DNA of 64,000 bases from Halobaculum sp. MBLA0147 (GTDB taxonomy: Archaea; Halobacteriota; Halobacteria; Halobacteriales; Haloferacaceae), in assembly GCF_041361345.1 (NCBI RefSeq), contig NZ_JBGKAD010000006.1, forward strand, positions 1 through 64,000, written 5' to 3'. Below are positions 1 to 64,000 of the stretch, piece after piece. The position numbers and the translations under genes were made by a program. Positions within the stretch are counted from its first letter, which is position 1. Every line of letters begins with the position of its first letter. Below the pieces are notes generated by a model, which ran no database searches, was not told the origin of the DNA, and saw only the letters and a list, made by a program, of their open reading frames with translations.

Positions 1-1878
1 ATGACCGACGAGACACGAACCCTCGACGAGTTCGCCGACGCGACGGCGGCGGTCGACCACAGTGACGAGTCGACACCTGACCGTGACGACGGATCGGAGG
101 ACACGCCCGCGAGTGACGAAGAGGCGGCAGTCACTCTGTTCCGGTTGTCGAACGACCCGTTCGTCAACGCCGGGGCAGCCGCGCTCGCGGCAGCACTCTC
201 CGACACGGTGTCGGTCACCGCAGATCGTCTCTCGTGTTCGGCCGAGACAGTCTCTGGCACAGTCGCCGACCTCTCGGGCCTCGTCCACGACGCACTCGGG
301 AATACGCACCGTCGGACGTCGATCGCCCACTCGATCAACTACGCACTTGAGGAAGCCGGACGAGGGCAGGACGACCCACGGTGGGTACCGCCCGCGGGTG
401 TAGTTGAAGACTTCCCGGAGGAGCACGACCTCACGGCGTTCGACGACGACGAGATCGACCCTGAACGGCTCGCCGAGCACGATGTCCCCGAGACGGACTC
501 CATCGCCGAGTTCGACAACGACCAGGGACTGTACGTGCAGTCCGAGGAGTACATCGGGAACAACACGGCCCGCCAGTACAACAAGCAGGTCGAGAAACTG
601 GAGCGGTACCTCGAGGCCTTCGAGGCAGCGCTCACCGACGCGGTCGACGACGACCCAGAATACTACACCTGCCAGTGTTGCGGTCGTGCGGATGTGCCGT
701 CGTACGACGATCCGCTTACCGACGAGAAGGTGGAGTACAACCAGATGTTCGCGCCACTCGCCAGTTCGAGTGCCGTCCTGAAACCGCTCGGGAGTGGTGG
801 CCGAACCTCTGGACACAAGGGCCGGTGCGTGGCGTGTCTCGTCGCCGGGTTCTATTTCGCCGTGATGGCGAAGGCGGTCCGTCAGACCGCGAGCGACGAC
901 AACGACGCCCGGATCTTCACTCCTGTTGGCGACTTCGAGCGGTTGGTCCCGGCGATGGCCGACATCCGGACGCTCCGGGAAGAGAACGGGCTCGACACAC
1001 CAGCTGGCGATCAGAACGTTCACCGGCGAACGGTTGGCGCGCTCAACACGCGAGTCGTCTCGCTCCAGGCACTGGACATCTACGAGCAGTTCCTCCAGCG
1101 CGTCAACCCGGAGACAGACGGTGAGGGGCTCCTCGCCGAGCCAGTGTATCGTCCGACCACACTCCGAACGTTCGTGAGTACGCTGGACCGGACCCGCGAC
1201 ATCGGGTCACTGGAGCTGATCGACCCGGACGACGACATCTACGACCGCGTCGCGAACGCCGAGTACGAACTCGAAGACGGGACGGTGCGTCGCTACTGGC
1301 CGGTCCAAGACATCCTTCGGTGGTTCGCGGAGTTCGGCGACGATGACACGCAGCTGGCAGCCAAGGAGTTGCTCGGGGAGGGCGTGATCCACGCCGATCT
1401 CGAGCGACTGGAGCGCGGCGTGTTCGGCTTCACCCGTGCACAGTTCCGCGGGGACGGCCGGTTCCCGTCGTACCGCCCACACCCCGCAGACATCCAACAC
1501 TACTTCACCCGACTCATGACACAGGCCTCACTCGACGCGATCGACACCGAATCGATCGAGGCGATCCGCCGGGTCGCCTCCAGTATCGGCTCCATCTTCC
1601 ACGATGGTGACGACATTAGCGTCCTCATCGGTCTCCAGAACGCCGGCACGCAGACGGAGTTCCTGCGTGCCTTCGAGAAGGCCAGTATGCAGGCTCAGAA
1701 GGCGAGTACCGAGGACGCCCCCGCACAGTACAACGCCGCTCGCGACGACGATGTCGAGACGGTGCTCGAACTGATCAGCGACGACGCCACCTTCGAACCA
1801 GCCAAACGTATGTTCGTGATCCACGCCGCCCTGTCCGCACAGTACGAGAATGCCACCAACACGGAGGACGACGAATGA
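1..1878 (+). CDS. cas8: Cas8b-like large subunit of type I-B Cascade
   Basis: Predicted large subunit of the CRISPR effector complex, which in type I systems recognises the PAM and recruits Cas3. The identification rests mainly on context: its stop overlaps the start of a Cas7-like gene by ATGA, and Cas5, two arrays and Cas3 follow. In the protein, an acidic N-terminus is followed by a cysteine pair at residues 224 and 227 and a second pair at 276 and 279 (CVAC). These could form a split zinc finger of the kind seen in Cst1/Cas8b-type proteins. No HD or Cas10 palm motif is visible, which argues against type I-D. The 625-residue length is normal for Cas8b. The ATG is the first base of the window, so a longer N-terminus upstream cannot be excluded. 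Cas8 proteins diverge too much for a firm subtype by eye. Confidence 0.75.
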   Translation: MTDETRTLDEFADATAAVDHSDESTPDRDDGSEDTPASDEEAAVTLFRLSNDPFVNAGAAALAAALSDTVSVTADRLSCSAETVSGTVADLSGLVHDALGNTHRRTSIAHSINYALEEAGRGQDDPRWVPPAGVVEDFPEEHDLTAFDDDEIDPERLAEHDVPETDSIAEFDNDQGLYVQSEEYIGNNTARQYNKQVEKLERYLEAFEAALTDAVDDDPEYYTCQCCGRADVPSYDDPLTDEKVEYNQMFAPLASSSAVLKPLGSGGRTSGHKGRCVACLVAGFYFAVMAKAVRQTASDDNDARIFTPVGDFERLVPAMADIRTLREENGLDTPAGDQNVHRRTVGALNTRVVSLQALDIYEQFLQRVNPETDGEGLLAEPVYRPTTLRTFVSTLDRTRDIGSLELIDPDDDIYDRVANAEYELEDGTVRRYWPVQDILRWFAEFGDDDTQLAAKELLGEGVIHADLERLERGVFGFTRAQFRGDGRFPSYRPHPADIQHYFTRLMTQASLDAIDTESIEAIRRVASSIGSIFHDGDDISVLIGLQNAGTQTEFLRAFEKASMQAQKASTEDAPAQYNAARDDDVETVLELISDDATFEPAKRMFVIHAALSAQYENATNTEDDE

Positions 1879-2825
1879 CGGCGACCGCACTCGGATTCAG
1901 TTTCCTCACAGATGTCTCGCTCGGGAACCACAACGCCGGCGAGGGCGGGAGCCAACTGGCCGACCTGAAGAAGTACGGGAACAAGCCCTACATCAGTGGG
2001 CAGGCGTACCGACGGGCGATCAAGGAAGCACTCCGCGAACAGGTCGCGGACCCCGAGACGGCCGAGTGTTCGTCGCGGTACCCCTGCGGCGAGATCGGCG
2101 ACTGCGTGATCTGTGACCTGTTCGGGTATATGAACACCGACGAGTTCGATGCCGGTGACGACGAGACGCCTGCACCGAAGCGGACAGCGCCGCTGCGTGT
2201 CTCGAAACTTCTCGGCCAGTACGACCGGCCGCAGACGACCGATATGGTTCTCCAGCAGGATGAGAGCGGGGACGCCGACAACCGGATCGGCTACCGCGAG
2301 ATCACGGAGAACGTCTACCACGGCGGAGTGATGTTGGACGTCGACGCCGTCGGCCGCCGGGAGTCGGACGAGGTGGACACCAGTCGCGAGCACGACGAGA
2401 TCTACCAGCGCACGTACGACGACGAGATCGACGACGCCGAACGGGCTCACCGTGTCACGGCGCTCGTCCACAGCGTCCGCGCTGCGTCGAACCTCGCCGG
2501 CCAGGCGCGTCACATGGCGGACTTCATGCCGGACCTTGTCGTCGGGGCGACGCTCCCCGAGTACAACCAGCGCCTCCAGAACGCACTGAACCTCGACACC
2601 GAGGCGGAGGAGCTCGTCGTCCCGCAGTTCGAGCAGGTGGTCGCCGACATCACTGCCGTCGGTGGCGACGTGTGGGTCGGTGGAACCCACAACCCGGACG
2701 TGATCGGGAACTGGGACACAGCGATGACGGCTGCGGAGGACGCCGGTGCGATGGTCTGTGACAGCGTGGCCGACTGTTTCGACCAGGTGGCCGACGCGGC
2801 GACCACGGCCGACAGCGATGGCTGA
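1875..2825 (+). CDS. cas7: Cas7 backbone protein (Cst2/DevR-like)
   Basis: Backbone subunit of Cascade, expected to polymerise along the crRNA spacer. The N-terminus SFLTDVSLGNHNAGEG followed by an ISGQAYRRAIKEAL segment is typical of the Cas7/Cst2/DevR family. So is the DLFGYM motif around residues 83-88, which is followed by an RTAPLRVSKLLGQ segment. A cysteine cluster (C..C....C..C) precedes DLFGYM and may bind zinc. The 316-residue length fits the family. The start overlaps the cas8 stop by 4 nt and the end overlaps the cas5 start by 8 nt, so the three genes are almost certainly co-transcribed and translationally coupled. The product is cytoplasmic. Other Cas7 groups such as Csc2 are possible, but the motif order favours type I-B. 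Confidence 0.85.
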   Translation: MTATALGFSFLTDVSLGNHNAGEGGSQLADLKKYGNKPYISGQAYRRAIKEALREQVADPETAECSSRYPCGEIGDCVICDLFGYMNTDEFDAGDDETPAPKRTAPLRVSKLLGQYDRPQTTDMVLQQDESGDADNRIGYREITENVYHGGVMLDVDAVGRRESDEVDTSREHDEIYQRTYDDEIDDAERAHRVTALVHSVRAASNLAGQARHMADFMPDLVVGATLPEYNQRLQNALNLDTEAEELVVPQFEQVVADITAVGGDVWVGGTHNPDVIGNWDTAMTAAEDAGAMVCDSVADCFDQVADAATTADSDG

Positions 2826-3522
2826 CGACGAACAGGTCCTGACGGCCGTCCTCGACGTGCCGTTCGACACGGCGTTCACCAAGGCCGGCGCGATGAACGG
2901 GTTGCCCACCTACCCGGTGCCGCCCGTCACCACGATCCAGGGACTCCTCTACGCGGCGATGGGGCGGCCCTCGCTGCTCAGACCGAACAATCTCCCGAAG
3001 GACGTTCGCGACGACGAGGAGGCGTTCCGCGAGCGCGTCCAGACCGAGTGCGCGTTCGGCGAGCGAGTCCTGGAGCCTGGGGTGCGGACGGCGGGGTTGA
3101 AATCGCGGCAGAAGCGGGCGCGTGAGGACGGGTACATCACCTCGCCCGCCAGACAGGAGTCGCTGATCGGGCCCACGTACCAGATCTACGTCGGTGGACC
3201 GACGGAGTTGCTCAGCGCGTTCGCGGCCGCACTCCGTGACCCGCAGCGCCTGCTGTACCTCGGTCGGAGCGATGACCTGGTCGACGTCCGTGACGTGAGC
3301 CGGACGACGGCGACCCACCACGCGGAGACGGCGGATCTTGAGTGTGTGACACCAGGCGCATCGGGTGAGCCGACGCTGCTGCCCGTGTCGCCAGACTACC
3401 GTGGCCGGTACACGACGCACCCCGGCGAGGTGAAGACCGTCTCTGTCGAGGGTGGTACCGTCGACAGTTACTACGAGACAAAGGAGGGTGAGCGGTTCGT
3501 GTATCTGGTTGATCCGCGATAG
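2818..3522 (+). CDS. cas5: Cas5 subunit of Cascade
   Basis: Predicted Cas5, which caps the crRNA 5' handle and contacts Cas8 and Cas7. The family signature is at the N-terminus: a hydrophobic beta strand (LTAVLDVPFDTAF) followed by YPVPPVTTIQGLLYAAMG, matching the usual 'YPLPPPSTIYGLL' segment of Cas5 proteins. The ATG chosen here overlaps the cas7 stop; an upstream in-frame start would only add residues inside cas7. Length is 234 residues, normal for Cas5. No catalytic histidine of the Cas5d type is evident, so crRNA processing should depend on a Cas6 encoded outside the window. The gene ends 18 bp before the oldest, degenerate repeat of array 1, whose transcription is convergent with this operon. 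Confidence 0.85.
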   Translation: MADDEQVLTAVLDVPFDTAFTKAGAMNGLPTYPVPPVTTIQGLLYAAMGRPSLLRPNNLPKDVRDDEEAFRERVQTECAFGERVLEPGVRTAGLKSRQKRAREDGYITSPARQESLIGPTYQIYVGGPTELLSAFAAALRDPQRLLYLGRSDDLVDVRDVSRTTATHHAETADLECVTPGASGEPTLLPVSPDYRGRYTTHPGEVKTVSVEGGTVDSYYETKEGERFVYLVDPR

Positions 3523-3540
3523 CTGTCGAAGCGTCCTGCG

Positions 3541-4311
3541 GTTTGAATCCCGTTAGGGAGTCCCTCTCCGTTGTGACTCCAGTCGCAGGAGTGGGACGAC
3601 GTCCGCCGCGGCGTGTTTCCAATCCCGTTAGGGGGTCTCTCTCTGTTGTGACGACGAGATGTACACTGCCGACGACCTCCGCCGGATGTTTCAATCCCGT
3701 TAGGGGGTCTCTCTCCGTTGTGACGGCGGGATATCCGGGTTCATCGCGGGCGCGCTCACGAGTTTCAATCCCGTTAGGGGGTCTCTCTCCGTTGTGACCG
3801 CCGGTCGGGGAGGCCGTGTTGTTCGGGTCACTGTTTCAATCCCGTTAGGGGGTCTCTCTCCGTTGTGACCGTTGCTGCGGTGGGCGCGGCTCATCCGGTT
3901 CTGCGGTTTCAATCCCGTTAGGGGGTCTCTCTCCGTTGTGACGCGGCACACTCCAGGCCGGTCAACACACACTCCGGTTCAGTTTCAATCCCGTTAGGGG
4001 GTCTCTCTCCGTTGTGACCGGTCGGGTTTTCAGTAAACACGCCCGTGACGAGTTTCAATCCCGTTAGGGGGTCTCTCTCCGTTGTGACCACGGGCAATCT
4101 CTAGCCTCGGGCGGCGGTCTGCCGTGTTTCAATCCCGTTAGGGGGTCTCTCTCCGTTGTGACCTGTGACGCTGCTCGTGCCGGCACTTGTGAGCGCTCTG
4201 TTTCAATCCCGTTAGGGGGTCTCTCTCCGTTGTGACAACAGCCGACGGTCGTGACATCTGCCGACTGGGGAAGGGTTTCAATCCCGTTAGGGGGTCTCTC
4301 TCCGTTGTGAC
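3541..4311 (-). CRISPR. CRISPR array 1 (11 repeats, 10 spacers, transcribed leftward)
   Basis: Eleven copies of a 37-bp repeat start at 3541, 3616, 3688, 3762, 3833, 3906, 3982, 4052, 4126, 4200 and 4275. They are separated by ten unique spacers of 33-39 bp. On the + strand a unit begins GTTTCAATCCCGTTAGGGGG and ends CGTTGTGAC. Read on the minus strand it ends in GGGATTGAAAC, the usual 3' end of type I repeats, so the array is transcribed leftward. The polarity agrees: the two repeats next to cas5 are mutated (three changes in 3541-3577; an extra or shifted C plus another change in 3616-3652), as expected of the old trailer end. The repeats next to cas3 are identical. The leader is therefore the interval between the array and cas3. 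Confidence 0.97.
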
Positions 4312-4462
4312 AGGGGGGTGAGCGGCGGGGAGAGCATCGTTATGTTGCTCTCAGTCACTCTCGTCGCCACCCGTCTACGTCGACCCCTGCTGTACACGAA
4401 CTTAATAAAGGTCGACGTAGACCGGGCGGGAGAGCTAAGCCGCTGCCACTACCTACACCGTT
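4312..4462. promoter_or_regulatory. Leader of array 1 and shared upstream region of cas3
   Basis: This interval holds a perfect 13-bp inverted repeat, GTCTACGTCGACC at 4373-4385 and GGTCGACGTAGAC at 4410-4422, spanning exactly 50 bp. A near-palindromic TATA-like element CTTAATAAAG (4401-4410) lies inside the loop and could serve the array leftward and cas3 rightward. Read leftward, the last leader bases before the first repeat are CTCACCCCCCT. The same parts occur in the same order in the leader of array 2, at 6832-6942. The dyad could be a repressor or activator site, or a docking site for spacer integration. That role is inferred; the inverted repeat and its conservation are directly visible. 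Confidence 0.8.
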
Positions 4463-6823
4463 GTGGTCCTGGCTAAAGTAGGTCCGGATGTCTCGTTGGA
4501 TACCCACAGTGAGGCTGTGGCGAAAGCGACGGCGGCGATGCTCGACGCCGACCCTGTCGTTGATCGGCTCGCAGCAGTCGGACTCGATCTCGACCGCTCG
4601 CGGCTCCGTCGGTTAGGACGGCTGACTGGGCGGTTCCACGACACCGGGAAGGCAAACCCCAGCTGGCAGACGGGCGTCCGGACCCACAACCACCCACCGC
4701 ATAGTCACCTGAGCGGGCTCTACGCCTTCGGTGCGACGGCGGACCGCGACTGGCTCACACCCGAGGAACAGCTGGCGATCGTCGTCGCGATCTTCCACCA
4801 CCACACGGGGTTGACGGCACAGAATATGGCTCCGTCGAACGATCTCCTCGGCGGAGTTCGGTCCGACCCGTTCGACGAGGCGTTCACGACGAATCTCGAG
4901 GCTGCCGGCTTCAAGCCCGTCTCGCTCACGAGTCGCGAGCTTCAACTCCTCCGCGAGAACCTCGAGCAGTACCGGTCGGGGTCGCACCCGGTCGTCGGAA
5001 CACTCACGACGCTCCTGTACGCGGCACTCCGCCAAGCAGACCAAGCGGTGAGTCGTAACGAGACCACGACGGCGAGCCCGCTCCCGACACTCACTCGCGA
5101 GGATATCAGGCTCTTCGACGACCTCCGGCCGTTCCAACAGACGGTCCAGGACGATCTCCAGACGCGGATGCTCGGGATCGCCGGCTGTGGCGAGGGGAAG
5201 ACGCACACAGCGCTCCAGTGGGCCGACAGTCGCCTCGCCGCCGGCGAGATCGATCGCCTCGTCGTTGCGATGCCGACGCAGGTGACGAGTAACAACCTCC
5301 TCGTCGAGTTGACCGACGACGCCGACGGCGTCCAACACCTCCCGCCAGACGCCACGGCGGTGTACCACGGGAGCAGTCGGGGGTTCTACCGCCAGCGCGA
5401 CGAGCGAAGTGTCGACACGCCACTCGACGCAGCGACGGCACGCAAGTGGTTCCAGTCGCCTGTCACGATCACCACCGTCGACCATGTGCTCGCGACGCTG
5501 GTGAACGGTTACCGCGGTGCGAGTGTCGCTCGCGGGAACCTCCTCCGAGCAGGCGTTGTCTTCGACGAGGTCCACACGTACGACGACCGCCTCACCGGGC
5601 GGATCACCGGGGCACTCTCGCGGCTGTCGGACGCCGGCGTCCCGTGGTACGTGATGACCGCGACGCTGCCGGACGTCATCCAGTCACACCACCGCCTCGA
5701 ACCGGACGTGGTCCACACGAGTGCGGGGCGGCTCGCACCCGATGAACCAGCACGGACGCCGTTCGAGATCTCTGTCACAGAGCAGGCACTCACTGCTACG
5801 GCCGTTCGGGACGCCCGCGAGGCCGTCGACGCCGCGACGGTCCTCGTCGTGAAGAACACGGTCCGAGCGGCTCAGGAACTCGCCCAGGAGTTAGCGGCGT
5901 CGACGGACGGCGACGTCATCTACTACAGCAGTGAGTTCCCGACAGTCGATCGCCAGCACAAGGAGGACCGGATTCGGACGGCACTCGCGGACGACGTCGA
6001 TCCGGACACGCCCACGTACCTCGTCTCCACCCAGGTGTGTGAGTTGAGTCTCGACCTCTCCGCCGACCTCCTCTGTACGGATCTGGCGCCACTGGACGCC
6101 GTACTCCAGCGAGCCGGGCGGCTCCACCGCCGTGGTGTCGAACCGACGCCGGAGGCCTGTCGGGCCGCCTCCGACGGCTGTGAGCAGTGTCGGACGGGCA
6201 CGGCACCGGCTAGCTACGAGTGCCGCGTGTTCGACACACTCGCCGACGGCGACCAGTTCCTGCCGTACGCCGAGTCACGTGACAGTACCGCTTGGGAGAT
6301 CCTCGAGCGGAGTGCAGCAGTGCTTCGGCGCGAGTCGGCGTACGACTTCGCGGCGACGATGGACTGGCTGGACGAGGTGTACGCGACGGCGTCGATCCCG
6401 GGTGGCGCCGAGTTCGCGCGGTGTGCCGAGGCCGACGCGCTGTTCGGCGCGCCACGCGCGGTCCACACTGAGGCGCAGCCGGGAGAGCCGCTCCCGCTTC
6501 GGTCAGGGGTGTCCTACCGGACGCCCGTGTTCCCTGCGACGTACGAGTTGGCCGACGGATGGAGTGGTACGCCGGCGGCGCTGTGGCAGGAGTACCACGA
6601 CTGCTCGCGGTCGCCCTGTGGGGTGACAACTGATGCGTGGACGGCGTGTGACGACGCGTTCGAGATCTTCGCCGATCAGTATGCGGTGCCCGTTCCGGAG
6701 TGGTGGCTCCACAGTGACGGCTCACCGGTCAAGCAGGTCGGGACGCTCCAGATCGATGGGGCAACGATACCGGGGACACAAACCGTGGATGTAGGTTACG
6801 AGTCGACATTCGGTGTCCGGTAA
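4463..6823 (+). CDS. cas3: Cas3 HD nuclease-helicase
   Basis: Effector nuclease-helicase recruited by Cascade to nick and unwind target DNA. The N-terminal HD domain has H15, H59-D60 (RFHDTGK), H82 and a later FHHHTG segment. The helicase part shows Walker A GCGEGKTH near residues 251-258, a DEVH Walker B (VVFDEVHTYDD), the motif III segment VMTATLPDV, and motif VI QRAGRLHRRG. The 786-residue length and domain order fit a full HD-helicase Cas3. The start is GTG; no better ATG lies upstream in frame. The gene stands alone between two divergently oriented arrays, separated from cas8-cas7-cas5 by array 1, so it has its own promoter region, shared with the array 1 leader. An intact HD domain here argues for subtype I-B rather than I-D. 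Confidence 0.95.
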   Translation: MVLAKVGPDVSLDTHSEAVAKATAAMLDADPVVDRLAAVGLDLDRSRLRRLGRLTGRFHDTGKANPSWQTGVRTHNHPPHSHLSGLYAFGATADRDWLTPEEQLAIVVAIFHHHTGLTAQNMAPSNDLLGGVRSDPFDEAFTTNLEAAGFKPVSLTSRELQLLRENLEQYRSGSHPVVGTLTTLLYAALRQADQAVSRNETTTASPLPTLTREDIRLFDDLRPFQQTVQDDLQTRMLGIAGCGEGKTHTALQWADSRLAAGEIDRLVVAMPTQVTSNNLLVELTDDADGVQHLPPDATAVYHGSSRGFYRQRDERSVDTPLDAATARKWFQSPVTITTVDHVLATLVNGYRGASVARGNLLRAGVVFDEVHTYDDRLTGRITGALSRLSDAGVPWYVMTATLPDVIQSHHRLEPDVVHTSAGRLAPDEPARTPFEISVTEQALTATAVRDAREAVDAATVLVVKNTVRAAQELAQELAASTDGDVIYYSSEFPTVDRQHKEDRIRTALADDVDPDTPTYLVSTQVCELSLDLSADLLCTDLAPLDAVLQRAGRLHRRGVEPTPEACRAASDGCEQCRTGTAPASYECRVFDTLADGDQFLPYAESRDSTAWEILERSAAVLRRESAYDFAATMDWLDEVYATASIPGGAEFARCAEADALFGAPRAVHTEAQPGEPLPLRSGVSYRTPVFPATYELADGWSGTPAALWQEYHDCSRSPCGVTTDAWTACDDAFEIFADQYAVPVPEWWLHSDGSPVKQVGTLQIDGATIPGTQTVDVGYESTFGVR

Positions 6824-6942
6824 CGGTAGGGATCTACGTGGACCTTTATTAGAGCTGTGTACGGCAGGGGTCCGCGTAGACAGAGTCACGAGTGACAGGT
6901 CGAGAGAAAGAGATAGGTGCTTTCGGTCGAAATTCACCCCCT
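6824..6942 (+). promoter_or_regulatory. Leader of array 2, inverted homologue of leader 1
   Basis: The leader begins directly after the cas3 stop. It contains an imperfect dyad of the same geometry as leader 1: ATCTACGTGGACC at 6832-6844 and GGTCCGCGTAGAC at 6869-6881, again spanning 50 bp. A TATA-like CTTTATTAG sits beside the left arm, and GTGTAC.GCAGGGGTC in the loop is almost identical to leader 1. The final bases before the first repeat, TTCACCCCCT, match the end of leader 1. Arm bases that differ from leader 1 (GTCGACC against GTGGACC or GCGGACC) change largely symmetrically in both arms, which suggests selection for the dyad itself. Confidence 0.8.
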
Positions 6943-7473
6943 GTCGCAACACAGAGGAAACCCGCACCGGGATTGAAACATTTCCGCTGGCGTCTTCTGC
7001 TCGTCAGCAATCTCGGTCGCAACACAGAGGAAACCCGCACCGGGATTGAAACCTTAACGCGCCCGAGATATGAAGACAGCCACCTCGTGTCGCAACACAG
7101 AGGAAACCCGCACCGGGATTGAAACTCGTCTCGGCGGGCGCCTACCCCTCGATCGGCCTGGTCGCAACACAGAGGAAACCCGCACCGGGATTGAAACATC
7201 CGCGTGCTCTTGGACTTGCCCTCACCCTCCACGTCGCAACACAGAGGAAACCCGCACCGGGATTGAAACTCGGGCTCGTCGTGGCACGGTTCAAGGGGTT
7301 GATCTGAGTCGCAACACAGAGGAAACACGCACCGGGATTGAAACACGAGCTCCGCGATCGCGTCGACGACCTGAAGACGGGTCGCAACACAGAGGAAACC
7401 CGCACCGGGATTGAAACCGGAAGGTGTGGCCGGTGTCACGGACGCGACGACACCGTCGCAACACAGAGGAAAC
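6943..7473 (+). CRISPR. CRISPR array 2 (7 full repeats plus a truncated one, 7 spacers)
   Basis: Repeats of 37 bp start at 6943, 7016, 7089, 7161, 7233, 7308 and 7381, with a truncated eighth at 7455. Spacers are 35-38 bp. The repeat begins GTCGCAACACAGAGGAAACC and ends CGCACCGGGATTGAAAC. It shares the GGGATTGAAAC end and the GTC-CAAC start with array 1 read in its own direction, but differs in the middle. Polarity is rightward: repeats near the leader are identical, the sixth has one substitution, and the last matches only its first 19 bases (7455-7473). Presumably both arrays feed the same Cascade. A Cas6 tolerant of both repeats, or two Cas6 proteins, would be needed. Confidence 0.97.
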
Positions 7474-7530
7474 TCACTTTCCACCTGCGTTGCACATCGA
7501 TACCGGAGGGTGTATCATTCGTCTGACGGA

Positions 7531-7541
7531 GTTTTATCGCC
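7531..7541 (+). promoter_or_regulatory. TATA-like promoter element of the parA operon
   Basis: GTTTTATCGCC lies about 26 nt upstream of the parA ATG at 7563. That spacing is right for an archaeal TATA box driving a leaderless transcript, and no Shine-Dalgarno sequence is evident. Confidence 0.5.
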
Positions 7542-7562
7542 CCTCTTGCCCCAGAGGCACCC

Positions 7563-8483
7563 ATGCCACCAGATGGACCAGAGGCGACAGAGGCTCGTCT
7601 TGTCGTCGCGAATGCGAAGGGCGGCGTCGGGAAGACGACTGTCGCGGCGAACCTCGTCGGCGCGCTCTCACAACGAGGGCTCGATGTCCTCGCCGTCGAC
7701 GCCGATCCACAGGGGAACCTTACAGAGGCGTTGGGCCACCTCGACGCGTACGAAGCCGAGCCGCCGACGCTGTTTGACATACTCCTTGATCCGCGCGAGC
7801 AATCCCACCTCGAGGAGATCGTCGTCACCGGCACCGAGGCGGACCTCGTCCCGGCGAGTATCGACATGCTCGGCGCGGAGATGGAGCTCGCCGCGGCGCA
7901 CATGTACGGGCAGTGGCAGGCAACCGACCTCGACGGGACGGCACTCGCGACGGCACGGCGGGCCCTCGACCGCGTCACGAACGTCGCGACACCGGAGACA
8001 CCCGGCGCGTACGAGCACGGCTTCGGCCTCCTCGCGACCGCGCTCGACGGCCTCGAGCACGACTACGACGTGACGGTGATCGACGCCCCACCGGGGCACA
8101 ACCTCACGTTCAAGAACGCGCTGTTCGCAGCGCCGAACCTCGTCGTGCCAGCCACGGCCGAGGCCTCGTCGAAGGGGGCGGTCGACCGACTCTTCGACGA
8201 GATCGCCGCCTTCGAGGAGGACACTGGGCGTATGGTCCGCGACGTGGCAGCCGTGGTGAACCGCATCCGGATGTCGACGAACGCGGCCGACGAGATGACG
8301 CAGTTCCTCACTGCCGTCTTCGACGACATCCCGGTGTACCAGGTGCCCGAGCGCGTCGCGCTCTCGTACGCCTACGACGCCGGCGAGTCGATCTTCGAGT
8401 ACGAACCCAGCGCGGATGTCGCGCCGACATTCGCCGAGCTGGCCGACACCGTCGTCGAGACGCTGGAGGTGGCCGATGACTGA
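7563..8483 (+). CDS. ParA/Soj-family partition ATPase
   Basis: Deviant Walker A ATPase of the ParA/MinD superfamily, expected to segregate a replicon by forming dynamic assemblies on DNA. The motif NAKGGVGKTT at residues 17-26 carries the signature lysine (K19). It is followed by the A' motif VLAVDADPQGNL and the Walker B segment VTVIDAPPGHN. A C-terminal basic or HTH extension is absent, so this is a short ParA of 306 residues. The next gene starts 8 nt inside this one, giving a two-gene par operon that should also encode the DNA- or centromere-binding partner. Presence of parA supports a plasmid origin for this segment. The first codons (GPEATEA) are encoded by a GAGGCGACAGAGG stretch that recurs in the next gene. 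Confidence 0.9.
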   Translation: MPPDGPEATEARLVVANAKGGVGKTTVAANLVGALSQRGLDVLAVDADPQGNLTEALGHLDAYEAEPPTLFDILLDPREQSHLEEIVVTGTEADLVPASIDMLGAEMELAAAHMYGQWQATDLDGTALATARRALDRVTNVATPETPGAYEHGFGLLATALDGLEHDYDVTVIDAPPGHNLTFKNALFAAPNLVVPATAEASSKGAVDRLFDEIAAFEEDTGRMVRDVAAVVNRIRMSTNAADEMTQFLTAVFDDIPVYQVPERVALSYAYDAGESIFEYEPSADVAPTFAELADTVVETLEVADD

Positions 8484-9153
8484 CGACGAGGACGAGGAGA
8501 GTGTGCCCGACCAGGACCGCGTCGATCGCGTCCGCGGGAAGCGGAACCGCCGCCGCGGACGTCGACGTGACGACTCGGAAGGGTCTGAAGAGGCGGGAGA
8601 GGAAGAGTCGCAAGAGGATCAAGAGGCGACAGATGGGACAGAGGCGACAGAGGCTCCTCTGAGCGCAGAGGGGAAAGCTGGGGGAGAGAGGACAGAGGCG
8701 CAAGAGCCGCAGGCGGAAAAATGGGAGCAAGAGGCGCCAGAGGTCCCAGAGGAGGCGGCCGAGGCTGCAGAAGACCTCACGGAGATCGTTGACAGCATGA
8801 CAGCAACAGAGTCACAAGCGGCGACAGAGTCAGCAGTGGAGGAAGAGGCGGCAGATGAGCCAGAGGCGACAAAGGCACAAGAGGTGCCTCTGGACCCAGT
8901 GACGAGTCGACCGTCGGCGACGATGTACCTCGAAGCGTCGGTCACCGACGAACTCGATCGGGCCTACCGACAGTTGAGTCTCGATCTACTGGACGCCGGC
9001 GTGGACATCGACGAGCACGGCGGGCGGAACCGGTACTTCCGGCCACTCGCGCTGTTACTCGGCGCCCGACAACTTGCCGAGATGGACTCTGACGAACTCG
9101 TCGACGCGATCGAGACCGAAGACTTAGTCGACCCGCTTCCAGACGAGGAGTGA
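8476..9153 (+). CDS. Acidic ParA partner, candidate partition adaptor
   Basis: This product of 225 residues is translationally coupled to parA (8-nt overlap). Residues 1 to about 135 are low-complexity and extremely acidic (runs of E, A, T, Q and D). The last ~80 residues form a more ordinary domain, TMYLEASVTDELDRAYRQLSLDLLDAGVDIDEHGG and onward, that could be a ribbon-helix-helix-like or dimerisation module. Position and size fit the second protein of a ParA-type system. No ParB motif is recognisable, so a DNA-binding role is inference from the operon only. The DNA of the low-complexity part repeats CAGAGGCGACAGAGG-like units with codon use (aca, caa, aag) unlike flanking genes. Confidence 0.6.
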   Translation: MTDDEDEESVPDQDRVDRVRGKRNRRRGRRRDDSEGSEEAGEEESQEDQEATDGTEATEAPLSAEGKAGGERTEAQEPQAEKWEQEAPEVPEEAAEAAEDLTEIVDSMTATESQAATESAVEEEAADEPEATKAQEVPLDPVTSRPSATMYLEASVTDELDRAYRQLSLDLLDAGVDIDEHGGRNRYFRPLALLLGARQLAEMDSDELVDAIETEDLVDPLPDEE

Positions 9154-9185
9154 GGCGGGGCTGAGCCTCCGAATCGGTGGGAGAC

Positions 9186-9425
9186 AGACCGGGTGCAGGG
9201 CGGTGAGGGGGATCTGGCACTACGCCAGCGGTGCAGGCACGCGACACGCTGGTAAGTGGAACTGCACCCGGCATTCCGTGGCCCGATGGTCGATTCACTT
9301 GATAGCTTAGATGTTCGGGAAGGCCACTCAGCCGGGAGAATGCTGGGCGGGTGGCGGCGAGCGTGAATCGATCGAACCTCGACAGGCGCCTCGCCGCCTG
9401 TGGGGCGAAGCACCGCCCAGCATCC
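9186..9425 (+). ncRNA. Candidate structured RNA, copy A (family of two in this window)
   Basis: No convincing protein is encoded here, but strong pairing is visible. A perfect 9-bp stem CCGGGTGCA (9189-9197) pairs with TGCACCCGG (9263-9271). Next comes a GTGGCC/GGCCAC stem (9278-9283, 9322-9327) enclosing TTCACTTGATAGCTT. A large two-tier hairpin follows: TGCTGGGCGG (9341-9350) with CCGCCCAGCA (9413-9422), and GGCGGCGAG (9353-9361) with CTCGCCGCC (9390-9398). The same first stem, GTGGAA before its 3' arm, and the ATCACTTGA loop recur at 37.5-37.7 kb in otherwise diverged sequence. The strand is not certain, because inverted repeats are symmetric; + is chosen from the conserved loop. A plasmid-maintenance RNA or the remnant of a mobile element are alternatives. 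Confidence 0.5.
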
Positions 9426-9818
9426 GTTGTAGGTGGTGAGGCCGTGTAGAGTCTTGGCCATCGCGTGTCGCGGTTCGTCGGCGTCCCGTTGCATGGTCGG
9501 GCTGTCAGCGAGCATCTCGGGGGGTGCAACGGGGTGGATGGAGTCAGCGGGCTCGCCGTGGAGTCCACCAGCCCGACATGATAACTAGAGGTGCGACAGA
9601 GGTGGGTCTTATGCCGGGGCAGCCGGTTGCCAGCCGCGGTACGGATTTTTCTGCTGTTTTCTGCTTGTCGGACCAGCAGCTCCACTTGTCCCACAAGCGC
9701 CCGACGAGGAGCGCTACCGCCCGTACTAATCAACAAGTCGTACGGCTCGGAGGTGGGAGACACCTGCCTCCGGTACATATGGCACGATACGGCAATACAG
9801 GCTGCGCTTCGGTTCTGG

Positions 9819-10160
9819 TGTGATCCTGAGAACGACGAGACAGTTGTCCTCGCGCACACGGCAGCGCTCCGTGACGAATGCCACGTCGTCGCCGAGGGTG
9901 ACGTGGTGAAGACCTACACCGCCGGCGAGAAGCGCGTCGCCGAGGCGATTGCTGATCTCCGTGGCTCGTTCACTGTAGCCGACGTTCGCGGGCGGCTCCC
10001 GGGCGGGCCAAACTCGCGAATCGTCAGCCGGCAGTTGGCCGCGCTTGCCGAGCCCGGCCACCTCAACCGGACAGAGACGCCGAACGGCGTGGCCGACGAG
10101 TTCCACGACTGGCTAGCCCGCGAAACAGGGGCCACCACGGTCGGCGCGGCGATATTCAGG
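9819..10160 (+). pseudogene. Remnant of a larger protein with a C-terminal winged-helix-like segment
   Basis: The reading frame encodes a haloarchaeal-looking segment: DPENDETVVLAHTAALRDECHVVAEGD and then a winged-helix-like part (GSFTVADVRGRLPGG..RIVSRQLAALAEPGHLNRTETPNGVADEF). This resembles the C-terminus of plasmid or virus replication or helicase proteins. The frame upstream has unusual composition and no clear start, and downstream it runs into unrelated sequence up to a stop near 10295. It is therefore best read as a 3' fragment left by deletion. The parent family cannot be named from this piece. Confidence 0.4.
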
Positions 10161-10257
10161 AGACCACTAGTCAAAAAAGCCGCCTTCCGGGGCTCCACAA
10201 CGCATAGCCTAAGGATTTCGAATTCGACAAATGTCTCGTCGATGCTGTCGAAGCTGG

Positions 10258-10443
10258 TCACATTGACCTTCGGCAGGTCGTCGAAGTGGTTGTGATCAAG
10301 ACGGTGTGACCAGCACGTCCCACGAGTCGCACATCGACCGAGGTAATATTCCCAACTGATTCACCGCACACTGAGCATACCCATTCGCCACGCGCCGGTT
10401 CTAACGCTGCGTCGTAGCAGTTGTGCCTAACCGATATGAACAC
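10258..10443 (-). CDS. Possible small CxxC protein
   Basis: A 61-codon frame from a GTG with one CxxC pair (WVCSVCGESVG) followed by a hydrophobic beta-like stretch (SVDVRLVGRAGHTVLITTTST). Small one- and two-CxxC proteins are common in haloarchaea, which makes this plausible, but there is no second metal pair and no clear promoter. It sits between a gene remnant and the GIY-YIG-like gene, in a region that otherwise looks decayed. Function unknown. Confidence 0.25.
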   Translation of the reverse strand: MFISVRHNCYDAALEPARGEWVCSVCGESVGNITSVDVRLVGRAGHTVLITTTSTTCRRSM

Positions 10444-10501
10444 CTGTCAGAACGGATAATTGTCACAAAAATCTACCCTTGTACGGTGCCAGTCTGGAGA
10501 G

Positions 10502-10852
10502 TCACACTTGGTCTGTGGGAGGCTTGTCGTCTACGTCTGTCCACTTTGACCCCCGAACCCGCCCAGCACTATGCTTACTTGACAACTCTAGCGTAATGAT
10601 GCGCTCCTGCTCCATCGCCCGATCTCGACTGTCGAAGGCATGCACAGATTGGATCTCTACCGGAGGATACATTTTAACCCAATCGGGGCTTACCGCTTCA
10701 CCTCTCGCGTGTGATACAATTCGCCGCTTCGGGTGTTTTGTCACACCGACGTAGAAATGGTTATCAAATAGCTTCAAAACGTACACAAACGCCTCTCCGC
10801 TGAGGTTCTCGACCTTATCCGGGTAGCCTTCGATTTCGTTGATGTCAATCAT
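10502..10852 (-). CDS. GIY-YIG-like small nuclease-fold protein
   Basis: Protein of 116 residues that reads like a minimal GIY-YIG domain: AFVYVLKLFDNHFYVGVTKHPKRRIVSHARG gives the paired aromatic strands and the helix with the conserved arginine. An AMEQERIITLEL helix supplies a glutamate, and a RVRGSKWT strand follows. Stand-alone domains of this kind occur in haloarchaea and their role is unknown. The start MIDINEIEGY is preferred to an upstream start because a TATA-like TTTATAAC at about 10880-10887 (read on the minus strand) lies about 30 nt before it, as in a leaderless transcript. Composition is less GC-rich than its neighbours. Catalytic activity is an inference. Confidence 0.55.
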   Translation of the reverse strand: MIDINEIEGYPDKVENLSGEAFVYVLKLFDNHFYVGVTKHPKRRIVSHARGEAVSPDWVKMYPPVEIQSVHAFDSRDRAMEQERIITLELSSKHSAGRVRGSKWTDVDDKPPTDQV

Positions 10853-11652
10853 GACTGTGATTGCACTTAACCTCTCCAAAGTTATAAATCTCGGTACGTT
10901 TAAATCGCGGTCGATCCTTCGCCGGGACTTATCCAACTCCGCTGCTGTCTTTCGCTTTGACAGTTCACCCCTCGGCACCATTTTTTGAGTACTCCGGCTA
11001 TGGTGTCGTAGCAGTCGGCTTCAACGAGCCGCTGTTGCTCGACGCGACGGTCCGCCCCGACCTGTCGGCGGACTGTTCATCAACGATGGCGTTCGCGACG
11101 CCTCTGATTTTCCCGCTTCTCCCGTTCCTTGCTGTCCTCGGCCGTTCTACACACCGGTTCCCGTGTGTGAGTCTAGGGGGTCACACCGGTAGAACTGGGT
11201 TCCAGTCGCCCTGTCACTTGTCGTTCTGGGCGGCTGTGTCGAGCGCTTGGCTGGTGTGCTGGTGGTCGGTCGCCTCACGAAGCTATTCCCACAGCCGTTC
11301 TCGGGTGCCGGTCGACTGGATTCGCACACACTTGAGTACGGCGCGAGGGATCGAAAGCCCGGCGGCCATTGCACAACCCCGCCGTTCAAGGGTGGTTCAG
11401 CTGGTTACTGGAACTGTGGTGAAGCCGGGTTCGGGTGGTGGTCGGGGGCGTGATCGGGGGGACCCACCTGGTTGACCGCCGAATGACCCAGCCGCGACGG
11501 TGGTCGCTGCACGAGGGGGTTCGTCGGTCGTTGTGCAATCAGCGTGGTTGCCGTCTTGACCTCTCTTCGCTGTGTGTCTGTCTTTGTATATTGCACAAAA
11601 TACTGATCTAATAATAACTCCCCGGCATATCAGTCTGCTTTCTCAGGAAATT
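10853..11652. other. Intergenic stretch without a supportable gene
   Basis: The first part is the promoter of the leftward GIY-YIG-like gene. The rest contains only frames with unnatural composition. A small inverted repeat, GTTCTAC at 11144-11150 and GTAGAAC at 11189-11195, flanks two copies of ACACCGGT. From about 11575 the base composition drops sharply in GC, marking the left edge of the next cassette. TATA-like stretches (TTTGTATATTG near 11583, CTAATAATAACT near 11607) precede its first gene. Confidence 0.5.
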
Positions 11653-14280
11653 ATGTTCTCGGAAGAGTTGCCACCCCGATGGTTTTATCAACTTGCTATG
11701 TATGGTGATGTGCTAAACAAAGCTCCAATGACAGAACGTTGTGGGTTCACTTGGGTTCCAGAGAATCAAAACAACATAGGTAGTTGTGCATACTGTTGCT
11801 ACCGAGACACGTGGAAAGAATTTGATCGGTGTGTTTGGCATGCTAAGACCGATCTAAGAAAGCCCCCTGACGCTCTTAACGAAAGCCGAGAACAACCAGA
11901 AAACCGAAAATTAAACAAGTATCCGCGGGAACTGCTATCGGGAGCTGTGCTTCGAAATACTGAATTAAGTAACTATATGTTAACAGGCGTGGATCTTAGT
12001 GGATCTGACCTACAAAATACGGATTTTACTGATGTCTATTTGAGCTATTCCACCCTTTCAGGCTCTGACCTCCGGGAGGCGGACCTAACAGACTGTACAG
12101 TTTCGAAAACATCATTTAAAAAAGCAAAATTAAAAGGTGCTAATCTGAGGGGGTTATCAATATTCGGGGTTGATTTTACTGGTGCGGATTTATCTAGGGC
12201 TGACTTTCAGGGAGCAAATATTAAAGAGACCAATTTTACAGGTGCTAACACCGAGGAGGTCAAAGGCCTTGTTGACAGCGAGGGACAAAACAATGATGAG
12301 ATCACGGTTGAAGTACCTGAGCAAACCCAGAGTGACCCCACTGGAGAAACCCCTCATTTTAAGCGTAAATGGAATTCTGATTTACTCGCAAAAACGACAA
12401 CACTTGGTGTTGAAGATATTAATAACTCTGTTAGTCGTCTAACCGATGCCGGGTACTCTCGTGAGGAAGCAGTTGGGTACGTACGCTGGTATCTTACAGA
12501 GATGTTGCAGGAGGATGGGCTCTTTGCAGTTACCGGTATAGGACCGAGTAGTGGAGCATCTCTTGTAGAGGCAGGAGTCGATACGATTGACCAACTGCAG
12601 TCAGTTACGCCAGAGGAGTTGTCTAATAGCACTGACTTATCTATAAAAAAGATACAGAAAATCAAGAAAGCTGCAGAAAAAGGTAAATTTTCATCATTAG
12701 AACCGGACGACGATCAAGTAGCAAAGCAGCTCCTTGACTCCCACAAAAACCACCCCACACAGAGCACTGAGAGCAAGCATTCCCTAGATACTAGAAAACG
12801 AGCCGACAAAGACCCTAGCCAGTCCGAGAATTCAAAGGCTGGCTCCACTGCTGCGTCTCAAGATAACACAAAAAAAGCAAGATCTTCGTCGGGGAATGAC
12901 CAGCAGAATGTTCTCTCCCCAAGGGAACTTCCCATACCAGATCCAGAAGAACACACGGTACCCGGCAGTGGCACAGTCTATCCAAATTACCTCTCAGAAT
13001 ACTATGAGTCATTTTGCGACTCGAGAAAAGTTTTGGAGATTATCTTTCAGGCACAAGGAAACGATATTGACCCCGAAAATCGTAAAGACCCACGTGTTCA
13101 GTACTTTGTTCTACTTGATGCTCTTATCGGGTTTAGTGATGCTTCTACATTGTTTACTGGCTATGGGCCACAGCACCAAGATCGTCTTTCATTCAGTATT
13201 GCGGACTACCGCAAAACGTTCGGAAGCGCTGAGACAATAACAGATTACCAAGTTATTGATGTCAACCGCTTTAGAGAGGAGACACATGAACTCCTCCGGG
13301 AAGTGGCGAGTGTGAAAACGACAAGAGAGTTCGTTCGGCCCTGTCTACCCGGGACAAGTCACTCGATACCAGAACTCCCCGGCTCTTTTGCGGAACTCCA
13401 AGACGCCTTGCGTCAGCTAGCCACGTTCCCGGCGTACCCACCACTACCACCAGAGAATAGAACCAATAACAGAAACATTCCCATTGCAGACATTTATCTG
13501 ACGTGTTTTAAGGACTTAAGCCAAGAACACCGGGTTGATCTAAGCCCAATTGAAGGAGTCAACTCGCAACCGACCGGACCTGTTCCGGCTGCAACACCAA
13601 CATCATCAGCAGAATTCGAATCAAAACTCGTAGATTACAATAAGCTATCACATATATTTCGACGAATAAAGCCACCAATAGAGTCTCCTGTGAACCAGAT
13701 GGTGAATATTCTCGCGTTGGACTGGTATCGCCAGAGTTCACCCACCTTCGATGCAGTTCAAGATCTAGCAAAACACGGGAAAGATGACCCGATGGATGTT
13801 TTCCGTCCACGACTACGGGATCTTATCCACCGACGGTTCCTGCTTGACACTTGGAGTTACGACTACATCACGGTCTACCCTGGACACGAAGCTGGATCAC
13901 GTAGCTCACAATTAGTAGAACTGGCTCAGGACTCCGTTCTTGAGACGGACATTATCTACACGCCGCTCCTTGAGCGAACGGAGTCCGTCGAACCTCAACG
14001 CGAGAAATCAGAGAAGAAACGTCGACAAGTCGCTTCCCAGCCCTCTAACTCACTCCGCACACGGGCAAAACTCAACGATGATACTATTATATTGTTTGAT
14101 GACATCTGCACGACTGGTAGCTCGCTCCTTGCGGGAGCTCATCTTCTTCGCCAAGCTGGCGCTGATCGTGTTGTCTGTATCACTCTTAGCCTTACCCCAA
14201 GCGGATCGCAAACCAACGTAAAAGAAGTTACTGACGTAGAAGCCACAGCATCAGAAATTATTGCGGGGGTAGATCGATGA
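11653..14280 (+). CDS. Pentapeptide-repeat / HhH / phosphoribosyltransferase fusion, ShosT-like
   Basis: Multidomain protein of 875 residues. A cysteine-rich segment (GSCAYCCYRDTWKEFDRCVW, ~43-62) is followed by pentapeptide repeats (~92-202; ADLSRADFQGANI type) that should form a right-handed beta helix. Then come a helix-hairpin-helix motif (VTGIGPSSGASLVEAG, ~290-310), a polar linker (~345-425), a long middle domain, and a C-terminal phosphoribosyltransferase domain. The PRPP-binding motif IILFDDICTTGSSLLAGA lies near residues 812-829, as in ComF. The ATG chosen has AGGA 5 nt upstream. The stop overlaps the DprA-like gene by ATGA. A PRTase paired with a DprA-like protein is the composition of the ShosTA toxin-antitoxin/defence system, where the PRTase is the toxic part. 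The fused pentapeptide and HhH parts are additions. Low GC indicates transfer. Confidence 0.75.
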   Translation: MFSEELPPRWFYQLAMYGDVLNKAPMTERCGFTWVPENQNNIGSCAYCCYRDTWKEFDRCVWHAKTDLRKPPDALNESREQPENRKLNKYPRELLSGAVLRNTELSNYMLTGVDLSGSDLQNTDFTDVYLSYSTLSGSDLREADLTDCTVSKTSFKKAKLKGANLRGLSIFGVDFTGADLSRADFQGANIKETNFTGANTEEVKGLVDSEGQNNDEITVEVPEQTQSDPTGETPHFKRKWNSDLLAKTTTLGVEDINNSVSRLTDAGYSREEAVGYVRWYLTEMLQEDGLFAVTGIGPSSGASLVEAGVDTIDQLQSVTPEELSNSTDLSIKKIQKIKKAAEKGKFSSLEPDDDQVAKQLLDSHKNHPTQSTESKHSLDTRKRADKDPSQSENSKAGSTAASQDNTKKARSSSGNDQQNVLSPRELPIPDPEEHTVPGSGTVYPNYLSEYYESFCDSRKVLEIIFQAQGNDIDPENRKDPRVQYFVLLDALIGFSDASTLFTGYGPQHQDRLSFSIADYRKTFGSAETITDYQVIDVNRFREETHELLREVASVKTTREFVRPCLPGTSHSIPELPGSFAELQDALRQLATFPAYPPLPPENRTNNRNIPIADIYLTCFKDLSQEHRVDLSPIEGVNSQPTGPVPAATPTSSAEFESKLVDYNKLSHIFRRIKPPIESPVNQMVNILALDWYRQSSPTFDAVQDLAKHGKDDPMDVFRPRLRDLIHRRFLLDTWSYDYITVYPGHEAGSRSSQLVELAQDSVLETDIIYTPLLERTESVEPQREKSEKKRRQVASQPSNSLRTRAKLNDDTIILFDDICTTGSSLLAGAHLLRQAGADRVVCITLSLTPSGSQTNVKEVTDVEATASEIIAGVDR

Positions 14281-15194
14281 GACTCACAGACAAAGCGTTA
14301 CTAGCTGCCCTCACTGATGTCTCTGGGATTGGAGATACACGTGCATACGAACTATACAACCACTTTGACGACCCGTGGGATCTACTCAGTGCTCCAGGGC
14401 CTCTGACCGACAAATATCACTACATCGACGAAACCACACTTGCTAGCATCCAGTCGCTCGACGACGAGGTTGAAGATTACATCAACCTCTTTAATGAATA
14501 CATATCTAAAGGAATAAAAATTCTCAGCATTACTGAAGACCGATATCCAGAAGCAGTTTGCACCAGCCCAGCCCCAGTCCTCTTGTACGCGAAGGGGAAC
14601 GTGGAAATTTTGACCGGAAATACAGTCGGTGTCTCAGGATCACGTGAGACGAACAGAGCTGGACAACAGTGGATTGGATCGCTCTCAGCAGAACTCGCAG
14701 AAAAGGGGTATACACTCGTTAGCGGTGGGGCCCGCGGAGCGGATACCGCCGCTCACCAGGGCGCGTTAGATGTGAATGGGTCAACCATCGTCGTCCTCGG
14801 AACCGGTGTCAACGTCGCATACCCACCAGAGAATCAATCGTTGTTTGACCAAGTCATCGATACAGGTGGGCTCCTCATCTCGATGCGGTTACCTGACGCT
14901 GAGCCTGTCCGCCATGCATTCCTTGACCGAAATGAGCTCATCGCGGCACTGAGTGACAGGATGATCTTCGTAGCCACTGACGGAAATGGAGGAACTATGG
15001 CTCAATACAAAATAGCATGCGAACAAGACCGACCTATATTTGTTCCTCCACCAGGTCTCGATGTCGCCCCGAACGACGGATTAGCCACCATCCGAGAAGC
15101 AAACGCCGCGAAGAGCATTACCACCGCTTCCGAGCTTCTAGGCTCATCTTTAACAAAAGACGCTAAACAAAAGAACCTCAACGAGTGGACGTGA
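14277..15194 (+). CDS. DprA/Smf-like protein, ShosA-like partner
   Basis: DprA-family Rossmann-fold protein of 305 residues. An N-terminal HhH-like segment (LTDVSGIGDTRAYELYNHF) is followed by the DprA core: GVSGSRETNRAG, LVSGGARGADTAAHQGAL, the VLGTGVNVAYPPENQSLF segment, GGLLISMRLP, and FLDRNELIAALSDRMIFV. In competence, DprA loads RecA on incoming single-stranded DNA. In ShosTA-type modules a DprA-like protein controls a phosphoribosyltransferase toxin. Coupling to the PRTase gene by a 4-nt overlap, and the absence of any other competence gene, favour the second role here. The canonical liSE becomes LISM, so the glutamate of the family motif is replaced. Gene composition is AT-rich like its partner. 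Confidence 0.85.
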   Translation: MRLTDKALLAALTDVSGIGDTRAYELYNHFDDPWDLLSAPGPLTDKYHYIDETTLASIQSLDDEVEDYINLFNEYISKGIKILSITEDRYPEAVCTSPAPVLLYAKGNVEILTGNTVGVSGSRETNRAGQQWIGSLSAELAEKGYTLVSGGARGADTAAHQGALDVNGSTIVVLGTGVNVAYPPENQSLFDQVIDTGGLLISMRLPDAEPVRHAFLDRNELIAALSDRMIFVATDGNGGTMAQYKIACEQDRPIFVPPPGLDVAPNDGLATIREANAAKSITTASELLGSSLTKDAKQKNLNEWT

Positions 15195-16072
15195 CACTCA
15201 GCTAATATCGAAGTACGGTGTACGGATAACACTTCTCTAAAAGTAGATATCTCAAACTACGCTTCAAATAGTGGCTAAGCCTACTGCTGATGCCCGCCAA
15301 CAGGTGAGAGCGGGACGGTCAATGCATAGCGGAGTGAGAGAGTGGTGTTTTTTGACTGCTCGGCAGTCGAGGTTGATGTAATCGTCGCAGTCGTCTCGGC
15401 GTGAGGTTTCCGGTCGCTTGCGGAGTCTCGGTCAGAGACGTAGCCAGTTTACGAGTTGACGGCGTCGTACGGCCGAACATCACTGAGCGCGCCGGAAAAA
15501 GACGTACCGACGGTCGCGGGCGTGTGTTCAACCACGACGCTCACGAGTCACTGACGGAGTTCGTGTATCGTCTTCCGCTCGCGTACCTCGAGTTGGACCG
15601 ACACGATTAGTACGATTCTCACACGACGTTCAACATCGAGCAGATGGTTTGTTGTTCATCTTAGCTAGTGCGCGAGGGATCGACAGTGAGGACATCTACG
15701 AGGTCCGCGTCGAGATGACGAAGCGTGTCGAGCATCGCGCGGACCTCGACCGCGTCGGCGTGGACACCTCCGGCGGTATGGCCGGACCCACTCCCACTCG
15801 CCGTCACGCGCGAGGATGATGTGGACGCGGCCGTCGATCTGACGATCACTCTCTCCCGGACGCGCCGGTCGAGCGAGCCAGCAACGAACACGACGGTCTC
15901 CATACGCTCGCCTCGGTCCGCCACGGCAGGAGGGTTCGCTTCAACTCGGGGGCATCCCCGTAGCGGAGTGCCGAGGACCTGTCACCGAAACTTGAATTCA
16001 GCCGTGGAGGTATCAGCAAATCGAACGCAGGGAAAGGAATAAAAAGCCGGTTAGCGACGACAGCCGCAAACA
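15195..16072. other. Region of gene remnants, no confident gene
   Basis: The low-GC cassette ends near 15300 and GC-rich sequence resumes. Short frames at 15401-15610 (+) and 15661-15924 (-) have partly protein-like composition (for example EFVYRLPLAYLELDRHD; MLDTLRHLDADLVDVLTVDPS). Neither has a recognisable family, promoter or conserved start. This looks like decayed sequence at the boundary of the transferred block. Confidence 0.4.
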
Positions 16073-17359
16073 GTGTCTTCCCAGTTTGCGATAACGGCGG
16101 ATGACCGTAGTGGGGTCGTCAGTCGGTCACTGACGGAGAGTATCGGGTTGGACGGGGAGGAGATCGCACGCCGGAAGTCGTTCACGCGGTTCACCGACGA
16201 GGACGCCGCGCGACTCGAACAGATGTACGACACGTTCGACCGGATCGCGGACGACCTCGTCGACGAGTTCTACGCGCACCTCTAGGAGTACGACGAGACG
16301 CTGGCGATCATGGACTCCTCTTCGAAAGGTGTCGAGGCGCTGAAGAAGACACAGACGGGGTACCTCCGTGACCTCAGCGCCGGGGAGTACGACCGTTCGT
16401 ACTTCGATAACCGCGCCCGGGTGGGGAAGCTCCACGACATGCTCGATCTCGGCCCGAAATTGTTCCTCGGGGCGTACTCCGTCCACTACCGCGAGATCAC
16501 GGAGGTCATCGCCGAGGACATGAAGGGAGAGTTCACGGGCGAGTCTGCGGAAGACACGCCAGTGGAGGCCGTCGTAGACGAAGTAGTCGAGCGGATGCTC
16601 TCGGCGCTGAAGCTGATCAGCCTCGACCAGCAGGTTGTGATGGACACGTACCTCCAGTCGTACAACGAGCAGATCGAGGCGGAGTCAGAGCGCCGCGGGG
16701 ACGCCGCGCGGCAGGCGTCCGAGGAGATCGAACAGCCAGCAGAGAGCCTCTCGGAGAGTGCGGCGGAGGTGTCCGACAGCGTGCGTCGGATCAGCGATCT
16801 CACAGATGAGCAGAGCGAGAAGATGCGAGAGGTCAGCGCCGAGGTGTCAAACCTCTCGGCGACGGTCGAGGAGATTGCCGCCAGCCCGACCGAGATCGAC
16901 GAACAGTCCGACCGGGCGGTCGATCTCGCCGAGGAGGGCCATGCCGTCGCGGACGACGCACGCGACACGATAGAGGAGATGGGCGACGCGACCGAGACCG
17001 TCACGGGCGACGTGGCGGAGCTACGGGATCGCGTGGACGAGATCGACGAGGTCGTGACGGTGATCGACGACATCGCTGACCGGACGAACCTGCTCCCGCA
17101 CAACGCCAGCATCGAGGTCGCGCGAGCCGGGAGCGCCGACAGCGGGGCGGAGGGGTTCGTGGTCGTCACCGGCGAGGTGAAGTCGCTCGTCGAGGAGTCG
17201 AGCGATCAGGTCGGACGCATTGAGGCGACCGTCCGCGAGATCGAACAGCAGGCCGACGAGACGGTCGACAGCTTGGAAGAGATGCGATCGGATCGTCTCC
17301 CGCACGGACCGCGTCGAGACCCCACTGGAGACACTATGCGTCGCAAAATAGCTCAATAA
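16073..17359 (+). pseudogene. Decayed HemAT-type globin-coupled aerotaxis transducer
   Basis: The frame encodes a globin-coupled sensor N-terminus (LTESIGLDGEEIARRKSFTRFTDEDAARLEQMYD and onward, then YFDNRARVGKLHDMLDLGPKLFLGAY) joined to a methyl-accepting chemotaxis domain (EVSNLSATVEEIAAS; the hairpin-tip region IDDIADRTNLLPHNASIEVARAG). This matches HemAT, which signals oxygen to CheA. An in-frame TAG at 16283-16285 interrupts the globin domain while the same frame continues after it. The normally invariant tip 'TNLLALNAAIEAARAGE' is changed at several residues and has an insertion (SADSGAEGF). The C-terminus stops short of the second methylation helix. Start is GTG. A membrane segment is absent, as in HemAT. 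It is unrelated in function to the defence genes around it and looks like an inactivated passenger. Confidence 0.85.
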
Positions 17360-17524
17360 GCGTACGCTCTGTCTCAACTGGGTGTCTAAACGACCACCCT
17401 GGGCTTCAATCCCACTGCTGCATTGGTGAGTTCACTTTGAACGCGACTACCCCAGCAGAGTCAGGTTTCACCTACTACAACGGGCATAAGAGTCTAGTAT
17501 TCTGGATACACTTTCACTGATAGA

Positions 17525-18466
17525 ATGTCCCAACCATGGTTCACTAATCCGGGCTCATCAGGAAAGGTGACTATAGTTTGGCGAGACGATGGTTGGCTCG
17601 TTAAATCGTCAAGAATCGACTCGGAAGTCAAATGTTTGCTGGAAGGAGCTGAAGCCGACCCGGATGAGAGTCCTGTGCAATTGGAGGGAACAGTTTCAGG
17701 CTATAAGCGCGGAAGTGGGGATATGGTTGATTTTCTCTTTCTACAGCCAGATGGCCTCGGTTCAACGCAAAGGTCTGGTGCACAATCAAGTGGATCCACA
17801 TCCGAGCAGTCGTACAGCAGTTCACGCTCATCAGCGAAGACAACTTCATCAGGGTCACAATCATCCTCAACGTCGTCCGATGCGGACTCTGAGTCGCAGA
17901 ACCAGAAGTGGACTCTAAATGAATTCAGTGGTAGCGGTGATTATGTGACTGTTGAGGCAGTCGTTGACTCTGTACACACCGTCAAGAAGGACACGCCGCG
18001 AATGCCGGATATAATAGGAGAACTTGTTGATGCCAGTGTTAGTGAGAGTGTGACGTTTGTTGTTAACGATGGAGTGAACCATCCCTATTTAAAAGAAGGC
18101 AAAAGGTTTGAATTTTCAGGAGTGAAAGATCACTACTACACAAGTGATGCTGAGATCCAAGTAATGATAACAGAGTATACAGATTTTATTGAAAAGGAAA
18201 GAAAAGACGGTGGGCCTAGTACATCTGAGCATATTTCATACGTATCATCGACGAATATGGGAGGCAACAGCACTGATGCGTCTAATAATAATTCGAATAA
18301 AAGTCTAAGACAGATAGCGAGTGACAAGATAGGAGAAAAAGAATTCACTGAAACGGAACGAGACCAGAAATCTGCTGTAGGAAAAGCAAAAAAGAAAGCA
18401 AGCGACCAACAACGGGACGCCGCAATAGATCCAAGATTACAGAATAATGAGGACTCAGAAGAATAA
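17525..18466 (+). CDS. Orphan low-GC protein with a possible OB-fold domain
   Basis: Protein of 313 residues with three parts: an N-terminal small domain (residues 1-80), a serine-rich linker (~83-122), and a central domain (DYVTVEAVVDSVHTVKKDTPRMPDIIGELVDASVSES..FEFSGVKDHYYTSDAEIQVMI) whose strand pattern suggests an OB fold. The tail is basic-acidic, rich in lysine and glutamine. An OB fold would imply nucleic-acid binding, but this is a guess from pattern only. The gene is AT-rich, flanked by non-coding DNA, and not in an operon; a TATA-like TAGTATTC lies upstream. It may belong to the same transferred block as the BREX-like operon 600 bp downstream. Confidence 0.6.
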   Translation: MSQPWFTNPGSSGKVTIVWRDDGWLVKSSRIDSEVKCLLEGAEADPDESPVQLEGTVSGYKRGSGDMVDFLFLQPDGLGSTQRSGAQSSGSTSEQSYSSSRSSAKTTSSGSQSSSTSSDADSESQNQKWTLNEFSGSGDYVTVEAVVDSVHTVKKDTPRMPDIIGELVDASVSESVTFVVNDGVNHPYLKEGKRFEFSGVKDHYYTSDAEIQVMITEYTDFIEKERKDGGPSTSEHISYVSSTNMGGNSTDASNNNSNKSLRQIASDKIGEKEFTETERDQKSAVGKAKKKASDQQRDAAIDPRLQNNEDSEE

Positions 18467-19093
18467 TACAGACGCCAACTAGAACACGCGGCGAGAAGTG
18501 GGCAAACGTCAATGCCGTTGACAGTCATCCGCGATACTACGTACGTGAGATTTCGAGCTAACTTTGTATCATTAATTCCTCTAAGAGGTTCTGAGGGCCC
18601 CACCAATAGCCTGTGGTGAGGAACGAGCGCCGGGCCAGTTATCGAACGATCGGCTTGGCATTGCTCTGTTAGTTGCGAATGTCAAAACTGCTGAATGGGC
18701 AAAGGCTGTGCGGGTTACCGAACCTCTTCACGTGTTGAGCGTCGATCCTGTGCAATAAGTTTGTCAACTATCTTATAGTAGCGCAGAGTACAGGTATATC
18801 GGAGGTAAATTAATGCTAGACACTCACCCAGCGGTTATGACCGCCCGATCAAACTATCAGATATATTATCTTGTTGTGAGCCGCTTCGTACCCATCAGAC
18901 CCAGGGCCTGATAAAAATTTAAATAGGTTTAGGATGTCGTTCCGTGCACTTAGCAGCCTCACTAATAATAGACTATGTTCCAGACGGTATAGAATTAATA
19001 AGAGTGTTAGAGAATCGGTTGGACAATTGAACTCACCACCAATCGCCGGGGCCTGCAAATTGTGGAGCGACTGTGCCTTCTCACTTCGACTCG
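18467..19093. other. AT-rich intergenic region
   Basis: The region separates the orphan gene from the convergent BREX-like operon. It contains A/T runs (TAAAAATTTAAATAGG near 18912-18927) but no protein-like frame of useful length. A short segment near 18630-18740 (GLALLLVANVKTAEWAKAV) could be a fragment of a lost gene. No repeats or RNA structure were apparent. Confidence 0.4.
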
Positions 19094-19483
19094 TCACTTC
19101 CGCGCGACAGCGTGCGTCGCTGAAAGTTGTTGAGGTGCCTCAACAAACAGCTGACCAATATCGAGATATACGCCACCTTCAGGACGCTTAATCCGCACGC
19201 GGAGTTCAACATCATCTACAAGTTGCCCGTCGACGAGAAGTTGCACAGCATCCATCGATCCCAAAGAATCCGAGTTTCGTAGCACCTGTCGGAGACGCGC
19301 CACTACATCATTGCGTTCGTCATCAACCGCGTTGTATAGCAGATCCTCCAGCCCGATCACCGTGACCGGTGTCTGTACGTTGCCGCCATTAGCAACTTGA
19401 CGGAAGAACTCAAGCGCTGCCAGCGACGAGTCTGTCTCGGCAACTGGGTCAGTCACAATGTTGTAGCCGGGTCGCAGTGGCAT
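19094..19483 (-). CDS. Small last gene of the BREX-like operon, unknown function
   Basis: Protein of 129 residues beginning MPLRPGYNIVTDPVAETDSS. A core segment TVIGLEDLLYNAVDDERNDVVARLRQVLRNSD looks helical, and a beta-rich C-terminal half (VDDVELRVRIKRPEGGVYLDIGQLF) follows. It starts 2 nt after the stop of the DUF1156-type methylase, so it is certainly in the same transcript. No catalytic motif is visible. It may be an assembly factor or inhibitor for the methylase or ATPase, by position only. Confidence 0.7.
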   Translation of the reverse strand: MPLRPGYNIVTDPVAETDSSLAALEFFRQVANGGNVQTPVTVIGLEDLLYNAVDDERNDVVARLRQVLRNSDSLGSMDAVQLLVDGQLVDDVELRVRIKRPEGGVYLDIGQLFVEAPQQLSATHAVARK

Positions 19484-19485
19484 GG

Positions 19486-22047
19486 TTAGAATTGTTGGAG
19501 CGTCATATCCATCACGTTCTCGTACCGTTCGTCACCACTCACATCGGCCATGAACTCTGCTAAGTCTTCAAGATCGTCCGACTTCCACTCTTTCAGGTAT
19601 TCCGTCGTGTTCTGGTCCGTCTTGTACAGGTGGTAGAGGTACTGTACGCGGTCGATATCCAGTAAGGCGTGGCCGTTGTCACCGTTGCTGTTGAGTTTCC
19701 CTTCGATGTAGTTGATACGCTCATCAGCTGTCATTGGCTTCTTTTTGTTGCGCGGGCCCTTGACGAGTTTCTCGTCTTCAAGATCGCTCACGTTCAGATT
19801 CTTCGCCAGCAGGTGCTTGTTCAAATCGTCATAGTCCTCGCCGCCGCGCTGACAGAACGCCGCGTACGCCTGCGTGATCGGATCGATACTCTGCGGAAGG
19901 TTCACCGTTCGCTCCAGCGCCTGTTCGATCACCGAGTCTACCGTATCGAGGACCTCCTCGATGCCGACCTGCTCACCATCGGTGTAGACATCGGGATAGT
20001 GCTTCGAGTAGTAGTACATCGACTTCCCACGAAGAATCACCCCGAGGTCGGCTGTGGAGAGGTTCTCATGTCGCTCCTGCTCCTCCGCAATCATATCTTG
20101 TAACTCGAAATAGAGGTCTTGCCGCAGTTCTTCGAGTGTGATATCTTCGTCAGTGTTTTCCTTGTTAGCGAAGATGAGAATGTCATATTCTGCGTTATCT
20201 AGCTCTTTAACAGTCATACTTCCCGGCATTTCAGATTGTACCGGGTACGCTCCCGTAATCGTGAACCCGCTCTCGATAACCGCTTCTAAGATTACGGCCC
20301 ATGCTTTGTTGTTACTATGATGATAAGTGAATATGAGTTCTCCATCATCTTTTAGCACTCGATGACTTTCAGAGAAAACATTTGCGAGTGTCTTGACAAA
20401 GAACTCACTATCCTTTCCCGTCCTGTCGTTTTTAACAATCTCCCGTGCACTAGGGACGTGGTCCGGAGCCATTTCATCGTATCGATCACCGAGAACCTGC
20501 TGGAGCCACACATAGAAGTACTCAGATAGTTCGCTGTACTGGATGTTGTCGTAGTACGGGGGATCTGTTATAACGTAATCAACCTCGCCGTCTTCTAACT
20601 CAATATTCTCAGATGTTTTGCATTTAAGTGACCGCACGCTGCCTTCCGAGATGCGTTCATTCTGGATGGGGTACTTCTCAGTATCACCATCTTCTTTCAC
20701 CATCTCGAAGGGGTTTTGGCAGTATTCTTTTGCATCGGCGACAAACCCAAGGAAATTACCCACTGAGGTGACATTATCAATTGTATTTATTGGATTGGGT
20801 TCTACAGTAGCTACTCGTGGAATGTATGATTTCCTTGCGAAGACGTTTTCTGCCTTCTTATGATTTTCATGGTAGTTCCATTTAGCAAGCATACTGTTCC
20901 GCTTCAAGCTGTTCGAAACCCCTGTTATAAGGAACTCAGCGATGTTTTCGTTATCAAATTCCAACGCATTTTGGAACAGAGTCCCATACGTCAGTAGCTG
21001 CCTGTCGGTGAAGAGGTCCCGGTAGCTTTCGTAGTTTCTAGTTGTTAGTCTGGATGTTTTGTCACCAGGAATGATCTCCTGAGTAGGGATCGGGAGGTCT
21101 TCAGATTCGTTATTGAGCCGCTCCTCTACTGCCTTTACTGTCTGCTGATCTTCCTCTGTGAACTCTTTGAACTTCTTATTTCCGGATTTTGTCAAATACT
21201 GAATTGCGTAGTACTCAAATTTGGGCTTTTCATCCAACCTATCGAGCGTTTCCCGAACATCGTGCTTGTGCCCATTCTTACAGGTGTACTTTACAGTTCC
21301 TCCGTAGTTCCGTGCGTTTCCACTCTTTGGATCAAACGTCGTGTTGCAGCTGGGGCACGTGAGCTCATCAGACACCTTCTCTGTCGTTTGGATTATTCTA
21401 TCATCGCAATCTGAATTCGGACAATATACTGACCCAGGCACATTGTCTGTCGTCTTATTCTTCTTAAAGTTTGCAAGCATGTAGTTCTTGAATAGGTGCA
21501 CCTCTTCTCCGCACGTGAGACAGGGAAGAATCTGTGTCTGGAAGGTGTAAAGAACTTCGGCCTCGCTTCCCGTGTCCGGATCGGTCGTAGTAAAGTACTT
21601 TGATAGATCAGATCGGGTCTCTTCGACTAATTCTGAGGAAGCCTGGCGAAGTTTGGTGACGTCTACGTCATCCTTGATCTTCTTATTAATCCACCATGCG
21701 ACTGGATTAAGCTCATAGCCGATAACGTCTGCCCCAACCCGGTTCGCTTCAACAAGGGTAGTTCCACCACCTGCAAAGGGATCTAGGATGGTTGCTCCCT
21801 CAAAATTATTCGACTCCAAGTATTTCCCGATGTATTTAGTATTTGTATCATTTGTAGTAAGAATATCGTTGCGCGTTGTTTTATCATTAGTGAGCGCTGC
21901 TAGGGAAAGAATACGAAACGTGGAACCTGGCCGTGGTGCAAACCACTTGTGAATGGCGTAGACCGGCCGGTAGTACACGCGATTATAGGTCTCCAACTCT
22001 GCAATGTCGTCCATCGTTCCAAGCGGTAGTTTTTCCCAGGTTTCCAT
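19486..22047 (-). CDS. DUF1156-type adenine-specific DNA methyltransferase
   Basis: Large N6-adenine methylase of the COG1743/DUF1156 type, expected to mark host DNA. The N-terminus (YYRPVYAIHKWFAPRPGSTFRILSL) is characteristic. The SAM-binding motif DPFAGGG is at residues 89-95 and is followed by GADVIGYELNP. The catalytic motif DPPY (ITDPPYYDNIQYSELSEYFYVWL) is near residue 494. Between them lie several cysteine pairs (CLTCGEE, CPNSDCD, CPSCNTTF, CKNGH) forming zinc ribbons typical of this family. The 853-residue length is in the usual range. It lies in an operon with a PglZ-like protein and a DUF499-type ATPase, so it is probably the modification arm of a BREX-like system in which target choice depends on the whole complex. 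Confidence 0.88.
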   Translation of the reverse strand: METWEKLPLGTMDDIAELETYNRVYYRPVYAIHKWFAPRPGSTFRILSLAALTNDKTTRNDILTTNDTNTKYIGKYLESNNFEGATILDPFAGGGTTLVEANRVGADVIGYELNPVAWWINKKIKDDVDVTKLRQASSELVEETRSDLSKYFTTTDPDTGSEAEVLYTFQTQILPCLTCGEEVHLFKNYMLANFKKNKTTDNVPGSVYCPNSDCDDRIIQTTEKVSDELTCPSCNTTFDPKSGNARNYGGTVKYTCKNGHKHDVRETLDRLDEKPKFEYYAIQYLTKSGNKKFKEFTEEDQQTVKAVEERLNNESEDLPIPTQEIIPGDKTSRLTTRNYESYRDLFTDRQLLTYGTLFQNALEFDNENIAEFLITGVSNSLKRNSMLAKWNYHENHKKAENVFARKSYIPRVATVEPNPINTIDNVTSVGNFLGFVADAKEYCQNPFEMVKEDGDTEKYPIQNERISEGSVRSLKCKTSENIELEDGEVDYVITDPPYYDNIQYSELSEYFYVWLQQVLGDRYDEMAPDHVPSAREIVKNDRTGKDSEFFVKTLANVFSESHRVLKDDGELIFTYHHSNNKAWAVILEAVIESGFTITGAYPVQSEMPGSMTVKELDNAEYDILIFANKENTDEDITLEELRQDLYFELQDMIAEEQERHENLSTADLGVILRGKSMYYYSKHYPDVYTDGEQVGIEEVLDTVDSVIEQALERTVNLPQSIDPITQAYAAFCQRGGEDYDDLNKHLLAKNLNVSDLEDEKLVKGPRNKKKPMTADERINYIEGKLNSNGDNGHALLDIDRVQYLYHLYKTDQNTTEYLKEWKSDDLEDLAEFMADVSGDERYENVMDMTLQQF

Positions 22048-22050
22048 TTT

Positions 22051-22989
22051 TCAAGTACCTCCAGTTGCGTTAGTATCGATCCGTAGTACTGGTGTCATGC
22101 ATTCGGTAAGGCTTAGTCCGCCGTGCATGATTTTCTTTGTCGCACCTCGCTTTGTCCACTTGTAGTGACCTCTTATCATGTAGTATTCACCCACACGCTT
22201 AAGAATGTCAGCGTCTTCGAGCAGTCGGTACGCCTGTCCGTTTCCAACTTCGGTGAACCGACCGCTGAACTTACTCGACAACGCCTCTTCCTGCTCGCCA
22301 GTCACCGAATACGGTGAGTTCCCCAAGTGATTCACGTACCCGTGATCGCTCGTGACTAGGAACTCGTCGTGAATACTCTCGTGAATAATGTCTGTGAGAA
22401 GAGTCTTCACGTCCTCGTAAATGTCTTCAACTTCTTCATTCGAGTAGTTCCCCTTCAGCGCGCCCTCCAGACGCCGGTCTGGATGCCGAGTCCACACGTA
22501 CTCCGGCGATGTTCCGGGGAGCTTCGGCACTTCTATTTCACCGATGAACCGGAAGTCATCTCGTGATACCGCTGATGGACTGTGCGCATCAAACCATTCT
22601 CGGGTAATGAACTGGGTTTCGCTCGGTAAACGTTCGATTGGTGCCCACGAAAGGGAAACCTCCCAATCGTATTCCTCAGCCAACTCTCGTTCAAGACGGA
22701 ATCCTTCACGAAGGCTCAACGCGTCCATGATGACGCCGGTACCATCCTCGATCCGTGTGAGCGGATGGTCACCAGTTGCTGCGATCAACTCGTCGTACAG
22801 GGGCGGATACAGTTCCGCAAGCTCACGCTCAAGTAGGCGTGTCCGGTATTCAGAACGCGCTAGTTCCCGGTCACTGAGCGCAGCTGGCTCACCCCAGACA
22901 CGCCGAAGTGTTTCGAAGACTCCGTCGAAGACAGAGTCTCCCATAAGCAGAGTTTCGAGTTCAGACGTACCGTAGAGCGCGTTACTCAT
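22051..22989 (-). CDS. PglZ-like alkaline-phosphatase-superfamily protein
   Basis: Protein of 312 residues with hallmarks of PglZ domains: VIMDALSLREG near residue 89 (metal-binding aspartate), FLVTSDHGYV with D215-H216, and the C-terminal HGGLSLTECMTPVLRI segment that closes the domain. PglZ proteins are central BREX components and sometimes occur in other defence systems; they are nuclease or phosphatase-like metal enzymes. This one is much shorter than classical PglZ, essentially the catalytic domain alone. The start chosen overlaps the ATPase stop by 8 nt; an upstream GTG-type start is less likely. Three bases separate it from the methylase gene. Confidence 0.82.
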   Translation of the reverse strand: MSNALYGTSELETLLMGDSVFDGVFETLRRVWGEPAALSDRELARSEYRTRLLERELAELYPPLYDELIAATGDHPLTRIEDGTGVIMDALSLREGFRLERELAEEYDWEVSLSWAPIERLPSETQFITREWFDAHSPSAVSRDDFRFIGEIEVPKLPGTSPEYVWTRHPDRRLEGALKGNYSNEEVEDIYEDVKTLLTDIIHESIHDEFLVTSDHGYVNHLGNSPYSVTGEQEEALSSKFSGRFTEVGNGQAYRLLEDADILKRVGEYYMIRGHYKWTKRGATKKIMHGGLSLTECMTPVLRIDTNATGGT

Positions 22990-25777
22990 TCTTATCCACC
23001 TGCATGCTGACATCGAGTGATGCGTTTTCTGGGACGTTCAGATCCCAGATGAGGCTCAGGAACGACCGCCTGGAGAGCGCCTCGTCAGGCTCGATTTCGA
23101 GAGTTTCATCGACTGAAATCTTCTCATCAAGGGCGTCAGCTGAGATTCCGTAGTGTTCGAGGTCGTCTGATGTCAGTGTTCCCTCAACGGTGATCGTGGC
23201 GGAGTGGATGTCCCACTCCATCCCGATTTTCCGCTCCAGCATGTCGATCATGTCGGGCTTGTTATCCGCTTCCAAGGTGCCCATGATCGGAACGGACCGT
23301 GTTTTTGGCCCAGACCGCTCGTCGTCCAGTCCAAATTCATCAAGGATCTCCTCAGTCGTGGCGCCCTCGACCGTCACCCGGCCTTCCTTTACGTCTGTTG
23401 AGTCGAATTCGAAGCCGCACTCGCAGGTATTCCCATCTAATTCTCGGCCACACTGCGGACATTCGAGAACCCCGCCACCACTGGTCGTCCCTGCATCAGT
23501 TGGCGATTCGGATTCACCGTCGCCGTCACCATCTGAGCCGTCATCAGTTTCAGTTGTCCCCGTCGTATCGATAGTTATCTCGGCAGTCTCATCGTCGTCA
23601 TCGTCGTCTTCTTCGATGTATCTCTCATGGACGAGGTTCGTGTCGTTCCCGATATTGGGTAGCCGTTCTTCGAAGTAGTTCCCGGCCTTGATCACCCCCT
23701 CCCGGCACAAGTCATCCAGAGCGTCCTCCAGTTCATCGTCGCTGGTGAGTGTCGGGTACTCAGTGTTCCGGTAGAAATCGTTTCGGAGGTGCTCGTACTG
23801 TATACCGCCCGCGCCCGCGTCTTCGATTGCGTCTTCGACCTCAGATTTCAGGTGACTGTAGTCCGGTTCGATGATGCTGACCGTGGCGTCGTAGTAATCG
23901 ACGTGGTCGCCGCTTGGGAGGTCTTCCGGGTATAGGCCACGGCCTGTCGGACGATGAACGGTCCCGAACTTGTCGCTGACCCGATCACGGAGGTTTTTCT
24001 CGTTCTGCTCGTGGATTTCCTCGAATCCTTCCGGGAGGACTTCCTCTTCTCGGTCAAGTTGTTCCCCAGCAACGACTTTTCGGGCTAGTTCGATGATGCC
24101 CGTGTTCGAGTCAATACTGGAGCGTTTTTCGGGCGTGACCAGAGCGAGCGTATTGTGGAATTCACGTTCTTGGCCGGTCGTCAGCGCCTCAAATTCGTCA
24201 TTGTAATTCTGCTTGGCGTTCAGCATGACGACGATCTTCAGCGCCTTGTTATCCGGGATGTCCTGCTCGGTGTTCACCGGATCGAGGATGTAGACATTGT
24301 TGCGGTTGTCGAAGAGGTCGTCTCGAACGAGGGACTCGATGCGGTGTATCGCGTCGTGCTTGTGGATATCTTCGGCTTTCTTTTCGATGCGGGCGGCTGG
24401 GTTCTCGTCTACGTCGAACGCGTATTCGCCGTTGATGCGATGGATGTGCCAGGCGTGTCCGTAGACCTTCTCGGTGAACGTCTGGATAATACGATGGGCG
24501 TTGACGCCTTTGCGCATCGTTCCCATCAACATCTGGCGTTTGTTCGCTCCTTCCTCGCCTGCACGGGCGAGACTGTGCAGCAGGACAATATTGGTGAGTT
24601 CCTCGATGAATTCGTCAAACGACTCGTCCGAATTCTGGAGCCGATGGTAGTCGTTGATGTATTTCCCGACGAGTTCGTTGTCAATGTACTGGAACCGGTC
24701 AGCATAGTTGAAGACATCAACGTCGCCAGTCAGAATGAGGTCTACCTTTGAGTAGTTGTCTGCGAGGATTTCGGTGAGGAATCGGAGAAGTCCGCGGGCA
24801 TCAGAACTGATGCGTTGTTCGGAGTATTTCTCCATCAGCAGATCCAGCGTGACTGGATGGAACGGGTAGTACCGTTCGATGCGATCCTGGAAGTGCTGGT
24901 AGTCCTCAAGTTGGATTTGATCGTTTTGCCGGTAGACGTCGGTGTATTCTTTGGCGAGATCAGCGACGCCGGTGGGGTCGTCTACGGAGCCGATGAGCCG
25001 GTGGAGGAGGAAGTCGATTTTCTCGTCCCGCCGTGAGGATAGATCGTAGGTGAATGGGTTTGTGCGTTGGGCGACTGCTTGGATGTCTTCGTCCTCGTAG
25101 AGGAGGGAGAGGAACACGCTGAGTTGTGTATCGTCTCGACCAGCGGCTTCGAGCAGGTTTTGCAGGAAAGCCTTGTTGTCCTCCTGGTACTCTGAGCGGT
25201 CGTTCATCCCGAACCAGCGCTCGAATTCGTCCAGCAGAACGAGCGTTGGGGTTCCTTCGAATGTGTCCCGGATTTGATGGACGGTTGGGAGTCGGGTGTC
25301 GCCTTCCCACTCCTCGATTCCAAGGTAGTCTGCGACAGCTTCGGAGAGGAGATTGTACTCCTTGTCCAGGTTGAACATCTGGAGGGCGGCGGTTCTCGTT
25401 TCGTCTGGAAGGCTCACATCGATGCCTTGCTGGTCAAGCCATTTCTGTCCGAGTCCGGGCGAATCGAAGAGGTGGTATATGACTAGTTCAATGTGGCTTT
25501 TCCCGCTTCCGTATCCGCCGCCGATGATCTGCCCGCCCTCGGAAAATTCGTCCTCACCGTGGAGAGTGCGAGCAGTATTTTGGATGATCGTAGTGAGGGT
25601 GTCGGTCGGGTACGTAACCTCAAGGATGCGTTCGGCGTCTTGTTCGGGTGATTCGCGGTCGTCGTAGAGGTTGTACAGGTTGACCTCGTCGAGCAGTCCG
25701 GATGAACTGATATCACCGTCTACAGTCGTAACTTCATCGCTTGGGGAGATATGGTCAGCAATTATGTCGTCTGTCAT
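22982..25777 (-). CDS. DUF499-type BREX-like ATPase
   Basis: ATPase of 931 residues. The Walker A motif GGGYGSGKSH is at 86-95 and the Walker B VLLDEFERW at about 181-189. The N-terminal segment (DEVNLYNLYDD..DAERILEVTYPTDTL) is typical of the DUF499/COG1483 group that travels with DUF1156 methylases. The middle part has AAA+ sensor-like segments, then several winged-helix-like stretches. A zinc ribbon follows (CPQCGRELDGNTCECGF, ~780-797) after a very acidic linker. The C-terminus contains two repeated domains resembling ligand- or DNA-binding modules. In BREX the comparable large ATPase (BrxC/PglY) is required for defence. It is the first large gene of the operon, with a TATA-like CTTTAAATAG upstream (25998-25989). 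Confidence 0.85.
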   Translation of the reverse strand: MTDDIIADHISPSDEVTTVDGDISSSGLLDEVNLYNLYDDRESPEQDAERILEVTYPTDTLTTIIQNTARTLHGEDEFSEGGQIIGGGYGSGKSHIELVIYHLFDSPGLGQKWLDQQGIDVSLPDETRTAALQMFNLDKEYNLLSEAVADYLGIEEWEGDTRLPTVHQIRDTFEGTPTLVLLDEFERWFGMNDRSEYQEDNKAFLQNLLEAAGRDDTQLSVFLSLLYEDEDIQAVAQRTNPFTYDLSSRRDEKIDFLLHRLIGSVDDPTGVADLAKEYTDVYRQNDQIQLEDYQHFQDRIERYYPFHPVTLDLLMEKYSEQRISSDARGLLRFLTEILADNYSKVDLILTGDVDVFNYADRFQYIDNELVGKYINDYHRLQNSDESFDEFIEELTNIVLLHSLARAGEEGANKRQMLMGTMRKGVNAHRIIQTFTEKVYGHAWHIHRINGEYAFDVDENPAARIEKKAEDIHKHDAIHRIESLVRDDLFDNRNNVYILDPVNTEQDIPDNKALKIVVMLNAKQNYNDEFEALTTGQEREFHNTLALVTPEKRSSIDSNTGIIELARKVVAGEQLDREEEVLPEGFEEIHEQNEKNLRDRVSDKFGTVHRPTGRGLYPEDLPSGDHVDYYDATVSIIEPDYSHLKSEVEDAIEDAGAGGIQYEHLRNDFYRNTEYPTLTSDDELEDALDDLCREGVIKAGNYFEERLPNIGNDTNLVHERYIEEDDDDDDETAEITIDTTGTTETDDGSDGDGDGESESPTDAGTTSGGGVLECPQCGRELDGNTCECGFEFDSTDVKEGRVTVEGATTEEILDEFGLDDERSGPKTRSVPIMGTLEADNKPDMIDMLERKIGMEWDIHSATITVEGTLTSDDLEHYGISADALDEKISVDETLEIEPDEALSRRSFLSLIWDLNVPENASLDVSMQVDKNE

Positions 25778-25956
25778 GGCTTAGTTTTCTGGAGAGTGTT
25801 CGAGTTGTTTGAAGAGCAATTTGATAACCGAGTCAAACGAGGAGTTGTATTCTGTGTTTTTAAAGCTTTCGAAATGTGATTCACCTGGTTGTTGGCTTTG
25901 ATTGCCTGCATGAGTGACCTAGTGTACGGGATAGGGCCAAGTATGTCCCGCAGCAT
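25774..25956 (-). CDS. Short possible leading gene of the BREX-like operon, perhaps frameshifted
   Basis: A frame beginning MLRDILGPIPYTRSLMQAIKANN starts about 37 nt after a good TATA-like element and overlaps the ATPase start by ATGA, so it would be translated first. Its second half has poor composition (serine, asparagine and threonine runs). Another frame over the same DNA (25781-25920) reads GESHFESFKNTEYNSSFDSVIKLL and ends 3 nt before the ATPase ATG, a typical operon spacing, but it has no start codon of its own. A single frameshift joining the two frames would give a plausible ~65-residue protein. The gene may be real, frameshifted, or simply leader sequence. Confidence 0.3.
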   Translation of the reverse strand: MLRDILGPIPYTRSLMQAIKANNQVNHISKALKTQNTTPRLTRLSNCSSNNSNTLQKTKP

Positions 25957-26315
25957 ACATTTTCTATACTTATTTGACACACAACCGCTATTTAAAGGTT
26001 ACTGAGATGTCGCCTCCTGGTCCTATAATAGACGCCTCCTTTATTATTTTACTTCGCACATAAACTCCCCGCCTGACTCTGAGTAACATACTGCTGAAAA
26101 GACAAACTAGAGATATTGCACAAATAACGCTCATGGGGACAGCTACAGACCCTATATATTCAATATTATACTTAATTAAACTAAATAACTAACCACAAGC
26201 CACATAGAGGGCCTGCCCGAACCACATCTGCTTGCTGAGTGATCCCCAACTCACAATCGGAAAATCGGCAATTTCACCCTTCCAGATAAGTAACGCATCC
26301 AATATACTCACCAGT
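25957..26315. promoter_or_regulatory. AT-rich divergent intergenic region upstream of orc1/cdc6
   Basis: The region lies between the leftward BREX-like operon and the rightward Orc1/Cdc6 gene. It is the most AT-rich part of the neighbourhood (TATATATTCAATATTATACTT near 26152-26171; AATTAAACTAAATAACTAA after it). A pair of short direct repeats GACGCCTCCT and GTCGCCTCCT lies near 26008-26040. A replication origin beside an orc gene is common in haloarchaea, and the AT tract could be an unwinding element. I could not find clear origin-recognition boxes with the usual G-strings, so an origin is only a possibility. The leftward TATA element is at 25989-25998. Confidence 0.35.
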
Positions 26316-27329
26316 ATGATCACCGACGCACGTCCGCTCGCCCCGGAGTTCGTTCCGAGCGACGTTGTCCACCGGGACGCAGAGGTGAACACTCTGTCTG
26401 CAAATCTCCGCCCGATTATCCGGGGAGAACAGCCGAATCCATCGTTGCTTGTCGGCCCAAGTGGAACGGGCAAGACGTGTATTGCCCGCTACACCGTCGA
26501 CAAACTTCGTGAGGAGGCCCTCGACGTTGAGACGCCGTATGTCAATTGCTGGGAGGACTACTCCCCGTACCGGACTCTCTATCGAATTCTCGACGAACTC
26601 ACACGTGCTGTGGACATCCACAGAACGTCCACACCACAAGACGAACTCGTAGAGCGACTTAGAGAGTACGACGAGGCCCCGGTTGTGGTGATCCTCGACG
26701 AGGTTGACCAGCTTGAAGACAAGGATCTACTGTATGATCTCTTCCGCGTCACGGGCCTATCGATGGTGCTGATCGCAAACCGTGAGGAAGCACTCTACGG
26801 GGAGTTGGAAGATCGGCTTCAAAGTCGACTCCAGACTGCGTCCAGTATCCGGTTCGACCCCTACCCGACACAGGAGCTAGTCAATATCCTCACTGACCGC
26901 GCTCGGTGGAGTCTTAGGGAAGACGCATACGAAGAGTCACAGCTGCGGCGAATTGCTGAGTCGGCCGCTGGCGACGCGAGAGTCGCTATTATGACGCTTC
27001 GTGAGGCAGCCCGCTACTGCCGACGCGAAGGGCTTACGCAACTCACGTCAACCGCAGTTGACCACGCACTTCCGGAAGCAAAAGCGGAAATCCGACAGAA
27101 GAACGTGGAGCGGTTGACTGAAGACCAGCAGGCGCTGTATGAGATTGTCCAAGAGGCAGGTGAAATCCGGCCTGCCGCACTCTATGAGGCGTATCAGAAT
27201 CGTGTTGATGATCCGAAGACTGATCGGACTGTCCGGAACTATCTGGAGAAAATGGAGCGGTACAACCTCATCTGCGCTAGGGGAGAGAACCGTGGACGGA
27301 CATACGTAGACGCACAGACAGAGCACTAA
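26316..27329 (+). CDS. Orc1/Cdc6-family replication initiator
   Basis: AAA+ initiator of 337 residues. The N-terminus APEFVPSDVVHRDAEVNTLSANL is the standard Orc1/Cdc6 opening. Walker A VGPSGTGKT is at 46-54, Walker B VVVILDEVDQL near 121-131, the sensor-1 segment VLIANR follows, and RLQSRL marks the family helix. The C-terminal third (LTEDQQALYEIVQEAGEIRPAALYEAYQNRV and onward) is the winged helix that binds origin DNA. Haloarchaea carry many orc copies; those on plasmids or islands usually serve local origins. The chosen start is the ATG nearest the conserved N-terminus. The stop overlaps the end of a small convergent gene by 4 nt. Confidence 0.93.
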   Translation: MITDARPLAPEFVPSDVVHRDAEVNTLSANLRPIIRGEQPNPSLLVGPSGTGKTCIARYTVDKLREEALDVETPYVNCWEDYSPYRTLYRILDELTRAVDIHRTSTPQDELVERLREYDEAPVVVILDEVDQLEDKDLLYDLFRVTGLSMVLIANREEALYGELEDRLQSRLQTASSIRFDPYPTQELVNILTDRARWSLREDAYEESQLRRIAESAAGDARVAIMTLREAARYCRREGLTQLTSTAVDHALPEAKAEIRQKNVERLTEDQQALYEIVQEAGEIRPAALYEAYQNRVDDPKTDRTVRNYLEKMERYNLICARGENRGRTYVDAQTEH

Positions 27330-27628
27330 ACATTGGTACGCCAACGGTATGTCGCCCACAGAAGGCCGATCACAGTTGCGAGAGAGACGTTCAAAACGAC
27401 TTCTTTGAATCCATTTGCTGTCAAGAATTCATTGAGTGGGAAGGGGGTCAACTTCGCAACATAGTATTCCAGTGCAGCTGCAAGAGCCTCTTCAACGGTG
27501 TCACTCCGGAGAAGGTTCTGTAAGAAATTATAACCAGTCAAAGCGGTGCTCCCGAACACATACATTGGGAACGTGTTATACAAGAGATTCCCAATGAAGT
27601 AATTTACCGCACCTGTGTCCTTTCTCAT
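27326..27628 (-). CDS. Small membrane-associated protein of unknown function
   Basis: Protein of 100 residues with an N-terminal hydrophobic stretch (YFIGNLLYNTFPMYVFGSTALTGY) and a C-terminal one (VVLNVSLATVIGLLWATYRW), separated by an acidic helix. Two membrane segments with short loops are likely. No family is recognised. It is convergent with orc1/cdc6 (their ends overlap by 4 nt) and divergent from the exonuclease-like gene. Small two-helix membrane proteins in defence islands are sometimes effectors, but nothing in the sequence shows that here. Confidence 0.55.
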   Translation of the reverse strand: MRKDTGAVNYFIGNLLYNTFPMYVFGSTALTGYNFLQNLLRSDTVEEALAAALEYYVAKLTPFPLNEFLTANGFKEVVLNVSLATVIGLLWATYRWRTNV

Positions 27629-27741
27629 TCATCGGAGTCATGATCGTGAGGAATAAAATCTGGTGCCACGATCGGGGGGGAAGTGGCAGAAGTGGAAAAC
27701 TCACAAAGAGACTCTATTGACTCGCTCCTCTCATGTGAGCT

Positions 27742-28464
27742 ATGCGAAGCACATCGAACAGAGATGATGTCGCGTGGGACATTGAGACGACAGGGTTCAC
27801 GCACTCGGATAAGATCACTGTCACGGGGCTTTGGTATCCTGACGGGTGGGCGAAACTCATATTGAACACGCAGGACCGGACGGTTGATCGAACCGGATTG
27901 GAATCCAACCTCGCCAACGTAAGCGGTGGCATCAGCGTTGAGGTAATCGCTGTGGATTCTGAGGAGAAACTCGTCGATCGTCTTGGTCAAGTTGTGTTTG
28001 AGACGTTCGACCGGGACTACAACAGACTCGTGGCGTTCAACGCAGACTCGTGGCAGGGCGGGTTTGACTTGCCCTTCCTTCGTACAAGATGCATCAAGCA
28101 CGGTGTGGACTGGGTCTTCGACGGATTGATGATGACCGATCTATGGGAGCCAGTCAGCAAGCGGTTGAATACGACGTACTCCAGATACGGGAAGTCGGAT
28201 GATACCAACTCTTTGAGCGGAGCACATCGCGTTCTATGCGGTGCTGGGATTCGAGAGGAAGCGGGACCAGCCGACTACACTCCGTACGGCGATGAGGGGT
28301 ATGACCCGTTCGACAGCTCTGGAAGCGCAGTAAGCTCCTACCGTGACGGGGACTTCTTGCAGGTGTGCAAACATAACCTCGCTGACATTCACCGAACATG
28401 GGAGCTCTCCCAACTAGTCCGGTCGTACGTCTCTGGAAAGGATACTACCACAAAGAAACTCTAA
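27742..28464 (+). CDS. DEDDh-type 3'-5' exonuclease-like protein (RNase H fold)
   Basis: Protein of 240 residues with the three exonuclease motifs: ExoI VAWDIETTGF (D13, E15), ExoII LVAFNADSWQGGFDLPFL with the metal-binding aspartate, and ExoIII VCKHNLADIHRTW, where H and D fit the DEDDh pattern. The fold resembles YprB or polymerase-proofreading exonucleases. ATG at 27742 is preceded by CTCTATTGAC about 25 nt upstream, consistent with a leaderless start. Stand-alone DEDD nucleases near Orc genes could act in replication, repair or invader DNA degradation; the sequence does not decide between these. The gene converges with a winged-helix gene 1 nt away. Confidence 0.78.
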   Translation: MRSTSNRDDVAWDIETTGFTHSDKITVTGLWYPDGWAKLILNTQDRTVDRTGLESNLANVSGGISVEVIAVDSEEKLVDRLGQVVFETFDRDYNRLVAFNADSWQGGFDLPFLRTRCIKHGVDWVFDGLMMTDLWEPVSKRLNTTYSRYGKSDDTNSLSGAHRVLCGAGIREEAGPADYTPYGDEGYDPFDSSGSAVSSYRDGDFLQVCKHNLADIHRTWELSQLVRSYVSGKDTTTKKL

Positions 28465-28465
28465 T

Positions 28466-28942
28466 TCACTTCCATGATGATCTGTCGTTGGTCTTTTTGG
28501 GGGCATCTGGGTGATCTAATTCAGAATTCTCGTCTATTGCGAGGTATCGCATCAACTCTGTCTCTCCATCGAAGTGCTCCTCACCCCACTCAGTGAATAC
28601 CTCAATGCCCTCCTCATACATCCGCTTGTGCCTGATGTACTCCTTATATGCCATCTCAACGCCCATATCACGAAGAATCTCTTTCAGATATAAGCCTACC
28701 TCAGTAAGCACGTATCTCCTCGCGTTCCCATGGTCCCCAGGTTTAGCCGTTGGTTCAACAAGTTGGAGATCTCGAGCAGTCTTAATTCGGTCTGACACGG
28801 TAGTCTGAGACAGCGGCAACTCGTCTGCTAGTTGTTTGAATATCATCCCTTCCCTATTATCAAGGATCAAAATGATCGGAACCGCGCCCTTCTGATTGAA
28901 AAACCGGCGAAACTCTTCCCAACGCGGTTGCACTGGCATCAT
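28466..28942 (-). CDS. Winged-helix transcriptional regulator
   Basis: Protein of 158 residues with an N-terminal winged helix: FFNQKGAVPIILILDNREGMIFKQLADELPLSQTTVSDRIKTARDLQLVEPTA, followed by the wing (GNARRYVLTEVGLYL). The C-terminal half is helical and acidic and may dimerise. It is typical of haloarchaeal ArsR/MarR-like regulators without a named ligand. Transcription is toward the exonuclease-like gene. Its upstream region faces the transposase gene, whose insertion may have separated it from its original target. Confidence 0.75.
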   Translation of the reverse strand: MMPVQPRWEEFRRFFNQKGAVPIILILDNREGMIFKQLADELPLSQTTVSDRIKTARDLQLVEPTAKPGDHGNARRYVLTEVGLYLKEILRDMGVEMAYKEYIRHKRMYEEGIEVFTEWGEEHFDGETELMRYLAIDENSELDHPDAPKKTNDRSSWK

Positions 28943-29225
28943 TAACGGTTGGTGTCTCGTTCTTCCTATAGCGTCGGTTTATTCGTAGACTGGAGTAACT
29001 ACAGTGTCTGGGTATTCTAAACCTGACGTAATCAAACCGACTGGTATCCCAAGGTTTGTCTACTTTTTCCTCATTCTAATGTCCAAATATATTCCCCACT
29101 ACCGCGAACCTGCGAAGTGGAAATGTGGAACGTGGCCCCGAATATTGGTTTACTTTGGAGTAAGATATCTGACCTATATATGCCCGGCTCAGACCCATGC
29201 TGTCTGTCGAATTGGGGTGGTCTGT

Positions 29226-30968
29226 GTGTCTAGTTCAGATGTTCTCACTGACCCTGTGTCACCAGCGGGAAGACAGGCTAAGGAGACGATCGAACAAGGA
29301 ACGACATGGGATGAACTGGCCGACAGATTGAATCCCGAGCCGTATCGGTCGCTCGATGAGTATAGTTTATCTCATGCCTCAAGACCATTCGACCAGATGT
29401 TCTTGGCTACGCTGTGGGCAAAAACGGAAGACGACTCCCTCACAGGAATTCCAACCCGGCTCGAAGAAAGCCCGGACATTGCTCGGGCATTCGGATTCAG
29501 TCTTGATGACCTGCCGAGCGGTGACACATTCACATACACATGGCGGAACCGGTTTTCCGAAATCCAAGAGCGGATCGAGATAGCAGCCGACGAGATTGAT
29601 GCAATTGCGACGGCAAACGGGAGTCCGATCGGTGCTGGCGGTATTGATCCAGTCGACTCCTCAGGATCGTCGAAACAGACGAAACGTCGGTTCACGCGGA
29701 AATATACACGAGAGATGTTGGGCCAGGTGCAGGAACTGATTTTCCCCGAGCTAGAACTTCCCCGGCCTGATGGGGCGATCTACGACGAGAACGATCTGCT
29801 ACAATTGGAAACTGTCGCCGGGATGGAGCAGGACGCAGTAAACGACGCTGGGAAGCAACTAGGGGATATCCTCGACGTGGCGCGTGACATCGATCCAGAA
29901 GAGGATCCGTTCTACCGTGATGGCCCAACTGGGGAGACGTTACTCAACGTAGTTCATCAGCTGACTGTCGATGAGTTTACTGAGATGGTCAACAGGGCAG
30001 TGAAAAAGATGGTCACGCGGATCAAGCCGTACGCTGAGTTTAGCGAACCTGTCCACGTGGCCATCGACGTGACGTACGTAGCTTACTGGGGCGAGCGGGA
30101 CGAGTTGAAGCGACTCAGTGGGGCACCAGACGACAAGAAGTATGATTGGTGTCACAAGTTTGCGACCGTCTCATTGATCGACGACAATACTCCGCTTGTT
30201 GTGGGTCTCATGCCACTGGGTGATCCGGACTCGTATGAACGGTACTATCCTGGACAAGATAACGAATCTCACCGGTATGGAGAGGTCGTTCGACAGTTGA
30301 TTTCGATGGCGGAAGACCATGTTCGAGTTCGGTCTGTGTACGCTGACCGCGCGTTCGCGTCGGCTGACGTGATCCAGACATTGGAGAACCAGGGAGTCAA
30401 GTACATAATCCCGGTTCCGAAGAACAGCCGGATCAAGCGGTGGCTAGATCGCAACGTCAGCGGTGGTATCGTCGCAGTCGAGGATGAGTGGGGTGTCTAC
30501 GGGCCTGTGAAGTATAATGACGGGAGTACCCGCGTTGAGACTTCCATCGTCGGAATGCCTGCTGATCCGGACGAGGACCAGTATGGATTCGGAGTCAGGT
30601 CAACAGATGATAGCGGTATCAGTGATGGCGATGACAGCAGTCCAACCGCGTTCTACACAAACAAGCACGTCGACGACACGACGGCGGTTGACCGCCGATC
30701 TACCATACGGACGATCAGCCGCTATACGCTGCGAGGGGCTATCGAGATGTCGTACAGGAAGATCAAGGAGTTTCTCAGCTACACGACATCGAAGGATTTC
30801 TGTGTTCGCTGGTGGCATTTCGGGTTCGGAGTGCTGCTGTACAACGTGTGGCTGACGGTCGATTTTCTCGTCCAGCAATCTCTCGACTGTGAGATACTGG
30901 ACGAGCCACGGGTGTCGGCTTCGCGGTTCCGAGGGTTCCTCAACCGCCAGCTGACGAGGCTCATATAG
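29226..30968 (+). mobile_element. DDE transposase gene of an insertion sequence (IS4-superfamily-like)
   Basis: Transposase of 580 residues with an RNase H-like DDE core. The first aspartate is in HVAIDVTYVAYWGE, the second in SVYADRAFASADVI, and the glutamate in GAIEMSYRKIKEFLSYT (the Y..R...E..K-type signature of IS4-like enzymes). A long N-terminal region (~1-270) is unusual for short IS4 enzymes. The GTG start at 29226 is preferred because the TATA-like ACCTATATATG lies ~45 nt upstream and the frame further upstream is not protein-like. The gene is intact. I could not identify terminal inverted repeats or a target duplication by eye, so the element boundaries are unresolved and only the gene is given. 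Confidence 0.8.
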
Positions 30969-31387
30969 CCACTGTCTGCTCTGGTATACGCGAAGTGACA
31001 AGAGCCATCAGTGGCCGATTGGATTAGATTTCTGTATATTGGCGGCGGATCGAGAATATATCAACTAAGTGACTGTCATTTGGGCTGATTGACGCCGGGG
31101 TAGTCGTGCTGGTTGCATAGAAACTGGGAGTCCCGTTCAGCATATACCCGCCATTCGCAACTAACAATTGCTCAGTTTTATATCGCAGAATACGATTTAT
31201 TGGCGGAGATTTCTGTCCTGAGCGGTGCCACCAATATGATCTGGCGGGGTAGCGGTGCGGTGTGAGCACTGTGGTTTAGATTCTGAAACTCCAGTGCCAG
31301 CCACCGGAACCCCCCACACGGGGGCACAGCGAATCGTTGGATCACAGCGAACCAGCCACTCTCAGGGCCGCCGGAACCTCTCCGGTT
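30969..31387. other. Intergenic region right of the transposase
   Basis: No protein-like frame. The region should contain the right end of the insertion sequence. A long AT-rich stretch (about 31020-31210) with TATATTGG, GAATATATC and similar words lies between the transposase and the toxin-antitoxin pair. No clear inverted repeat shared with the left flank was found. Confidence 0.4.
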
Positions 31388-31792
31388 TCAATAGGTGACG
31401 ACCGTCAGCCCTTCCACGTCCTGAAAATCAGCGTCATTCGAGACCACTGGCTCCTCGCGGAGCAACCCATGTGCGGCGATCACCGAGTCGGCGCCGTCAA
31501 GGTCTGAGAGCGCATCAGACTGCAGGTGCTTCCCATTCAGCGATCCCGCCTTCCGAGCGACCGTCGGTGTGAGGTCAACTGTTGATCGACTTCGCTGGAG
31601 TCGTTCGTATAACTCTCGGAGTTGTCCACCGACGGCCTCTGAGGTGGTGTTCCCGATTCCAGTGTATGCCTCCCAGAGAACGACTGTTGGGATCCGCGTA
31701 GGAACGTCCGTCTCGTCGAGTTCTTCGGCCTTCACCCGAGCAGCCTCATTCCCATCGACGAGCGCGCCAAGGTACTGTGTGTCGAGGATCAC
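31388..31792 (-). CDS. vapC: VapC-type PIN-domain ribonuclease toxin
   Basis: PIN-domain protein of 134 residues. The acidic metal-binding residues are visible as MILDTQYL (D4), VVLWEAYTGI (glutamate), LDGADSVIAAHGL, and VSNDADFQDVEGL. VapC toxins cleave RNA, often tRNA. The start overlaps the stop of the antitoxin gene by ATGA, the usual VapBC arrangement with the antitoxin translated first. It probably stabilises this accessory segment or adds to defence. Start is ATG; length is normal. Confidence 0.9.
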   Translation of the reverse strand: MILDTQYLGALVDGNEAARVKAEELDETDVPTRIPTVVLWEAYTGIGNTTSEAVGGQLRELYERLQRSRSTVDLTPTVARKAGSLNGKHLQSDALSDLDGADSVIAAHGLLREEPVVSNDADFQDVEGLTVVTY

Positions 31793-32013
31793 TCCTGCGA
31801 CTCCTGTCCAGGTGGTGTCACACCAACGCTCCCGTCTGTCGCTTTCGCGACACTGAACTCTGGATTGATGTCGGCTGCGTCGTCTGCGAAGTCTGTCAGC
31901 GAATAGTCCTCGACCAGTCGCTCAAGTGTCTCACCGAGCGTTTCTCCCTCCCGCGTTTCAGACTTCACTCGAGCGTAGAGGTCCTCACTCACTCGGATTT
32001 GTCGCGTTCCCAT
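31789..32013 (-). CDS. vapB: VapB-type antitoxin
   Basis: Protein of 74 residues with an N-terminal ribbon-helix-helix-like DNA-binding segment (MGTRQIRVSEDLYARVKSETREGETLGETLERLVEDY). An acidic, flexible C-terminus should wrap the toxin. It is coupled to vapC by a 4-nt overlap. The ATG at 32013 is chosen because the family starts just before the beta strand; a longer frame upstream adds unrelated residues. Such pairs usually repress their own promoter cooperatively. Confidence 0.85.
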   Translation of the reverse strand: MGTRQIRVSEDLYARVKSETREGETLGETLERLVEDYSLTDFADDAADINPEFSVAKATDGSVGVTPPGQESQE

Positions 32014-32097
32014 ACCCTGCTGTTGACGCCGTTGACACAATAAGCTGGTGGTGACCCCGTACGTCGGCACGGCCGACTGACGATAGCGGTGGTGAAA

Positions 32098-32448
32098 TCA
32101 TCCCAGAAATGTGGGGAAATTGCGGTTCACGTCCTCCAGCGCCTCTTCTTGCTCGTTAATCGCTTCTTGAAGTCGTTGCACGATCTCGTCTTGCGTGAGG
32201 TCTTCCTCGTCCACCTGCGAGTGGTACAGGCGCGCGTGGCGCGAAGTAGACTTGCCCACCCCCAGCGGCCACTCAGGCGCGGTGGCGTTCTCGTGGACAG
32301 TCAGCTCGTTGAGCGCCGCCACGATCTCGTTCTGCTCGGTAGCGGTGACCGTCCGGAGGTCGTCCGCGTGAACCGTCTCAGGGTCTGCGTCGTGATGGGT
32401 GACGAACGGTTTGACTTCGTTGATGACTGACGGATCTGGCTCAGTCAT
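32098..32448 (-). CDS. Acidic haloarchaeal protein of unknown function
   Basis: Protein of 116 residues, rich in glutamate and aspartate, with a central HARLYHSQVDEEDLTQDEIVQRLQEAINEQEEALEDVNRNFPTFLG helical segment. No family recognised. It lies upstream of vapBC in the same direction but about 85 bp away, so may or may not share its transcript. A GCGGTACTACT word about 15 nt before the start recurs before the winged-helix gene at 33209, hinting at a shared regulator. Function unknown. Confidence 0.6.
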   Translation of the reverse strand: MTEPDPSVINEVKPFVTHHDADPETVHADDLRTVTATEQNEIVAALNELTVHENATAPEWPLGVGKSTSRHARLYHSQVDEEDLTQDEIVQRLQEAINEQEEALEDVNRNFPTFLG

Positions 32449-32697
32449 CGCCCACCCCGCCAGCGGTACTACTTTCGACTACCCAAGACCTTAACCTTGA
32501 GTACGCAGATCAATGTAGAGGACCCGCTGACGTTTGAGTCCGGTTCATCTGCAGGAGAACTCTAGACGCACAATGGGACTCTAACCGTGGGCGACAACAG
32601 GAGCAGCGTCATAAGCGAGTAGAATAGAAACTCATGTCTGGCGGTTCTCTTCAGTTCCGCGACACGCTCTCTGTCGAGCGATGGTGATTGACTGATC

Positions 32698-32914
32698 TGT
32701 CAAAGGTGTGCCGGGGGGATGTCATTCCCCTGTCGGGGGTGTGTCAAACCCGCGCCAGTACCCTGTCAAAGGTGTGTCGGGAGCCTGTCAGTACCCTGTC
32801 GGGAGCCTGCCAAACCCCTGTTCTTGGTTTGTCAAACCCCTGTGAAGGGTGTGTCAAAACCGTGTCACTGCTTGTCAATACCATGTGGGTCGCCTGCCAA
32901 ACCTGTGCGAAACC
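32698..32914. repeat. Array of about 20 degenerate 11-bp repeats
   Basis: Units of 11 bp with consensus TGTCaaAcCCC follow one another without gaps from 32698, for example at 32742, 32764, 32775, 32786, 32797, 32808, 32830, 32841, 32852. Two late units are 9-10 bp long. Units tend to alternate between TGTCAAA-type and TGTCGGG-type, giving a 22-bp super-period (two helical turns). Eleven is not a multiple of three and no credible protein is encoded, so this is a DNA-level array. It is like iterons or a centromere: a row of protein-binding sites on one face of the helix. The nearest candidate binder is the winged-helix protein encoded 300 bp to the right. Confidence 0.85.
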
Positions 32915-33208
32915 GGGGGTAAACACACCATCTGCGACCCCTGTCAACACTGGCTTTCATATCAAATATATTATCGCTTTTCCGGGATGGTCTACTGGTA
33001 TATACCTTTTTGATTTCGTGTAACGGGGAGTTGGCCCCTGTGCGTCTGAGAGTCCTTGGACCCTGTGTTGGACAACGGTGCTGTGGTCCAAACTGAGCCC
33101 TTCACGAGTAGGGGTGTAACGAGTAAAACGGTTGCAAACGGTGCGACTATTCTCAGAACTGAATTGAACGCCGGTACTACTATTTAGGCCACCACCGAGC
33201 AACCGATT
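32915..33208 (+). promoter_or_regulatory. Spacer and promoter region between repeat array and winged-helix gene
   Basis: The array fades into unit-like words (CCCCTGTCAACAC near 32938-32950) and an AT-rich stretch (TATCAAATATATTATCGC, 32958-32975). CTACTATTTAGG near 33176-33187 is a TATA-like element about 25 nt before the ATG at 33209, consistent with leaderless transcription. Confidence 0.5.
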
Positions 33209-33922
33209 ATGTCGTCCGACACCTACTTCCACGATAAGGACGAGGAGCTGTGGACTGACGAGATCCTCACCGAACTCGATCGTCGCGAGCACGAGGTCAT
33301 CTTTATTCTCTCCTGTCTCGGCGCGTGGACTGGCAACGACCAGTCTGGTGCATCACGAAGCGAGGTAACGGAGACGATGCCAGACGACGACTACACGAAA
33401 CAGATGGCGCGCCGAGACCTCGATCAACTCGTCGACGCCGGCGTTGCACAGGAAAAAACAGGCGAAGGACCTCAGGAACCGAATCGATACCTCCTCCGCT
33501 GGGAAGATGATCGGGCTCCGGTCCAACGCGTGCCTGGCGAGCCTAACGAACTCGGGTTCATCAAAGACGTTGACCACGCCACGCTAAAAATCCTACTTAC
33601 AACCTCAATCGAGAGCCGGATCGCTCAACGACGCGCTGATCAGTTCAGCGAGGATATTGAGGTACTTCGAGAGCACTCTGACATATTACGAGAGATGAAC
33701 GCCGAAGCGGAGGATGAGTGGTTTGAAATGCTCAATGCCGCAGCGAAAGCAGCTTGGGACGTTTCCTTAGAATCCAAGCAGACTAAGAGAGCAATGGTGG
33801 AGATCTGCATTAGACAAGGATGGGAGGTTGAAGAAGTACTGTCCTCATATTCGGAAAGACCTGATGGCAAAAAGAGGTGGGCTGAACAGCCGCCGGATGA
33901 ACAGCCGCCGGAATATAATTAG
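33209..33922 (+). CDS. Winged-helix protein, candidate ligand of the 11-bp array
   Basis: Protein of 237 residues. The N-terminal half forms a winged helix (WTDEILTELDRREHEVIFILSCLGAW..TKQMARRDLDQLVDAGVAQEKTGEGPQEPNRYLLRW). The C-terminal half is helical and acidic-basic, ending in proline-rich DEQPPDEQPPEYN. Haloarchaeal plasmids often encode such proteins next to replication or partition sites. Its position directly downstream of a phased repeat array suggests it binds that array, which remains an inference. It is followed by an integrase-like gene on the same strand. Confidence 0.65.
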   Translation: MSSDTYFHDKDEELWTDEILTELDRREHEVIFILSCLGAWTGNDQSGASRSEVTETMPDDDYTKQMARRDLDQLVDAGVAQEKTGEGPQEPNRYLLRWEDDRAPVQRVPGEPNELGFIKDVDHATLKILLTTSIESRIAQRRADQFSEDIEVLREHSDILREMNAEAEDEWFEMLNAAAKAAWDVSLESKQTKRAMVEICIRQGWEVEEVLSSYSERPDGKKRWAEQPPDEQPPEYN

Positions 33923-33964
33923 TCCAAGCACCTGCGTCCAGAGTTTATATGGCCAGGCTGGGGT

Positions 33965-34606
33965 GTGGTTCGGAATAGCCATCAGGATGCGTTAGACGAA
34001 CAGGAGTTCGAAGCACTCGTCGACGGCGCTCGCTTCCATCGGCGTGGGATTCGCGAGGAGGCGGAGTTCGTCGTCCAACTCGCCGGCCGCGCCGGGCTGC
34101 GGCGCGGCGAGATCGCCCACTTCTCGCCAGACTGGATCGACACACGTCGCGAGTTGATCGAGATCCCTGCTCACGACCCGTGCACCAAGGGCGAAGAGGG
34201 GGAACCCTGTGGGTACTGCGCTAGGGCGGCGCAGCGGAAGGCCTCACGACGCGAGGACGCCACGATCCTCGACGAACAGTGGGAGCCGAAGACCAAGCAC
34301 GGTGCCCGCGCGATCCCGTACGACTGGCACGAGGACCTCGAGGCCGCGGTGCTCCGCTACGGGATGGACGGGGGCTACGAAAAGAGCGTCCACGCCATCA
34401 CGCGGCGTGTGAAGAAGAGCGCGCGGTACGCCGATGGCCTCGACGAGGACGATGTCTACCCACACGCGCTGCGGGCAACCGCCGCGACGCGGTTCGCGTA
34501 CCAGGGCCTCTCGCCGGCGGCGTTGTGCGGGATCATGGGCTGGGGCGACATGCAGATGGCCGCGAAGCACGTCCTCGTCCCGACTGATGGAGGCGACCAG
34601 CCGTGA
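33965..34606 (+). CDS. Tyrosine-recombinase-like catalytic domain, nucleophile not evident
   Basis: Protein of 213 residues that aligns by motif with the catalytic domain of phage/XerC-type integrases: GLRRGEI with the first catalytic arginine (~46), KTKHGARAIPYD with the lysine, HALRATAATRFAYQG with HxxR, and GWGDMQMAAKHV where the terminal helix would carry the tyrosine. At the position of the tyrosine there is histidine (AAKHV), and no tyrosine follows. The N-terminal DNA-binding domain is also missing. It may be an inactivated or repurposed integrase. A cysteine-containing insertion (CTKGEEGEPCGYC) is typical of haloarchaeal members. GTG start is near a TATA-like TTTATATGG (33939-33947). 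No tRNA or attachment site was recognised. Confidence 0.75.
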   Translation: MVRNSHQDALDEQEFEALVDGARFHRRGIREEAEFVVQLAGRAGLRRGEIAHFSPDWIDTRRELIEIPAHDPCTKGEEGEPCGYCARAAQRKASRREDATILDEQWEPKTKHGARAIPYDWHEDLEAAVLRYGMDGGYEKSVHAITRRVKKSARYADGLDEDDVYPHALRATAATRFAYQGLSPAALCGIMGWGDMQMAAKHVLVPTDGGDQP

Positions 34607-34809
34607 GCCGCCGCGAGTACGACGGCCCGCCGCTCGACGGTCTCTCTCCGGCGCAACCATGTCCGGCAGAGATGTCGGCGAGCAGCGGCGAGGCGACCGC
34701 CGTGGTGGCTGGTCCGCAGTCGCTGCCGCTCTTCGCGAAGAGCCCACAGGTGAAGAGGAGAGGACGGCCACCGCCACCGCAGGGCGTTTCTCCCGCCAGC
34801 GGCGGGTGA
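34603..34809 (+). CDS. Short proline-rich orphan overlapping the integrase end
   Basis: A 68-codon frame that starts with a GTG overlapping the integrase stop (GTGA). It encodes MSRREYDGPPLDGLSPAQPC and an alanine/proline-rich remainder without domains. The overlap suggests coupling, but composition is weak and it may not be expressed. Confidence 0.3.
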   Translation: MSRREYDGPPLDGLSPAQPCPAEMSASSGEATAVVAGPQSLPLFAKSPQVKRRGRPPPPQGVSPASGG

Positions 34810-34812
34810 GCC

Positions 34813-35205
34813 ATGTCCGACACCACCACCACCGCCGACACCGACGCCGATCGCGACGGCACGGACGCCGACATCGACTTCGACGCTGCCGCCAAGTACG
34901 TCGCCCGCCACTGGGACACCGACGGCCCGCCGAGCGCGCTCCCTGGCCGCGTCACCAGCGCCTCACACCCAGCTGGTCCCGGCTCTCCCAACGCTATCAC
35001 CCTCTCCGCGCCCGACGGCGCCTGGGATATCACCGTCCCCGGCGTCCCAACCCACCCCGACACACAGCATATCTTCACCACCACCAGCCTCGACACACCC
35101 CGCCAGATCGGTGTCACCGTCGAGACCATTGTCCCCGGCGATTGTCGGGAGTGTCCTGTCAGCAAGACAACTGTGTCTATCCACGCCGGCACCACCGGTC
35201 CCTAG
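34813..35205 (+). CDS. Orphan acidic protein
   Basis: Protein of 130 residues: a low-complexity D/T-rich N-terminus (~1-22) and then a beta-rich domain (YVARHWDTDGPP..AITLSAPDGAWDITVPG..GVTVETIVPGDCRECPVSKTTVSIHA) including one CxxC pair. No recognised family. It lies between an integrase-like gene and a damaged gene, all rightward, and may belong to the same small accessory operon. Confidence 0.5.
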   Translation: MSDTTTTADTDADRDGTDADIDFDAAAKYVARHWDTDGPPSALPGRVTSASHPAGPGSPNAITLSAPDGAWDITVPGVPTHPDTQHIFTTTSLDTPRQIGVTVETIVPGDCRECPVSKTTVSIHAGTTGP

Positions 35206-35369
35206 CACTGTGTCGCCACTGGCTCCTCCTGCAGTGCGACGACAGATGTTGTCACCCCCATCACCGAGAACTGGACCAGCGTCGAGGTCCCTGACCAGCC
35301 AAGCACACTCGCCCCGGACACCGTCGGCGAGTGATGCCCCCCAGTTGTCTCGACGGGAGAGAGTGAGTA

Positions 35370-35653
35370 ATGATCGTCGACGACGACGCGTTCCCGGCCG
35401 ACTGGACAGTGCGGTTCTACCCGAGTGACGATCCACGGTGCAGCACCGCATCGAGCACAGCAGAGCAGAGCCCGCCCGGGAGATCCGGACAGACGTTCGC
35501 GTTCGTGACGAGACGCCAGAGAGCCGTGGCTACCGCGTCTGGGTCGTCGACATCCGGCAAGGCGGCTGTGGCGAGTGGGAGACACTCGTCGAGTCGCGCC
35601 GCCTCGACACTGACCTACTCCCCCAGCTCCGAGTCGACAGCGTGATCCAATGA
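35370..35653 (+). pseudogene. Frameshifted small gene of unknown function
   Basis: Protein-like sequence begins in one frame at 35370 (MIVDDDAFPADWTVRFYPSDDP). It continues in another frame from about 35438 (REIRTDVRVRDETPESRGYRVWVVDIRQGGCGEWETLVESRRLDTDLL), each losing plausible composition where the other gains it. A single indel between about 35430 and 35445 would explain this. The family is not recognised. Confidence 0.4.
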
Positions 35654-35830
35654 GCGCCCTGTCTTTAGCGAGGTGTGTGGGCAGTCTGTGCCCGCCGAGG
35701 GGGATATGCCTATGATAGGGTTGCTTTACAACTCTCTGCTCACTCACGCCGTCTCACGCCACTCATAGACGCCTGAAGCGCACCCGTCTCCAACTGGAAC
35801 ATCATATCGATCAGTACCGGCGTCAACTGC
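35654..35830. other. Short non-coding gap
   Basis: No protein-like frame, repeat or structure noticed between the frameshifted gene and the end of the convergent Mrr-like gene. Confidence 0.4.
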
Positions 35831-36397
35831 TCACCATCCGAGCCACTCGCGAAGCCAGCCGATCACTCCTTTTTCAGTTCTCGTCGTCTCACCACGGCCA
35901 GGTTCGTCACCAACAACGTGGATATCATCGAAGTGCTCAACAAACACCTCATACGCCTCCAGTTCATCCAGCATCTCCAACAACGTCTCGCCGTCGACGA
36001 GAGTCACATCCAGCTCTGGAGCAAGCGACGTTGCCTGCTGTGAGAACGTGCCCGTCGTGACAATCACCACGTCATCAACACCGTCTTCCTGGAGTCGAAG
36101 ACTCGCATACTGTTGGACTTCTGGTGATCCCACCGTCGTGTCAGGCCCGTATCGCTTCGCTTGGATGAGTTGCTTTCCATCACCATCCGTCGCGATCACG
36201 TCGATGCCACGATCGCCTGGCTCGCCGACAGTCCGTGTCTTCCACCCGAGTTCTCCCCAGACATCTGCTACGAACTCTTCGAAGTGCGACGGATCCATCG
36301 TCTGGAGTCGGTGGCGGAGGTACTCGCTTGTCGGTGTCGCGTACTCAACTTCTGGGTTATCGGACGACGGAGGAGTCGGATCAGAGCCGGACATCAT
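35831..36397 (-). CDS. Mrr-like restriction endonuclease-fold protein
   Basis: Protein of 188 residues whose core fits the Mrr_cat PD-(D/E)xK fold: an initial helix MDPSHFEEFVADVWGELGWKT, a GDRGIDVIAT segment with the first catalytic aspartate, then QLIQAKRYG giving the QxK motif. A helix-strand pair (DVVIVTTGTFSQQATSLAPELDVTLVDGETLLEML) completes the fold. Mrr-type enzymes cut methylated or invading DNA. The start at 36397 (MMSGSD) is preferred because the upstream part of the longer frame has no family match. It is alone, leftward, and separated from other genes. Confidence 0.82.
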   Translation of the reverse strand: MMSGSDPTPPSSDNPEVEYATPTSEYLRHRLQTMDPSHFEEFVADVWGELGWKTRTVGEPGDRGIDVIATDGDGKQLIQAKRYGPDTTVGSPEVQQYASLRLQEDGVDDVVIVTTGTFSQQATSLAPELDVTLVDGETLLEMLDELEAYEVFVEHFDDIHVVGDEPGRGETTRTEKGVIGWLREWLGW

Positions 36398-37489
36398 CAC
36401 ACTCACCGCACACAGTCTGCAGTCGGCTGGAGATACGCTGTTCGTCTCGGGAGGACGCGACACTCCGATGGCTCAGGGAGGCTCGCATACACCTGTCTGG
36501 ACGCCATGTGCCGTCGAGATGTAGCTCTTTGCACGCGAGGGAGCGACAACCCATCGGAGGACACGAACCTGCGTCTGCTGGACCATCGATCGACTACCTG
36601 CCTATTGCTGACGCGCTCAAACACCCACGGGCGAGTCCACCGCACTGCCTATCCACAGAGCTATTAAGTAGTGAAGCAAGATACACTCGATGCTGGACGA
36701 GGACTCTACACGAGGCCTTCCCCCGGAGTCTTCCCCATCGACCACCAGCCTCCCCTCGTCCAGCCGACCGCGACACCGCTTACGAGTCCCTCCGAGACAC
36801 CGATCCAACCAGCACACTCTCCCAGTGCTAACTACCATAACTAGACTGATATAAACGCCGCGATGGTCCCACCGAGGCCCTCGGCAGACGGATAATCATA
36901 TAGATTCCTACACGTTCTAGACGAAACTCAATTTTATTATTCAGAGTATAGACAGCAAATAAACAAACAGATATATATGTGACTGCTTTTTCTCATCGAG
37001 ATTACCGAGTGGTTTTACGGTGTAGGTGTAAAACGTCAGGTTACCTATGTGTCTGGATGCCTGTACTCTCGAACGCCGGTGTCTGCTCCGGAGATAGAAG
37101 TGTAAGAAATAATATGTATTTGTGGTACTACCCGTCTGAGACCACCGTGAGCCACCCCGGTCAAAAGAACTCACACCCCGGCCACAAGCGTGGGATGCTA
37201 TCCGGGAGTTCTGTCCATTCACTGGGAACGGACGTTGGCCTGACCAAGTGAAACAGTGGTCCTCCACTCAGTCTCAGGGGTTGCACCACGCGAAGGGTTC
37301 AACCACCCCGTCGACAGGAGGTGAACGAGAGTGTCAGTGTCCCCCAATACGGTACAGACTACTGGTCACGATCCTGCTGCCGGGCGGCGAGAGGCTCGAG
37401 AAGTGCAACAGGCCAGATAGAGGAGTTGTAGTCCCAGATAGACTCTCACATATCCAGCGTATGATCACCGACAGTTAGCACTCACCAGT
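36398..37489. other. About 1.1 kb without a supportable gene
   Basis: GC-rich frames up to 36840 are unnatural in composition. From 36880 to 37000 the DNA is AT-rich (ATTTTATTATTCAGAG; ATATATATG near 36970). A frame at 37248-37478 is not protein-like. Remnants of lost genes are likely; nothing functional was recognised before the candidate RNA. Confidence 0.4.
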
Positions 37490-37710
37490 CCGTCGGCAAC
37501 CGGGTGCAAAGCTCGGGGAAGGACCACACCAGTACCGCGTGGGCACACGATGGTCTGGGACGTGGAATGCACCCGGTATCCACGCTAGGTGACTGCATCA
37601 CTTGAGCGCTTGGCAATCAGGCCTCGATCTCATCCGCATGACACTGGGCTCAGAGACGTGAACGCCCGCCCATCGAATCACGGCAACTCCTCACCTCCCG
37701 CGTGAATGCG
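37490..37710 (+). ncRNA. Candidate structured RNA, copy B
   Basis: Second copy of the element at 9.2-9.4 kb. The perfect 9-bp stem CCGGGTGCA (37500-37508) with TGCACCCGG (37568-37576) is conserved, as are GTGGAA just before the 3' arm and GCATCACTTGAGCGCTT (37595-37611) in the following loop. The loop of the first stem is diverged. Downstream, CCGCAT (37641-37646) pairs with ATGCGG (37704-37709) around an inner TGGGC/GCCCA stem, mirroring the two-tier hairpin of copy A with different bases. Pairing is kept while sequence changes, as expected of a functional RNA or a folded DNA element. It overlaps no convincing gene and lies next to a winged-helix gene. Confidence 0.5.
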
Positions 37711-37731
37711 GCTTGCCCACTGGAACAGATG

Positions 37732-37974
37732 TTACTCCTCTCGCGGATCTTCCACAAACTCATACAACCCTTTGACTGGCTTCCGTACCCATCCAGCAGT
37801 CACCAAGTCTCGCAACGCTCTGTTCGCGTACTGGCGCCTGATGTCTAACTCCTCAGCAACATACATCGGATTCACACGCCCCCACGGCTGACCACTATCA
37901 CGACCCTGTTTTAACAGCTCAAGCACACGTTCTTCGCGCTCACTTGGCGTATATCCGTCATTCACCATACCCAC
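37732..37974 (-). CDS. Small winged-helix regulator
   Basis: Protein of 80 residues: SEREERVLELLKQGRDSGQPWGRVNPMYVAEELDIRRQYANRALRDLVTAGWVRKPVKGLYEFVEDP. It is a complete winged helix with recognition helix RQYANRALRDLVTAGWV and wing, and it belongs to the small MarR-like regulators frequent on haloarchaeal plasmids. Translation could begin at either of two nearby ATGs (37974 or 37968). A perfect palindrome with an extra half-site lies 11-72 bp upstream, strongly suggesting autoregulation and control of the divergent HNH-gene operon. Confidence 0.75.
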   Translation of the reverse strand: MGMVNDGYTPSEREERVLELLKQGRDSGQPWGRVNPMYVAEELDIRRQYANRALRDLVTAGWVRKPVKGLYEFVEDPREE

Positions 37975-37984
37975 CGATTAACGA

Positions 37985-38046
37985 CTCAACAGAAAGCTAT
38001 TGCGGACACTATGTCACACGCAGTTCTGTTGAGTATCTCAACAGAA
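37985..38046. promoter_or_regulatory. Operator: 23-bp palindrome plus an additional half-site
   Basis: TTCTGTTGAG (38024-38033), a TAT centre, and CTCAACAGAA (38037-38046) make a perfect 23-bp palindrome. A third exact CTCAACAGAA lies at 37985-37994. The site sits between the leftward winged-helix gene and a rightward TATA-like GTTTTATCCC (38070-38079), so binding would affect both directions. Confidence 0.7.
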
Positions 38047-38179
38047 GTCTTCCCGCTACTCTCGTCGTAACAGTTTTATCCCTATGCGTATTTGCTGTGA
38101 ATGAGCGCGGGAGTCGGCCGCTTGCAGAAAGTGGCCGCGGGTGCTGGAACACCCACGACCGTGCTCGCACGGAGCGAGC

Positions 38180-38569
38180 ATGAGAGACGACAACACTGGG
38201 TCTCAAAAGCCCACCGATCAGTCAGACGAATCGACAGACAGAGCGACAGCGACCATCGACTCCGGCATCGGGTACTCGCTTGAGCGTGGCGGCTCCTCGA
38301 TACAGCAACTCCAAGGGGCGAGTGACAACCCCATCCGCGTCAGCCGACGGCCAGACGGATCAAAAGCGCTCGTCACCATCGGCGGTACCGACGACATCGT
38401 CCGCACTACCCGCGACACCGACCCAGATGGAACGCCCATCGCACTGAAACTCGCCGTCGGCTACGACGCCGACGTGGCCGCCGTCACCCTCTCGCCATCG
38501 ATGGTGGAAGATCTGATCGAGCAACTTGAGGCGCACCGTGACGCCTTCAAGGAGGCCGGGCGCCTATGA
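38180..38569 (+). CDS. Acidic orphan protein coupled to the HNH gene
   Basis: Protein of 129 residues with a polar N-terminus (~1-30) and a compact domain (GYSLERGGSSIQQLQGASDNPIRVSRRPDGSKALVTIGGTDDIVRTTRDTD..IALKLAVGYDADVAAVTLSPSMVEDLIEQLEAHRDAFKEAG). The pattern, a beta-rich half ending in one helix, recalls small haloarchaeal plasmid proteins of unknown role. The TATA-like element at 38070-38079 predicts a leaderless start near 38101, where another short frame begins; I prefer 38180 because the composition becomes haloarchaeal there. The stop overlaps the HNH gene by ATGA. Confidence 0.6.
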   Translation: MRDDNTGSQKPTDQSDESTDRATATIDSGIGYSLERGGSSIQQLQGASDNPIRVSRRPDGSKALVTIGGTDDIVRTTRDTDPDGTPIALKLAVGYDADVAAVTLSPSMVEDLIEQLEAHRDAFKEAGRL

Positions 38570-39657
38570 GCGACGCCGCCGACACCGACAGCGACCCCGT
38601 CGACCAGTCCGAAGCCACCGACCAGATCGAAACCGAACAATCCCAACTCCCCGACGACAGACGCAACAGTGCACTCACCCGCGACAACTACCGCTGTCGG
38701 GCGTGCAACCAGCAGGACCGACAGCGTGGTGGCGCCGTCACCCTCCAAGTCCATCACCGCGAAGACGACCCCGACCACTGCCAGTACCACGACCTCCAGA
38801 ACCTCACTACCCTCTGTCCACGGTGTCACCGCTGGCTCCACCGCCAGCCCGACTCCACGGACCTCCCCGATCCCATTCAGGGTCGGCTTGACGGGGCAGA
38901 CCTCGAACCCACGTGGATCGCCATCCTCCAGTTCCTCGCCGACCACGGCTCCGCCACGACCAGCACCATCACCGAACACACCGAACTCAGCACCGACAAC
39001 GGCACACGGAACGCCCTGTACGGGCTCATGGCCGCCGATCAAGAGAAGCCGGGTGTCACCGGCCGACTCGTCGCAAAAGATCGCTTCACCAACGAGTACG
39101 GCCTTCCCTGGCAGATCCCCGACGATCACGACGCACGTGGTGTCATCCCCGTCTCAGAGGCCGAACGTCGCGGCCGACTCCTCGACGAGTTCGTTCGTCG
39201 TGTTGATGAGCATCTCCCCGACTCCGTCTCAGATCGTGAAGAGATCCTCGCCGCGATCGTCAACCGCCACGCCAAACACGTCGACTCACTCCGCCGGCGT
39301 GGCGAAGCGTTCCAGTTCCCATTCGAAGAGTGGGCAGACACCGAGGGCCGGTCCCCGTCGACGCGTCGGCAGCGTACTGTCGAAGCTGTCGCGACCCTCG
39401 CCGACGTCACAGACGTCTCGGCAGAGGTCCTCGTCGGGGTCATCACCGAAGTACTCGCAGCAGAGAGTGAAGATGACCTCGTCGACGCACTCCAGTCATG
39501 GGTCGAAGCCGATCAGCCTGGGCAAACCTCGCTTGATGACCCTCCGTTCGGTGATCCCCCGAGTGAGGAACCCGACAGCCCACAGCGACCAACAGGATTC
39601 GATCACCACGCCGAGTCACCGGACGGACCACCGGAGGAACAACCACACGACGAGTAG
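38566..39657 (+). CDS. HNH endonuclease with a C-terminal helical domain
   Basis: Protein of 363 residues. The HNH module at about 40-92 has C44/C47 (YRCRACN), the central LQVHHRE (H63, H64) and CPRCHRWLH (C84, C87, H88), a treble-clef zinc fold that cuts DNA. A winged-helix-like part (ILQFLADHGSATTSTITEHTELS) follows, and then a long helical domain (~200-310) ending in an acidic proline-rich tail. HNH proteins of this layout are often found on haloarchaeal mobile elements. It is expressed with the preceding orphan gene and probably controlled by the palindromic operator upstream. Confidence 0.85.
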   Translation: MSDAADTDSDPVDQSEATDQIETEQSQLPDDRRNSALTRDNYRCRACNQQDRQRGGAVTLQVHHREDDPDHCQYHDLQNLTTLCPRCHRWLHRQPDSTDLPDPIQGRLDGADLEPTWIAILQFLADHGSATTSTITEHTELSTDNGTRNALYGLMAADQEKPGVTGRLVAKDRFTNEYGLPWQIPDDHDARGVIPVSEAERRGRLLDEFVRRVDEHLPDSVSDREEILAAIVNRHAKHVDSLRRRGEAFQFPFEEWADTEGRSPSTRRQRTVEAVATLADVTDVSAEVLVGVITEVLAAESEDDLVDALQSWVEADQPGQTSLDDPPFGDPPSEEPDSPQRPTGFDHHAESPDGPPEEQPHDE

Positions 39658-39807
39658 CTCTCACTCGCGCCGAGATGCACTGCTGTGATCGCATCGCACG
39701 AATCAACATCCCTCTCTTTCACAAATGACCGCGCAGACACGAGACGGACAGATGGATCGACCCCGACAGGCAGGCGTGTACAACTCGACCTGGCGAGGTG
39801 ACCAGTC

Positions 39808-40416
39808 GTGAGTGAGTTCGACCGAGCAGAGGCGCTCCGCCGGATGCCGGCGGCCGCGTTGATCGAGAACAGTGACCTCCGGATGGATGTCCTCGACACC
39901 ATCGGCGAAGTACCGGAGTACTTCTGGGAGGCGCCGGCGACCTCGTCGGCAGAGTACCACAACCAGTTCGCTCGCGGTGAACACGGGCTGTGGATCCACG
40001 TGTTGATGGCCGCGACGGCGCTCGAGGGAGTGGTTGACTCCTACGTCGAACAAGCGCAGCTCACGGAGTCAGAGGTCGACTTCGCGCGGGCGGCGGTGCT
40101 ACTCCACGACGGCTGGAAGTACGGTGACTCCTGGCAGTCCGGTGACGGTGCCGCGTCCGATCACGACCTGCGGGCTGCAGACGAGTTGCGCGAGCGTGGC
40201 TTCCCAGAGCCCGTTGTCGACGCTGTCGCATCGCACATGGGGCCGTGGTATGACGGGCCCGACCCGTCGACGCCGCTTGAGCAGGTCGTCCATCAGGCCG
40301 ATATGATGGGCTCGCGACGCCACGTCACACCCGCTGTCTACCGCGCGCCGGAGGAACTCGTTGAGGTACATCCCGAGCTCCCACGGTGTGACTGGGACGA
40401 CTCAGAACCCACATAG
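39808..40416 (+). CDS. HD-domain phosphohydrolase-like protein
   Basis: Protein of 202 residues with the metal-binding HD set: an N-terminal histidine (EHGLWIHVLMAA, ~64), H100-D101 (AVLLHDGWKYG), a later SHMGPWYDG histidine and QADMMGS aspartate. HD proteins hydrolyse phosphomonoesters or nucleotides, and some act as nucleases. GTG start near 39808. It stands alone between the HNH gene and the large leftward operon; a shared role is not shown. Confidence 0.8.
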   Translation: MSEFDRAEALRRMPAAALIENSDLRMDVLDTIGEVPEYFWEAPATSSAEYHNQFARGEHGLWIHVLMAATALEGVVDSYVEQAQLTESEVDFARAAVLLHDGWKYGDSWQSGDGAASDHDLRAADELRERGFPEPVVDAVASHMGPWYDGPDPSTPLEQVVHQADMMGSRRHVTPAVYRAPEELVEVHPELPRCDWDDSEPT

Positions 40417-40799
40417 GGTCGGTGCCTCGTCAAAAAGAACTCGTCTAGGGCTCCGTCGGACTCATGACCGGCTGCTGGTAGCGCGTGGATTACAGTTTCT
40501 GCTGAGCGACATCCGCGAACTCGTCTTCCGACGCGCCGGTGATTTTCTACCTATTATAGCCTAAATACACCCTCTGTATCTGTCGCGCCGGAGGTACATT
40601 AGCTGAGAGATTAACAGATAAGATTTTATTTATTTTACCTACGGCGGTCGGTGGTGTCGATAACTCTCACCCGAGGCACTAGGCCCGACAATGACTGGTT
40701 CCAAGCCGATGACCCGCCGTTGGAGGCGACCTGTGACGAGTGTGACGTGTGCCGCACTTGTCTGGCCCTCACAGGGTCAGAACTGAACACGCGAGCGAC
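40417..40799. other. Intergenic, convergent gene ends
   Basis: No gene. An AT-rich stretch (AACAGATAAGATTTTATTTATTTTACC, parts of 40610-40640) with T-runs on both strands lies between the convergent HD gene and PLD gene. Such T-rich tracts can terminate archaeal transcription from either side. Confidence 0.4.
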
Positions 40800-42869
40800 T
40801 CAACTGTAGTAGCTCGGGTACAGACTTCGGTCGGGCACCTCCTGAAGCCGGTCGAGAGCCACCTCGTCAGCAGCACTCAGTTCCCACACTACGTCGAAGA
40901 AGTCAATTGCAGCTGCGACGAACCGCGACTGTTCCGTGTACGCACCACATTCGGGGTTCCAATGGTAGCTGTTCTCCATGAAGTTGGCTGACCCGAGGAG
41001 CGCTGCGCCTTCCTCGCTGCCGCCAACGGTCTGGAGTTTCGCGTGGACGCCGAACTCTGAACGGTCGTCGTCGCCGTCCTCGAAGTCGACGCGACCGTAC
41101 TCCTTGTATCGGGAGTAGGTCCTGACAGTCACCTGGTTTCGGTTCTCGTCCAGTTCACCCAGGAGGTTGTCCCGGAGTCTCTCCCACTGCCAACGCTGTC
41201 GGGTGTGGCGCGTCAGGAGCCGGATTTCGAATCCCGAACGCAGGAGCGACCGGAACCCGGATGCGAACTCCGCAAACGTGTCATCGTCGTACGGTGTCAT
41301 GATCCGGAGCACCCGATGGTCAAGGTCACGCCGGAGTCCGCGGTTGACGATCCGGTCGGTAAGTTCCGTGAACCGGGCGGCGTCGGCCGGCTGCCGGCGG
41401 CGGTGCCAGTCGTCGAGGGTAGCCCGCTCTCGAACGAGCGGGGGGTGATCGTCCGTGTATGCAGCCATCGTCTCGCTTCCGAGCTCGCTGGGGTCTGGAA
41501 GTGTGAACGCGAACGTCGTCGGCTCAACGGCGCCATCTGGAAGTTCGTCGAACACCGCCGCCGCGATTCGGTCGCGGACCGAGAGCGGGACTGTGGGGGT
41601 TGCAGCCGTGAGTTCAGTCTGATGCCGGTCAGCAGCGGCGAGTTCGTCGATCAGACACTCATGGACGGCTGCTGCCGTGGATTCGTCGGGGCCGGCTGGC
41701 GTGACGTCGAGACTGTCAAACCGGACGACGCCGTCGGTATCGGTCGTCACGCTCGCCACCTCGGAGCCTGACAACACTCGAAACAGATCGTACGTCGAGA
41801 CGCCGACGAACCCCCGGGCGAGTGCTGGTGGCACACCGTCGGCGACGCTCGAGATCCCGCGCAGGAGATTTGCCGTCGCGGTCGCGCGGTCACACCTCGG
41901 CCTCGTACTCGTTGTATCCCCGTCCGTGTCGCCGCTCGGGTCGTCACCCGTCTGCCTGCCAGGGTCCCGCGGGGCCGGCGCGTCTGGGTCAAGTCCGACA
42001 GCTTTAAACTGGTCCCGGAGATGACTGACCAGATCGTCGACAGAATCGCCGGTCGGCTCAACACCGTCGGTCGCCAGCGAGTCCATCAACAACCGACGTT
42101 GGTTCGCTGCTGTGTCGCTCGCGGCGGTGAGAGGTTCGGCGACACGTTCGGTCCCGGTGGTTTGCGGTGACGCCGCAGCGAGTGTCTTCAGGTTAGCCGT
42201 CGAGCCGACGTCCACCGGTGACACGTCCGTGTCGACGGCGTCTGCCTCGGCGACGACCCGCGCTACGGCTGTTGTCGACAGCATCGTCGTTGCGTCGACG
42301 AGCGCGCCGAGTCGTGTTGCCGGCGGACAGTTATTTGCCGCGTCCTCCATAGCTGCCAACGCCCGTTCGACGGCTGTTTCGTCGGGGACAGCACCGTCGG
42401 GCGTGATGCGAGCGTATCCGAGCGATCCGAGTAACGGAACGACCGCTTCAGCGTCGTCGTCACGGACGAGACTCTGGAGGTCACTCTGTGTGAGAGGGTC
42501 ACCGTCGGCTGCTTGGAATGCGCGGAGAAACGGCCTGAGTTCGGCCAGCCGAATCGGCGCAACCGCCTGGAGTCGCTCTCGCGGACGCTCGGTGCCGAGA
42601 AGCACCACACCGAGATCAGTCAGCCTGCCATCACGGACGAGTCCGGTTGCCGATGCCACCGCCCGTACGCCCCTGTCGGCGACCTCCGGGCCCCGGTCAA
42701 CGTTCCGCCTGAGAGTCTCTGCCTGGCAACTCGGTCGGATCGCCGTCTGGATATTGTCGTCCCCGGCGACGCCACACAGTCCCAGAACCAAGCTTCCTGG
42801 TGTCACTCCCCAGAGAGCCTCTGGACGACGTGTGTGGAGTTCAGATGGGACCGCACTGAGATCGGTCAT
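40800..42869 (-). CDS. Phospholipase-D-family nuclease, DrmC/DpdK-like last gene of the large operon
   Basis: Protein of 689 residues. The last ~170 residues form a single PLD domain: HRVLRIMTPYDDDTFAEFASGFRSLL, then FGVHAKLQTVGGSEEGAALLGSANF, the HxK...GSxN signature. Single-HKD nucleases act as dimers on DNA. The first ~480 residues are an alanine/aspartate-rich region with helical repeats and a disordered linker (~310-330). The ATG overlaps the stop of the second giant helicase by one base (TGATG), so it is translationally coupled. PLD proteins with DUF1998 helicases are the DrmA/B/C core of DISARM and also occur in Dpd restriction clusters (DpdK). A nuclease effector or processing role is expected. 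Confidence 0.85.
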   Translation of the reverse strand: MTDLSAVPSELHTRRPEALWGVTPGSLVLGLCGVAGDDNIQTAIRPSCQAETLRRNVDRGPEVADRGVRAVASATGLVRDGRLTDLGVVLLGTERPRERLQAVAPIRLAELRPFLRAFQAADGDPLTQSDLQSLVRDDDAEAVVPLLGSLGYARITPDGAVPDETAVERALAAMEDAANNCPPATRLGALVDATTMLSTTAVARVVAEADAVDTDVSPVDVGSTANLKTLAAASPQTTGTERVAEPLTAASDTAANQRRLLMDSLATDGVEPTGDSVDDLVSHLRDQFKAVGLDPDAPAPRDPGRQTGDDPSGDTDGDTTSTRPRCDRATATANLLRGISSVADGVPPALARGFVGVSTYDLFRVLSGSEVASVTTDTDGVVRFDSLDVTPAGPDESTAAAVHECLIDELAAADRHQTELTAATPTVPLSVRDRIAAAVFDELPDGAVEPTTFAFTLPDPSELGSETMAAYTDDHPPLVRERATLDDWHRRRQPADAARFTELTDRIVNRGLRRDLDHRVLRIMTPYDDDTFAEFASGFRSLLRSGFEIRLLTRHTRQRWQWERLRDNLLGELDENRNQVTVRTYSRYKEYGRVDFEDGDDDRSEFGVHAKLQTVGGSEEGAALLGSANFMENSYHWNPECGAYTEQSRFVAAAIDFFDVVWELSAADEVALDRLQEVPDRSLYPSYYS

Positions 42870-45800
42870 CAGTCTCGCCCCTCCGAGGCGTCCGTGGGAT
42901 TGTCTGCCTCGCCTCCGACCACCGGGTCGCGGGTCGAGACGGGGGAGATTGTGAGTCCGTCGGCGAGCAGTTCTCGGACAGTTGCCACATCGAACGACGA
43001 CGGGTCGTTACGGGTGGTACACTGGTACTGGTACAGACAGAACGGACACCCACTCTCACAGTCACACTCGAAGTTGTCTCCCATCAGTTCGACTGCACGA
43101 TTGAATTTCGGGTACTCGTCGCCGTCACCGCGGGTAAGCAGTGTCGTGATGCCGGCACCGCCAGCTTCAGCATCGTAGACGAACGTCCCCGTTTCCTGGA
43201 TCGACTCGGGTATCTGCCTGACATCGACACCGCCGACGTACTGGAGTCCGACTCGAATCCCGTGGGCAACCGTGTGCTCGACGGCCTCGTCGTCGAACCG
43301 AACTCTGACGCCTTTCGTGTCGAACGAAGCGGCGAGCCTGACTGCGTGCGTATCCGTCGTGTCGTGTTCTGGCCGTCGGACGCAGTACGCGCCGTCGTCG
43401 TCGCGGGCGACGACGCCGTGACAGTCCTCGACACCGCACATCTCCATCGCGTTCGGCAGCGGGTCGCGGCCACCCCCGGCGTACGTCGCCCGGAACGTCT
43501 CGGTCGTCGACAGGATCGTCACGTCACCGAAGTCGAACTGCCCGACTGTCTCTCCGTCGTCGTCGACGATGTCGAACGACGCCGTCGGTTCGAAGCGCGT
43601 CACGTCGCTGTCGACCGGCGCGTACGTGCTCTGGAGTCCCGCCGCGTCACCGTCGTGGATCCGTGCCGGCTTCAATTTCTCCCCGTTTGGGAGCGTCCCG
43701 AGCGTCATGTCGGCTTTGTGCGCTGTCACACGCTGTGGGACGATCGTCGTTAGTCGCCGGAGACGGCCGCCGCACGCCTCACAAGCGGCGGCGTCTAGTT
43801 CGTTCACCTCGCCACAGTCGAGACAGATCTGATCGTCACGGATGTCATCTTTGGCGTCGGCGGTCGCAACACGATCTGGGACGACCTCCGTGACGACGAA
43901 CGACCCCTCACCGGGTTCGATGTACACCGAACCCGGGTGGAGCTCAGACAGCGCGATCTGTCGATCCCTCGTCTGAAGATTCCGGACAGACTCGAACCCC
44001 TCACCGACGAGGTCGTACGTGACCGTGTCGGAGACGGACCGGAGACTGAACGGAGTCGTGCTGTGACGCTCAAGGAACGACTGATAGTCCATCTGTTCCA
44101 ACTGATCGAGATACCCTTGGAGGTGGCTCGATCGTGCTCGAAGGCGATCCTGACGCTCTGCAGCCGTCGCCTCGTCGTCGCCATCGTCGTCGTCACCGTC
44201 TCGTCTCCGGCGACGGCGCCGTCCATCTCCTGAAAGCCGCAGAGAGCGAAGTTCCTCGTCGATCTGGTCTAGTTCGTCGAGAAGGTCGTCCTCGAAGTCG
44301 ATGTACCGCTCGACGAGTTGGGTTTCGAACGCCTCAAACGCGGCTTCGACCACGTTCTCGTGGTCGTCGGTGACGGGAACAGCCGTCCCGTCACAGTCAC
44401 CACGCCGACAGTCACCGCGATACTCGTCTGCGTGTTTCCGCCCGCACCGGTCGCACCGACTGAACCCGACAATGTCGCGGAGCCAGTCTCGTGCCTCGTC
44501 GCGATTCGCGTCGACGACTTCCCGGAGCACCTCTAACGGTGCGTCGTCGCCCACTCCCTGAACTGCGTCGTTACTCGCCTGAAGTAGTTGGCTCAGCCGA
44601 AGGATCTCGGAGGGACGTGGATCCGACCGAGATACGACAGCGTCCTCACAGACGACTCGGTCGACGACGCCGCTGCGTTCCCGACGCCAAGGCACCCAAC
44701 GTGTCGCCGCGAGGAAGTCGAGGAGCGCCCACGTAAGCGAGACGCGCAGTACCTCTCCGTTCGCTTCGTTCAACGGTACCGGCTGTGGGTCCGCGCTGAC
44801 GAGTTCTGTCGGCCGCTCGTAGTAGTAGTAGTCGATCGGGTTGCGTTGGCTGACACTGTGGACGAGCGACGACCCGGACTCGCGCCCAGCACGGCCGACC
44901 CGTTGGAGATAGGAGTTGGCATTCGGGGGTGTTCCGTACAGCAACAGTGCATCCAGGTCGCCGATGTCCATCCCGACCTCCATCGCCGGGCCAGACGACA
45001 AGAAGTGTGGCTGCCGACCTTCACGGAACTGGTACTCGATGCTGCGACGCTCTGCCGCCTCTGTCTGACCGTAGTACGCCTCCGCTAGTAGGAGCGTCGG
45101 CTCCGAGAAGGCGACGCGAAACGCCGTCAGATCCGTGTGCGGATGGTCAAACGCGGCGCGGTCGAAGGGAGACGCGGTGAACGAGACTGTCTCGGTGTCG
45201 AGCCCGTCGTCGAGTTGCCGCTCGAACGTCGACTCGAACGTCTCGGTTGCGGGATCGAACCGTGTCGGCGTCGCCTCGTCGACGATCGTCACCTCGACGG
45301 CTGTTGGGTCGAGTTCGACGACGTATCCGTCGTCGCTGTCGACCCGACACAGTGGTCCGTCCTCGATCAGTTCCTCGACGATCCGTGACGCGCCGTCGAC
45401 GTCGACTTCGTCTGTGACCGTGCCGAGCGACCGCGTTGCCTGTGACTCGAACGCCCGTAGCACCGCCCGTTCGTCCGCTGTCGATGGCTCGGCGTTCTGC
45501 GACAGTCGTACGTCTAGAAGACCGTCGTCGACAGCATTCACCCGAGAACGCCACCGCTCGCCGAATTTTCCGTGGAGCACCCGTGCCGACACCTCGTCTT
45601 CGAGGTACGACTCCACGGATTGGCGGAACTGGGTGAACTCACTTAGCAGTTCGTCGGTCGCTGTCTCACGTTCGAGCAGCGTCGCTTCGACTGACCGAGC
45701 ACGGGCTGTCACCGCCGACTGTAGTTCAGCCAGCGTCCGCCACCCTTCACCATCGAGTTCGGCCACGACGAGTTGTGTGACGAACAACTCCTCCTCCGGC

Positions 45801-48556
45801 TCCTGGAAGTCCCGACGGAGTTGCTTCATATCGCGCTGGCTGTCGGCGAACGACAGGAGCTTCGTCTCCCGAAGACTCTCCGGGTCGTCCATATCGGCCA
45901 CCGACCGAAGGAGATACTGGCCAGTCGTCACGGCGGTGTTGCCGGGGCCACGCAACAGGCTCTCGTATCGGCGGTCCTTTCGGTAGGAGGTTCTGGAGTG
46001 GTAGCACGGGACTGCTCCAGGGAAGTCTGTCGCGTCCCGAATACGGCCCTGTTCGTCGACCAGTTTGTACTTCTCGAATCCACGAACAGTCGTCGACAGG
46101 TCGGGGTCGTCACAGTCACAGCCGGCACCAGGGAGGCGGTCGGTGTCACACGTCTCGCAGTACTCCACCTCGGTCACGTCCAACAGTCCCGTCCGAACAA
46201 ACCGTCGTTTGCCACAGCTACACGTCGACGGCGGATCACCGAAGTAGACGGCGTCACACTCGGTGTCACCGCAGGCCCACCCGAGATACCGTTTCGGAGT
46301 GAGTTCTCCCCGGCAGTCCTCACGCTGACACGTCGCGCCGTCACCGGACTCGTGTCGTTGCCCGCAACTCGTGCAGTAGACGACCTCGTCGTCTGCCAAG
46401 GGTTCGAGACTCCCCGCCTCGCATGCCGAACACTCCGGGTCGCTCGTCGCCGGTCGGGTCGTTTCACACGCCGGGTTAGTACACGTCAGCGTCTCACCGT
46501 CGTCACGCAACACCATCGCTACGTCGCCGCAGTCTGGACAGGTTTCGACAGTCTGACGATGCTGTCGTTCGCCACAGCCGTTACACTCGTACACCGGCCG
46601 CCACAGTGCCTTGACTGCCGTCACTTCCGTCCCACAGGGGCACTGGTAGTCGTTGAAGTACCGGAACTGTCCCTCGCGGGAGGTGACGTTCACCGGGGCG
46701 AGTCGCTCACAGTCTGGACAGAACCACGACTCGACGGCCTCTTCGCCGCAGTGATTACAGTAGGCGAGCTTCGTGACGAAGTGGTGACCACAGTCTTGGC
46801 AGGCGGATTGTGGTGTGTCGTAGACGGCCGCACACCGGAGACAGGTGTAGTACCCGTCGATGGGCCACGAGAACAAGTGTGCTCGACTCTCCAGAACACC
46901 CGACAGTCGTCCGAGTGTGACGAACACGTCGACAGCCCGATCGGCTGTTGCCTCGTCCACGCCGAACTTCGACGCCACGGACGACACCAGCATCTCCGGT
47001 TCTCGCGGTGATCCGTACAGTTCGGTGTACATCCCCCGAAGAAACGCGACGAGTTCCTGTCCGGGACCGTCGGCGGGTGCTAACAGGTCGTCGTAGAGCG
47101 TCTCGCTCAGCAGGCGCCTGATATCGTCGCTGTCGCTCGCGTCTGTGAGTCGGTCCGGTGTGAGGTGGCGCAGTCGTTTCCGAACTGCGACGCCGAGTGC
47201 GGTCGTCGGTTCGTCCCGACGTACGTCCTCGATCAACTCCTCCTCGTCTGGGACTGCAGTAGTCGCCGACGACGGGAGTTTCTCTGGGAGGGTGGCGTCG
47301 ATCTCTCTCGGTCTCTCGGCGACGATTGTAGGGTCTGCGTCGGTGAACGGCATTATCCGTTGGAACACCTCACGGCGGTTCTCGACGGTCGCGCTCGCGC
47401 CGATCACCGTGAGATCTTCTGGGTGGTCACGGAGCCGTTCCCGTGTCCGGAGGTACCGGCGCATCAGAATTGCCGTGTAGCTGCCGAACAGTTCGTCGTA
47501 CTCGTGGATTTCGTCGAACACGACGTACTTCGGCTGCTCAACGAACACTGCCTGTTCGTCCGTCTCGTTGACGTTGAACAGCCGGTAGTTAACCGTGTCT
47601 GGGTTCGTCAGGACAATGTCCGACTGCTCCGTGACGATCTCCTCGCGGGTCAGGTGGACGTAGTCGAGTGTCACTTCCGGTGCCATCGGCGCGTCGTGGG
47701 TGACGACGTAGCCGTCATCGTCCGTTCGCTCGACCGTCAGCGAGGAGTTACAGTACTCACACGGGCAGTCGAAGAACTGGAACGCCGTCGAGAGGTACTC
47801 GTAGGCGTCCGGTCCGCCAGGCGGCGTGTCACCGTCGAAGATCCCGACAGTAATCAAGTCGTCGCCGGATCGCGTTCGGTTGACCTCGTACAAATACTCG
47901 ATCAGCCGCTTCAATTGGTCTTGTGCCAGCGCCTTCGTCGGGTACGTCAACAGACACTTCGTGCTCTGGGGCGGGTGTGCGGGGTGATCGCCGGCCTTCG
48001 CCTCACAGACAAACTGGAGAGAAGGGACGAGCCAGCTTTCCGTCTTCCCGCGACCCGTGCCGGCGGTGACGAGCGTGTGATCGTCGTCCAGCAGTGCCGA
48101 CACTGTCCGCTCTTGGAAATCAAACAGTTCCGTGAACCCCGCCTCGGTGAACGTCCGGATCACGTCATCGTGGAGTCCGTCTTCCGTCGCCGCAAACGAC
48201 CCGCGTGCCTCGTCTGCGAACGTCTCCCAGGGTGTGTCGCTCCGGCGCGGGAGATCCAACGCCTGGAGATACGGCCCGCGGGTCCGGACGAACGACTCCA
48301 GTCTGTCGGACAACGCCCCGTCGTCGCCACCATCGTACCGGTCAATCAGGCGCTTCAGCGTTCGGCTGTCGCCGCCGGCGACGAGGTGGTGGCCGTACGC
48401 CCGTTTCGTCTCTCTGGCCAGTTCCAGCGTGTCTCCGCCCGTTCCGCCATCCGTTCTCGGGACTCGACTGGCGGTGTGGGTGCAAGCCTCACAGCCGTCG
48501 GCTCTCGTCTCGTCGTGTGCGTCTGGCGTCTCGTCGTCAGGTGTGTGGTCTGTCAT
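42869..48556 (-). CDS. Giant DEAD/DEAH helicase with DUF1998-type zinc C-terminus (paralogue 2)
   Basis: Protein of 1895 residues. Helicase motifs: Q-motif-like FDFQERTVSALL, Walker A AGTGRGKTES (~165-174), YPTKALAQDQL, DEIH in YVVFDEIHEYDEL, and IGASATVENR. Then comes a very long zinc-rich insertion (~600-850) with more than ten CxxC pairs, and motifs V-VI as MEVGMDIGDLDALLLYGTPP and QRVGRAGRE. The C-terminal region contains zinc ribbons and the DUF1998 hallmark GGAGITTLLTRG...CDCESGCPFCLYQYQC. Related proteins (COG1205/MrfA-like, DrmA-DrmB-type) translocate on DNA in repair and defence. It is a clear paralogue of the gene upstream, 33 bp away, and overlaps the PLD gene. Confidence 0.92.
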   Translation of the reverse strand: MTDHTPDDETPDAHDETRADGCEACTHTASRVPRTDGGTGGDTLELARETKRAYGHHLVAGGDSRTLKRLIDRYDGGDDGALSDRLESFVRTRGPYLQALDLPRRSDTPWETFADEARGSFAATEDGLHDDVIRTFTEAGFTELFDFQERTVSALLDDDHTLVTAGTGRGKTESWLVPSLQFVCEAKAGDHPAHPPQSTKCLLTYPTKALAQDQLKRLIEYLYEVNRTRSGDDLITVGIFDGDTPPGGPDAYEYLSTAFQFFDCPCEYCNSSLTVERTDDDGYVVTHDAPMAPEVTLDYVHLTREEIVTEQSDIVLTNPDTVNYRLFNVNETDEQAVFVEQPKYVVFDEIHEYDELFGSYTAILMRRYLRTRERLRDHPEDLTVIGASATVENRREVFQRIMPFTDADPTIVAERPREIDATLPEKLPSSATTAVPDEEELIEDVRRDEPTTALGVAVRKRLRHLTPDRLTDASDSDDIRRLLSETLYDDLLAPADGPGQELVAFLRGMYTELYGSPREPEMLVSSVASKFGVDEATADRAVDVFVTLGRLSGVLESRAHLFSWPIDGYYTCLRCAAVYDTPQSACQDCGHHFVTKLAYCNHCGEEAVESWFCPDCERLAPVNVTSREGQFRYFNDYQCPCGTEVTAVKALWRPVYECNGCGERQHRQTVETCPDCGDVAMVLRDDGETLTCTNPACETTRPATSDPECSACEAGSLEPLADDEVVYCTSCGQRHESGDGATCQREDCRGELTPKRYLGWACGDTECDAVYFGDPPSTCSCGKRRFVRTGLLDVTEVEYCETCDTDRLPGAGCDCDDPDLSTTVRGFEKYKLVDEQGRIRDATDFPGAVPCYHSRTSYRKDRRYESLLRGPGNTAVTTGQYLLRSVADMDDPESLRETKLLSFADSQRDMKQLRRDFQEPEEELFVTQLVVAELDGEGWRTLAELQSAVTARARSVEATLLERETATDELLSEFTQFRQSVESYLEDEVSARVLHGKFGERWRSRVNAVDDGLLDVRLSQNAEPSTADERAVLRAFESQATRSLGTVTDEVDVDGASRIVEELIEDGPLCRVDSDDGYVVELDPTAVEVTIVDEATPTRFDPATETFESTFERQLDDGLDTETVSFTASPFDRAAFDHPHTDLTAFRVAFSEPTLLLAEAYYGQTEAAERRSIEYQFREGRQPHFLSSGPAMEVGMDIGDLDALLLYGTPPNANSYLQRVGRAGRESGSSLVHSVSQRNPIDYYYYERPTELVSADPQPVPLNEANGEVLRVSLTWALLDFLAATRWVPWRRERSGVVDRVVCEDAVVSRSDPRPSEILRLSQLLQASNDAVQGVGDDAPLEVLREVVDANRDEARDWLRDIVGFSRCDRCGRKHADEYRGDCRRGDCDGTAVPVTDDHENVVEAAFEAFETQLVERYIDFEDDLLDELDQIDEELRSLRLSGDGRRRRRRRDGDDDDGDDEATAAERQDRLRARSSHLQGYLDQLEQMDYQSFLERHSTTPFSLRSVSDTVTYDLVGEGFESVRNLQTRDRQIALSELHPGSVYIEPGEGSFVVTEVVPDRVATADAKDDIRDDQICLDCGEVNELDAAACEACGGRLRRLTTIVPQRVTAHKADMTLGTLPNGEKLKPARIHDGDAAGLQSTYAPVDSDVTRFEPTASFDIVDDDGETVGQFDFGDVTILSTTETFRATYAGGGRDPLPNAMEMCGVEDCHGVVARDDDGAYCVRRPEHDTTDTHAVRLAASFDTKGVRVRFDDEAVEHTVAHGIRVGLQYVGGVDVRQIPESIQETGTFVYDAEAGGAGITTLLTRGDGDEYPKFNRAVELMGDNFECDCESGCPFCLYQYQCTTRNDPSSFDVATVRELLADGLTISPVSTRDPVVGGEADNPTDASEGRD

Positions 48557-48589
48557 CCGTGGTGGTGTGGTGTGTTGGGTGTAGTGTGG

Positions 48590-51500
48590 TCAGTCCTGTG
48601 GCGAGTCGTCGTCAACACGTCGGAGTCGTGCTGTTCGGGCGACGCCGGCGGCATCGTCACGAGCGAGTGTCTCCGGTCGGTTGTGGGTGGCACAACCGTA
48701 CTGGAACAGACACCGGGGACACCCCGCCTCACACGAGCAGTCGAACTGGTCAGCGATCATCGCCGTCGCGGTTCGGAAGTTCGGGAAGCCGTTCTCACGC
48801 TCTGTGACGAGTTGGCGGGTCACGTTCGCACCGCCGGGCGTCGCGTCAAACACGTCCGTGTGGTCGTCGTCGACAACCTCCGTCACCTCGCGGATGCCGA
48901 CGCCACCGAGCGACTGGAGCGCGACGCGGAGCCCGTGACCGAAGGCGTGACTCGTAGTCGGATCGTCGACACTCACCCGTACCCCTTCAGTCTCGAAACT
49001 GTACCCTAATCGGAAGAACTCCGAACCAACGTCTCGGGGGTCGTGGTCGGCGTCGGCCGTACAGTGTCCGTGTCCATCGTCGTCGCGGTAGACGATCCCG
49101 TCACAGGTGTCGGCACCGCACACCTCGAAGGGAGTGTTGTCTGCGTCTGCCGCTCCGGACTTGTAGCGGGCTCGGAAGTTGTCCGTGTGCGCGAGCACGG
49201 CGTAGTCGCCGAACGCGATCTGGCCGACGACGCCGTCGTCCGTCACCAACTCGAACGTCTGCCTGGGCTTGAACGACAACACGTCCGTGGTTCGCTCGGC
49301 GAACGTGTTCTGCACTTCCTCATCGGGGCTGTCGTAGACGGCCCGCGCCGGGTCACCGTCTGGACACGTCACGAGATCGTCGCGGTGGGCCTCGACTGCC
49401 TCCAACGAGGCGAGGCGCCGGCGCTTTAGGGGCCGCTCGCTCGTACAGTCGCATGCCGTCGTCCCGACCGGGTGGCTGCTGTTACACCCCGGACAGACGA
49501 GTTCCGTCGCCAGTCGTTCGTTGTCGGTCGCCTCGGCGTGCTGCCTGAGTTCGGAGGACTCGAACTCGTCGAACCTAGCGCGAGTAACGACGTATGTTGT
49601 TCCGTCTTCCAGGTAGGCGGCACCAGGGTGAAGTTCCGACAGTGCCATACGCTCTGAGCGGCCGCCGTAGCCGTCTCCCAGAGCCGTCCGCTCGTAACTG
49701 TCACCATCACGCGTGACGAGCGTGACGCCGACGCTTCCGTCGACGTTCCGCATGTCGAAGGCGAACTTCCCGGTTCGAGATTCCTGGAGGAACTCACCGT
49801 ACTCCAGCCTCTCGATCCGTTCGAGTCGCTCTCGCAAGGCCTGTCGGCGGTCTTTAACCGCGTCGCGTCGTCGTCGGAGGGTCGTCGCCTCGTCACCCGT
49901 CGCTCGTCGTATCTGTTTTCGGAGCGAAGTCGTCTCTCGCTCCAGTTCGGTGAGTTCCGTCTCCAGAGTCGAGCGGTAACGGTCGTACTCGTCGACGAAC
50001 AGTTCGGTGAACTGATCGACGACACGCTCGCGTAGGTCAGCGAACTCCGTGGGGGCGTCGACAATACGACCGTCACAATCGTCGCTGCGACACGTCTCGA
50101 CGAAGTCGTCGCTGTCGTCAGCCGCTTGGTCGCCACGGTCGTACTTTCGAGCACACCGTCGGCAGTAGCGGTATCCCAACACGTCCGCGAGGTGCGACAG
50201 AAGTTCCTCGCGGTGGTCGTCCACGACGGTCGCCAGCGCGGCCACGCCGCGGTCCCGGCTGTCGAGGTCGAGTTCCGACACCGGCAGGGAAAGCAACTGT
50301 GTCAGTTTGGCGTACTCCTCGTCATCAGTGTCATCGCGCCGTCGAAGCACCGTTTCACCGCCAGAGAGTTTCCCGTAACCGCCGGGATACTCCACCTCCC
50401 ACGGGATCACGAACTCGGCGGCGACGTAGTCGAACACTGCCCAAGTGAGTGACACCTCCAGAACGGACTCGTTGTGCTCACTCAGCGGCACTGGCTTCGG
50501 TTCGCTCTCGATCAACTCCGTCGGGTTGTCGTAGTAGTAGAAGTCGATAGGATTGCGCTGGCTGACACTGTGGACGAGCGACGAGCCGGACTCACGCCCG
50601 GCACGTCCGACCCGTTGGAGGTAGGCGTTCACGTTCGGGGGAGTCCCGTACAACAACAGCGCGTCAAGTTCACCGATGTCGACACCAAGTTCCATCGTCG
50701 GCCCAGACGACAGGAAGTGCGGGTGGCTACCGTCACGGAACAGGTATTCCAGTGCCCGTCGGTCACGTTTGTCCGTCAGTCCGTGATAAACACGGCTGAT
50801 GAGAACGCGCGGCGAAGAGGCGACGAGCCGGTAGGCCCGCTGTGTGAACAACGGCTCCGTTGGGTCCGCTCGCTCCGTCAGTGAAACCCCCAACGGGACG
50901 CTCTCGTCGTTCGCCAGCCCGAACTGCCGTTCGAGCGTCGTAGCGAAGGTGTCACCGTCCGGGTCGTACGCTAGTCCGTCGTCCACGCCGGCGACCGTAA
51001 CTTCCAACCCTGACGGGTCAAATCCGACATACTCCTCGTCACGGACGACGAGAACATCGGCGTCCGCCAGCGCAGTCACTACGTCCGTGACACGCTCGCC
51101 GTGACCCGGCGGGTCAATCTGGTCGATGTGACAGCCGTCGCCGGCGTCGACGACATCACGTACCACCGCACGCTCTGCGTCCGATAGGTCTCGGCGACGC
51201 TCCGGCGCAAGGCGCACATCCAACAAGCCGGCCTCTGCCAACGATCCGCCCCGTTCTCGGAGTTGTGGCCGGTAAGCGTGTGGTACCGCTCGGCGGCGGA
51301 GCCGCTCACGGACGGCTGCCGCCGGATCGTCGAACCGGCGATGGACGCGCCCGAGGAGTTCCGGTAGGAGATCGAACGACACGCGGTTGAGACGTGCTGG
51401 CGGATCGAACGCGTCGTCCAACGCCTGGATCACTGACACTGCGCCGTCGACCGTGGCCTCCAACGACTGCCAAGCGCCGTCGACAAAGTCACTTTCCATC

Positions 51501-54160
51501 ACTGGACTGTCGTCGGATTCGTAGGCGCTCGACTGCGTCGGATTACCAATCTCGAAACTGCCAGCGTGGTCGTCGCCCGCCAGGGTGTCGCCGCCTGTCG
51601 CCGTCTCGCCTGCGGCCGCGACCAGCGCCTGGTCTAACACCGTCTCCGCCTCCGGTTCGGAGAAATCCCGGTCCAACTCTTTCATGTCGCGGTGGGAGTC
51701 GGCGAACGCCAGCAGTTTCGCCGCCTGGTTCCCCTCCTCGTCGGCGACCCGTCGGAGGAGGTACTGACTTGTCGTCACTGCGAGGTTGTTCGGCGACCGG
51801 ACGAGTTCGTCGTAGCGGTCGTCCGCGTTGTAGCCGAGTCCGGTGTGACGACAGGCGCTGGCCGTCTCGAATTCGCCTGGGTCGCGGCGCCGGCCGTCGT
51901 CGTCCACGACGGCGAGCCGCCCTTCTGGGGCTGACTCTTGGATGTGCTCGGCGTCGGCTGGCGCACACGCACATTCGCCGTCGACGACCCGCTTGCCACA
52001 CATCCGACAGACTGTCGTTTCGAACGACTCAACGAGACCCGTCTGGACGAACGACCCGTTCCAGCCACACCCACATGTCTCCGGGGGCGTCGTCTGGAAC
52101 AGCCGTCTATCGCAATCGTCGTTGCCACACACCCACGGCCGGAGTCGGTCGTCGTCCGTTCGTCGGAACTTGAGGCGCTCACTCCCACAGGTGCGACACT
52201 GGAGTCCCGGCGTCTCCGTCCGATCACACGTCGGATCACGACAGACGAGCGTGTCGGCGTCCGTTCGAACGAGTCGTGTTCCACAATCACACTCCCTGAC
52301 GAGCCCACGACGCTGGCTCGCGCCACAATCGGTACAGACGTGGATCGGCTGGAAAGTGACGCGGTCGAGTCGCGGGCCGGCCGCTCCTGTCAGCTCCGTC
52401 GTCTCGTCGCCGTCACCACAGTGGGGGCAGTGTGCCTGGTCGCGTCCGTGTGGTGTCCCGTCCTCATTTGGAACGTACGGGGTAAGTTGCCGACAGTCCG
52501 GACACGTCCAAGCGGCGAGGTGTTCCTCGTCGCACCGCCGGCAGTATCGCGCCCGGGTGACGAACCCCTCGTCACACGCCGGACAGTCGTCGTGTGGCGA
52601 TCGGTAGACGGCGTCACAACCGGCGCAGGCGTAGAACCCGTCCAACGGCCAAGTGAATAGGTGGCTCCGCCGCTCCAACAGACCGGAGAACTCACCCAGC
52701 GTCCGAACGTTGGCGACCAGCGTCTCGGTCGCCACTTCGTCGGTGTCGAACCTCTCCGCTACACGGTCGCGGAGTTCTTCGGGTGTCGCTGGGTCCTCAC
52801 GCAGCAAGGCGTGAACCGACTGGATCGCCACGACGCTCTCGGAGGGTGAGTCTGTAGTGGTGAGGTGCTCGAACAGGGCGTCACCAACCACCTCACGGAG
52901 TCGGTCCCGGTCGGCATCCGCCGGCACCGTCGGGTTGAACGTCGGCAGTCCTAGCGGTGATTCTCCCTCCCGAACGGCAGTCAACAGGTCCGTCTCCGTG
53001 AGTCGCTCGTCGGTGAGCGCCGACGGTGCAGTCGTCGTTGCCGGCGGGTCGAGTTCGCGTGGTTGTTCGTCTACGTGCGTAACGTCCGCGCTCCCGGAGA
53101 GTTTCCGGAACAACTCCACGTCGTTGTCGACGGTCGCGCTCGCCGCGATCACCTGGAGTGATGGCCCCTCACGGCGCTCGCGGAGCGTCCGGAGCCGTTT
53201 GGTCAGCGTCGCGGTGTAGCTGCCAAACAGCCCGTCGTAGGTGTGGACCTCGTCGTACACGAGAAACTTCGGCTCGTAGACGAACCGGTCGTGTTCCTCG
53301 CTTGCATTCGTGTTGAGGAGTTTCAGGTTGATCGTGTCCGGGTTCGTCAACAGGATGTCGACTCCCTCGGTCAGGATCTCACGCTTGGTGAGACGGACAA
53401 ACTCCAGCGGCACGTCGTCGATGCAGTTGGCCTTCTCTGGTCGGAGGCGGTAGCCACCCGTCGTCGCCTCGGCGTGGACTCCACGGTCACACGACTGACA
53501 CTTCGCCTGCCGTTCGTCGTAGCCGGGACAGGAGAACTGCTCGAACGTGTCGTTGAGGTACCCCTCTGCGCGCTGGCTCGGGTTCCGTGGCGTGTCGCCG
53601 TCGTAGATCCCGACAGTGATCCGGTAGTCGCTCGGGAGGTCAACGTTGATCCGGTAGAGGTAGCCGAGCAGCCGCTTCAGTTGATCCTGTGCCAGCGCCT
53701 TCGTCGGGTACAGCAACACGGCCTTCACGTCGTCCGGGTGCATCTCCGGATGGTTCCCCCGGTTGGCCTGGACGATCTGGTCCAAGATCGGGATCAGCCA
53801 CGCCTCCGTCTTGCCGCGGCCGGTCGCGGCAGTGACGACCGTGTCGTCGCCCCGCCGGACGGCCTCGACTGTCCGTTCTTGGAAGTCGTACAGCCGGCGG
53901 AACCCGAGATTCTCGAAGGCGAGTCGGACGAGCGGACTCAGTCCGGCCTCGCGGGCGAACGCCGACCACGGCTGGTCGCTCCAGTTTGCCGGCGGTAACG
54001 CCTGGAGATACGGTCCCCGGACTCCCAGGAACGACTCGTCGGTCGCCTCCGTCGCGTCCAGTCGTGCGGCGACACTGCGCGCCGCTGTGCCGGCAGCACC
54101 CAACAGGTGGCTCCGGTAGGCCGCGACCGCCTCACTCGCGCGGGCTGCTGGCTCGTCCAT
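48590..54160 (-). CDS. Giant DEAD/DEAH helicase with DUF1998-type zinc C-terminus (paralogue 1)
   Basis: Protein of 1856 residues with the same plan as the next gene: DFQERTVEAV, Walker A AATGRGKTEA (~111-120), LLYPTKALAQDQLKRLLGYLYRIN, DEVH in FLVYDEVHTYDGL, IAASATVDND, and a zinc-cluster insertion (~520-770, many CxxC and CxC pairs). It continues with LSSGPTMELGVDIGELDALLLYGTPP, QRVGRAGRE, and the terminal GGANVTRQLVTE...CSCEAGCPRCLFQYGC. A charged coiled-coil segment (RSTLETELTELERETTSLRKQIRRATGDEA) lies before the last third. Several stretches (for example SSLVHSVSQRNPID.YYYY) are nearly identical between the two paralogues, indicating duplication with retention of both. The ATG abuts the stop of the coiled-coil gene. 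Confidence 0.92.
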   Translation of the reverse strand: MDEPAARASEAVAAYRSHLLGAAGTAARSVAARLDATEATDESFLGVRGPYLQALPPANWSDQPWSAFAREAGLSPLVRLAFENLGFRRLYDFQERTVEAVRRGDDTVVTAATGRGKTEAWLIPILDQIVQANRGNHPEMHPDDVKAVLLYPTKALAQDQLKRLLGYLYRINVDLPSDYRITVGIYDGDTPRNPSQRAEGYLNDTFEQFSCPGYDERQAKCQSCDRGVHAEATTGGYRLRPEKANCIDDVPLEFVRLTKREILTEGVDILLTNPDTINLKLLNTNASEEHDRFVYEPKFLVYDEVHTYDGLFGSYTATLTKRLRTLRERREGPSLQVIAASATVDNDVELFRKLSGSADVTHVDEQPRELDPPATTTAPSALTDERLTETDLLTAVREGESPLGLPTFNPTVPADADRDRLREVVGDALFEHLTTTDSPSESVVAIQSVHALLREDPATPEELRDRVAERFDTDEVATETLVANVRTLGEFSGLLERRSHLFTWPLDGFYACAGCDAVYRSPHDDCPACDEGFVTRARYCRRCDEEHLAAWTCPDCRQLTPYVPNEDGTPHGRDQAHCPHCGDGDETTELTGAAGPRLDRVTFQPIHVCTDCGASQRRGLVRECDCGTRLVRTDADTLVCRDPTCDRTETPGLQCRTCGSERLKFRRTDDDRLRPWVCGNDDCDRRLFQTTPPETCGCGWNGSFVQTGLVESFETTVCRMCGKRVVDGECACAPADAEHIQESAPEGRLAVVDDDGRRRDPGEFETASACRHTGLGYNADDRYDELVRSPNNLAVTTSQYLLRRVADEEGNQAAKLLAFADSHRDMKELDRDFSEPEAETVLDQALVAAAGETATGGDTLAGDDHAGSFEIGNPTQSSAYESDDSPVMESDFVDGAWQSLEATVDGAVSVIQALDDAFDPPARLNRVSFDLLPELLGRVHRRFDDPAAAVRERLRRRAVPHAYRPQLRERGGSLAEAGLLDVRLAPERRRDLSDAERAVVRDVVDAGDGCHIDQIDPPGHGERVTDVVTALADADVLVVRDEEYVGFDPSGLEVTVAGVDDGLAYDPDGDTFATTLERQFGLANDESVPLGVSLTERADPTEPLFTQRAYRLVASSPRVLISRVYHGLTDKRDRRALEYLFRDGSHPHFLSSGPTMELGVDIGELDALLLYGTPPNVNAYLQRVGRAGRESGSSLVHSVSQRNPIDFYYYDNPTELIESEPKPVPLSEHNESVLEVSLTWAVFDYVAAEFVIPWEVEYPGGYGKLSGGETVLRRRDDTDDEEYAKLTQLLSLPVSELDLDSRDRGVAALATVVDDHREELLSHLADVLGYRYCRRCARKYDRGDQAADDSDDFVETCRSDDCDGRIVDAPTEFADLRERVVDQFTELFVDEYDRYRSTLETELTELERETTSLRKQIRRATGDEATTLRRRRDAVKDRRQALRERLERIERLEYGEFLQESRTGKFAFDMRNVDGSVGVTLVTRDGDSYERTALGDGYGGRSERMALSELHPGAAYLEDGTTYVVTRARFDEFESSELRQHAEATDNERLATELVCPGCNSSHPVGTTACDCTSERPLKRRRLASLEAVEAHRDDLVTCPDGDPARAVYDSPDEEVQNTFAERTTDVLSFKPRQTFELVTDDGVVGQIAFGDYAVLAHTDNFRARYKSGAADADNTPFEVCGADTCDGIVYRDDDGHGHCTADADHDPRDVGSEFFRLGYSFETEGVRVSVDDPTTSHAFGHGLRVALQSLGGVGIREVTEVVDDDHTDVFDATPGGANVTRQLVTERENGFPNFRTATAMIADQFDCSCEAGCPRCLFQYGCATHNRPETLARDDAAGVARTARLRRVDDDSPQD

Positions 54161-54901
54161 TCAGATAGTCAACCCCACGTTCTCGCGCAGGCTCCTGACA
54201 CGGTACAACTCCGCGACGGCATCCGCGTCCGTCGACGACAGCGTGACGTTCTTATCGTCCGCGAGTCGCTGGAGGAGGCGGATCGTCTCATCGGAGAGTC
54301 CGTGGTCTCGCTGGAACGTCTCCCAGTCGACGCCGATCTCTTCCCACTTGGCTTCGAGGCCACTCCACTCTGTCATGAGTCTCCCCGTGTCCTTGCTCAG
54401 CTTCCACGCCTCCTGACTGACGAAGTCTTCCACCTCCTGGGTGAGTTGGATCGCCTCGCTACCTCCGTCCGTAATCCGGATAATCGACTCAGCCGTCGAG
54501 ACCTTGCTCACCCACTTCTTTTGCACGTCACTGAGACGACTCTTCGTGTCGTCGACTGCGCTCTCGACCACATTCTCTACGTCGGAGACCGTCTCTCCCT
54601 CGTCGCTCAGACTTCCCTCGCTGACGGCAGCCAGGATGTCGTCCGAGGTGGTTCCGGTCACGTCACGGAGTCGCGTCCGGACGGTCTCGACTCCCTGAGT
54701 CTCCGCTCGACCGAACACGCCCGTGACGACGGTGTTCCGGTGGACGAGTTCCTCCAGGCTATCTTCCAGACTCGCCATCCGTTCGTTGTGACGTTGGAGG
54801 CGTTCGTCCGCTTGGTCGACGGCCTGCTCCAGTTCCTCGCTGCGTTCGTGGTCGCGGCGCTTCTGTTCGATCTCGTCGATCTTTCGTTCGAGGGCTGACA
54901 T
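54161..54901 (-). CDS. Coiled-coil protein of the large operon
   Basis: Protein of 246 residues beginning with a long coiled coil (KIDEIEQKRRDHERSEELEQAVDQADERLQRHNERMASLEDSLEELVHR, ~5-54). A helical middle follows (DVENVVESAVDDTKSRLSDVQKKWVSKVSTAESIIRI) and a C-terminal domain (~165-246) that may bind a partner. No enzymatic motif. It lies between the ATPase and the helicases with zero-base gaps on both sides (TGA-ATG), so stoichiometric assembly with them is likely. Position and size recall DpdI of Dpd clusters; that comparison is from memory and unproven. Confidence 0.8.
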   Translation of the reverse strand: MSALERKIDEIEQKRRDHERSEELEQAVDQADERLQRHNERMASLEDSLEELVHRNTVVTGVFGRAETQGVETVRTRLRDVTGTTSDDILAAVSEGSLSDEGETVSDVENVVESAVDDTKSRLSDVQKKWVSKVSTAESIIRITDGGSEAIQLTQEVEDFVSQEAWKLSKDTGRLMTEWSGLEAKWEEIGVDWETFQRDHGLSDETIRLLQRLADDKNVTLSSTDADAVAELYRVRSLRENVGLTI

Positions 54902-57900
54902 TCAGAGCTCCTCCGAGAGTGTCTCGATGGTGCTGCGGTGGTTCTGGTACTGTTCGAAAGAGTCGAGTCGACAGACGCGGGCCTCGAACTGCCCGCCGCC
55001 GTCCACATCTACCTCGTCGACGGCGTCGATCATCTCGTCGAGCGCACTGTACACCTCCCAAGCCAGCACGGTCTCGCTGCTCTCCTCGAACTCGTGGAGC
55101 GCGGCGAGTAGCTCGGGCCCGCCGGCCTCCTGAATCCGCTCGAACTGGGTGACGTTCGACCGAAGTCTGTCGAGCCCCAGCGGCTCCGAGCTCATGCCCT
55201 CCAGCGTCGCCTCCCAGTCGGCGAGATCCTGGTTCCCGGCTGCCTGGAGTTCGTCGGCCGCCTCGTAGGCGGTCTCGAACTGTTCGCGGAGCTTGGTCGG
55301 GTCGACGCCCGGCTCGTACCACTGCTCGACGGCCGCCGTTTGCTCGACGATGTGTTCGGCGTGCTCCGAGGGAGACAACGACAGCAGTTCCGTGGCGTAC
55401 TCCCGGATGGCCTCCAGGAACGTGTCGGCCTGGACCGTGCTGTTGGCGGTTCGTGAGGACTTGATCCGGAACGCCTTCGGCAGGTCGCCGGTGTCGATCT
55501 GCATCGCTTCCTCCAGGAACCGGTCGCGGTTCTCCCGGACGGTCTCGACGGCCGACGACAGCCGGTCGCGGTCGATCATCCACTTCTCACGGTCGTCGCT
55601 CCCGCTCCCCTTGAGCAGGAAGAACCGCTTCGCCAACTCCCGTGGCACGCTACTGTGTGTGGTGAGGTCGTTGTACGCCTCACGGAAACTGTTTCGGCGG
55701 CTGAACCGTTGTTTGAGGGGATGGTCGTAGCTCTCCGGCAGTTCATACGCTTTGAACACCATCTCTTCAGTAACCTCGTTGACGCCACGGCCCACGTTCT
55801 GGAGGAGGAACTGCGTGAACACGATCAACTCCTCAACGCCCATCTCGTCGGGGAGACATGCCTCCAGCGTCGACCGCATCTCCACGCGGAAGTCGCCGAC
55901 GGTGTCGTCGGCCCAACCGCGGAGTCGGTCGTAGTCCACTGACACCATCGTCGGGTCCGGCAGTTCTCCGTCGCCGACGCCAGCCCAGAACATCACCTCG
56001 TACAGGTCGTCGTGTTCCGTCCCGAACGGGAGTTCCGTGGATAACGCCGCCTGTGGCGTGTAGGCCCCCTGGAGTCCGATGGGGAGGTGGTCGCCGTGAT
56101 CGTAGTAGATCCCCAGTCCACCGTTCGAGAGCGCGTTCGGGTTCTCCAGTGCCGTCGGGTCGTCGTGGAACCGTCGGAGAACGGACACCGCGCCGTCGAT
56201 CAGCGTGTCGGAACTGTCGTACGCGACGCCCTCGGAGACCCAGTTCTGGTACTCCGACTCACGACGGTTGACCTCGTCCCGCTCTAAACTCGTCTCGACC
56301 GCCAACGGCTCGCGCCCGATTACGCTCAGTTCCGTTCTCGCGGAGAGCTCGGCGTGCTCCGCCTCGTAGACGGCCATGTCACCGTCGTCCGGCACCCGGG
56401 TGGTGACGGTTCCGTCTTCGTCCGTCTCGCCCACTTCGCCGTCGGGGCCGTACACCGTGACAGCCTCGACAGCCTCGCCGTTGTACTTCACCGTCAGAGC
56501 GATCCGGTCACCCGGTTCGACGGTCTCGTTGTCAGTGACGATGTCAAGCGTGTCCTCGGCGATCTCGTACGTCTCAGTGGTCGACAGCCCCTTCTTTTCG
56601 GCAGTGACTGTGATTTCTCCTTCCCTGTCCGGGAGCGACCACTCGAGTTGACCGCGGCCGTCCGACTCGCCGATCACGTCGCCGTTGATGCACAGCCTGA
56701 CGCCCGCGAGCGTGTTCCCCTCAAGTCGGGTCTGGAAGGAGACCGTCTCGCCTGGTGAGCGGACGCCGTCGAGTCCGACCGTGAGTGTCGGATCGAGTCC
56801 GCCAGCGTCGTAGACGATCTGTTCTCCCTGGTCGCCCTCTCGGACCCAGTCGGCGTCGTAGTCGACGCCGAACGCCTCTGCGACCGCGACTGGTACGGCG
56901 ACGTTCCCGTCGATGGTTTTCGTCCCGTACCACTTCGAGAGAAGTTTGTGTTCCCGGTCGTAGTCGATCCGGATGTCGACCGGGAACTCCTTGATGTACG
57001 GGTTCTCCTCGGCGGCGACGAATGGCGGGGTCCGAGAATTGAGACACTCCCGGATCACCCGGATTAGAAGAAGCCGCGGCGTCCGGCGCTCCACGCCCTT
57101 CTGGACGAGGTTGTCGTACGCCCGCTTCACGAACGCGGCGTTGAACGGGTACAGCCTCCGGAACGCGGACTCGTCGACCGGCGCGCTCGCGTTTGACTGC
57201 GCTCGGATCACCGACATGTACTTCCGGACGAGTTCCACCGTCGCCCCCTCGTCTAGGAAGTGTGCGCGGCCACGCTCGTCCGTCGTCGAGAGGTACCCCT
57301 CTGCGCGATCCTTCATATACGTCTGGACCTCCTCAGAGACGCCCAGCGCGCGGTCGAGGTTGTCTTCCTCCCATCCGGTCACCCACCCGAGCACCACGTC
57401 AAAGGCGCCGCTGTCGAGTTGGAACAGGTGATCTAGCAATTGCTCTTTAAGCACGGAGAACGTCGTCAGGTCCTCACAGATCAACACCGGACGCATCCCC
57501 GCCTCGATGTACTGTTCGGACAACTCCTCCAACTTCGCCTGGAAGTCGCCGACACCGAGGTTCTGCGAGAGGATCTGGTGGATCTTGTCCCGGAGCGTCG
57601 GGAAGATGGTGTCGGCGCCGCGTGCGAGACCGAACGCATCGACAGCGAGGTCTCGGTAGTCGTCCTCGGTGAGCAGATCTGGGAACTTCTCTTCCCCCTC
57701 GCTCGTCACGGCCGCCTGGTACTTCTGGATGTTCTCCTCTAAGATGTCCCGCAGTTGTGTGGCGCCCGAGTCGTCGATCAGCGCCCGGAGATCCTCCGCG
57801 TCGACGCTCTGTTGTGTCGGAGCAAAGGCGTCCAGCGTCGAGATGATCGCCTCCGCAACCCGCTCGGGGTCGAGTTCCTTCACGCTGGTCGCCGACACCT

Positions 57901-58330
57901 CCTCGTCCAACGGCTCCGTCAGGATCTCCAGAATGTCCTTGATCCGGGTGTTGCTTCGGGAGACGTGCAGCGCGACGTGTTCGTCGTCGCCGGCGAGCCC
58001 CTCACCGTAGTCGCCGATCTGGTACTCCAGCCACTGGCACAGTTGGCTCTTCCCACTGCCGGTCTCGCCGCGCAGGATGAAGATCCGATTGTCGTCGTCG
58101 ATCTCTGAGCGGAGAATAGCGTCCCTGAACTCCGCTTGTGTGACGAAGTCGTCGGTACCAGGGTGCGGGAACAGGTACTCGGCACGAATCTTGTCGATGT
58201 CGATGTGCGTGTCGACGAACCCCTGGCGGGACTTCTGGTGTGACTCCGGTGTCAGGTACTGTCGGACGACATCGTCGTCCCACGTCACCGGGAACTGTAG
58301 CTCCGTCTGCTCGCGTGTTGACTCACTCAT
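54902..58330 (-). CDS. Large P-loop ATPase with two internal Ig-like domains
   Basis: Protein of 1142 residues. The N-terminal AAA/STAND-like ATPase has Walker A LRGETGSGKSQ (~86-96) and a Walker-B-like VLICEDLTTFSVLKEQLLDHLFQL segment. It ends in a winged-helix-like RLYPFNAAFVKRAYDNL...TPRLLLIRVIREC. Residues ~515-670 switch to beta-sandwich sequence: LTVGLDGVRSPGETVSFQT...LCINGDVIGESDGRGQLEWSLPDREG and TVEPGDRIALTVKYNGEAVEAVTVYGPDGEVGETDEDGTVTTRVPD. These look like two tandem Ig-like or carboxypeptidase-regulatory-like domains. No signal peptide is present, so they act inside the cell, possibly in recognition. The C-terminal half is helical. The start overlaps the previous stop by ATGA. By size and place it corresponds to the ATPase of Dpd-type clusters (DpdH). 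Confidence 0.85.
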   Translation of the reverse strand: MSESTREQTELQFPVTWDDDVVRQYLTPESHQKSRQGFVDTHIDIDKIRAEYLFPHPGTDDFVTQAEFRDAILRSEIDDDNRIFILRGETGSGKSQLCQWLEYQIGDYGEGLAGDDEHVALHVSRSNTRIKDILEILTEPLDEEVSATSVKELDPERVAEAIISTLDAFAPTQQSVDAEDLRALIDDSGATQLRDILEENIQKYQAAVTSEGEEKFPDLLTEDDYRDLAVDAFGLARGADTIFPTLRDKIHQILSQNLGVGDFQAKLEELSEQYIEAGMRPVLICEDLTTFSVLKEQLLDHLFQLDSGAFDVVLGWVTGWEEDNLDRALGVSEEVQTYMKDRAEGYLSTTDERGRAHFLDEGATVELVRKYMSVIRAQSNASAPVDESAFRRLYPFNAAFVKRAYDNLVQKGVERRTPRLLLIRVIRECLNSRTPPFVAAEENPYIKEFPVDIRIDYDREHKLLSKWYGTKTIDGNVAVPVAVAEAFGVDYDADWVREGDQGEQIVYDAGGLDPTLTVGLDGVRSPGETVSFQTRLEGNTLAGVRLCINGDVIGESDGRGQLEWSLPDREGEITVTAEKKGLSTTETYEIAEDTLDIVTDNETVEPGDRIALTVKYNGEAVEAVTVYGPDGEVGETDEDGTVTTRVPDDGDMAVYEAEHAELSARTELSVIGREPLAVETSLERDEVNRRESEYQNWVSEGVAYDSSDTLIDGAVSVLRRFHDDPTALENPNALSNGGLGIYYDHGDHLPIGLQGAYTPQAALSTELPFGTEHDDLYEVMFWAGVGDGELPDPTMVSVDYDRLRGWADDTVGDFRVEMRSTLEACLPDEMGVEELIVFTQFLLQNVGRGVNEVTEEMVFKAYELPESYDHPLKQRFSRRNSFREAYNDLTTHSSVPRELAKRFFLLKGSGSDDREKWMIDRDRLSSAVETVRENRDRFLEEAMQIDTGDLPKAFRIKSSRTANSTVQADTFLEAIREYATELLSLSPSEHAEHIVEQTAAVEQWYEPGVDPTKLREQFETAYEAADELQAAGNQDLADWEATLEGMSSEPLGLDRLRSNVTQFERIQEAGGPELLAALHEFEESSETVLAWEVYSALDEMIDAVDEVDVDGGGQFEARVCRLDSFEQYQNHRSTIETLSEEL

Positions 58331-59217
58331 CTCTGAACAGTTCGCGTGTCTGCGTCCATCGGTAGTCTGTACGCCGGGCGGTCGGGAACCTCGCCGACCG
58401 AGAACGACTTGATCGTTCGACTGTCCACGCTGCTGCCCGATCCCGCGGGCAGATCGACCTCGTTCGAGGCGTCAGCCATCGACCTGAACTTGACGACGCC
58501 GTCCCGTTCCAACGCCGTCAGGACGGCCGCCAGCCCACGGTGGACGACGCTACGGCCGGCGCGACTCGCGTACGCGGGGAGGAACCACTCGTCGATCCAG
58601 TCGAGCGCGTCACGCAGGTCCGTCGAGTCGTGGGTCGCCGCGAACCCGGACAGCAGTTCGGCGACGAGTCCGCGGGCCGGCGCGAGCACCACGCCGTCGT
58701 CGATCTCCGTGACCGCACCCACGCGGCTCATCAGCCGACTCCACATGTTGAGTTTCGTCTCGTTCCACGAGATGTCGTGTGAGAGCCTCCGACTGGCGTC
58801 CGTCTGGAGTTGTGACTTCGTGATCAACTGTGGGTCGCCGGACGACTCGGCGCTCTCGACTGCGACCTCAAACAACCGCGTGAGGTGGTCGCGCGGGCGT
58901 TCCTGACGACGGATCGCGTAGAGGAACCGTGCCTCGAACGACGGATCGTCGTACGGCACGGCGTCACGGTTGAGCGGTCTGACGAGTCGTGCCTCCGGCG
59001 CCGTCAGCATGTCGACGCCCTTTAGAAACTCGACGACAGTCCGGACGTGGTGGTCGTCGTAGCTAGGCTGTTCACTGCCGTCGAACCGTTCGGCCAGATT
59101 CTCGACGAGCGTATCGCTGGCGACGGCGGCGTCAACCGCCCGCAGATCGTCGCCGTAGACGGTCGTCATGTTGACGAGCGTTCTGTTTGGCTTGTCCGAT
59201 GTACGTTCGAAACTCAT
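58327..59217 (-). CDS. Winged-helix-like protein of the large operon
   Basis: Protein of 296 residues. A helical N-terminal part with HHVRTVVEFLKGVDMLTAPEARLVRPLN resembles a winged helix. The middle contains SRRLSHDISWNETKLNMWSRLMSRVGAVTEIDDGVVLAPARGLVAELLSGF, another winged-helix-like unit. The C-terminal third has LAAVLTALERDGVVKFRSMADASNEVDL. Two or three winged helices without catalytic motifs suggest a DNA-binding adaptor for the ATPase, with which it overlaps by 4 nt. It could correspond to DpdG, by position only. An alternative start at the second methionine (MTTVYGDDLRAV) is possible. Confidence 0.75.
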   Translation of the reverse strand: MSFERTSDKPNRTLVNMTTVYGDDLRAVDAAVASDTLVENLAERFDGSEQPSYDDHHVRTVVEFLKGVDMLTAPEARLVRPLNRDAVPYDDPSFEARFLYAIRRQERPRDHLTRLFEVAVESAESSGDPQLITKSQLQTDASRRLSHDISWNETKLNMWSRLMSRVGAVTEIDDGVVLAPARGLVAELLSGFAATHDSTDLRDALDWIDEWFLPAYASRAGRSVVHRGLAAVLTALERDGVVKFRSMADASNEVDLPAGSGSSVDSRTIKSFSVGEVPDRPAYRLPMDADTRTVQR

Positions 59218-59265
59218 GTGTCGTGTTGCTCCATGTTATTCCGGGTTCGGTGTGGTTGCGTCGTC

Positions 59266-60135
59266 TCAGCGGTGTTCCCGCGGCAGTTCACGGTAGTCGG
59301 TGAGTCGGTCCAGTTCGAAGTCGACGCGCCGGAGCGTCTCCAGCATCTGATTGGCGACCGTCGTCACCTCGCCTTTCTCCGTCCAAGACCGGAGCGCCTC
59401 CCGGATTCGCTCGGAATAGTCCTCCAAGACGTTCTCCAGGTCGTCTTCAAGGAAGTAGGCGAGCGGGTCCCACACAGGTGAGTCGGCAGGCGCCCGATCG
59501 TAGGCGAACAACTCTTCCAGACTCCGCGGGTTAAGGCCGGCCGCCCGGTGGTGGGCGGCAGCCTCGTGGAAGAAGACATTCCGGGTCGTACTCTGCGCCA
59601 GCGTTGTGTCGACATCGTCAAGATAGCGCTTCGAGAGGGTCTCGTAACTCTTGACAACTACGTCAAACTCGTCGGTGATCGCTTTTCCTGGCTTCGGGGT
59701 GTACGTCGGTGTTCGGGGTGCGACGGTGTCCGTCACTAGGACGTACACTCCCTCTCCCTCGACACTCCGTTCCGTCAACCGTCGGACGAGTTCCTCTTCG
59801 TCGTATTCGTCGATTCCCTCCTGCGTGGCGACGTGGACACACGGCAGCGAGACATCCGCCGGATCCGTGTCGTGGCTCGTCAGCAAATCGTAGTCTGCCA
59901 GCCTGAGTCCGTTATCGTATACGTCCGCGTGAACAACGGTATCTAGACCGAACGTAGTTAGCAGCGGGAGACTCCTGAGTTGTGCTCTGGCTCGCTTTCC
60001 TCGTTCCTCTAATTGTCTGTCCGCGAGAACGACGGTCTCTGTCTTCGTCCCTACGAACTCTGTGAATGTGCGGTCCGTGTTCACGTCTCTTGCCCCCGTG
60101 TCGGACACCTGTACTGCACTGGTCCTATGTGACAT
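59266..60135 (-). CDS. First gene of the large leftward operon, unknown function
   Basis: Protein of 289 residues. The N-terminal half has alternating hydrophobic strands (TETVVLADRQLEERGK, LPLLTTFGLDTVVHADVYDNGLRLADYDLL, GVYVLVTDTVAP) that could be a Rossmann- or nuclease-like fold. The C-terminal half is helical and contains VFFHEAAAHHRAAG, a histidine/glutamate cluster that could bind metal. The second half of HEAAAHH resembles an HExxxH-type zinc site, but spacing is irregular, so no enzyme is claimed. ATG at 60135; 48 bp separate it from the next gene. It is divergent from the CARF-HTH regulator across a 271-bp promoter region. Confidence 0.75.
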   Translation of the reverse strand: MSHRTSAVQVSDTGARDVNTDRTFTEFVGTKTETVVLADRQLEERGKRARAQLRSLPLLTTFGLDTVVHADVYDNGLRLADYDLLTSHDTDPADVSLPCVHVATQEGIDEYDEEELVRRLTERSVEGEGVYVLVTDTVAPRTPTYTPKPGKAITDEFDVVVKSYETLSKRYLDDVDTTLAQSTTRNVFFHEAAAHHRAAGLNPRSLEELFAYDRAPADSPVWDPLAYFLEDDLENVLEDYSERIREALRSWTEKGEVTTVANQMLETLRRVDFELDRLTDYRELPREHR

Positions 60136-60406
60136 TGACCTGTTTGGGCCGTAATGAATGTTGTCCTGGTAATCAAGTTATCGGAATTATTACTATTATT
60201 CTGTCTCTTCGCGATCCTGGAGTAGAGATCGTGTCCGAACAGAACAATACAGACGCGGCTCCAGATTGGTTTCACTCACAGAGTGACATCGAGAGTGTGA
60301 TTTGGGTGTGAACTGCTATATTGTCTATTTCCAGCCGATCCGAGTAGTCGATACCATCACACACGAACGGGAAGATACAATTTCCATCCCACACTTGTGC
60401 CACAGT
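60136..60406. promoter_or_regulatory. Divergent promoter region of the large operon and the CARF-HTH gene
   Basis: This AT-richer interval contains ATTATTACTATTATTCTG near 60184-60201 and, on the right, GATACAATTT near 60374-60383, about 25 nt before the CARF gene ATG. A winged-helix regulator encoded at one side of a divergent promoter commonly controls the other side. No clear palindrome could be assigned as its operator. Confidence 0.5.
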
Positions 60407-61051
60407 ATGCAGACGTTTGTCGGTCCGATCGGGTACGACAGCACTCGTGTCACCCGTCCGGTGTTACGACACGGAGTCACGAACGGAGACACAATTCGAC
60501 TCCTTCACCCCGAGCGGCCGGAAGACGACGAAGACGCCAGGGCACAGGAGGCGATCACTGATGTCGAGCGGATGATCGGTGAACTCGAACCGTCGGTGAC
60601 TGTCGAGTCGCTACCGACGCCGACGGATCCGTTCGAGGAGACGCTCGACGAGTGTCTCGGGGCTCTCGATGATGTCGACGGTGAGCTGGTTGTGATCCTC
60701 GGAGGCGGTGTCCGCGAGATTTACTTCCCGCTGGGGCTGGCGGCCGTGACTCGGCAGGAACAGGTAGACGCGACACTCCAGTACAGCGATCTCGACGGGT
60801 CCGTGCAGGAGATCGACTTGCCCCCCGTCGGAACGGACATTGGAGACAGTGTTGAGAGTACCCTGATTGCAATCGTCGACGCCGAGCGTGTCTCTCTCGC
60901 CGATCTCGCTCGGGAACTGGATCCGTCCAAGAGCACCATCTCGCGGCACCTCGACACGCTCGAAGACGCCCACTTCGTGACCACGAGTTACGAAGGGAAG
61001 TCTAAGGTCGTCGAGCCGACGCGACGAGGGAAACTCTACCTCGAGTTCTGA
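60407..61051 (+). CDS. Csa3-like CARF-HTH transcriptional regulator
   Basis: Protein of 214 residues with an N-terminal CARF Rossmann-like domain. The opening MQTFVGPIGYDSTRVTRPVLRHGVTNGDTIRLL matches the first strand-loop-helix of Csa3 proteins. VVILGGGVREIYFPLGLAAV carries the second ligand-pocket loop (GGGVRE). A C-terminal winged helix (RVSLADLARELDPSKSTISRHLDTLEDAHFVTTSYEGKSKVVEPTRRGKLYLEF) is an MarR/ArsR-type DNA reader. CARF domains bind cyclic oligoadenylates made by Cas10 in type III CRISPR; no Cas10 is in the window. The ATG at 60407 matches both the domain start and a TATA-like element; the longer upstream frame is not protein-like. It diverges from the helicase-nuclease operon and probably regulates it, and possibly the CRISPR locus. 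Confidence 0.88.
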   Translation: MQTFVGPIGYDSTRVTRPVLRHGVTNGDTIRLLHPERPEDDEDARAQEAITDVERMIGELEPSVTVESLPTPTDPFEETLDECLGALDDVDGELVVILGGGVREIYFPLGLAAVTRQEQVDATLQYSDLDGSVQEIDLPPVGTDIGDSVESTLIAIVDAERVSLADLARELDPSKSTISRHLDTLEDAHFVTTSYEGKSKVVEPTRRGKLYLEF

Positions 61052-61092
61052 GAGACCTGGCCAGAGTCTCGTGGTATCGCAGAGGGTCGAAA

Positions 61093-61515
61093 TCACTCCT
61101 CTTGTGGGTCTCGCTGCTCCTCGGTTGTCTCCTCTACTCCCATCCGCACTGCCACGCCACGAAGGTCGTCGGGTTTGTCCTGGTCAACTTCCTCGTCTCG
61201 TTCGTCGGTCGGTTGCCGGCGTCGAGACTCGTCGTGGTCACTCCGGTGGTCCTGAATCTTCTCCAGCAACTTCTCGTCGCGTTGCTTCTGTCGCTCTTCA
61301 CGCCGTCGGTCTTCGGCCGCTTCTCTTCCGTGCACCTCGTAGTCGTCGGGGCGAACAGATTTAGAGTATGGGAAATCGGCGTAGAACCCACCGGTGTGAC
61401 CCTTGATCCGGGCCCGCAGTTCGTCACCAGGGGTAGCGTCGATATCGCCGAAGTCGATCACGTCTTCATGATCCTCCTCCACAGCCTCGGCGAGTACGTG
61501 TCCACACTCCGTCAC
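61093..61515 (-). CDS. Small charged protein with a possible OB/TRAM-like start
   Basis: Protein of 140 residues from a GTG. The N-terminal 55 residues (HEDVIDFGDIDATPGDELRARIKGHTGGFYADFPYSK) look like a small beta barrel of the TRAM/OB kind. The rest is a highly charged helical tail (RREERQKQRDEKLLEKIQDHRSD and onward). No other family evidence. It is convergent with the CARF-HTH gene, about 40 bp apart, and downstream of the BrxD-like operon by 200 bp, so it may be that operon's last gene or separate. Confidence 0.5.
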   Translation of the reverse strand: MTECGHVLAEAVEEDHEDVIDFGDIDATPGDELRARIKGHTGGFYADFPYSKSVRPDDYEVHGREAAEDRRREERQKQRDEKLLEKIQDHRSDHDESRRRQPTDERDEEVDQDKPDDLRGVAVRMGVEETTEEQRDPQEE

Positions 61516-61717
61516 TTCCGCGACTCACGCCGTCACCTCTTGATGATACACGAAACCCGGCATCTGATATCGATGTCACCGCCACGTGTGTTAGTTATCA
61601 CGAACAGTACCAGTCGTAGCTACCTCAAGCTCACCTGTTGGAGAACTTTTCACACACAAACATGAGTGGGTAGATAACAACCGATTCCACAAGGTGATCA
61701 CTCGCTTCTGTCGGGTG
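61516..61717. other. Short intergenic region
   Basis: No gene or obvious repeat. It separates the BrxD-like ATPase gene from the small charged-protein gene. Any promoter for the latter is not distinct: AGAGGTGACGGCGTG precedes its GTG on the minus strand, with an AGAGGTG that could act as a ribosome-binding site. Confidence 0.35.
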
Positions 61718-62887
61718 TCACATCGTCTCGACGACGAGATCACCGGTTATCTCGGAGTGGTCCTCGTCGACAGCGTTATCCAGTACTCTGCTACAAGCCG
61801 ACAGAACCTGTCTGACGTTCCCCTGTGCTCGTTGCAGGATCGCCGCAAGCGCCTCGTCGGTGAATGGATCGATTTTACCCGTCGGTTTCGCCCGGCCTCG
61901 GTCGAGGTACGCCGTCACAAGCTGGCGGACGTACGCCTCGTCGAGGGGCCGGAGCGCTGCTTCCTCGCCCACCCGCTCGGAGAAAGCGTGGTATTCGGCC
62001 ATCACGTCCTGCCACACTTCGGGTGCACACCCGAACAACAGCGAGAGTCCCTCCGGGTTCCGGTCCATCAGGTGTCTGAGACTGTTCAGCGTCGACTGCT
62101 TCTGTTTTGGCGTCAGACGTGCGATCGACTCGAACTCGTCCACGAAGACGAACACCCCAACGTAACCCAACTCGAGGAGCATCCGCTTGAACGCGGTGAA
62201 CGCCCGGATGCCCATCGAGTCGTCGTCAAGTGAACTGTGAATCTCCATCTCTTTGCGCTGTTCGTACCGGAGCCCCTCTGCAGTGAGCCACTGCCACGCG
62301 TAGAGGTTGGTCTCCTCATAGACGAGGTGGACCACAGCCCGCGCGAAGTCGGCAAACTTCGCGACATCGGTCAGTCGCTGGACGGTCACAGGCACTAGTT
62401 CCGAGAGGAGCACCTCACCCTCATCAAGGAGTGTCTCGAGTGCGTCGCCATCTGGCGGATCGACATCCAGTTCGTCTCGAGCTACGAGTGCGAGGAAGTC
62501 GTACGCCAGTTTCTGAACGGCGTCGAAGCCGAGGTCATACATGAACTCGTGGTACACGTCAAGGAATCCGTCACCAGGCTGTGAGACATACCCAACAACG
62601 ACATCGTCTCGGTCTCGGATTCGAGACCGTGTGTACTTCAGCGTGTGTGACTTCCCGTTCCCGTACTTACCGGTGACTACCAGGTGTTTGGACTTCCCGG
62701 TTCCAAGCACGGTGTTCACCGTGTTCTGGACCGCACTCCGGACGCGCTCCTGCCCGCAGTATACCTCAGGGTCGTCTGCTGGGACGGGACTGTACGGGAA
62801 CGGGTTCTCCGTAAGTCCGAACTGGTCGTAATCGCGGCCACTGTCGTCGAACGTCAAGTCGTCGGAAGGGGTCGGTGTGTCGCTCAT
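61718..62887 (-). CDS. BrxD-like AAA+ ATPase
   Basis: Protein of 389 residues. The N-terminus (YDQFGLTENPFPYSPVPADDPEVYCGQERVRSAVQNTVNTVL) is the usual opening of ORC/ExeA/BrxD-type AAA+ proteins. Walker A VVTGKYGNGKSHT is at about 70-82, Walker B VFVFVDEFESIARL near 249-262, the sensor segment LSLLFGCAPEVW and ALRPLDEAYVRQLVTAYLDRGRAK follow, and the lid closes with AQGNVRQVLSACSRVLD. GKYGNGKSHT is typical of BREX BrxD/DUF2791-like ATPases, which in BREX work with a DNA helicase (BrxHI). Here it could serve the giant helicases of the neighbouring operon. The start overlaps the upstream gene by ATGA. Confidence 0.8.
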   Translation of the reverse strand: MSDTPTPSDDLTFDDSGRDYDQFGLTENPFPYSPVPADDPEVYCGQERVRSAVQNTVNTVLGTGKSKHLVVTGKYGNGKSHTLKYTRSRIRDRDDVVVGYVSQPGDGFLDVYHEFMYDLGFDAVQKLAYDFLALVARDELDVDPPDGDALETLLDEGEVLLSELVPVTVQRLTDVAKFADFARAVVHLVYEETNLYAWQWLTAEGLRYEQRKEMEIHSSLDDDSMGIRAFTAFKRMLLELGYVGVFVFVDEFESIARLTPKQKQSTLNSLRHLMDRNPEGLSLLFGCAPEVWQDVMAEYHAFSERVGEEAALRPLDEAYVRQLVTAYLDRGRAKPTGKIDPFTDEALAAILQRAQGNVRQVLSACSRVLDNAVDEDHSEITGDLVVETM

Positions 62888-63864
62888 CGTGGATTTTCCC
62901 GTGTGTTGGTCGAGTCGTCTGTCCTGTCGGTCGCTGCGAACTCGCGATCGTGGATCGCGAGGTAGTAGTACCGTTTCCCGAATTGTTCCACGCCGTCCAT
63001 GACGGCGTCTGTCGATTGCGTGGTCGAGACGAGCCCTCCTGTCGTCGTCTCGCCGTCTTCGGCGTCGAGGCCGTCGACCGGGGTGATCTGTTTGATTCCG
63101 TACCGTGCCGTCTTCGCGTCGGTGTCGACCGGTGCGCCGGACAACTCCAGTGCTCCGACGTTCTCACCCACAAGTTCGACGAGTCTGTCGTCGAAGGTCG
63201 AACGGCGACAGCACCGCCGCTCACAGACGTGTTCTCGAAGTCGAGGGATGGAGAGGTACCGTTGAACGAGATTCATCCCGGCACTAGCTTCCAACTTGTC
63301 GAACACCTCCAGTAGTGTCGCCGAGAAGGGTTCGGGCGGGCCCTCGTCACTGTTCACACAGTAGTACGAACCAGTGAACGCGTTCCGGGCGACACTCCCA
63401 AGACGCTCTGCCCAGTCGGCGATCACCTCGATCGTGGTCTCGTTGAACGTGTACGGGGACGCTGTGGACCCTTCGTCGAGTGCGACCAGAATCTCGTCCA
63501 GAGTCGCCGGTCCGACCGCATCCACGGTCGAACAGAACGCACGGTAGTGTGGACTACCGTCGTAGAGAATGTCACTGGCGCTTCGCCACGCCTCGGACCG
63601 AATCGCTGAGAGGAACCCTGCACCAGACTCCGTCGTGCGGAACTGCTCTGTGTCTCCCTCTGTGTCGGTCCCGTCGGCTTCGGTACCCTGCCACAGGAGG
63701 CCGATCCGTGTCGCTTCGAGTAGTGTCTCCCGAGCACGACGACGCGACACATCGAGGCGGTTCTCGACTGCCGTCGTCGTTCGTGCAGTCTCCCGACAGC
63801 AGTGTGTCGCTTCGACGAGTCGGGAGAGTGTGACCGGCCGGATCGTCGCACGGTCGTTCGTCAC
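62884..63864 (-). CDS. Multi-winged-helix protein upstream of the BrxD-like ATPase
   Basis: Protein of 326 residues from a GTG that overlaps the preceding stop (GTGA). The N-terminal 70 residues look like a winged helix (VTLSRLVEATHCCRETARTTTAVENRLDVSRRRARETLLEATRIGLLWQ). Then come VDAVGPATLDEILVALDEG and IEVIADWAERLGSVARNAFTGSYYCVNSD, which also fit a winged-helix plan. Cysteines in HVCERRCCRRSTFDD may bind metal. No catalytic motif. It is translationally coupled on both sides, so a functional unit with the ATPase and the partial upstream gene is likely. Confidence 0.7.
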   Translation of the reverse strand: MTNDRATIRPVTLSRLVEATHCCRETARTTTAVENRLDVSRRRARETLLEATRIGLLWQGTEADGTDTEGDTEQFRTTESGAGFLSAIRSEAWRSASDILYDGSPHYRAFCSTVDAVGPATLDEILVALDEGSTASPYTFNETTIEVIADWAERLGSVARNAFTGSYYCVNSDEGPPEPFSATLLEVFDKLEASAGMNLVQRYLSIPRLREHVCERRCCRRSTFDDRLVELVGENVGALELSGAPVDTDAKTARYGIKQITPVDGLDAEDGETTTGGLVSTTQSTDAVMDGVEQFGKRYYYLAIHDREFAATDRTDDSTNTRENPR

Positions 63865-64000
63865 GTGAGCCTCCGAATCTGTTGTTTCGCCGTCTGGTAA
63901 GCGCGGTTCGCCACGGGATTTCCGGCGAACCGCATATCCAAGTACTCCTCCATATCGCGGTCTGCGGCAACGGCAAATCGGAACCGACGAAGTTCCGTCA
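63861..64000 (-). CDS. 3' end of a further operon gene, cut by the window edge
   Basis: The last 46 codons of a leftward gene, ending ...MEEYLDMRFAGNPVANRAYQ and then TAKQQIRRLT before TGA. The stop overlaps the GTG of the next gene. Too short for a family call, but the coding composition is clear. It shows that the BrxD-like operon continues beyond the window. Confidence 0.7.
   Translation of the reverse strand, partial: TELRRFRFAVAADRDMEEYLDMRFAGNPVANRAYQTAKQQIRRLT

What the first reader, a model, noticed from the sequence alone, without database searches (positions are those of the whole stretch)
60407..61051. A Csa3-like CARF-HTH sensor without type III CRISPR nearby
The CARF pocket loop (GGGVRE) and winged helix are intact, but the only CRISPR system in view is type I-B, which makes no cyclic oligoadenylate. 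Either the ligand comes from elsewhere in the cell, or this CARF protein senses another nucleotide made during infection and switches on the divergent helicase-nuclease operon.
Basis: partly seen in the sequence, partly recalled or inferred. Interest (0 to 1): 0.75.

Follow-up and report, generated by a model that had tools for sequence, protein, structure and literature searches.

The report
CARF switch gene beside BRIGADE defence
In salt-loving archaea, a sensor-switch protein of a kind thought to answer to a CRISPR alarm molecule is repeatedly found beside a different, DNA-base-marking antivirus system, in cells that lack the CRISPR machinery known to make that alarm, so it probably answers to another signal.

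Summary
Window 60407-61051 (+) encodes an intact 214-aa Csa3-type CARF-wHTH protein (NCBIfam Csa3 over cut-off; predicted fold matches the cA4-bound Csa3 of S. solfataricus). The divergent operon is the restriction half of a BRIGADE system (two YprA-type helicases, PLD nuclease, DpdH-like ATPase); the DpdA/DpdC-like base-modification half lies on the CARF gene's other side. The arrangement is conserved: 28 of 36 haloarchaeal loci with the operon's first gene have the CARF gene divergent to it. None of those 28 genomes has Cmr2- or Csm1-type Cas10, and 27 lack Cas10d, yet pocket residues G9, D11, R14, P35, G99-G101 and R103 are invariant. A shared dyad (ACTGTT-N12-AACAGTA) sits at the CARF promoter in most relatives, suggesting autoregulation; the window copy has no clear match. 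Best reading: a dedicated BRIGADE transcription switch that does not use type III cyclic oligoadenylate from its own cell. Ligand and direction of control are unknown; Phe14, essential for cA4 in Csa3Sso, is Arg here. New variant of a known kind.

The parts
60407..61051 (+). Csa3-type CARF-wHTH transcription factor, 214 aa
60136..60406 (.). divergent intergenic region; promoter candidate of CARF with TATA-like GATACAATTT about 30 bp before ATG; the family's dyad operator has no clear match here (best score 6.4 against 15-25 in most relatives)
59266..60135 (-). first gene of divergent operon, 289 aa, no known family; conserved next to CARF
58327..59217 (-). second gene, 296 aa, no known family
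54902..58330 (-). DpdH-like ATPase, 1142 aa, Walker A GETGSGKS
54161..54901 (-). coiled-coil protein, 246 aa
   Evidence: coiled-coil families only
48590..54160 (-). YprA-type defence helicase, 1856 aa (DruE/DpdJ-like)
42869..48556 (-). second YprA-type helicase, 1895 aa, 37% identical to the first
40800..42869 (-). PLD-type nuclease candidate, 689 aa, HAKLQ...GSAN motif
   Evidence: Pfam PLDc_2 E 4e-5, below cut-off
61718..62887 (-). BrxC/BrxD-like ATPase at the start of the modification side, 389 aa
62884..63864 (-). 326-aa protein of the modification side; followed past the window end by a TGT-family protein, a DpdC-like protein and DpdA (contig C6 63861-68164)

Best explanation
The gene encodes a Csa3-type CARF-wHTH transcription factor that belongs to a BRIGADE system rather than to CRISPR. 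It sits between the restriction half (289-aa protein to PLD nuclease) and the base-modification half (BrxD-like ATPase to DpdA). Most likely a dimer binds operator sites in the divergent intergenic region, controls its own promoter and sets the level of the restriction operon. The conserved CARF dimer pocket gates this with a small, probably nucleotide-like ligand that is not made by a Cas10 in the same cell. Shown: fold, pocket conservation, conserved neighbourhood, absence of Cas10 by two type III models, a conserved operator-like dyad at the CARF promoter of most relatives. Inferred: DNA binding, autoregulation, control of the divergent operon. Unknown: the ligand, and whether it is an activator or a repressor.
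For: Conserved pairing: 28 of 36 haloarchaeal loci with the 289-aa gene have CARF divergent beside it, in several families. Nineteen CARF genes in 148 genomes: 7 at BRIGADE, 11 at type I-D, 1 at neither. The tree puts the window copy with BRIGADE copies (96/91) and the genome's own I-D paralogue among I-D copies. No Cmr2 or Csm1 in the 28 genomes; Cas10d only in the own genome; Cas10d of relatives lacks GGDD. Pocket residues invariant in 27 BRIGADE copies, and 0 of 20,000 random sets of CARF residues as conserved. Dyad ACTGTT-N12-AACAGTA: 18 of 20 representatives at spacer 12, at most 7 at other spacers, mean 0.3 in shuffles; top-scoring site of its 11-20 kb locus in 23 of 24 loci, including 8 I-D ones (the scoring model was built from these sites). 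DpdA E 8e-72 and DpdC-like E 4e-9.
Against: The window's own intergenic region lacks a convincing dyad, and L131 also lacks it. The dyad lies at the CARF promoter, not at the promoter of the 289-aa gene, so control of the divergent operon is inferred from position; a second dyad in the middle of the region exists in one subclade only. Eight related loci lack CARF, so the system can work without it. No binding or expression data. In Csa3Sso, cA4 did not change DNA binding in vitro (PMC8844856 abstract).
Confidence: 0.72

Rival explanations
1. Controller-protein model. The CARF protein works like the C protein of a restriction-modification system: it represses or activates its own promoter and times restriction after modification, with no infection ligand; the pocket is kept for dimer stability.
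For: Location between restriction and modification halves; dyad overlapping the likely TATA/BRE of its own gene; several copies on plasmids, where timing after transfer matters.
Against: Residues of the CARF loops that contact cA4 in Csa3Sso (G9, D11, R14, P35, G100, G101, R103) are invariant, more than dimer stability alone would ask; the same family also serves type I-D, which has no modification step.
Confidence: 0.2
2. The protein senses cyclic oligoadenylate made in trans: by a type III system on an incoming plasmid or virus, or by an unrecognised Cas10-like enzyme.
For: Pocket matches Csa3Sso at G9, Y10, D11, T13, G101 and R103, and Csa3Sso binds cA4.
Against: No Cmr2 or Csm1 over cut-off in 148 family genomes or in the 28 CARF-BRIGADE genomes. 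Phe14, whose loss abolishes cA4 binding in Csa3Sso, is Arg in all 27 BRIGADE copies.
Confidence: 0.1
3. The ligand is RNA or a metabolite unrelated to CRISPR: RNA ends with 2',3'-cyclic phosphate as for RtcR, c-di-AMP, or a 7-deazaguanine intermediate. This is a sub-case of the best explanation.
For: RtcR shows that a CARF domain can answer to tRNA fragments (PMC7790460); CARF proteins were predicted to sense modified or phage-made nucleotides (PMC4012209); a queD-like gene (preQ0 pathway) lies near the CARF gene in Haloferax alexandrinus.
Against: No direct evidence for any one of these; c-di-AMP synthase was not searched for here.
Confidence: 0.3
4. Chance neighbour: a CRISPR-associated csa3 that drifted next to a defence island and regulates the CRISPR systems instead.
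For: NCBI names these genes csa3 'CRISPR-associated'; the plasmid also carries a type I-B locus.
Against: 28 of 36 loci keep the divergent arrangement across families; the own I-D locus has its own paralogue; BRIGADE copies form their own clades.
Confidence: 0.03

Closest known systems
Csa3 of Saccharolobus solfataricus (SSO1445; 2WTE, 6W11, 6WXQ)
   Same: CARF-wHTH architecture over the full length, same pocket loops, TM-score about 0.78
   Different: 16% identity; Phe14 is Arg; linked to type I-A with type III in the cell, not to a base-modification system
Csa3-like paralogues at haloarchaeal type I-D loci
   Same: same family, same divergent position, related promoter dyad
   Different: serve a CRISPR system; residue 11 mostly Asn or His instead of Asp
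BRIGADE (Bell et al. 2025, PMC12458937)
   Same: haloarchaea, two YprA-type helicases, PLD nuclease, Dpd-like modification genes
   Different: the main text does not mention a CARF regulator (its supplement could not be read)
RtcR and RtcR-like R-M-associated CARF regulators (PMC4012209, PMC7790460)
   Same: CARF-controlled transcription outside CRISPR, some near restriction-modification genes
   Different: sigma-54 AAA+ activators with a divergent CARF, bacterial
MM_0565 of Methanosarcina mazei (PMC7465815)
   Same: archaeal CARF-wHTH dimer
   Different: beside type I-B CRISPR, in an organism that has a type III-C system

Membership tests
Csa3 CARF-wHTH transcription factors | full-length match to the curated Csa3 model | tested here: met
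   TIGR01884 74.9 bits, cut-off 60.2; Csa3_N over cut-off
Csa3 CARF-wHTH transcription factors | CARF and wHTH fold as in Csa3Sso | tested here: met
   Z 19.5 over 206 residues, rmsd 2.9
Csa3 CARF-wHTH transcription factors | cA4 motif residues G9, F/Y10, N/D/H11, G96, R98 (Csa3Sso numbers) | tested here: met
   G9, Y10, D11, G101, R103
Csa3 CARF-wHTH transcription factors that bind cA4 as Csa3Sso does | Phe14, essential for cA4 in Csa3Sso but present in only 6 of 10 homologues | tested here: not met
   Arg14 in all 27 BRIGADE copies
Csa3 CARF-wHTH transcription factors that bind cA4 as Csa3Sso does | binds cyclic oligoadenylate | not testable with these tools
   needs a binding assay
Type III CRISPR-linked CARF sensor | Cas10 cyclase in the same genome | tested here: not met
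   no Cmr2, no Csm1 over cut-off; Cas10d of the I-D loci has no GGDD palm motif
BRIGADE | two YprA-type helicases | tested here: met
   DruE/DpdJ-like matches and CxxC zinc-binding motifs; placement in the published YprA tree was not tested
BRIGADE | PLD or PD-(D/E)xK nuclease | tested here: inconclusive
   PLDc_2 E 4e-5, below cut-off; HAKLQ and GSAN motifs
BRIGADE | 7-deazaguanine modification genes | tested here: met
   DpdA E 8e-72, DpdC-like E 4e-9, TGT E 9e-28
BRIGADE | halophilic archaea only | tested here: met
   named relatives are all haloarchaea
BRIGADE | subtype I or II | tested here: inconclusive
   both helicases match DruE and DpdJ models best but are only 37% identical to each other
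CBASS or Panoptes-type signalling as ligand source | CD-NTase (SMODS) or mCpol in the genome | tested here: not met
   no SMODS in own genome; no mCpol over cut-off in 28 genomes

The most novel reading that the evidence does not exclude
A Csa3-type CARF sensor answers to a nucleotide signal made by a non-CRISPR route, for example a product of viral attack or of deazaguanine DNA modification, and uses it to switch a base-modification restriction system (BRIGADE); the same signal may also control type I-D CRISPR in haloarchaea without type III.
Probability: 0.35. Interest if true: 0.85.

Novelty: new variant of a known kind. Interest (0 to 1): 0.6.

Why it matters
CARF domains are read almost everywhere as receivers of type III cyclic oligoadenylate. 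Here a whole branch of the Csa3 family keeps its pocket in genomes that lack type III, beside two different systems (BRIGADE and type I-D). That makes 'what else do CARF domains sense?' directly testable in Haloferax, a genetically tractable archaeon. It would also give BRIGADE, not yet characterised in detail, its first regulator, and suggests that the automatic label 'CRISPR-associated csa3' misleads for this branch.

Tried and rejected
Fold of the 289-aa neighbour: model too poor to search (pLDDT 38), so whether it makes a ligand stays open. SMODS as a regular partner: absent in the own genome, and of the seven family members with CARF-BRIGADE only G028 clearly and G121 weakly match. mCpol: two weak hits below cut-off. 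TIGR02578 hits in most haloarchaea: only the first ~130 positions of the model match, in proteins mostly about 300 aa long, below cut-off, not Cas10. Type I-D Cas10d as source: absent from 27 of 28 genomes, no GGDD. Viral relatives of the CARF: none in IMG/VR or phage records. Window dyad: best slot score 6.4, reached by 21 of 2000 shuffles, so not claimed. A first scan of the paralogue used the wrong strand and was repeated.

Full report
What is there. Window 60407-61051 (+) is an open frame of 214 aa. Pfam, PADLOC and NCBIfam all place it in the Csa3 CARF-wHTH family. The predicted structure is confident (pLDDT 91.9) and its best matches among solved structures are the apo and cA4-bound forms of Csa3 from S. 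solfataricus. A profile of the family aligns with that protein from residue 1 to 205. In this register the window protein has G9, Y10, D11, T13, G100, G101 and R103 where Csa3Sso has G9, F10, N11, T13, M95, G96 and R98. Phe14 of Csa3Sso, needed for cA4 binding (PMC8844856), is Arg14.

What surrounds it. The divergent operon runs from 60135 down to 40800: two proteins without known family (289 and 296 aa), a DpdH-like ATPase, a coiled-coil protein, two YprA-type helicases and a PLD-type nuclease candidate. On the other side of the CARF gene lie a BrxC/D-like ATPase and a 326-aa protein, and beyond the window end a TGT-family protein, a DpdC-like protein and DpdA. This set agrees with BRIGADE, described in 2025 as exclusive to halophilic archaea (PMC12458937). 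That paper's main text does not mention a CARF regulator; its supplement could not be read here.

The pairing is conserved. In 148 genomes of the family, 19 CARF genes of this kind were found: 7 divergent from the BRIGADE operon, 11 at a type I-D cas6d-cas10d operon, one elsewhere. Searching with the 289-aa neighbour over the family and the class gave 36 clear loci; 28 have the CARF gene divergent and adjacent, 8 do not. Named examples include Haloferax gibbonsii, Haloferax alexandrinus, Halorubrum distributum and Halobellus rarus. The own genome holds both versions: BRIGADE on contig C6 and type I-D on contig C1. The protein tree puts the window copy in a BRIGADE-only clade (96/91) and the own I-D paralogue among I-D copies; BRIGADE copies form three clades and a single origin is not ruled out.

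No known cyclase. Cmr2-type Cas10 is absent from 148 family genomes and from all 28 CARF-BRIGADE genomes. Csm1-type Cas10 gives no match over cut-off in either set. Cas10d occurs in only one of the 28, the own genome, and the palm of seven Cas10d proteins shows no GGDD motif, as the literature on type I-D states (PMC10212523). SMODS cyclases are absent from the own genome and mCpol is below cut-off in all 28. Enzymes outside these models, such as DacZ, were not searched.

The pocket is nonetheless kept. In 27 BRIGADE copies G9, D11, S12, R14, P35, G99, G100, G101, R103 and D128 are invariant; none of 20,000 random sets of CARF residues is as conserved as the ten pocket positions. Residue 11 is Asp in all BRIGADE copies and mostly His or Asn in I-D copies.

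An operator-like dyad. Between CARF and the divergent gene most relatives carry ACTGTT-N12-AACAGTA 53-61 bp before the CARF start codon. Eighteen of 20 representatives reach 11 of 14 positions at spacer 12, against at most 7 at any other spacer, and 0.3 on average in shuffles. The decamer TGCAACAGTA came out at or near the top of the BRIGADE and I-D sets separately. In 23 of 24 loci the best-scoring site of the whole 11-20 kb stretch lies in this intergenic region; the matrix was built from these sites, so this is a check of specificity, not an independent proof. The position, next to or over the likely TATA box of a leaderless haloarchaeal gene, suggests autoregulation (inference). The window copy and one other BRIGADE copy lack a convincing dyad.

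Mechanism. Most likely the protein is a dimeric, ligand-gated regulator dedicated to BRIGADE. The ligand is not cOA from a Cas10 of the same cell. RtcR is a precedent for a CARF domain that senses RNA fragments and controls transcription (PMC7790460), and CARF proteins were earlier proposed to sense phage-made nucleotides (PMC4012209). A ligand-free controller model is the main rival. Direction of control and ligand remain open.

Novelty. Csa3 proteins, CARF genes outside CRISPR and BRIGADE are each known. Their conserved union in genomes without type III was not found in the papers that could be read here; the 2020 CARF classification paper was not held.

Noticed in passing
L039 9004-9639 and 10085-10714 (G124): Two CARF genes in tandem beside cas6d of a type I-D locus; the second is a very long branch in the tree and has GAGATD where the others have GGGxR(E/D).
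   Followed up: partly
L049 9788-10168; Halorubrum lacusprofundi plasmid NC_012030.1: CARF gene cut short beside an otherwise intact type I-D operon; an ISH6-like transposase is annotated at the match.
   Followed up: no
L102 7020-7250 and 10001-10420 (Salinibaculum sp. KK48): CARF gene split in two pieces about 2.7 kb apart within a more distant BRIGADE-like locus.
   Followed up: no
L073 9974-10972 (G033): In a close BRIGADE locus without CARF, the slot holds a gene that looks like a TFB transcription factor (zinc ribbon, read by eye).
   Followed up: no
L036 / L092 (Haloferacaceae archaeon XH8): A CARF relative with neither BRIGADE nor type I-D genes within 10 kb.
   Followed up: no
Haloferax alexandrinus pBNX82-4 (L153): Public annotation calls the DpdH-like ATPase 'S-layer protein' and gives the CARF gene a CRISPR maintenance GO term; a queD-like gene lies between the two halves of the system.
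   Followed up: partly
window 19486-25777: Another likely defence operon: large DNA methyltransferase-like protein, 320-aa protein and 931-aa ATPase (read by eye).
   Followed up: no
regions of L130, L132, L136, L145 about 160-173 bp before the CARF start: A second, converging dyad GCAACAGT-N6-ACTGTTGC in one BRIGADE subclade, possibly for the divergent operon.
   Followed up: partly
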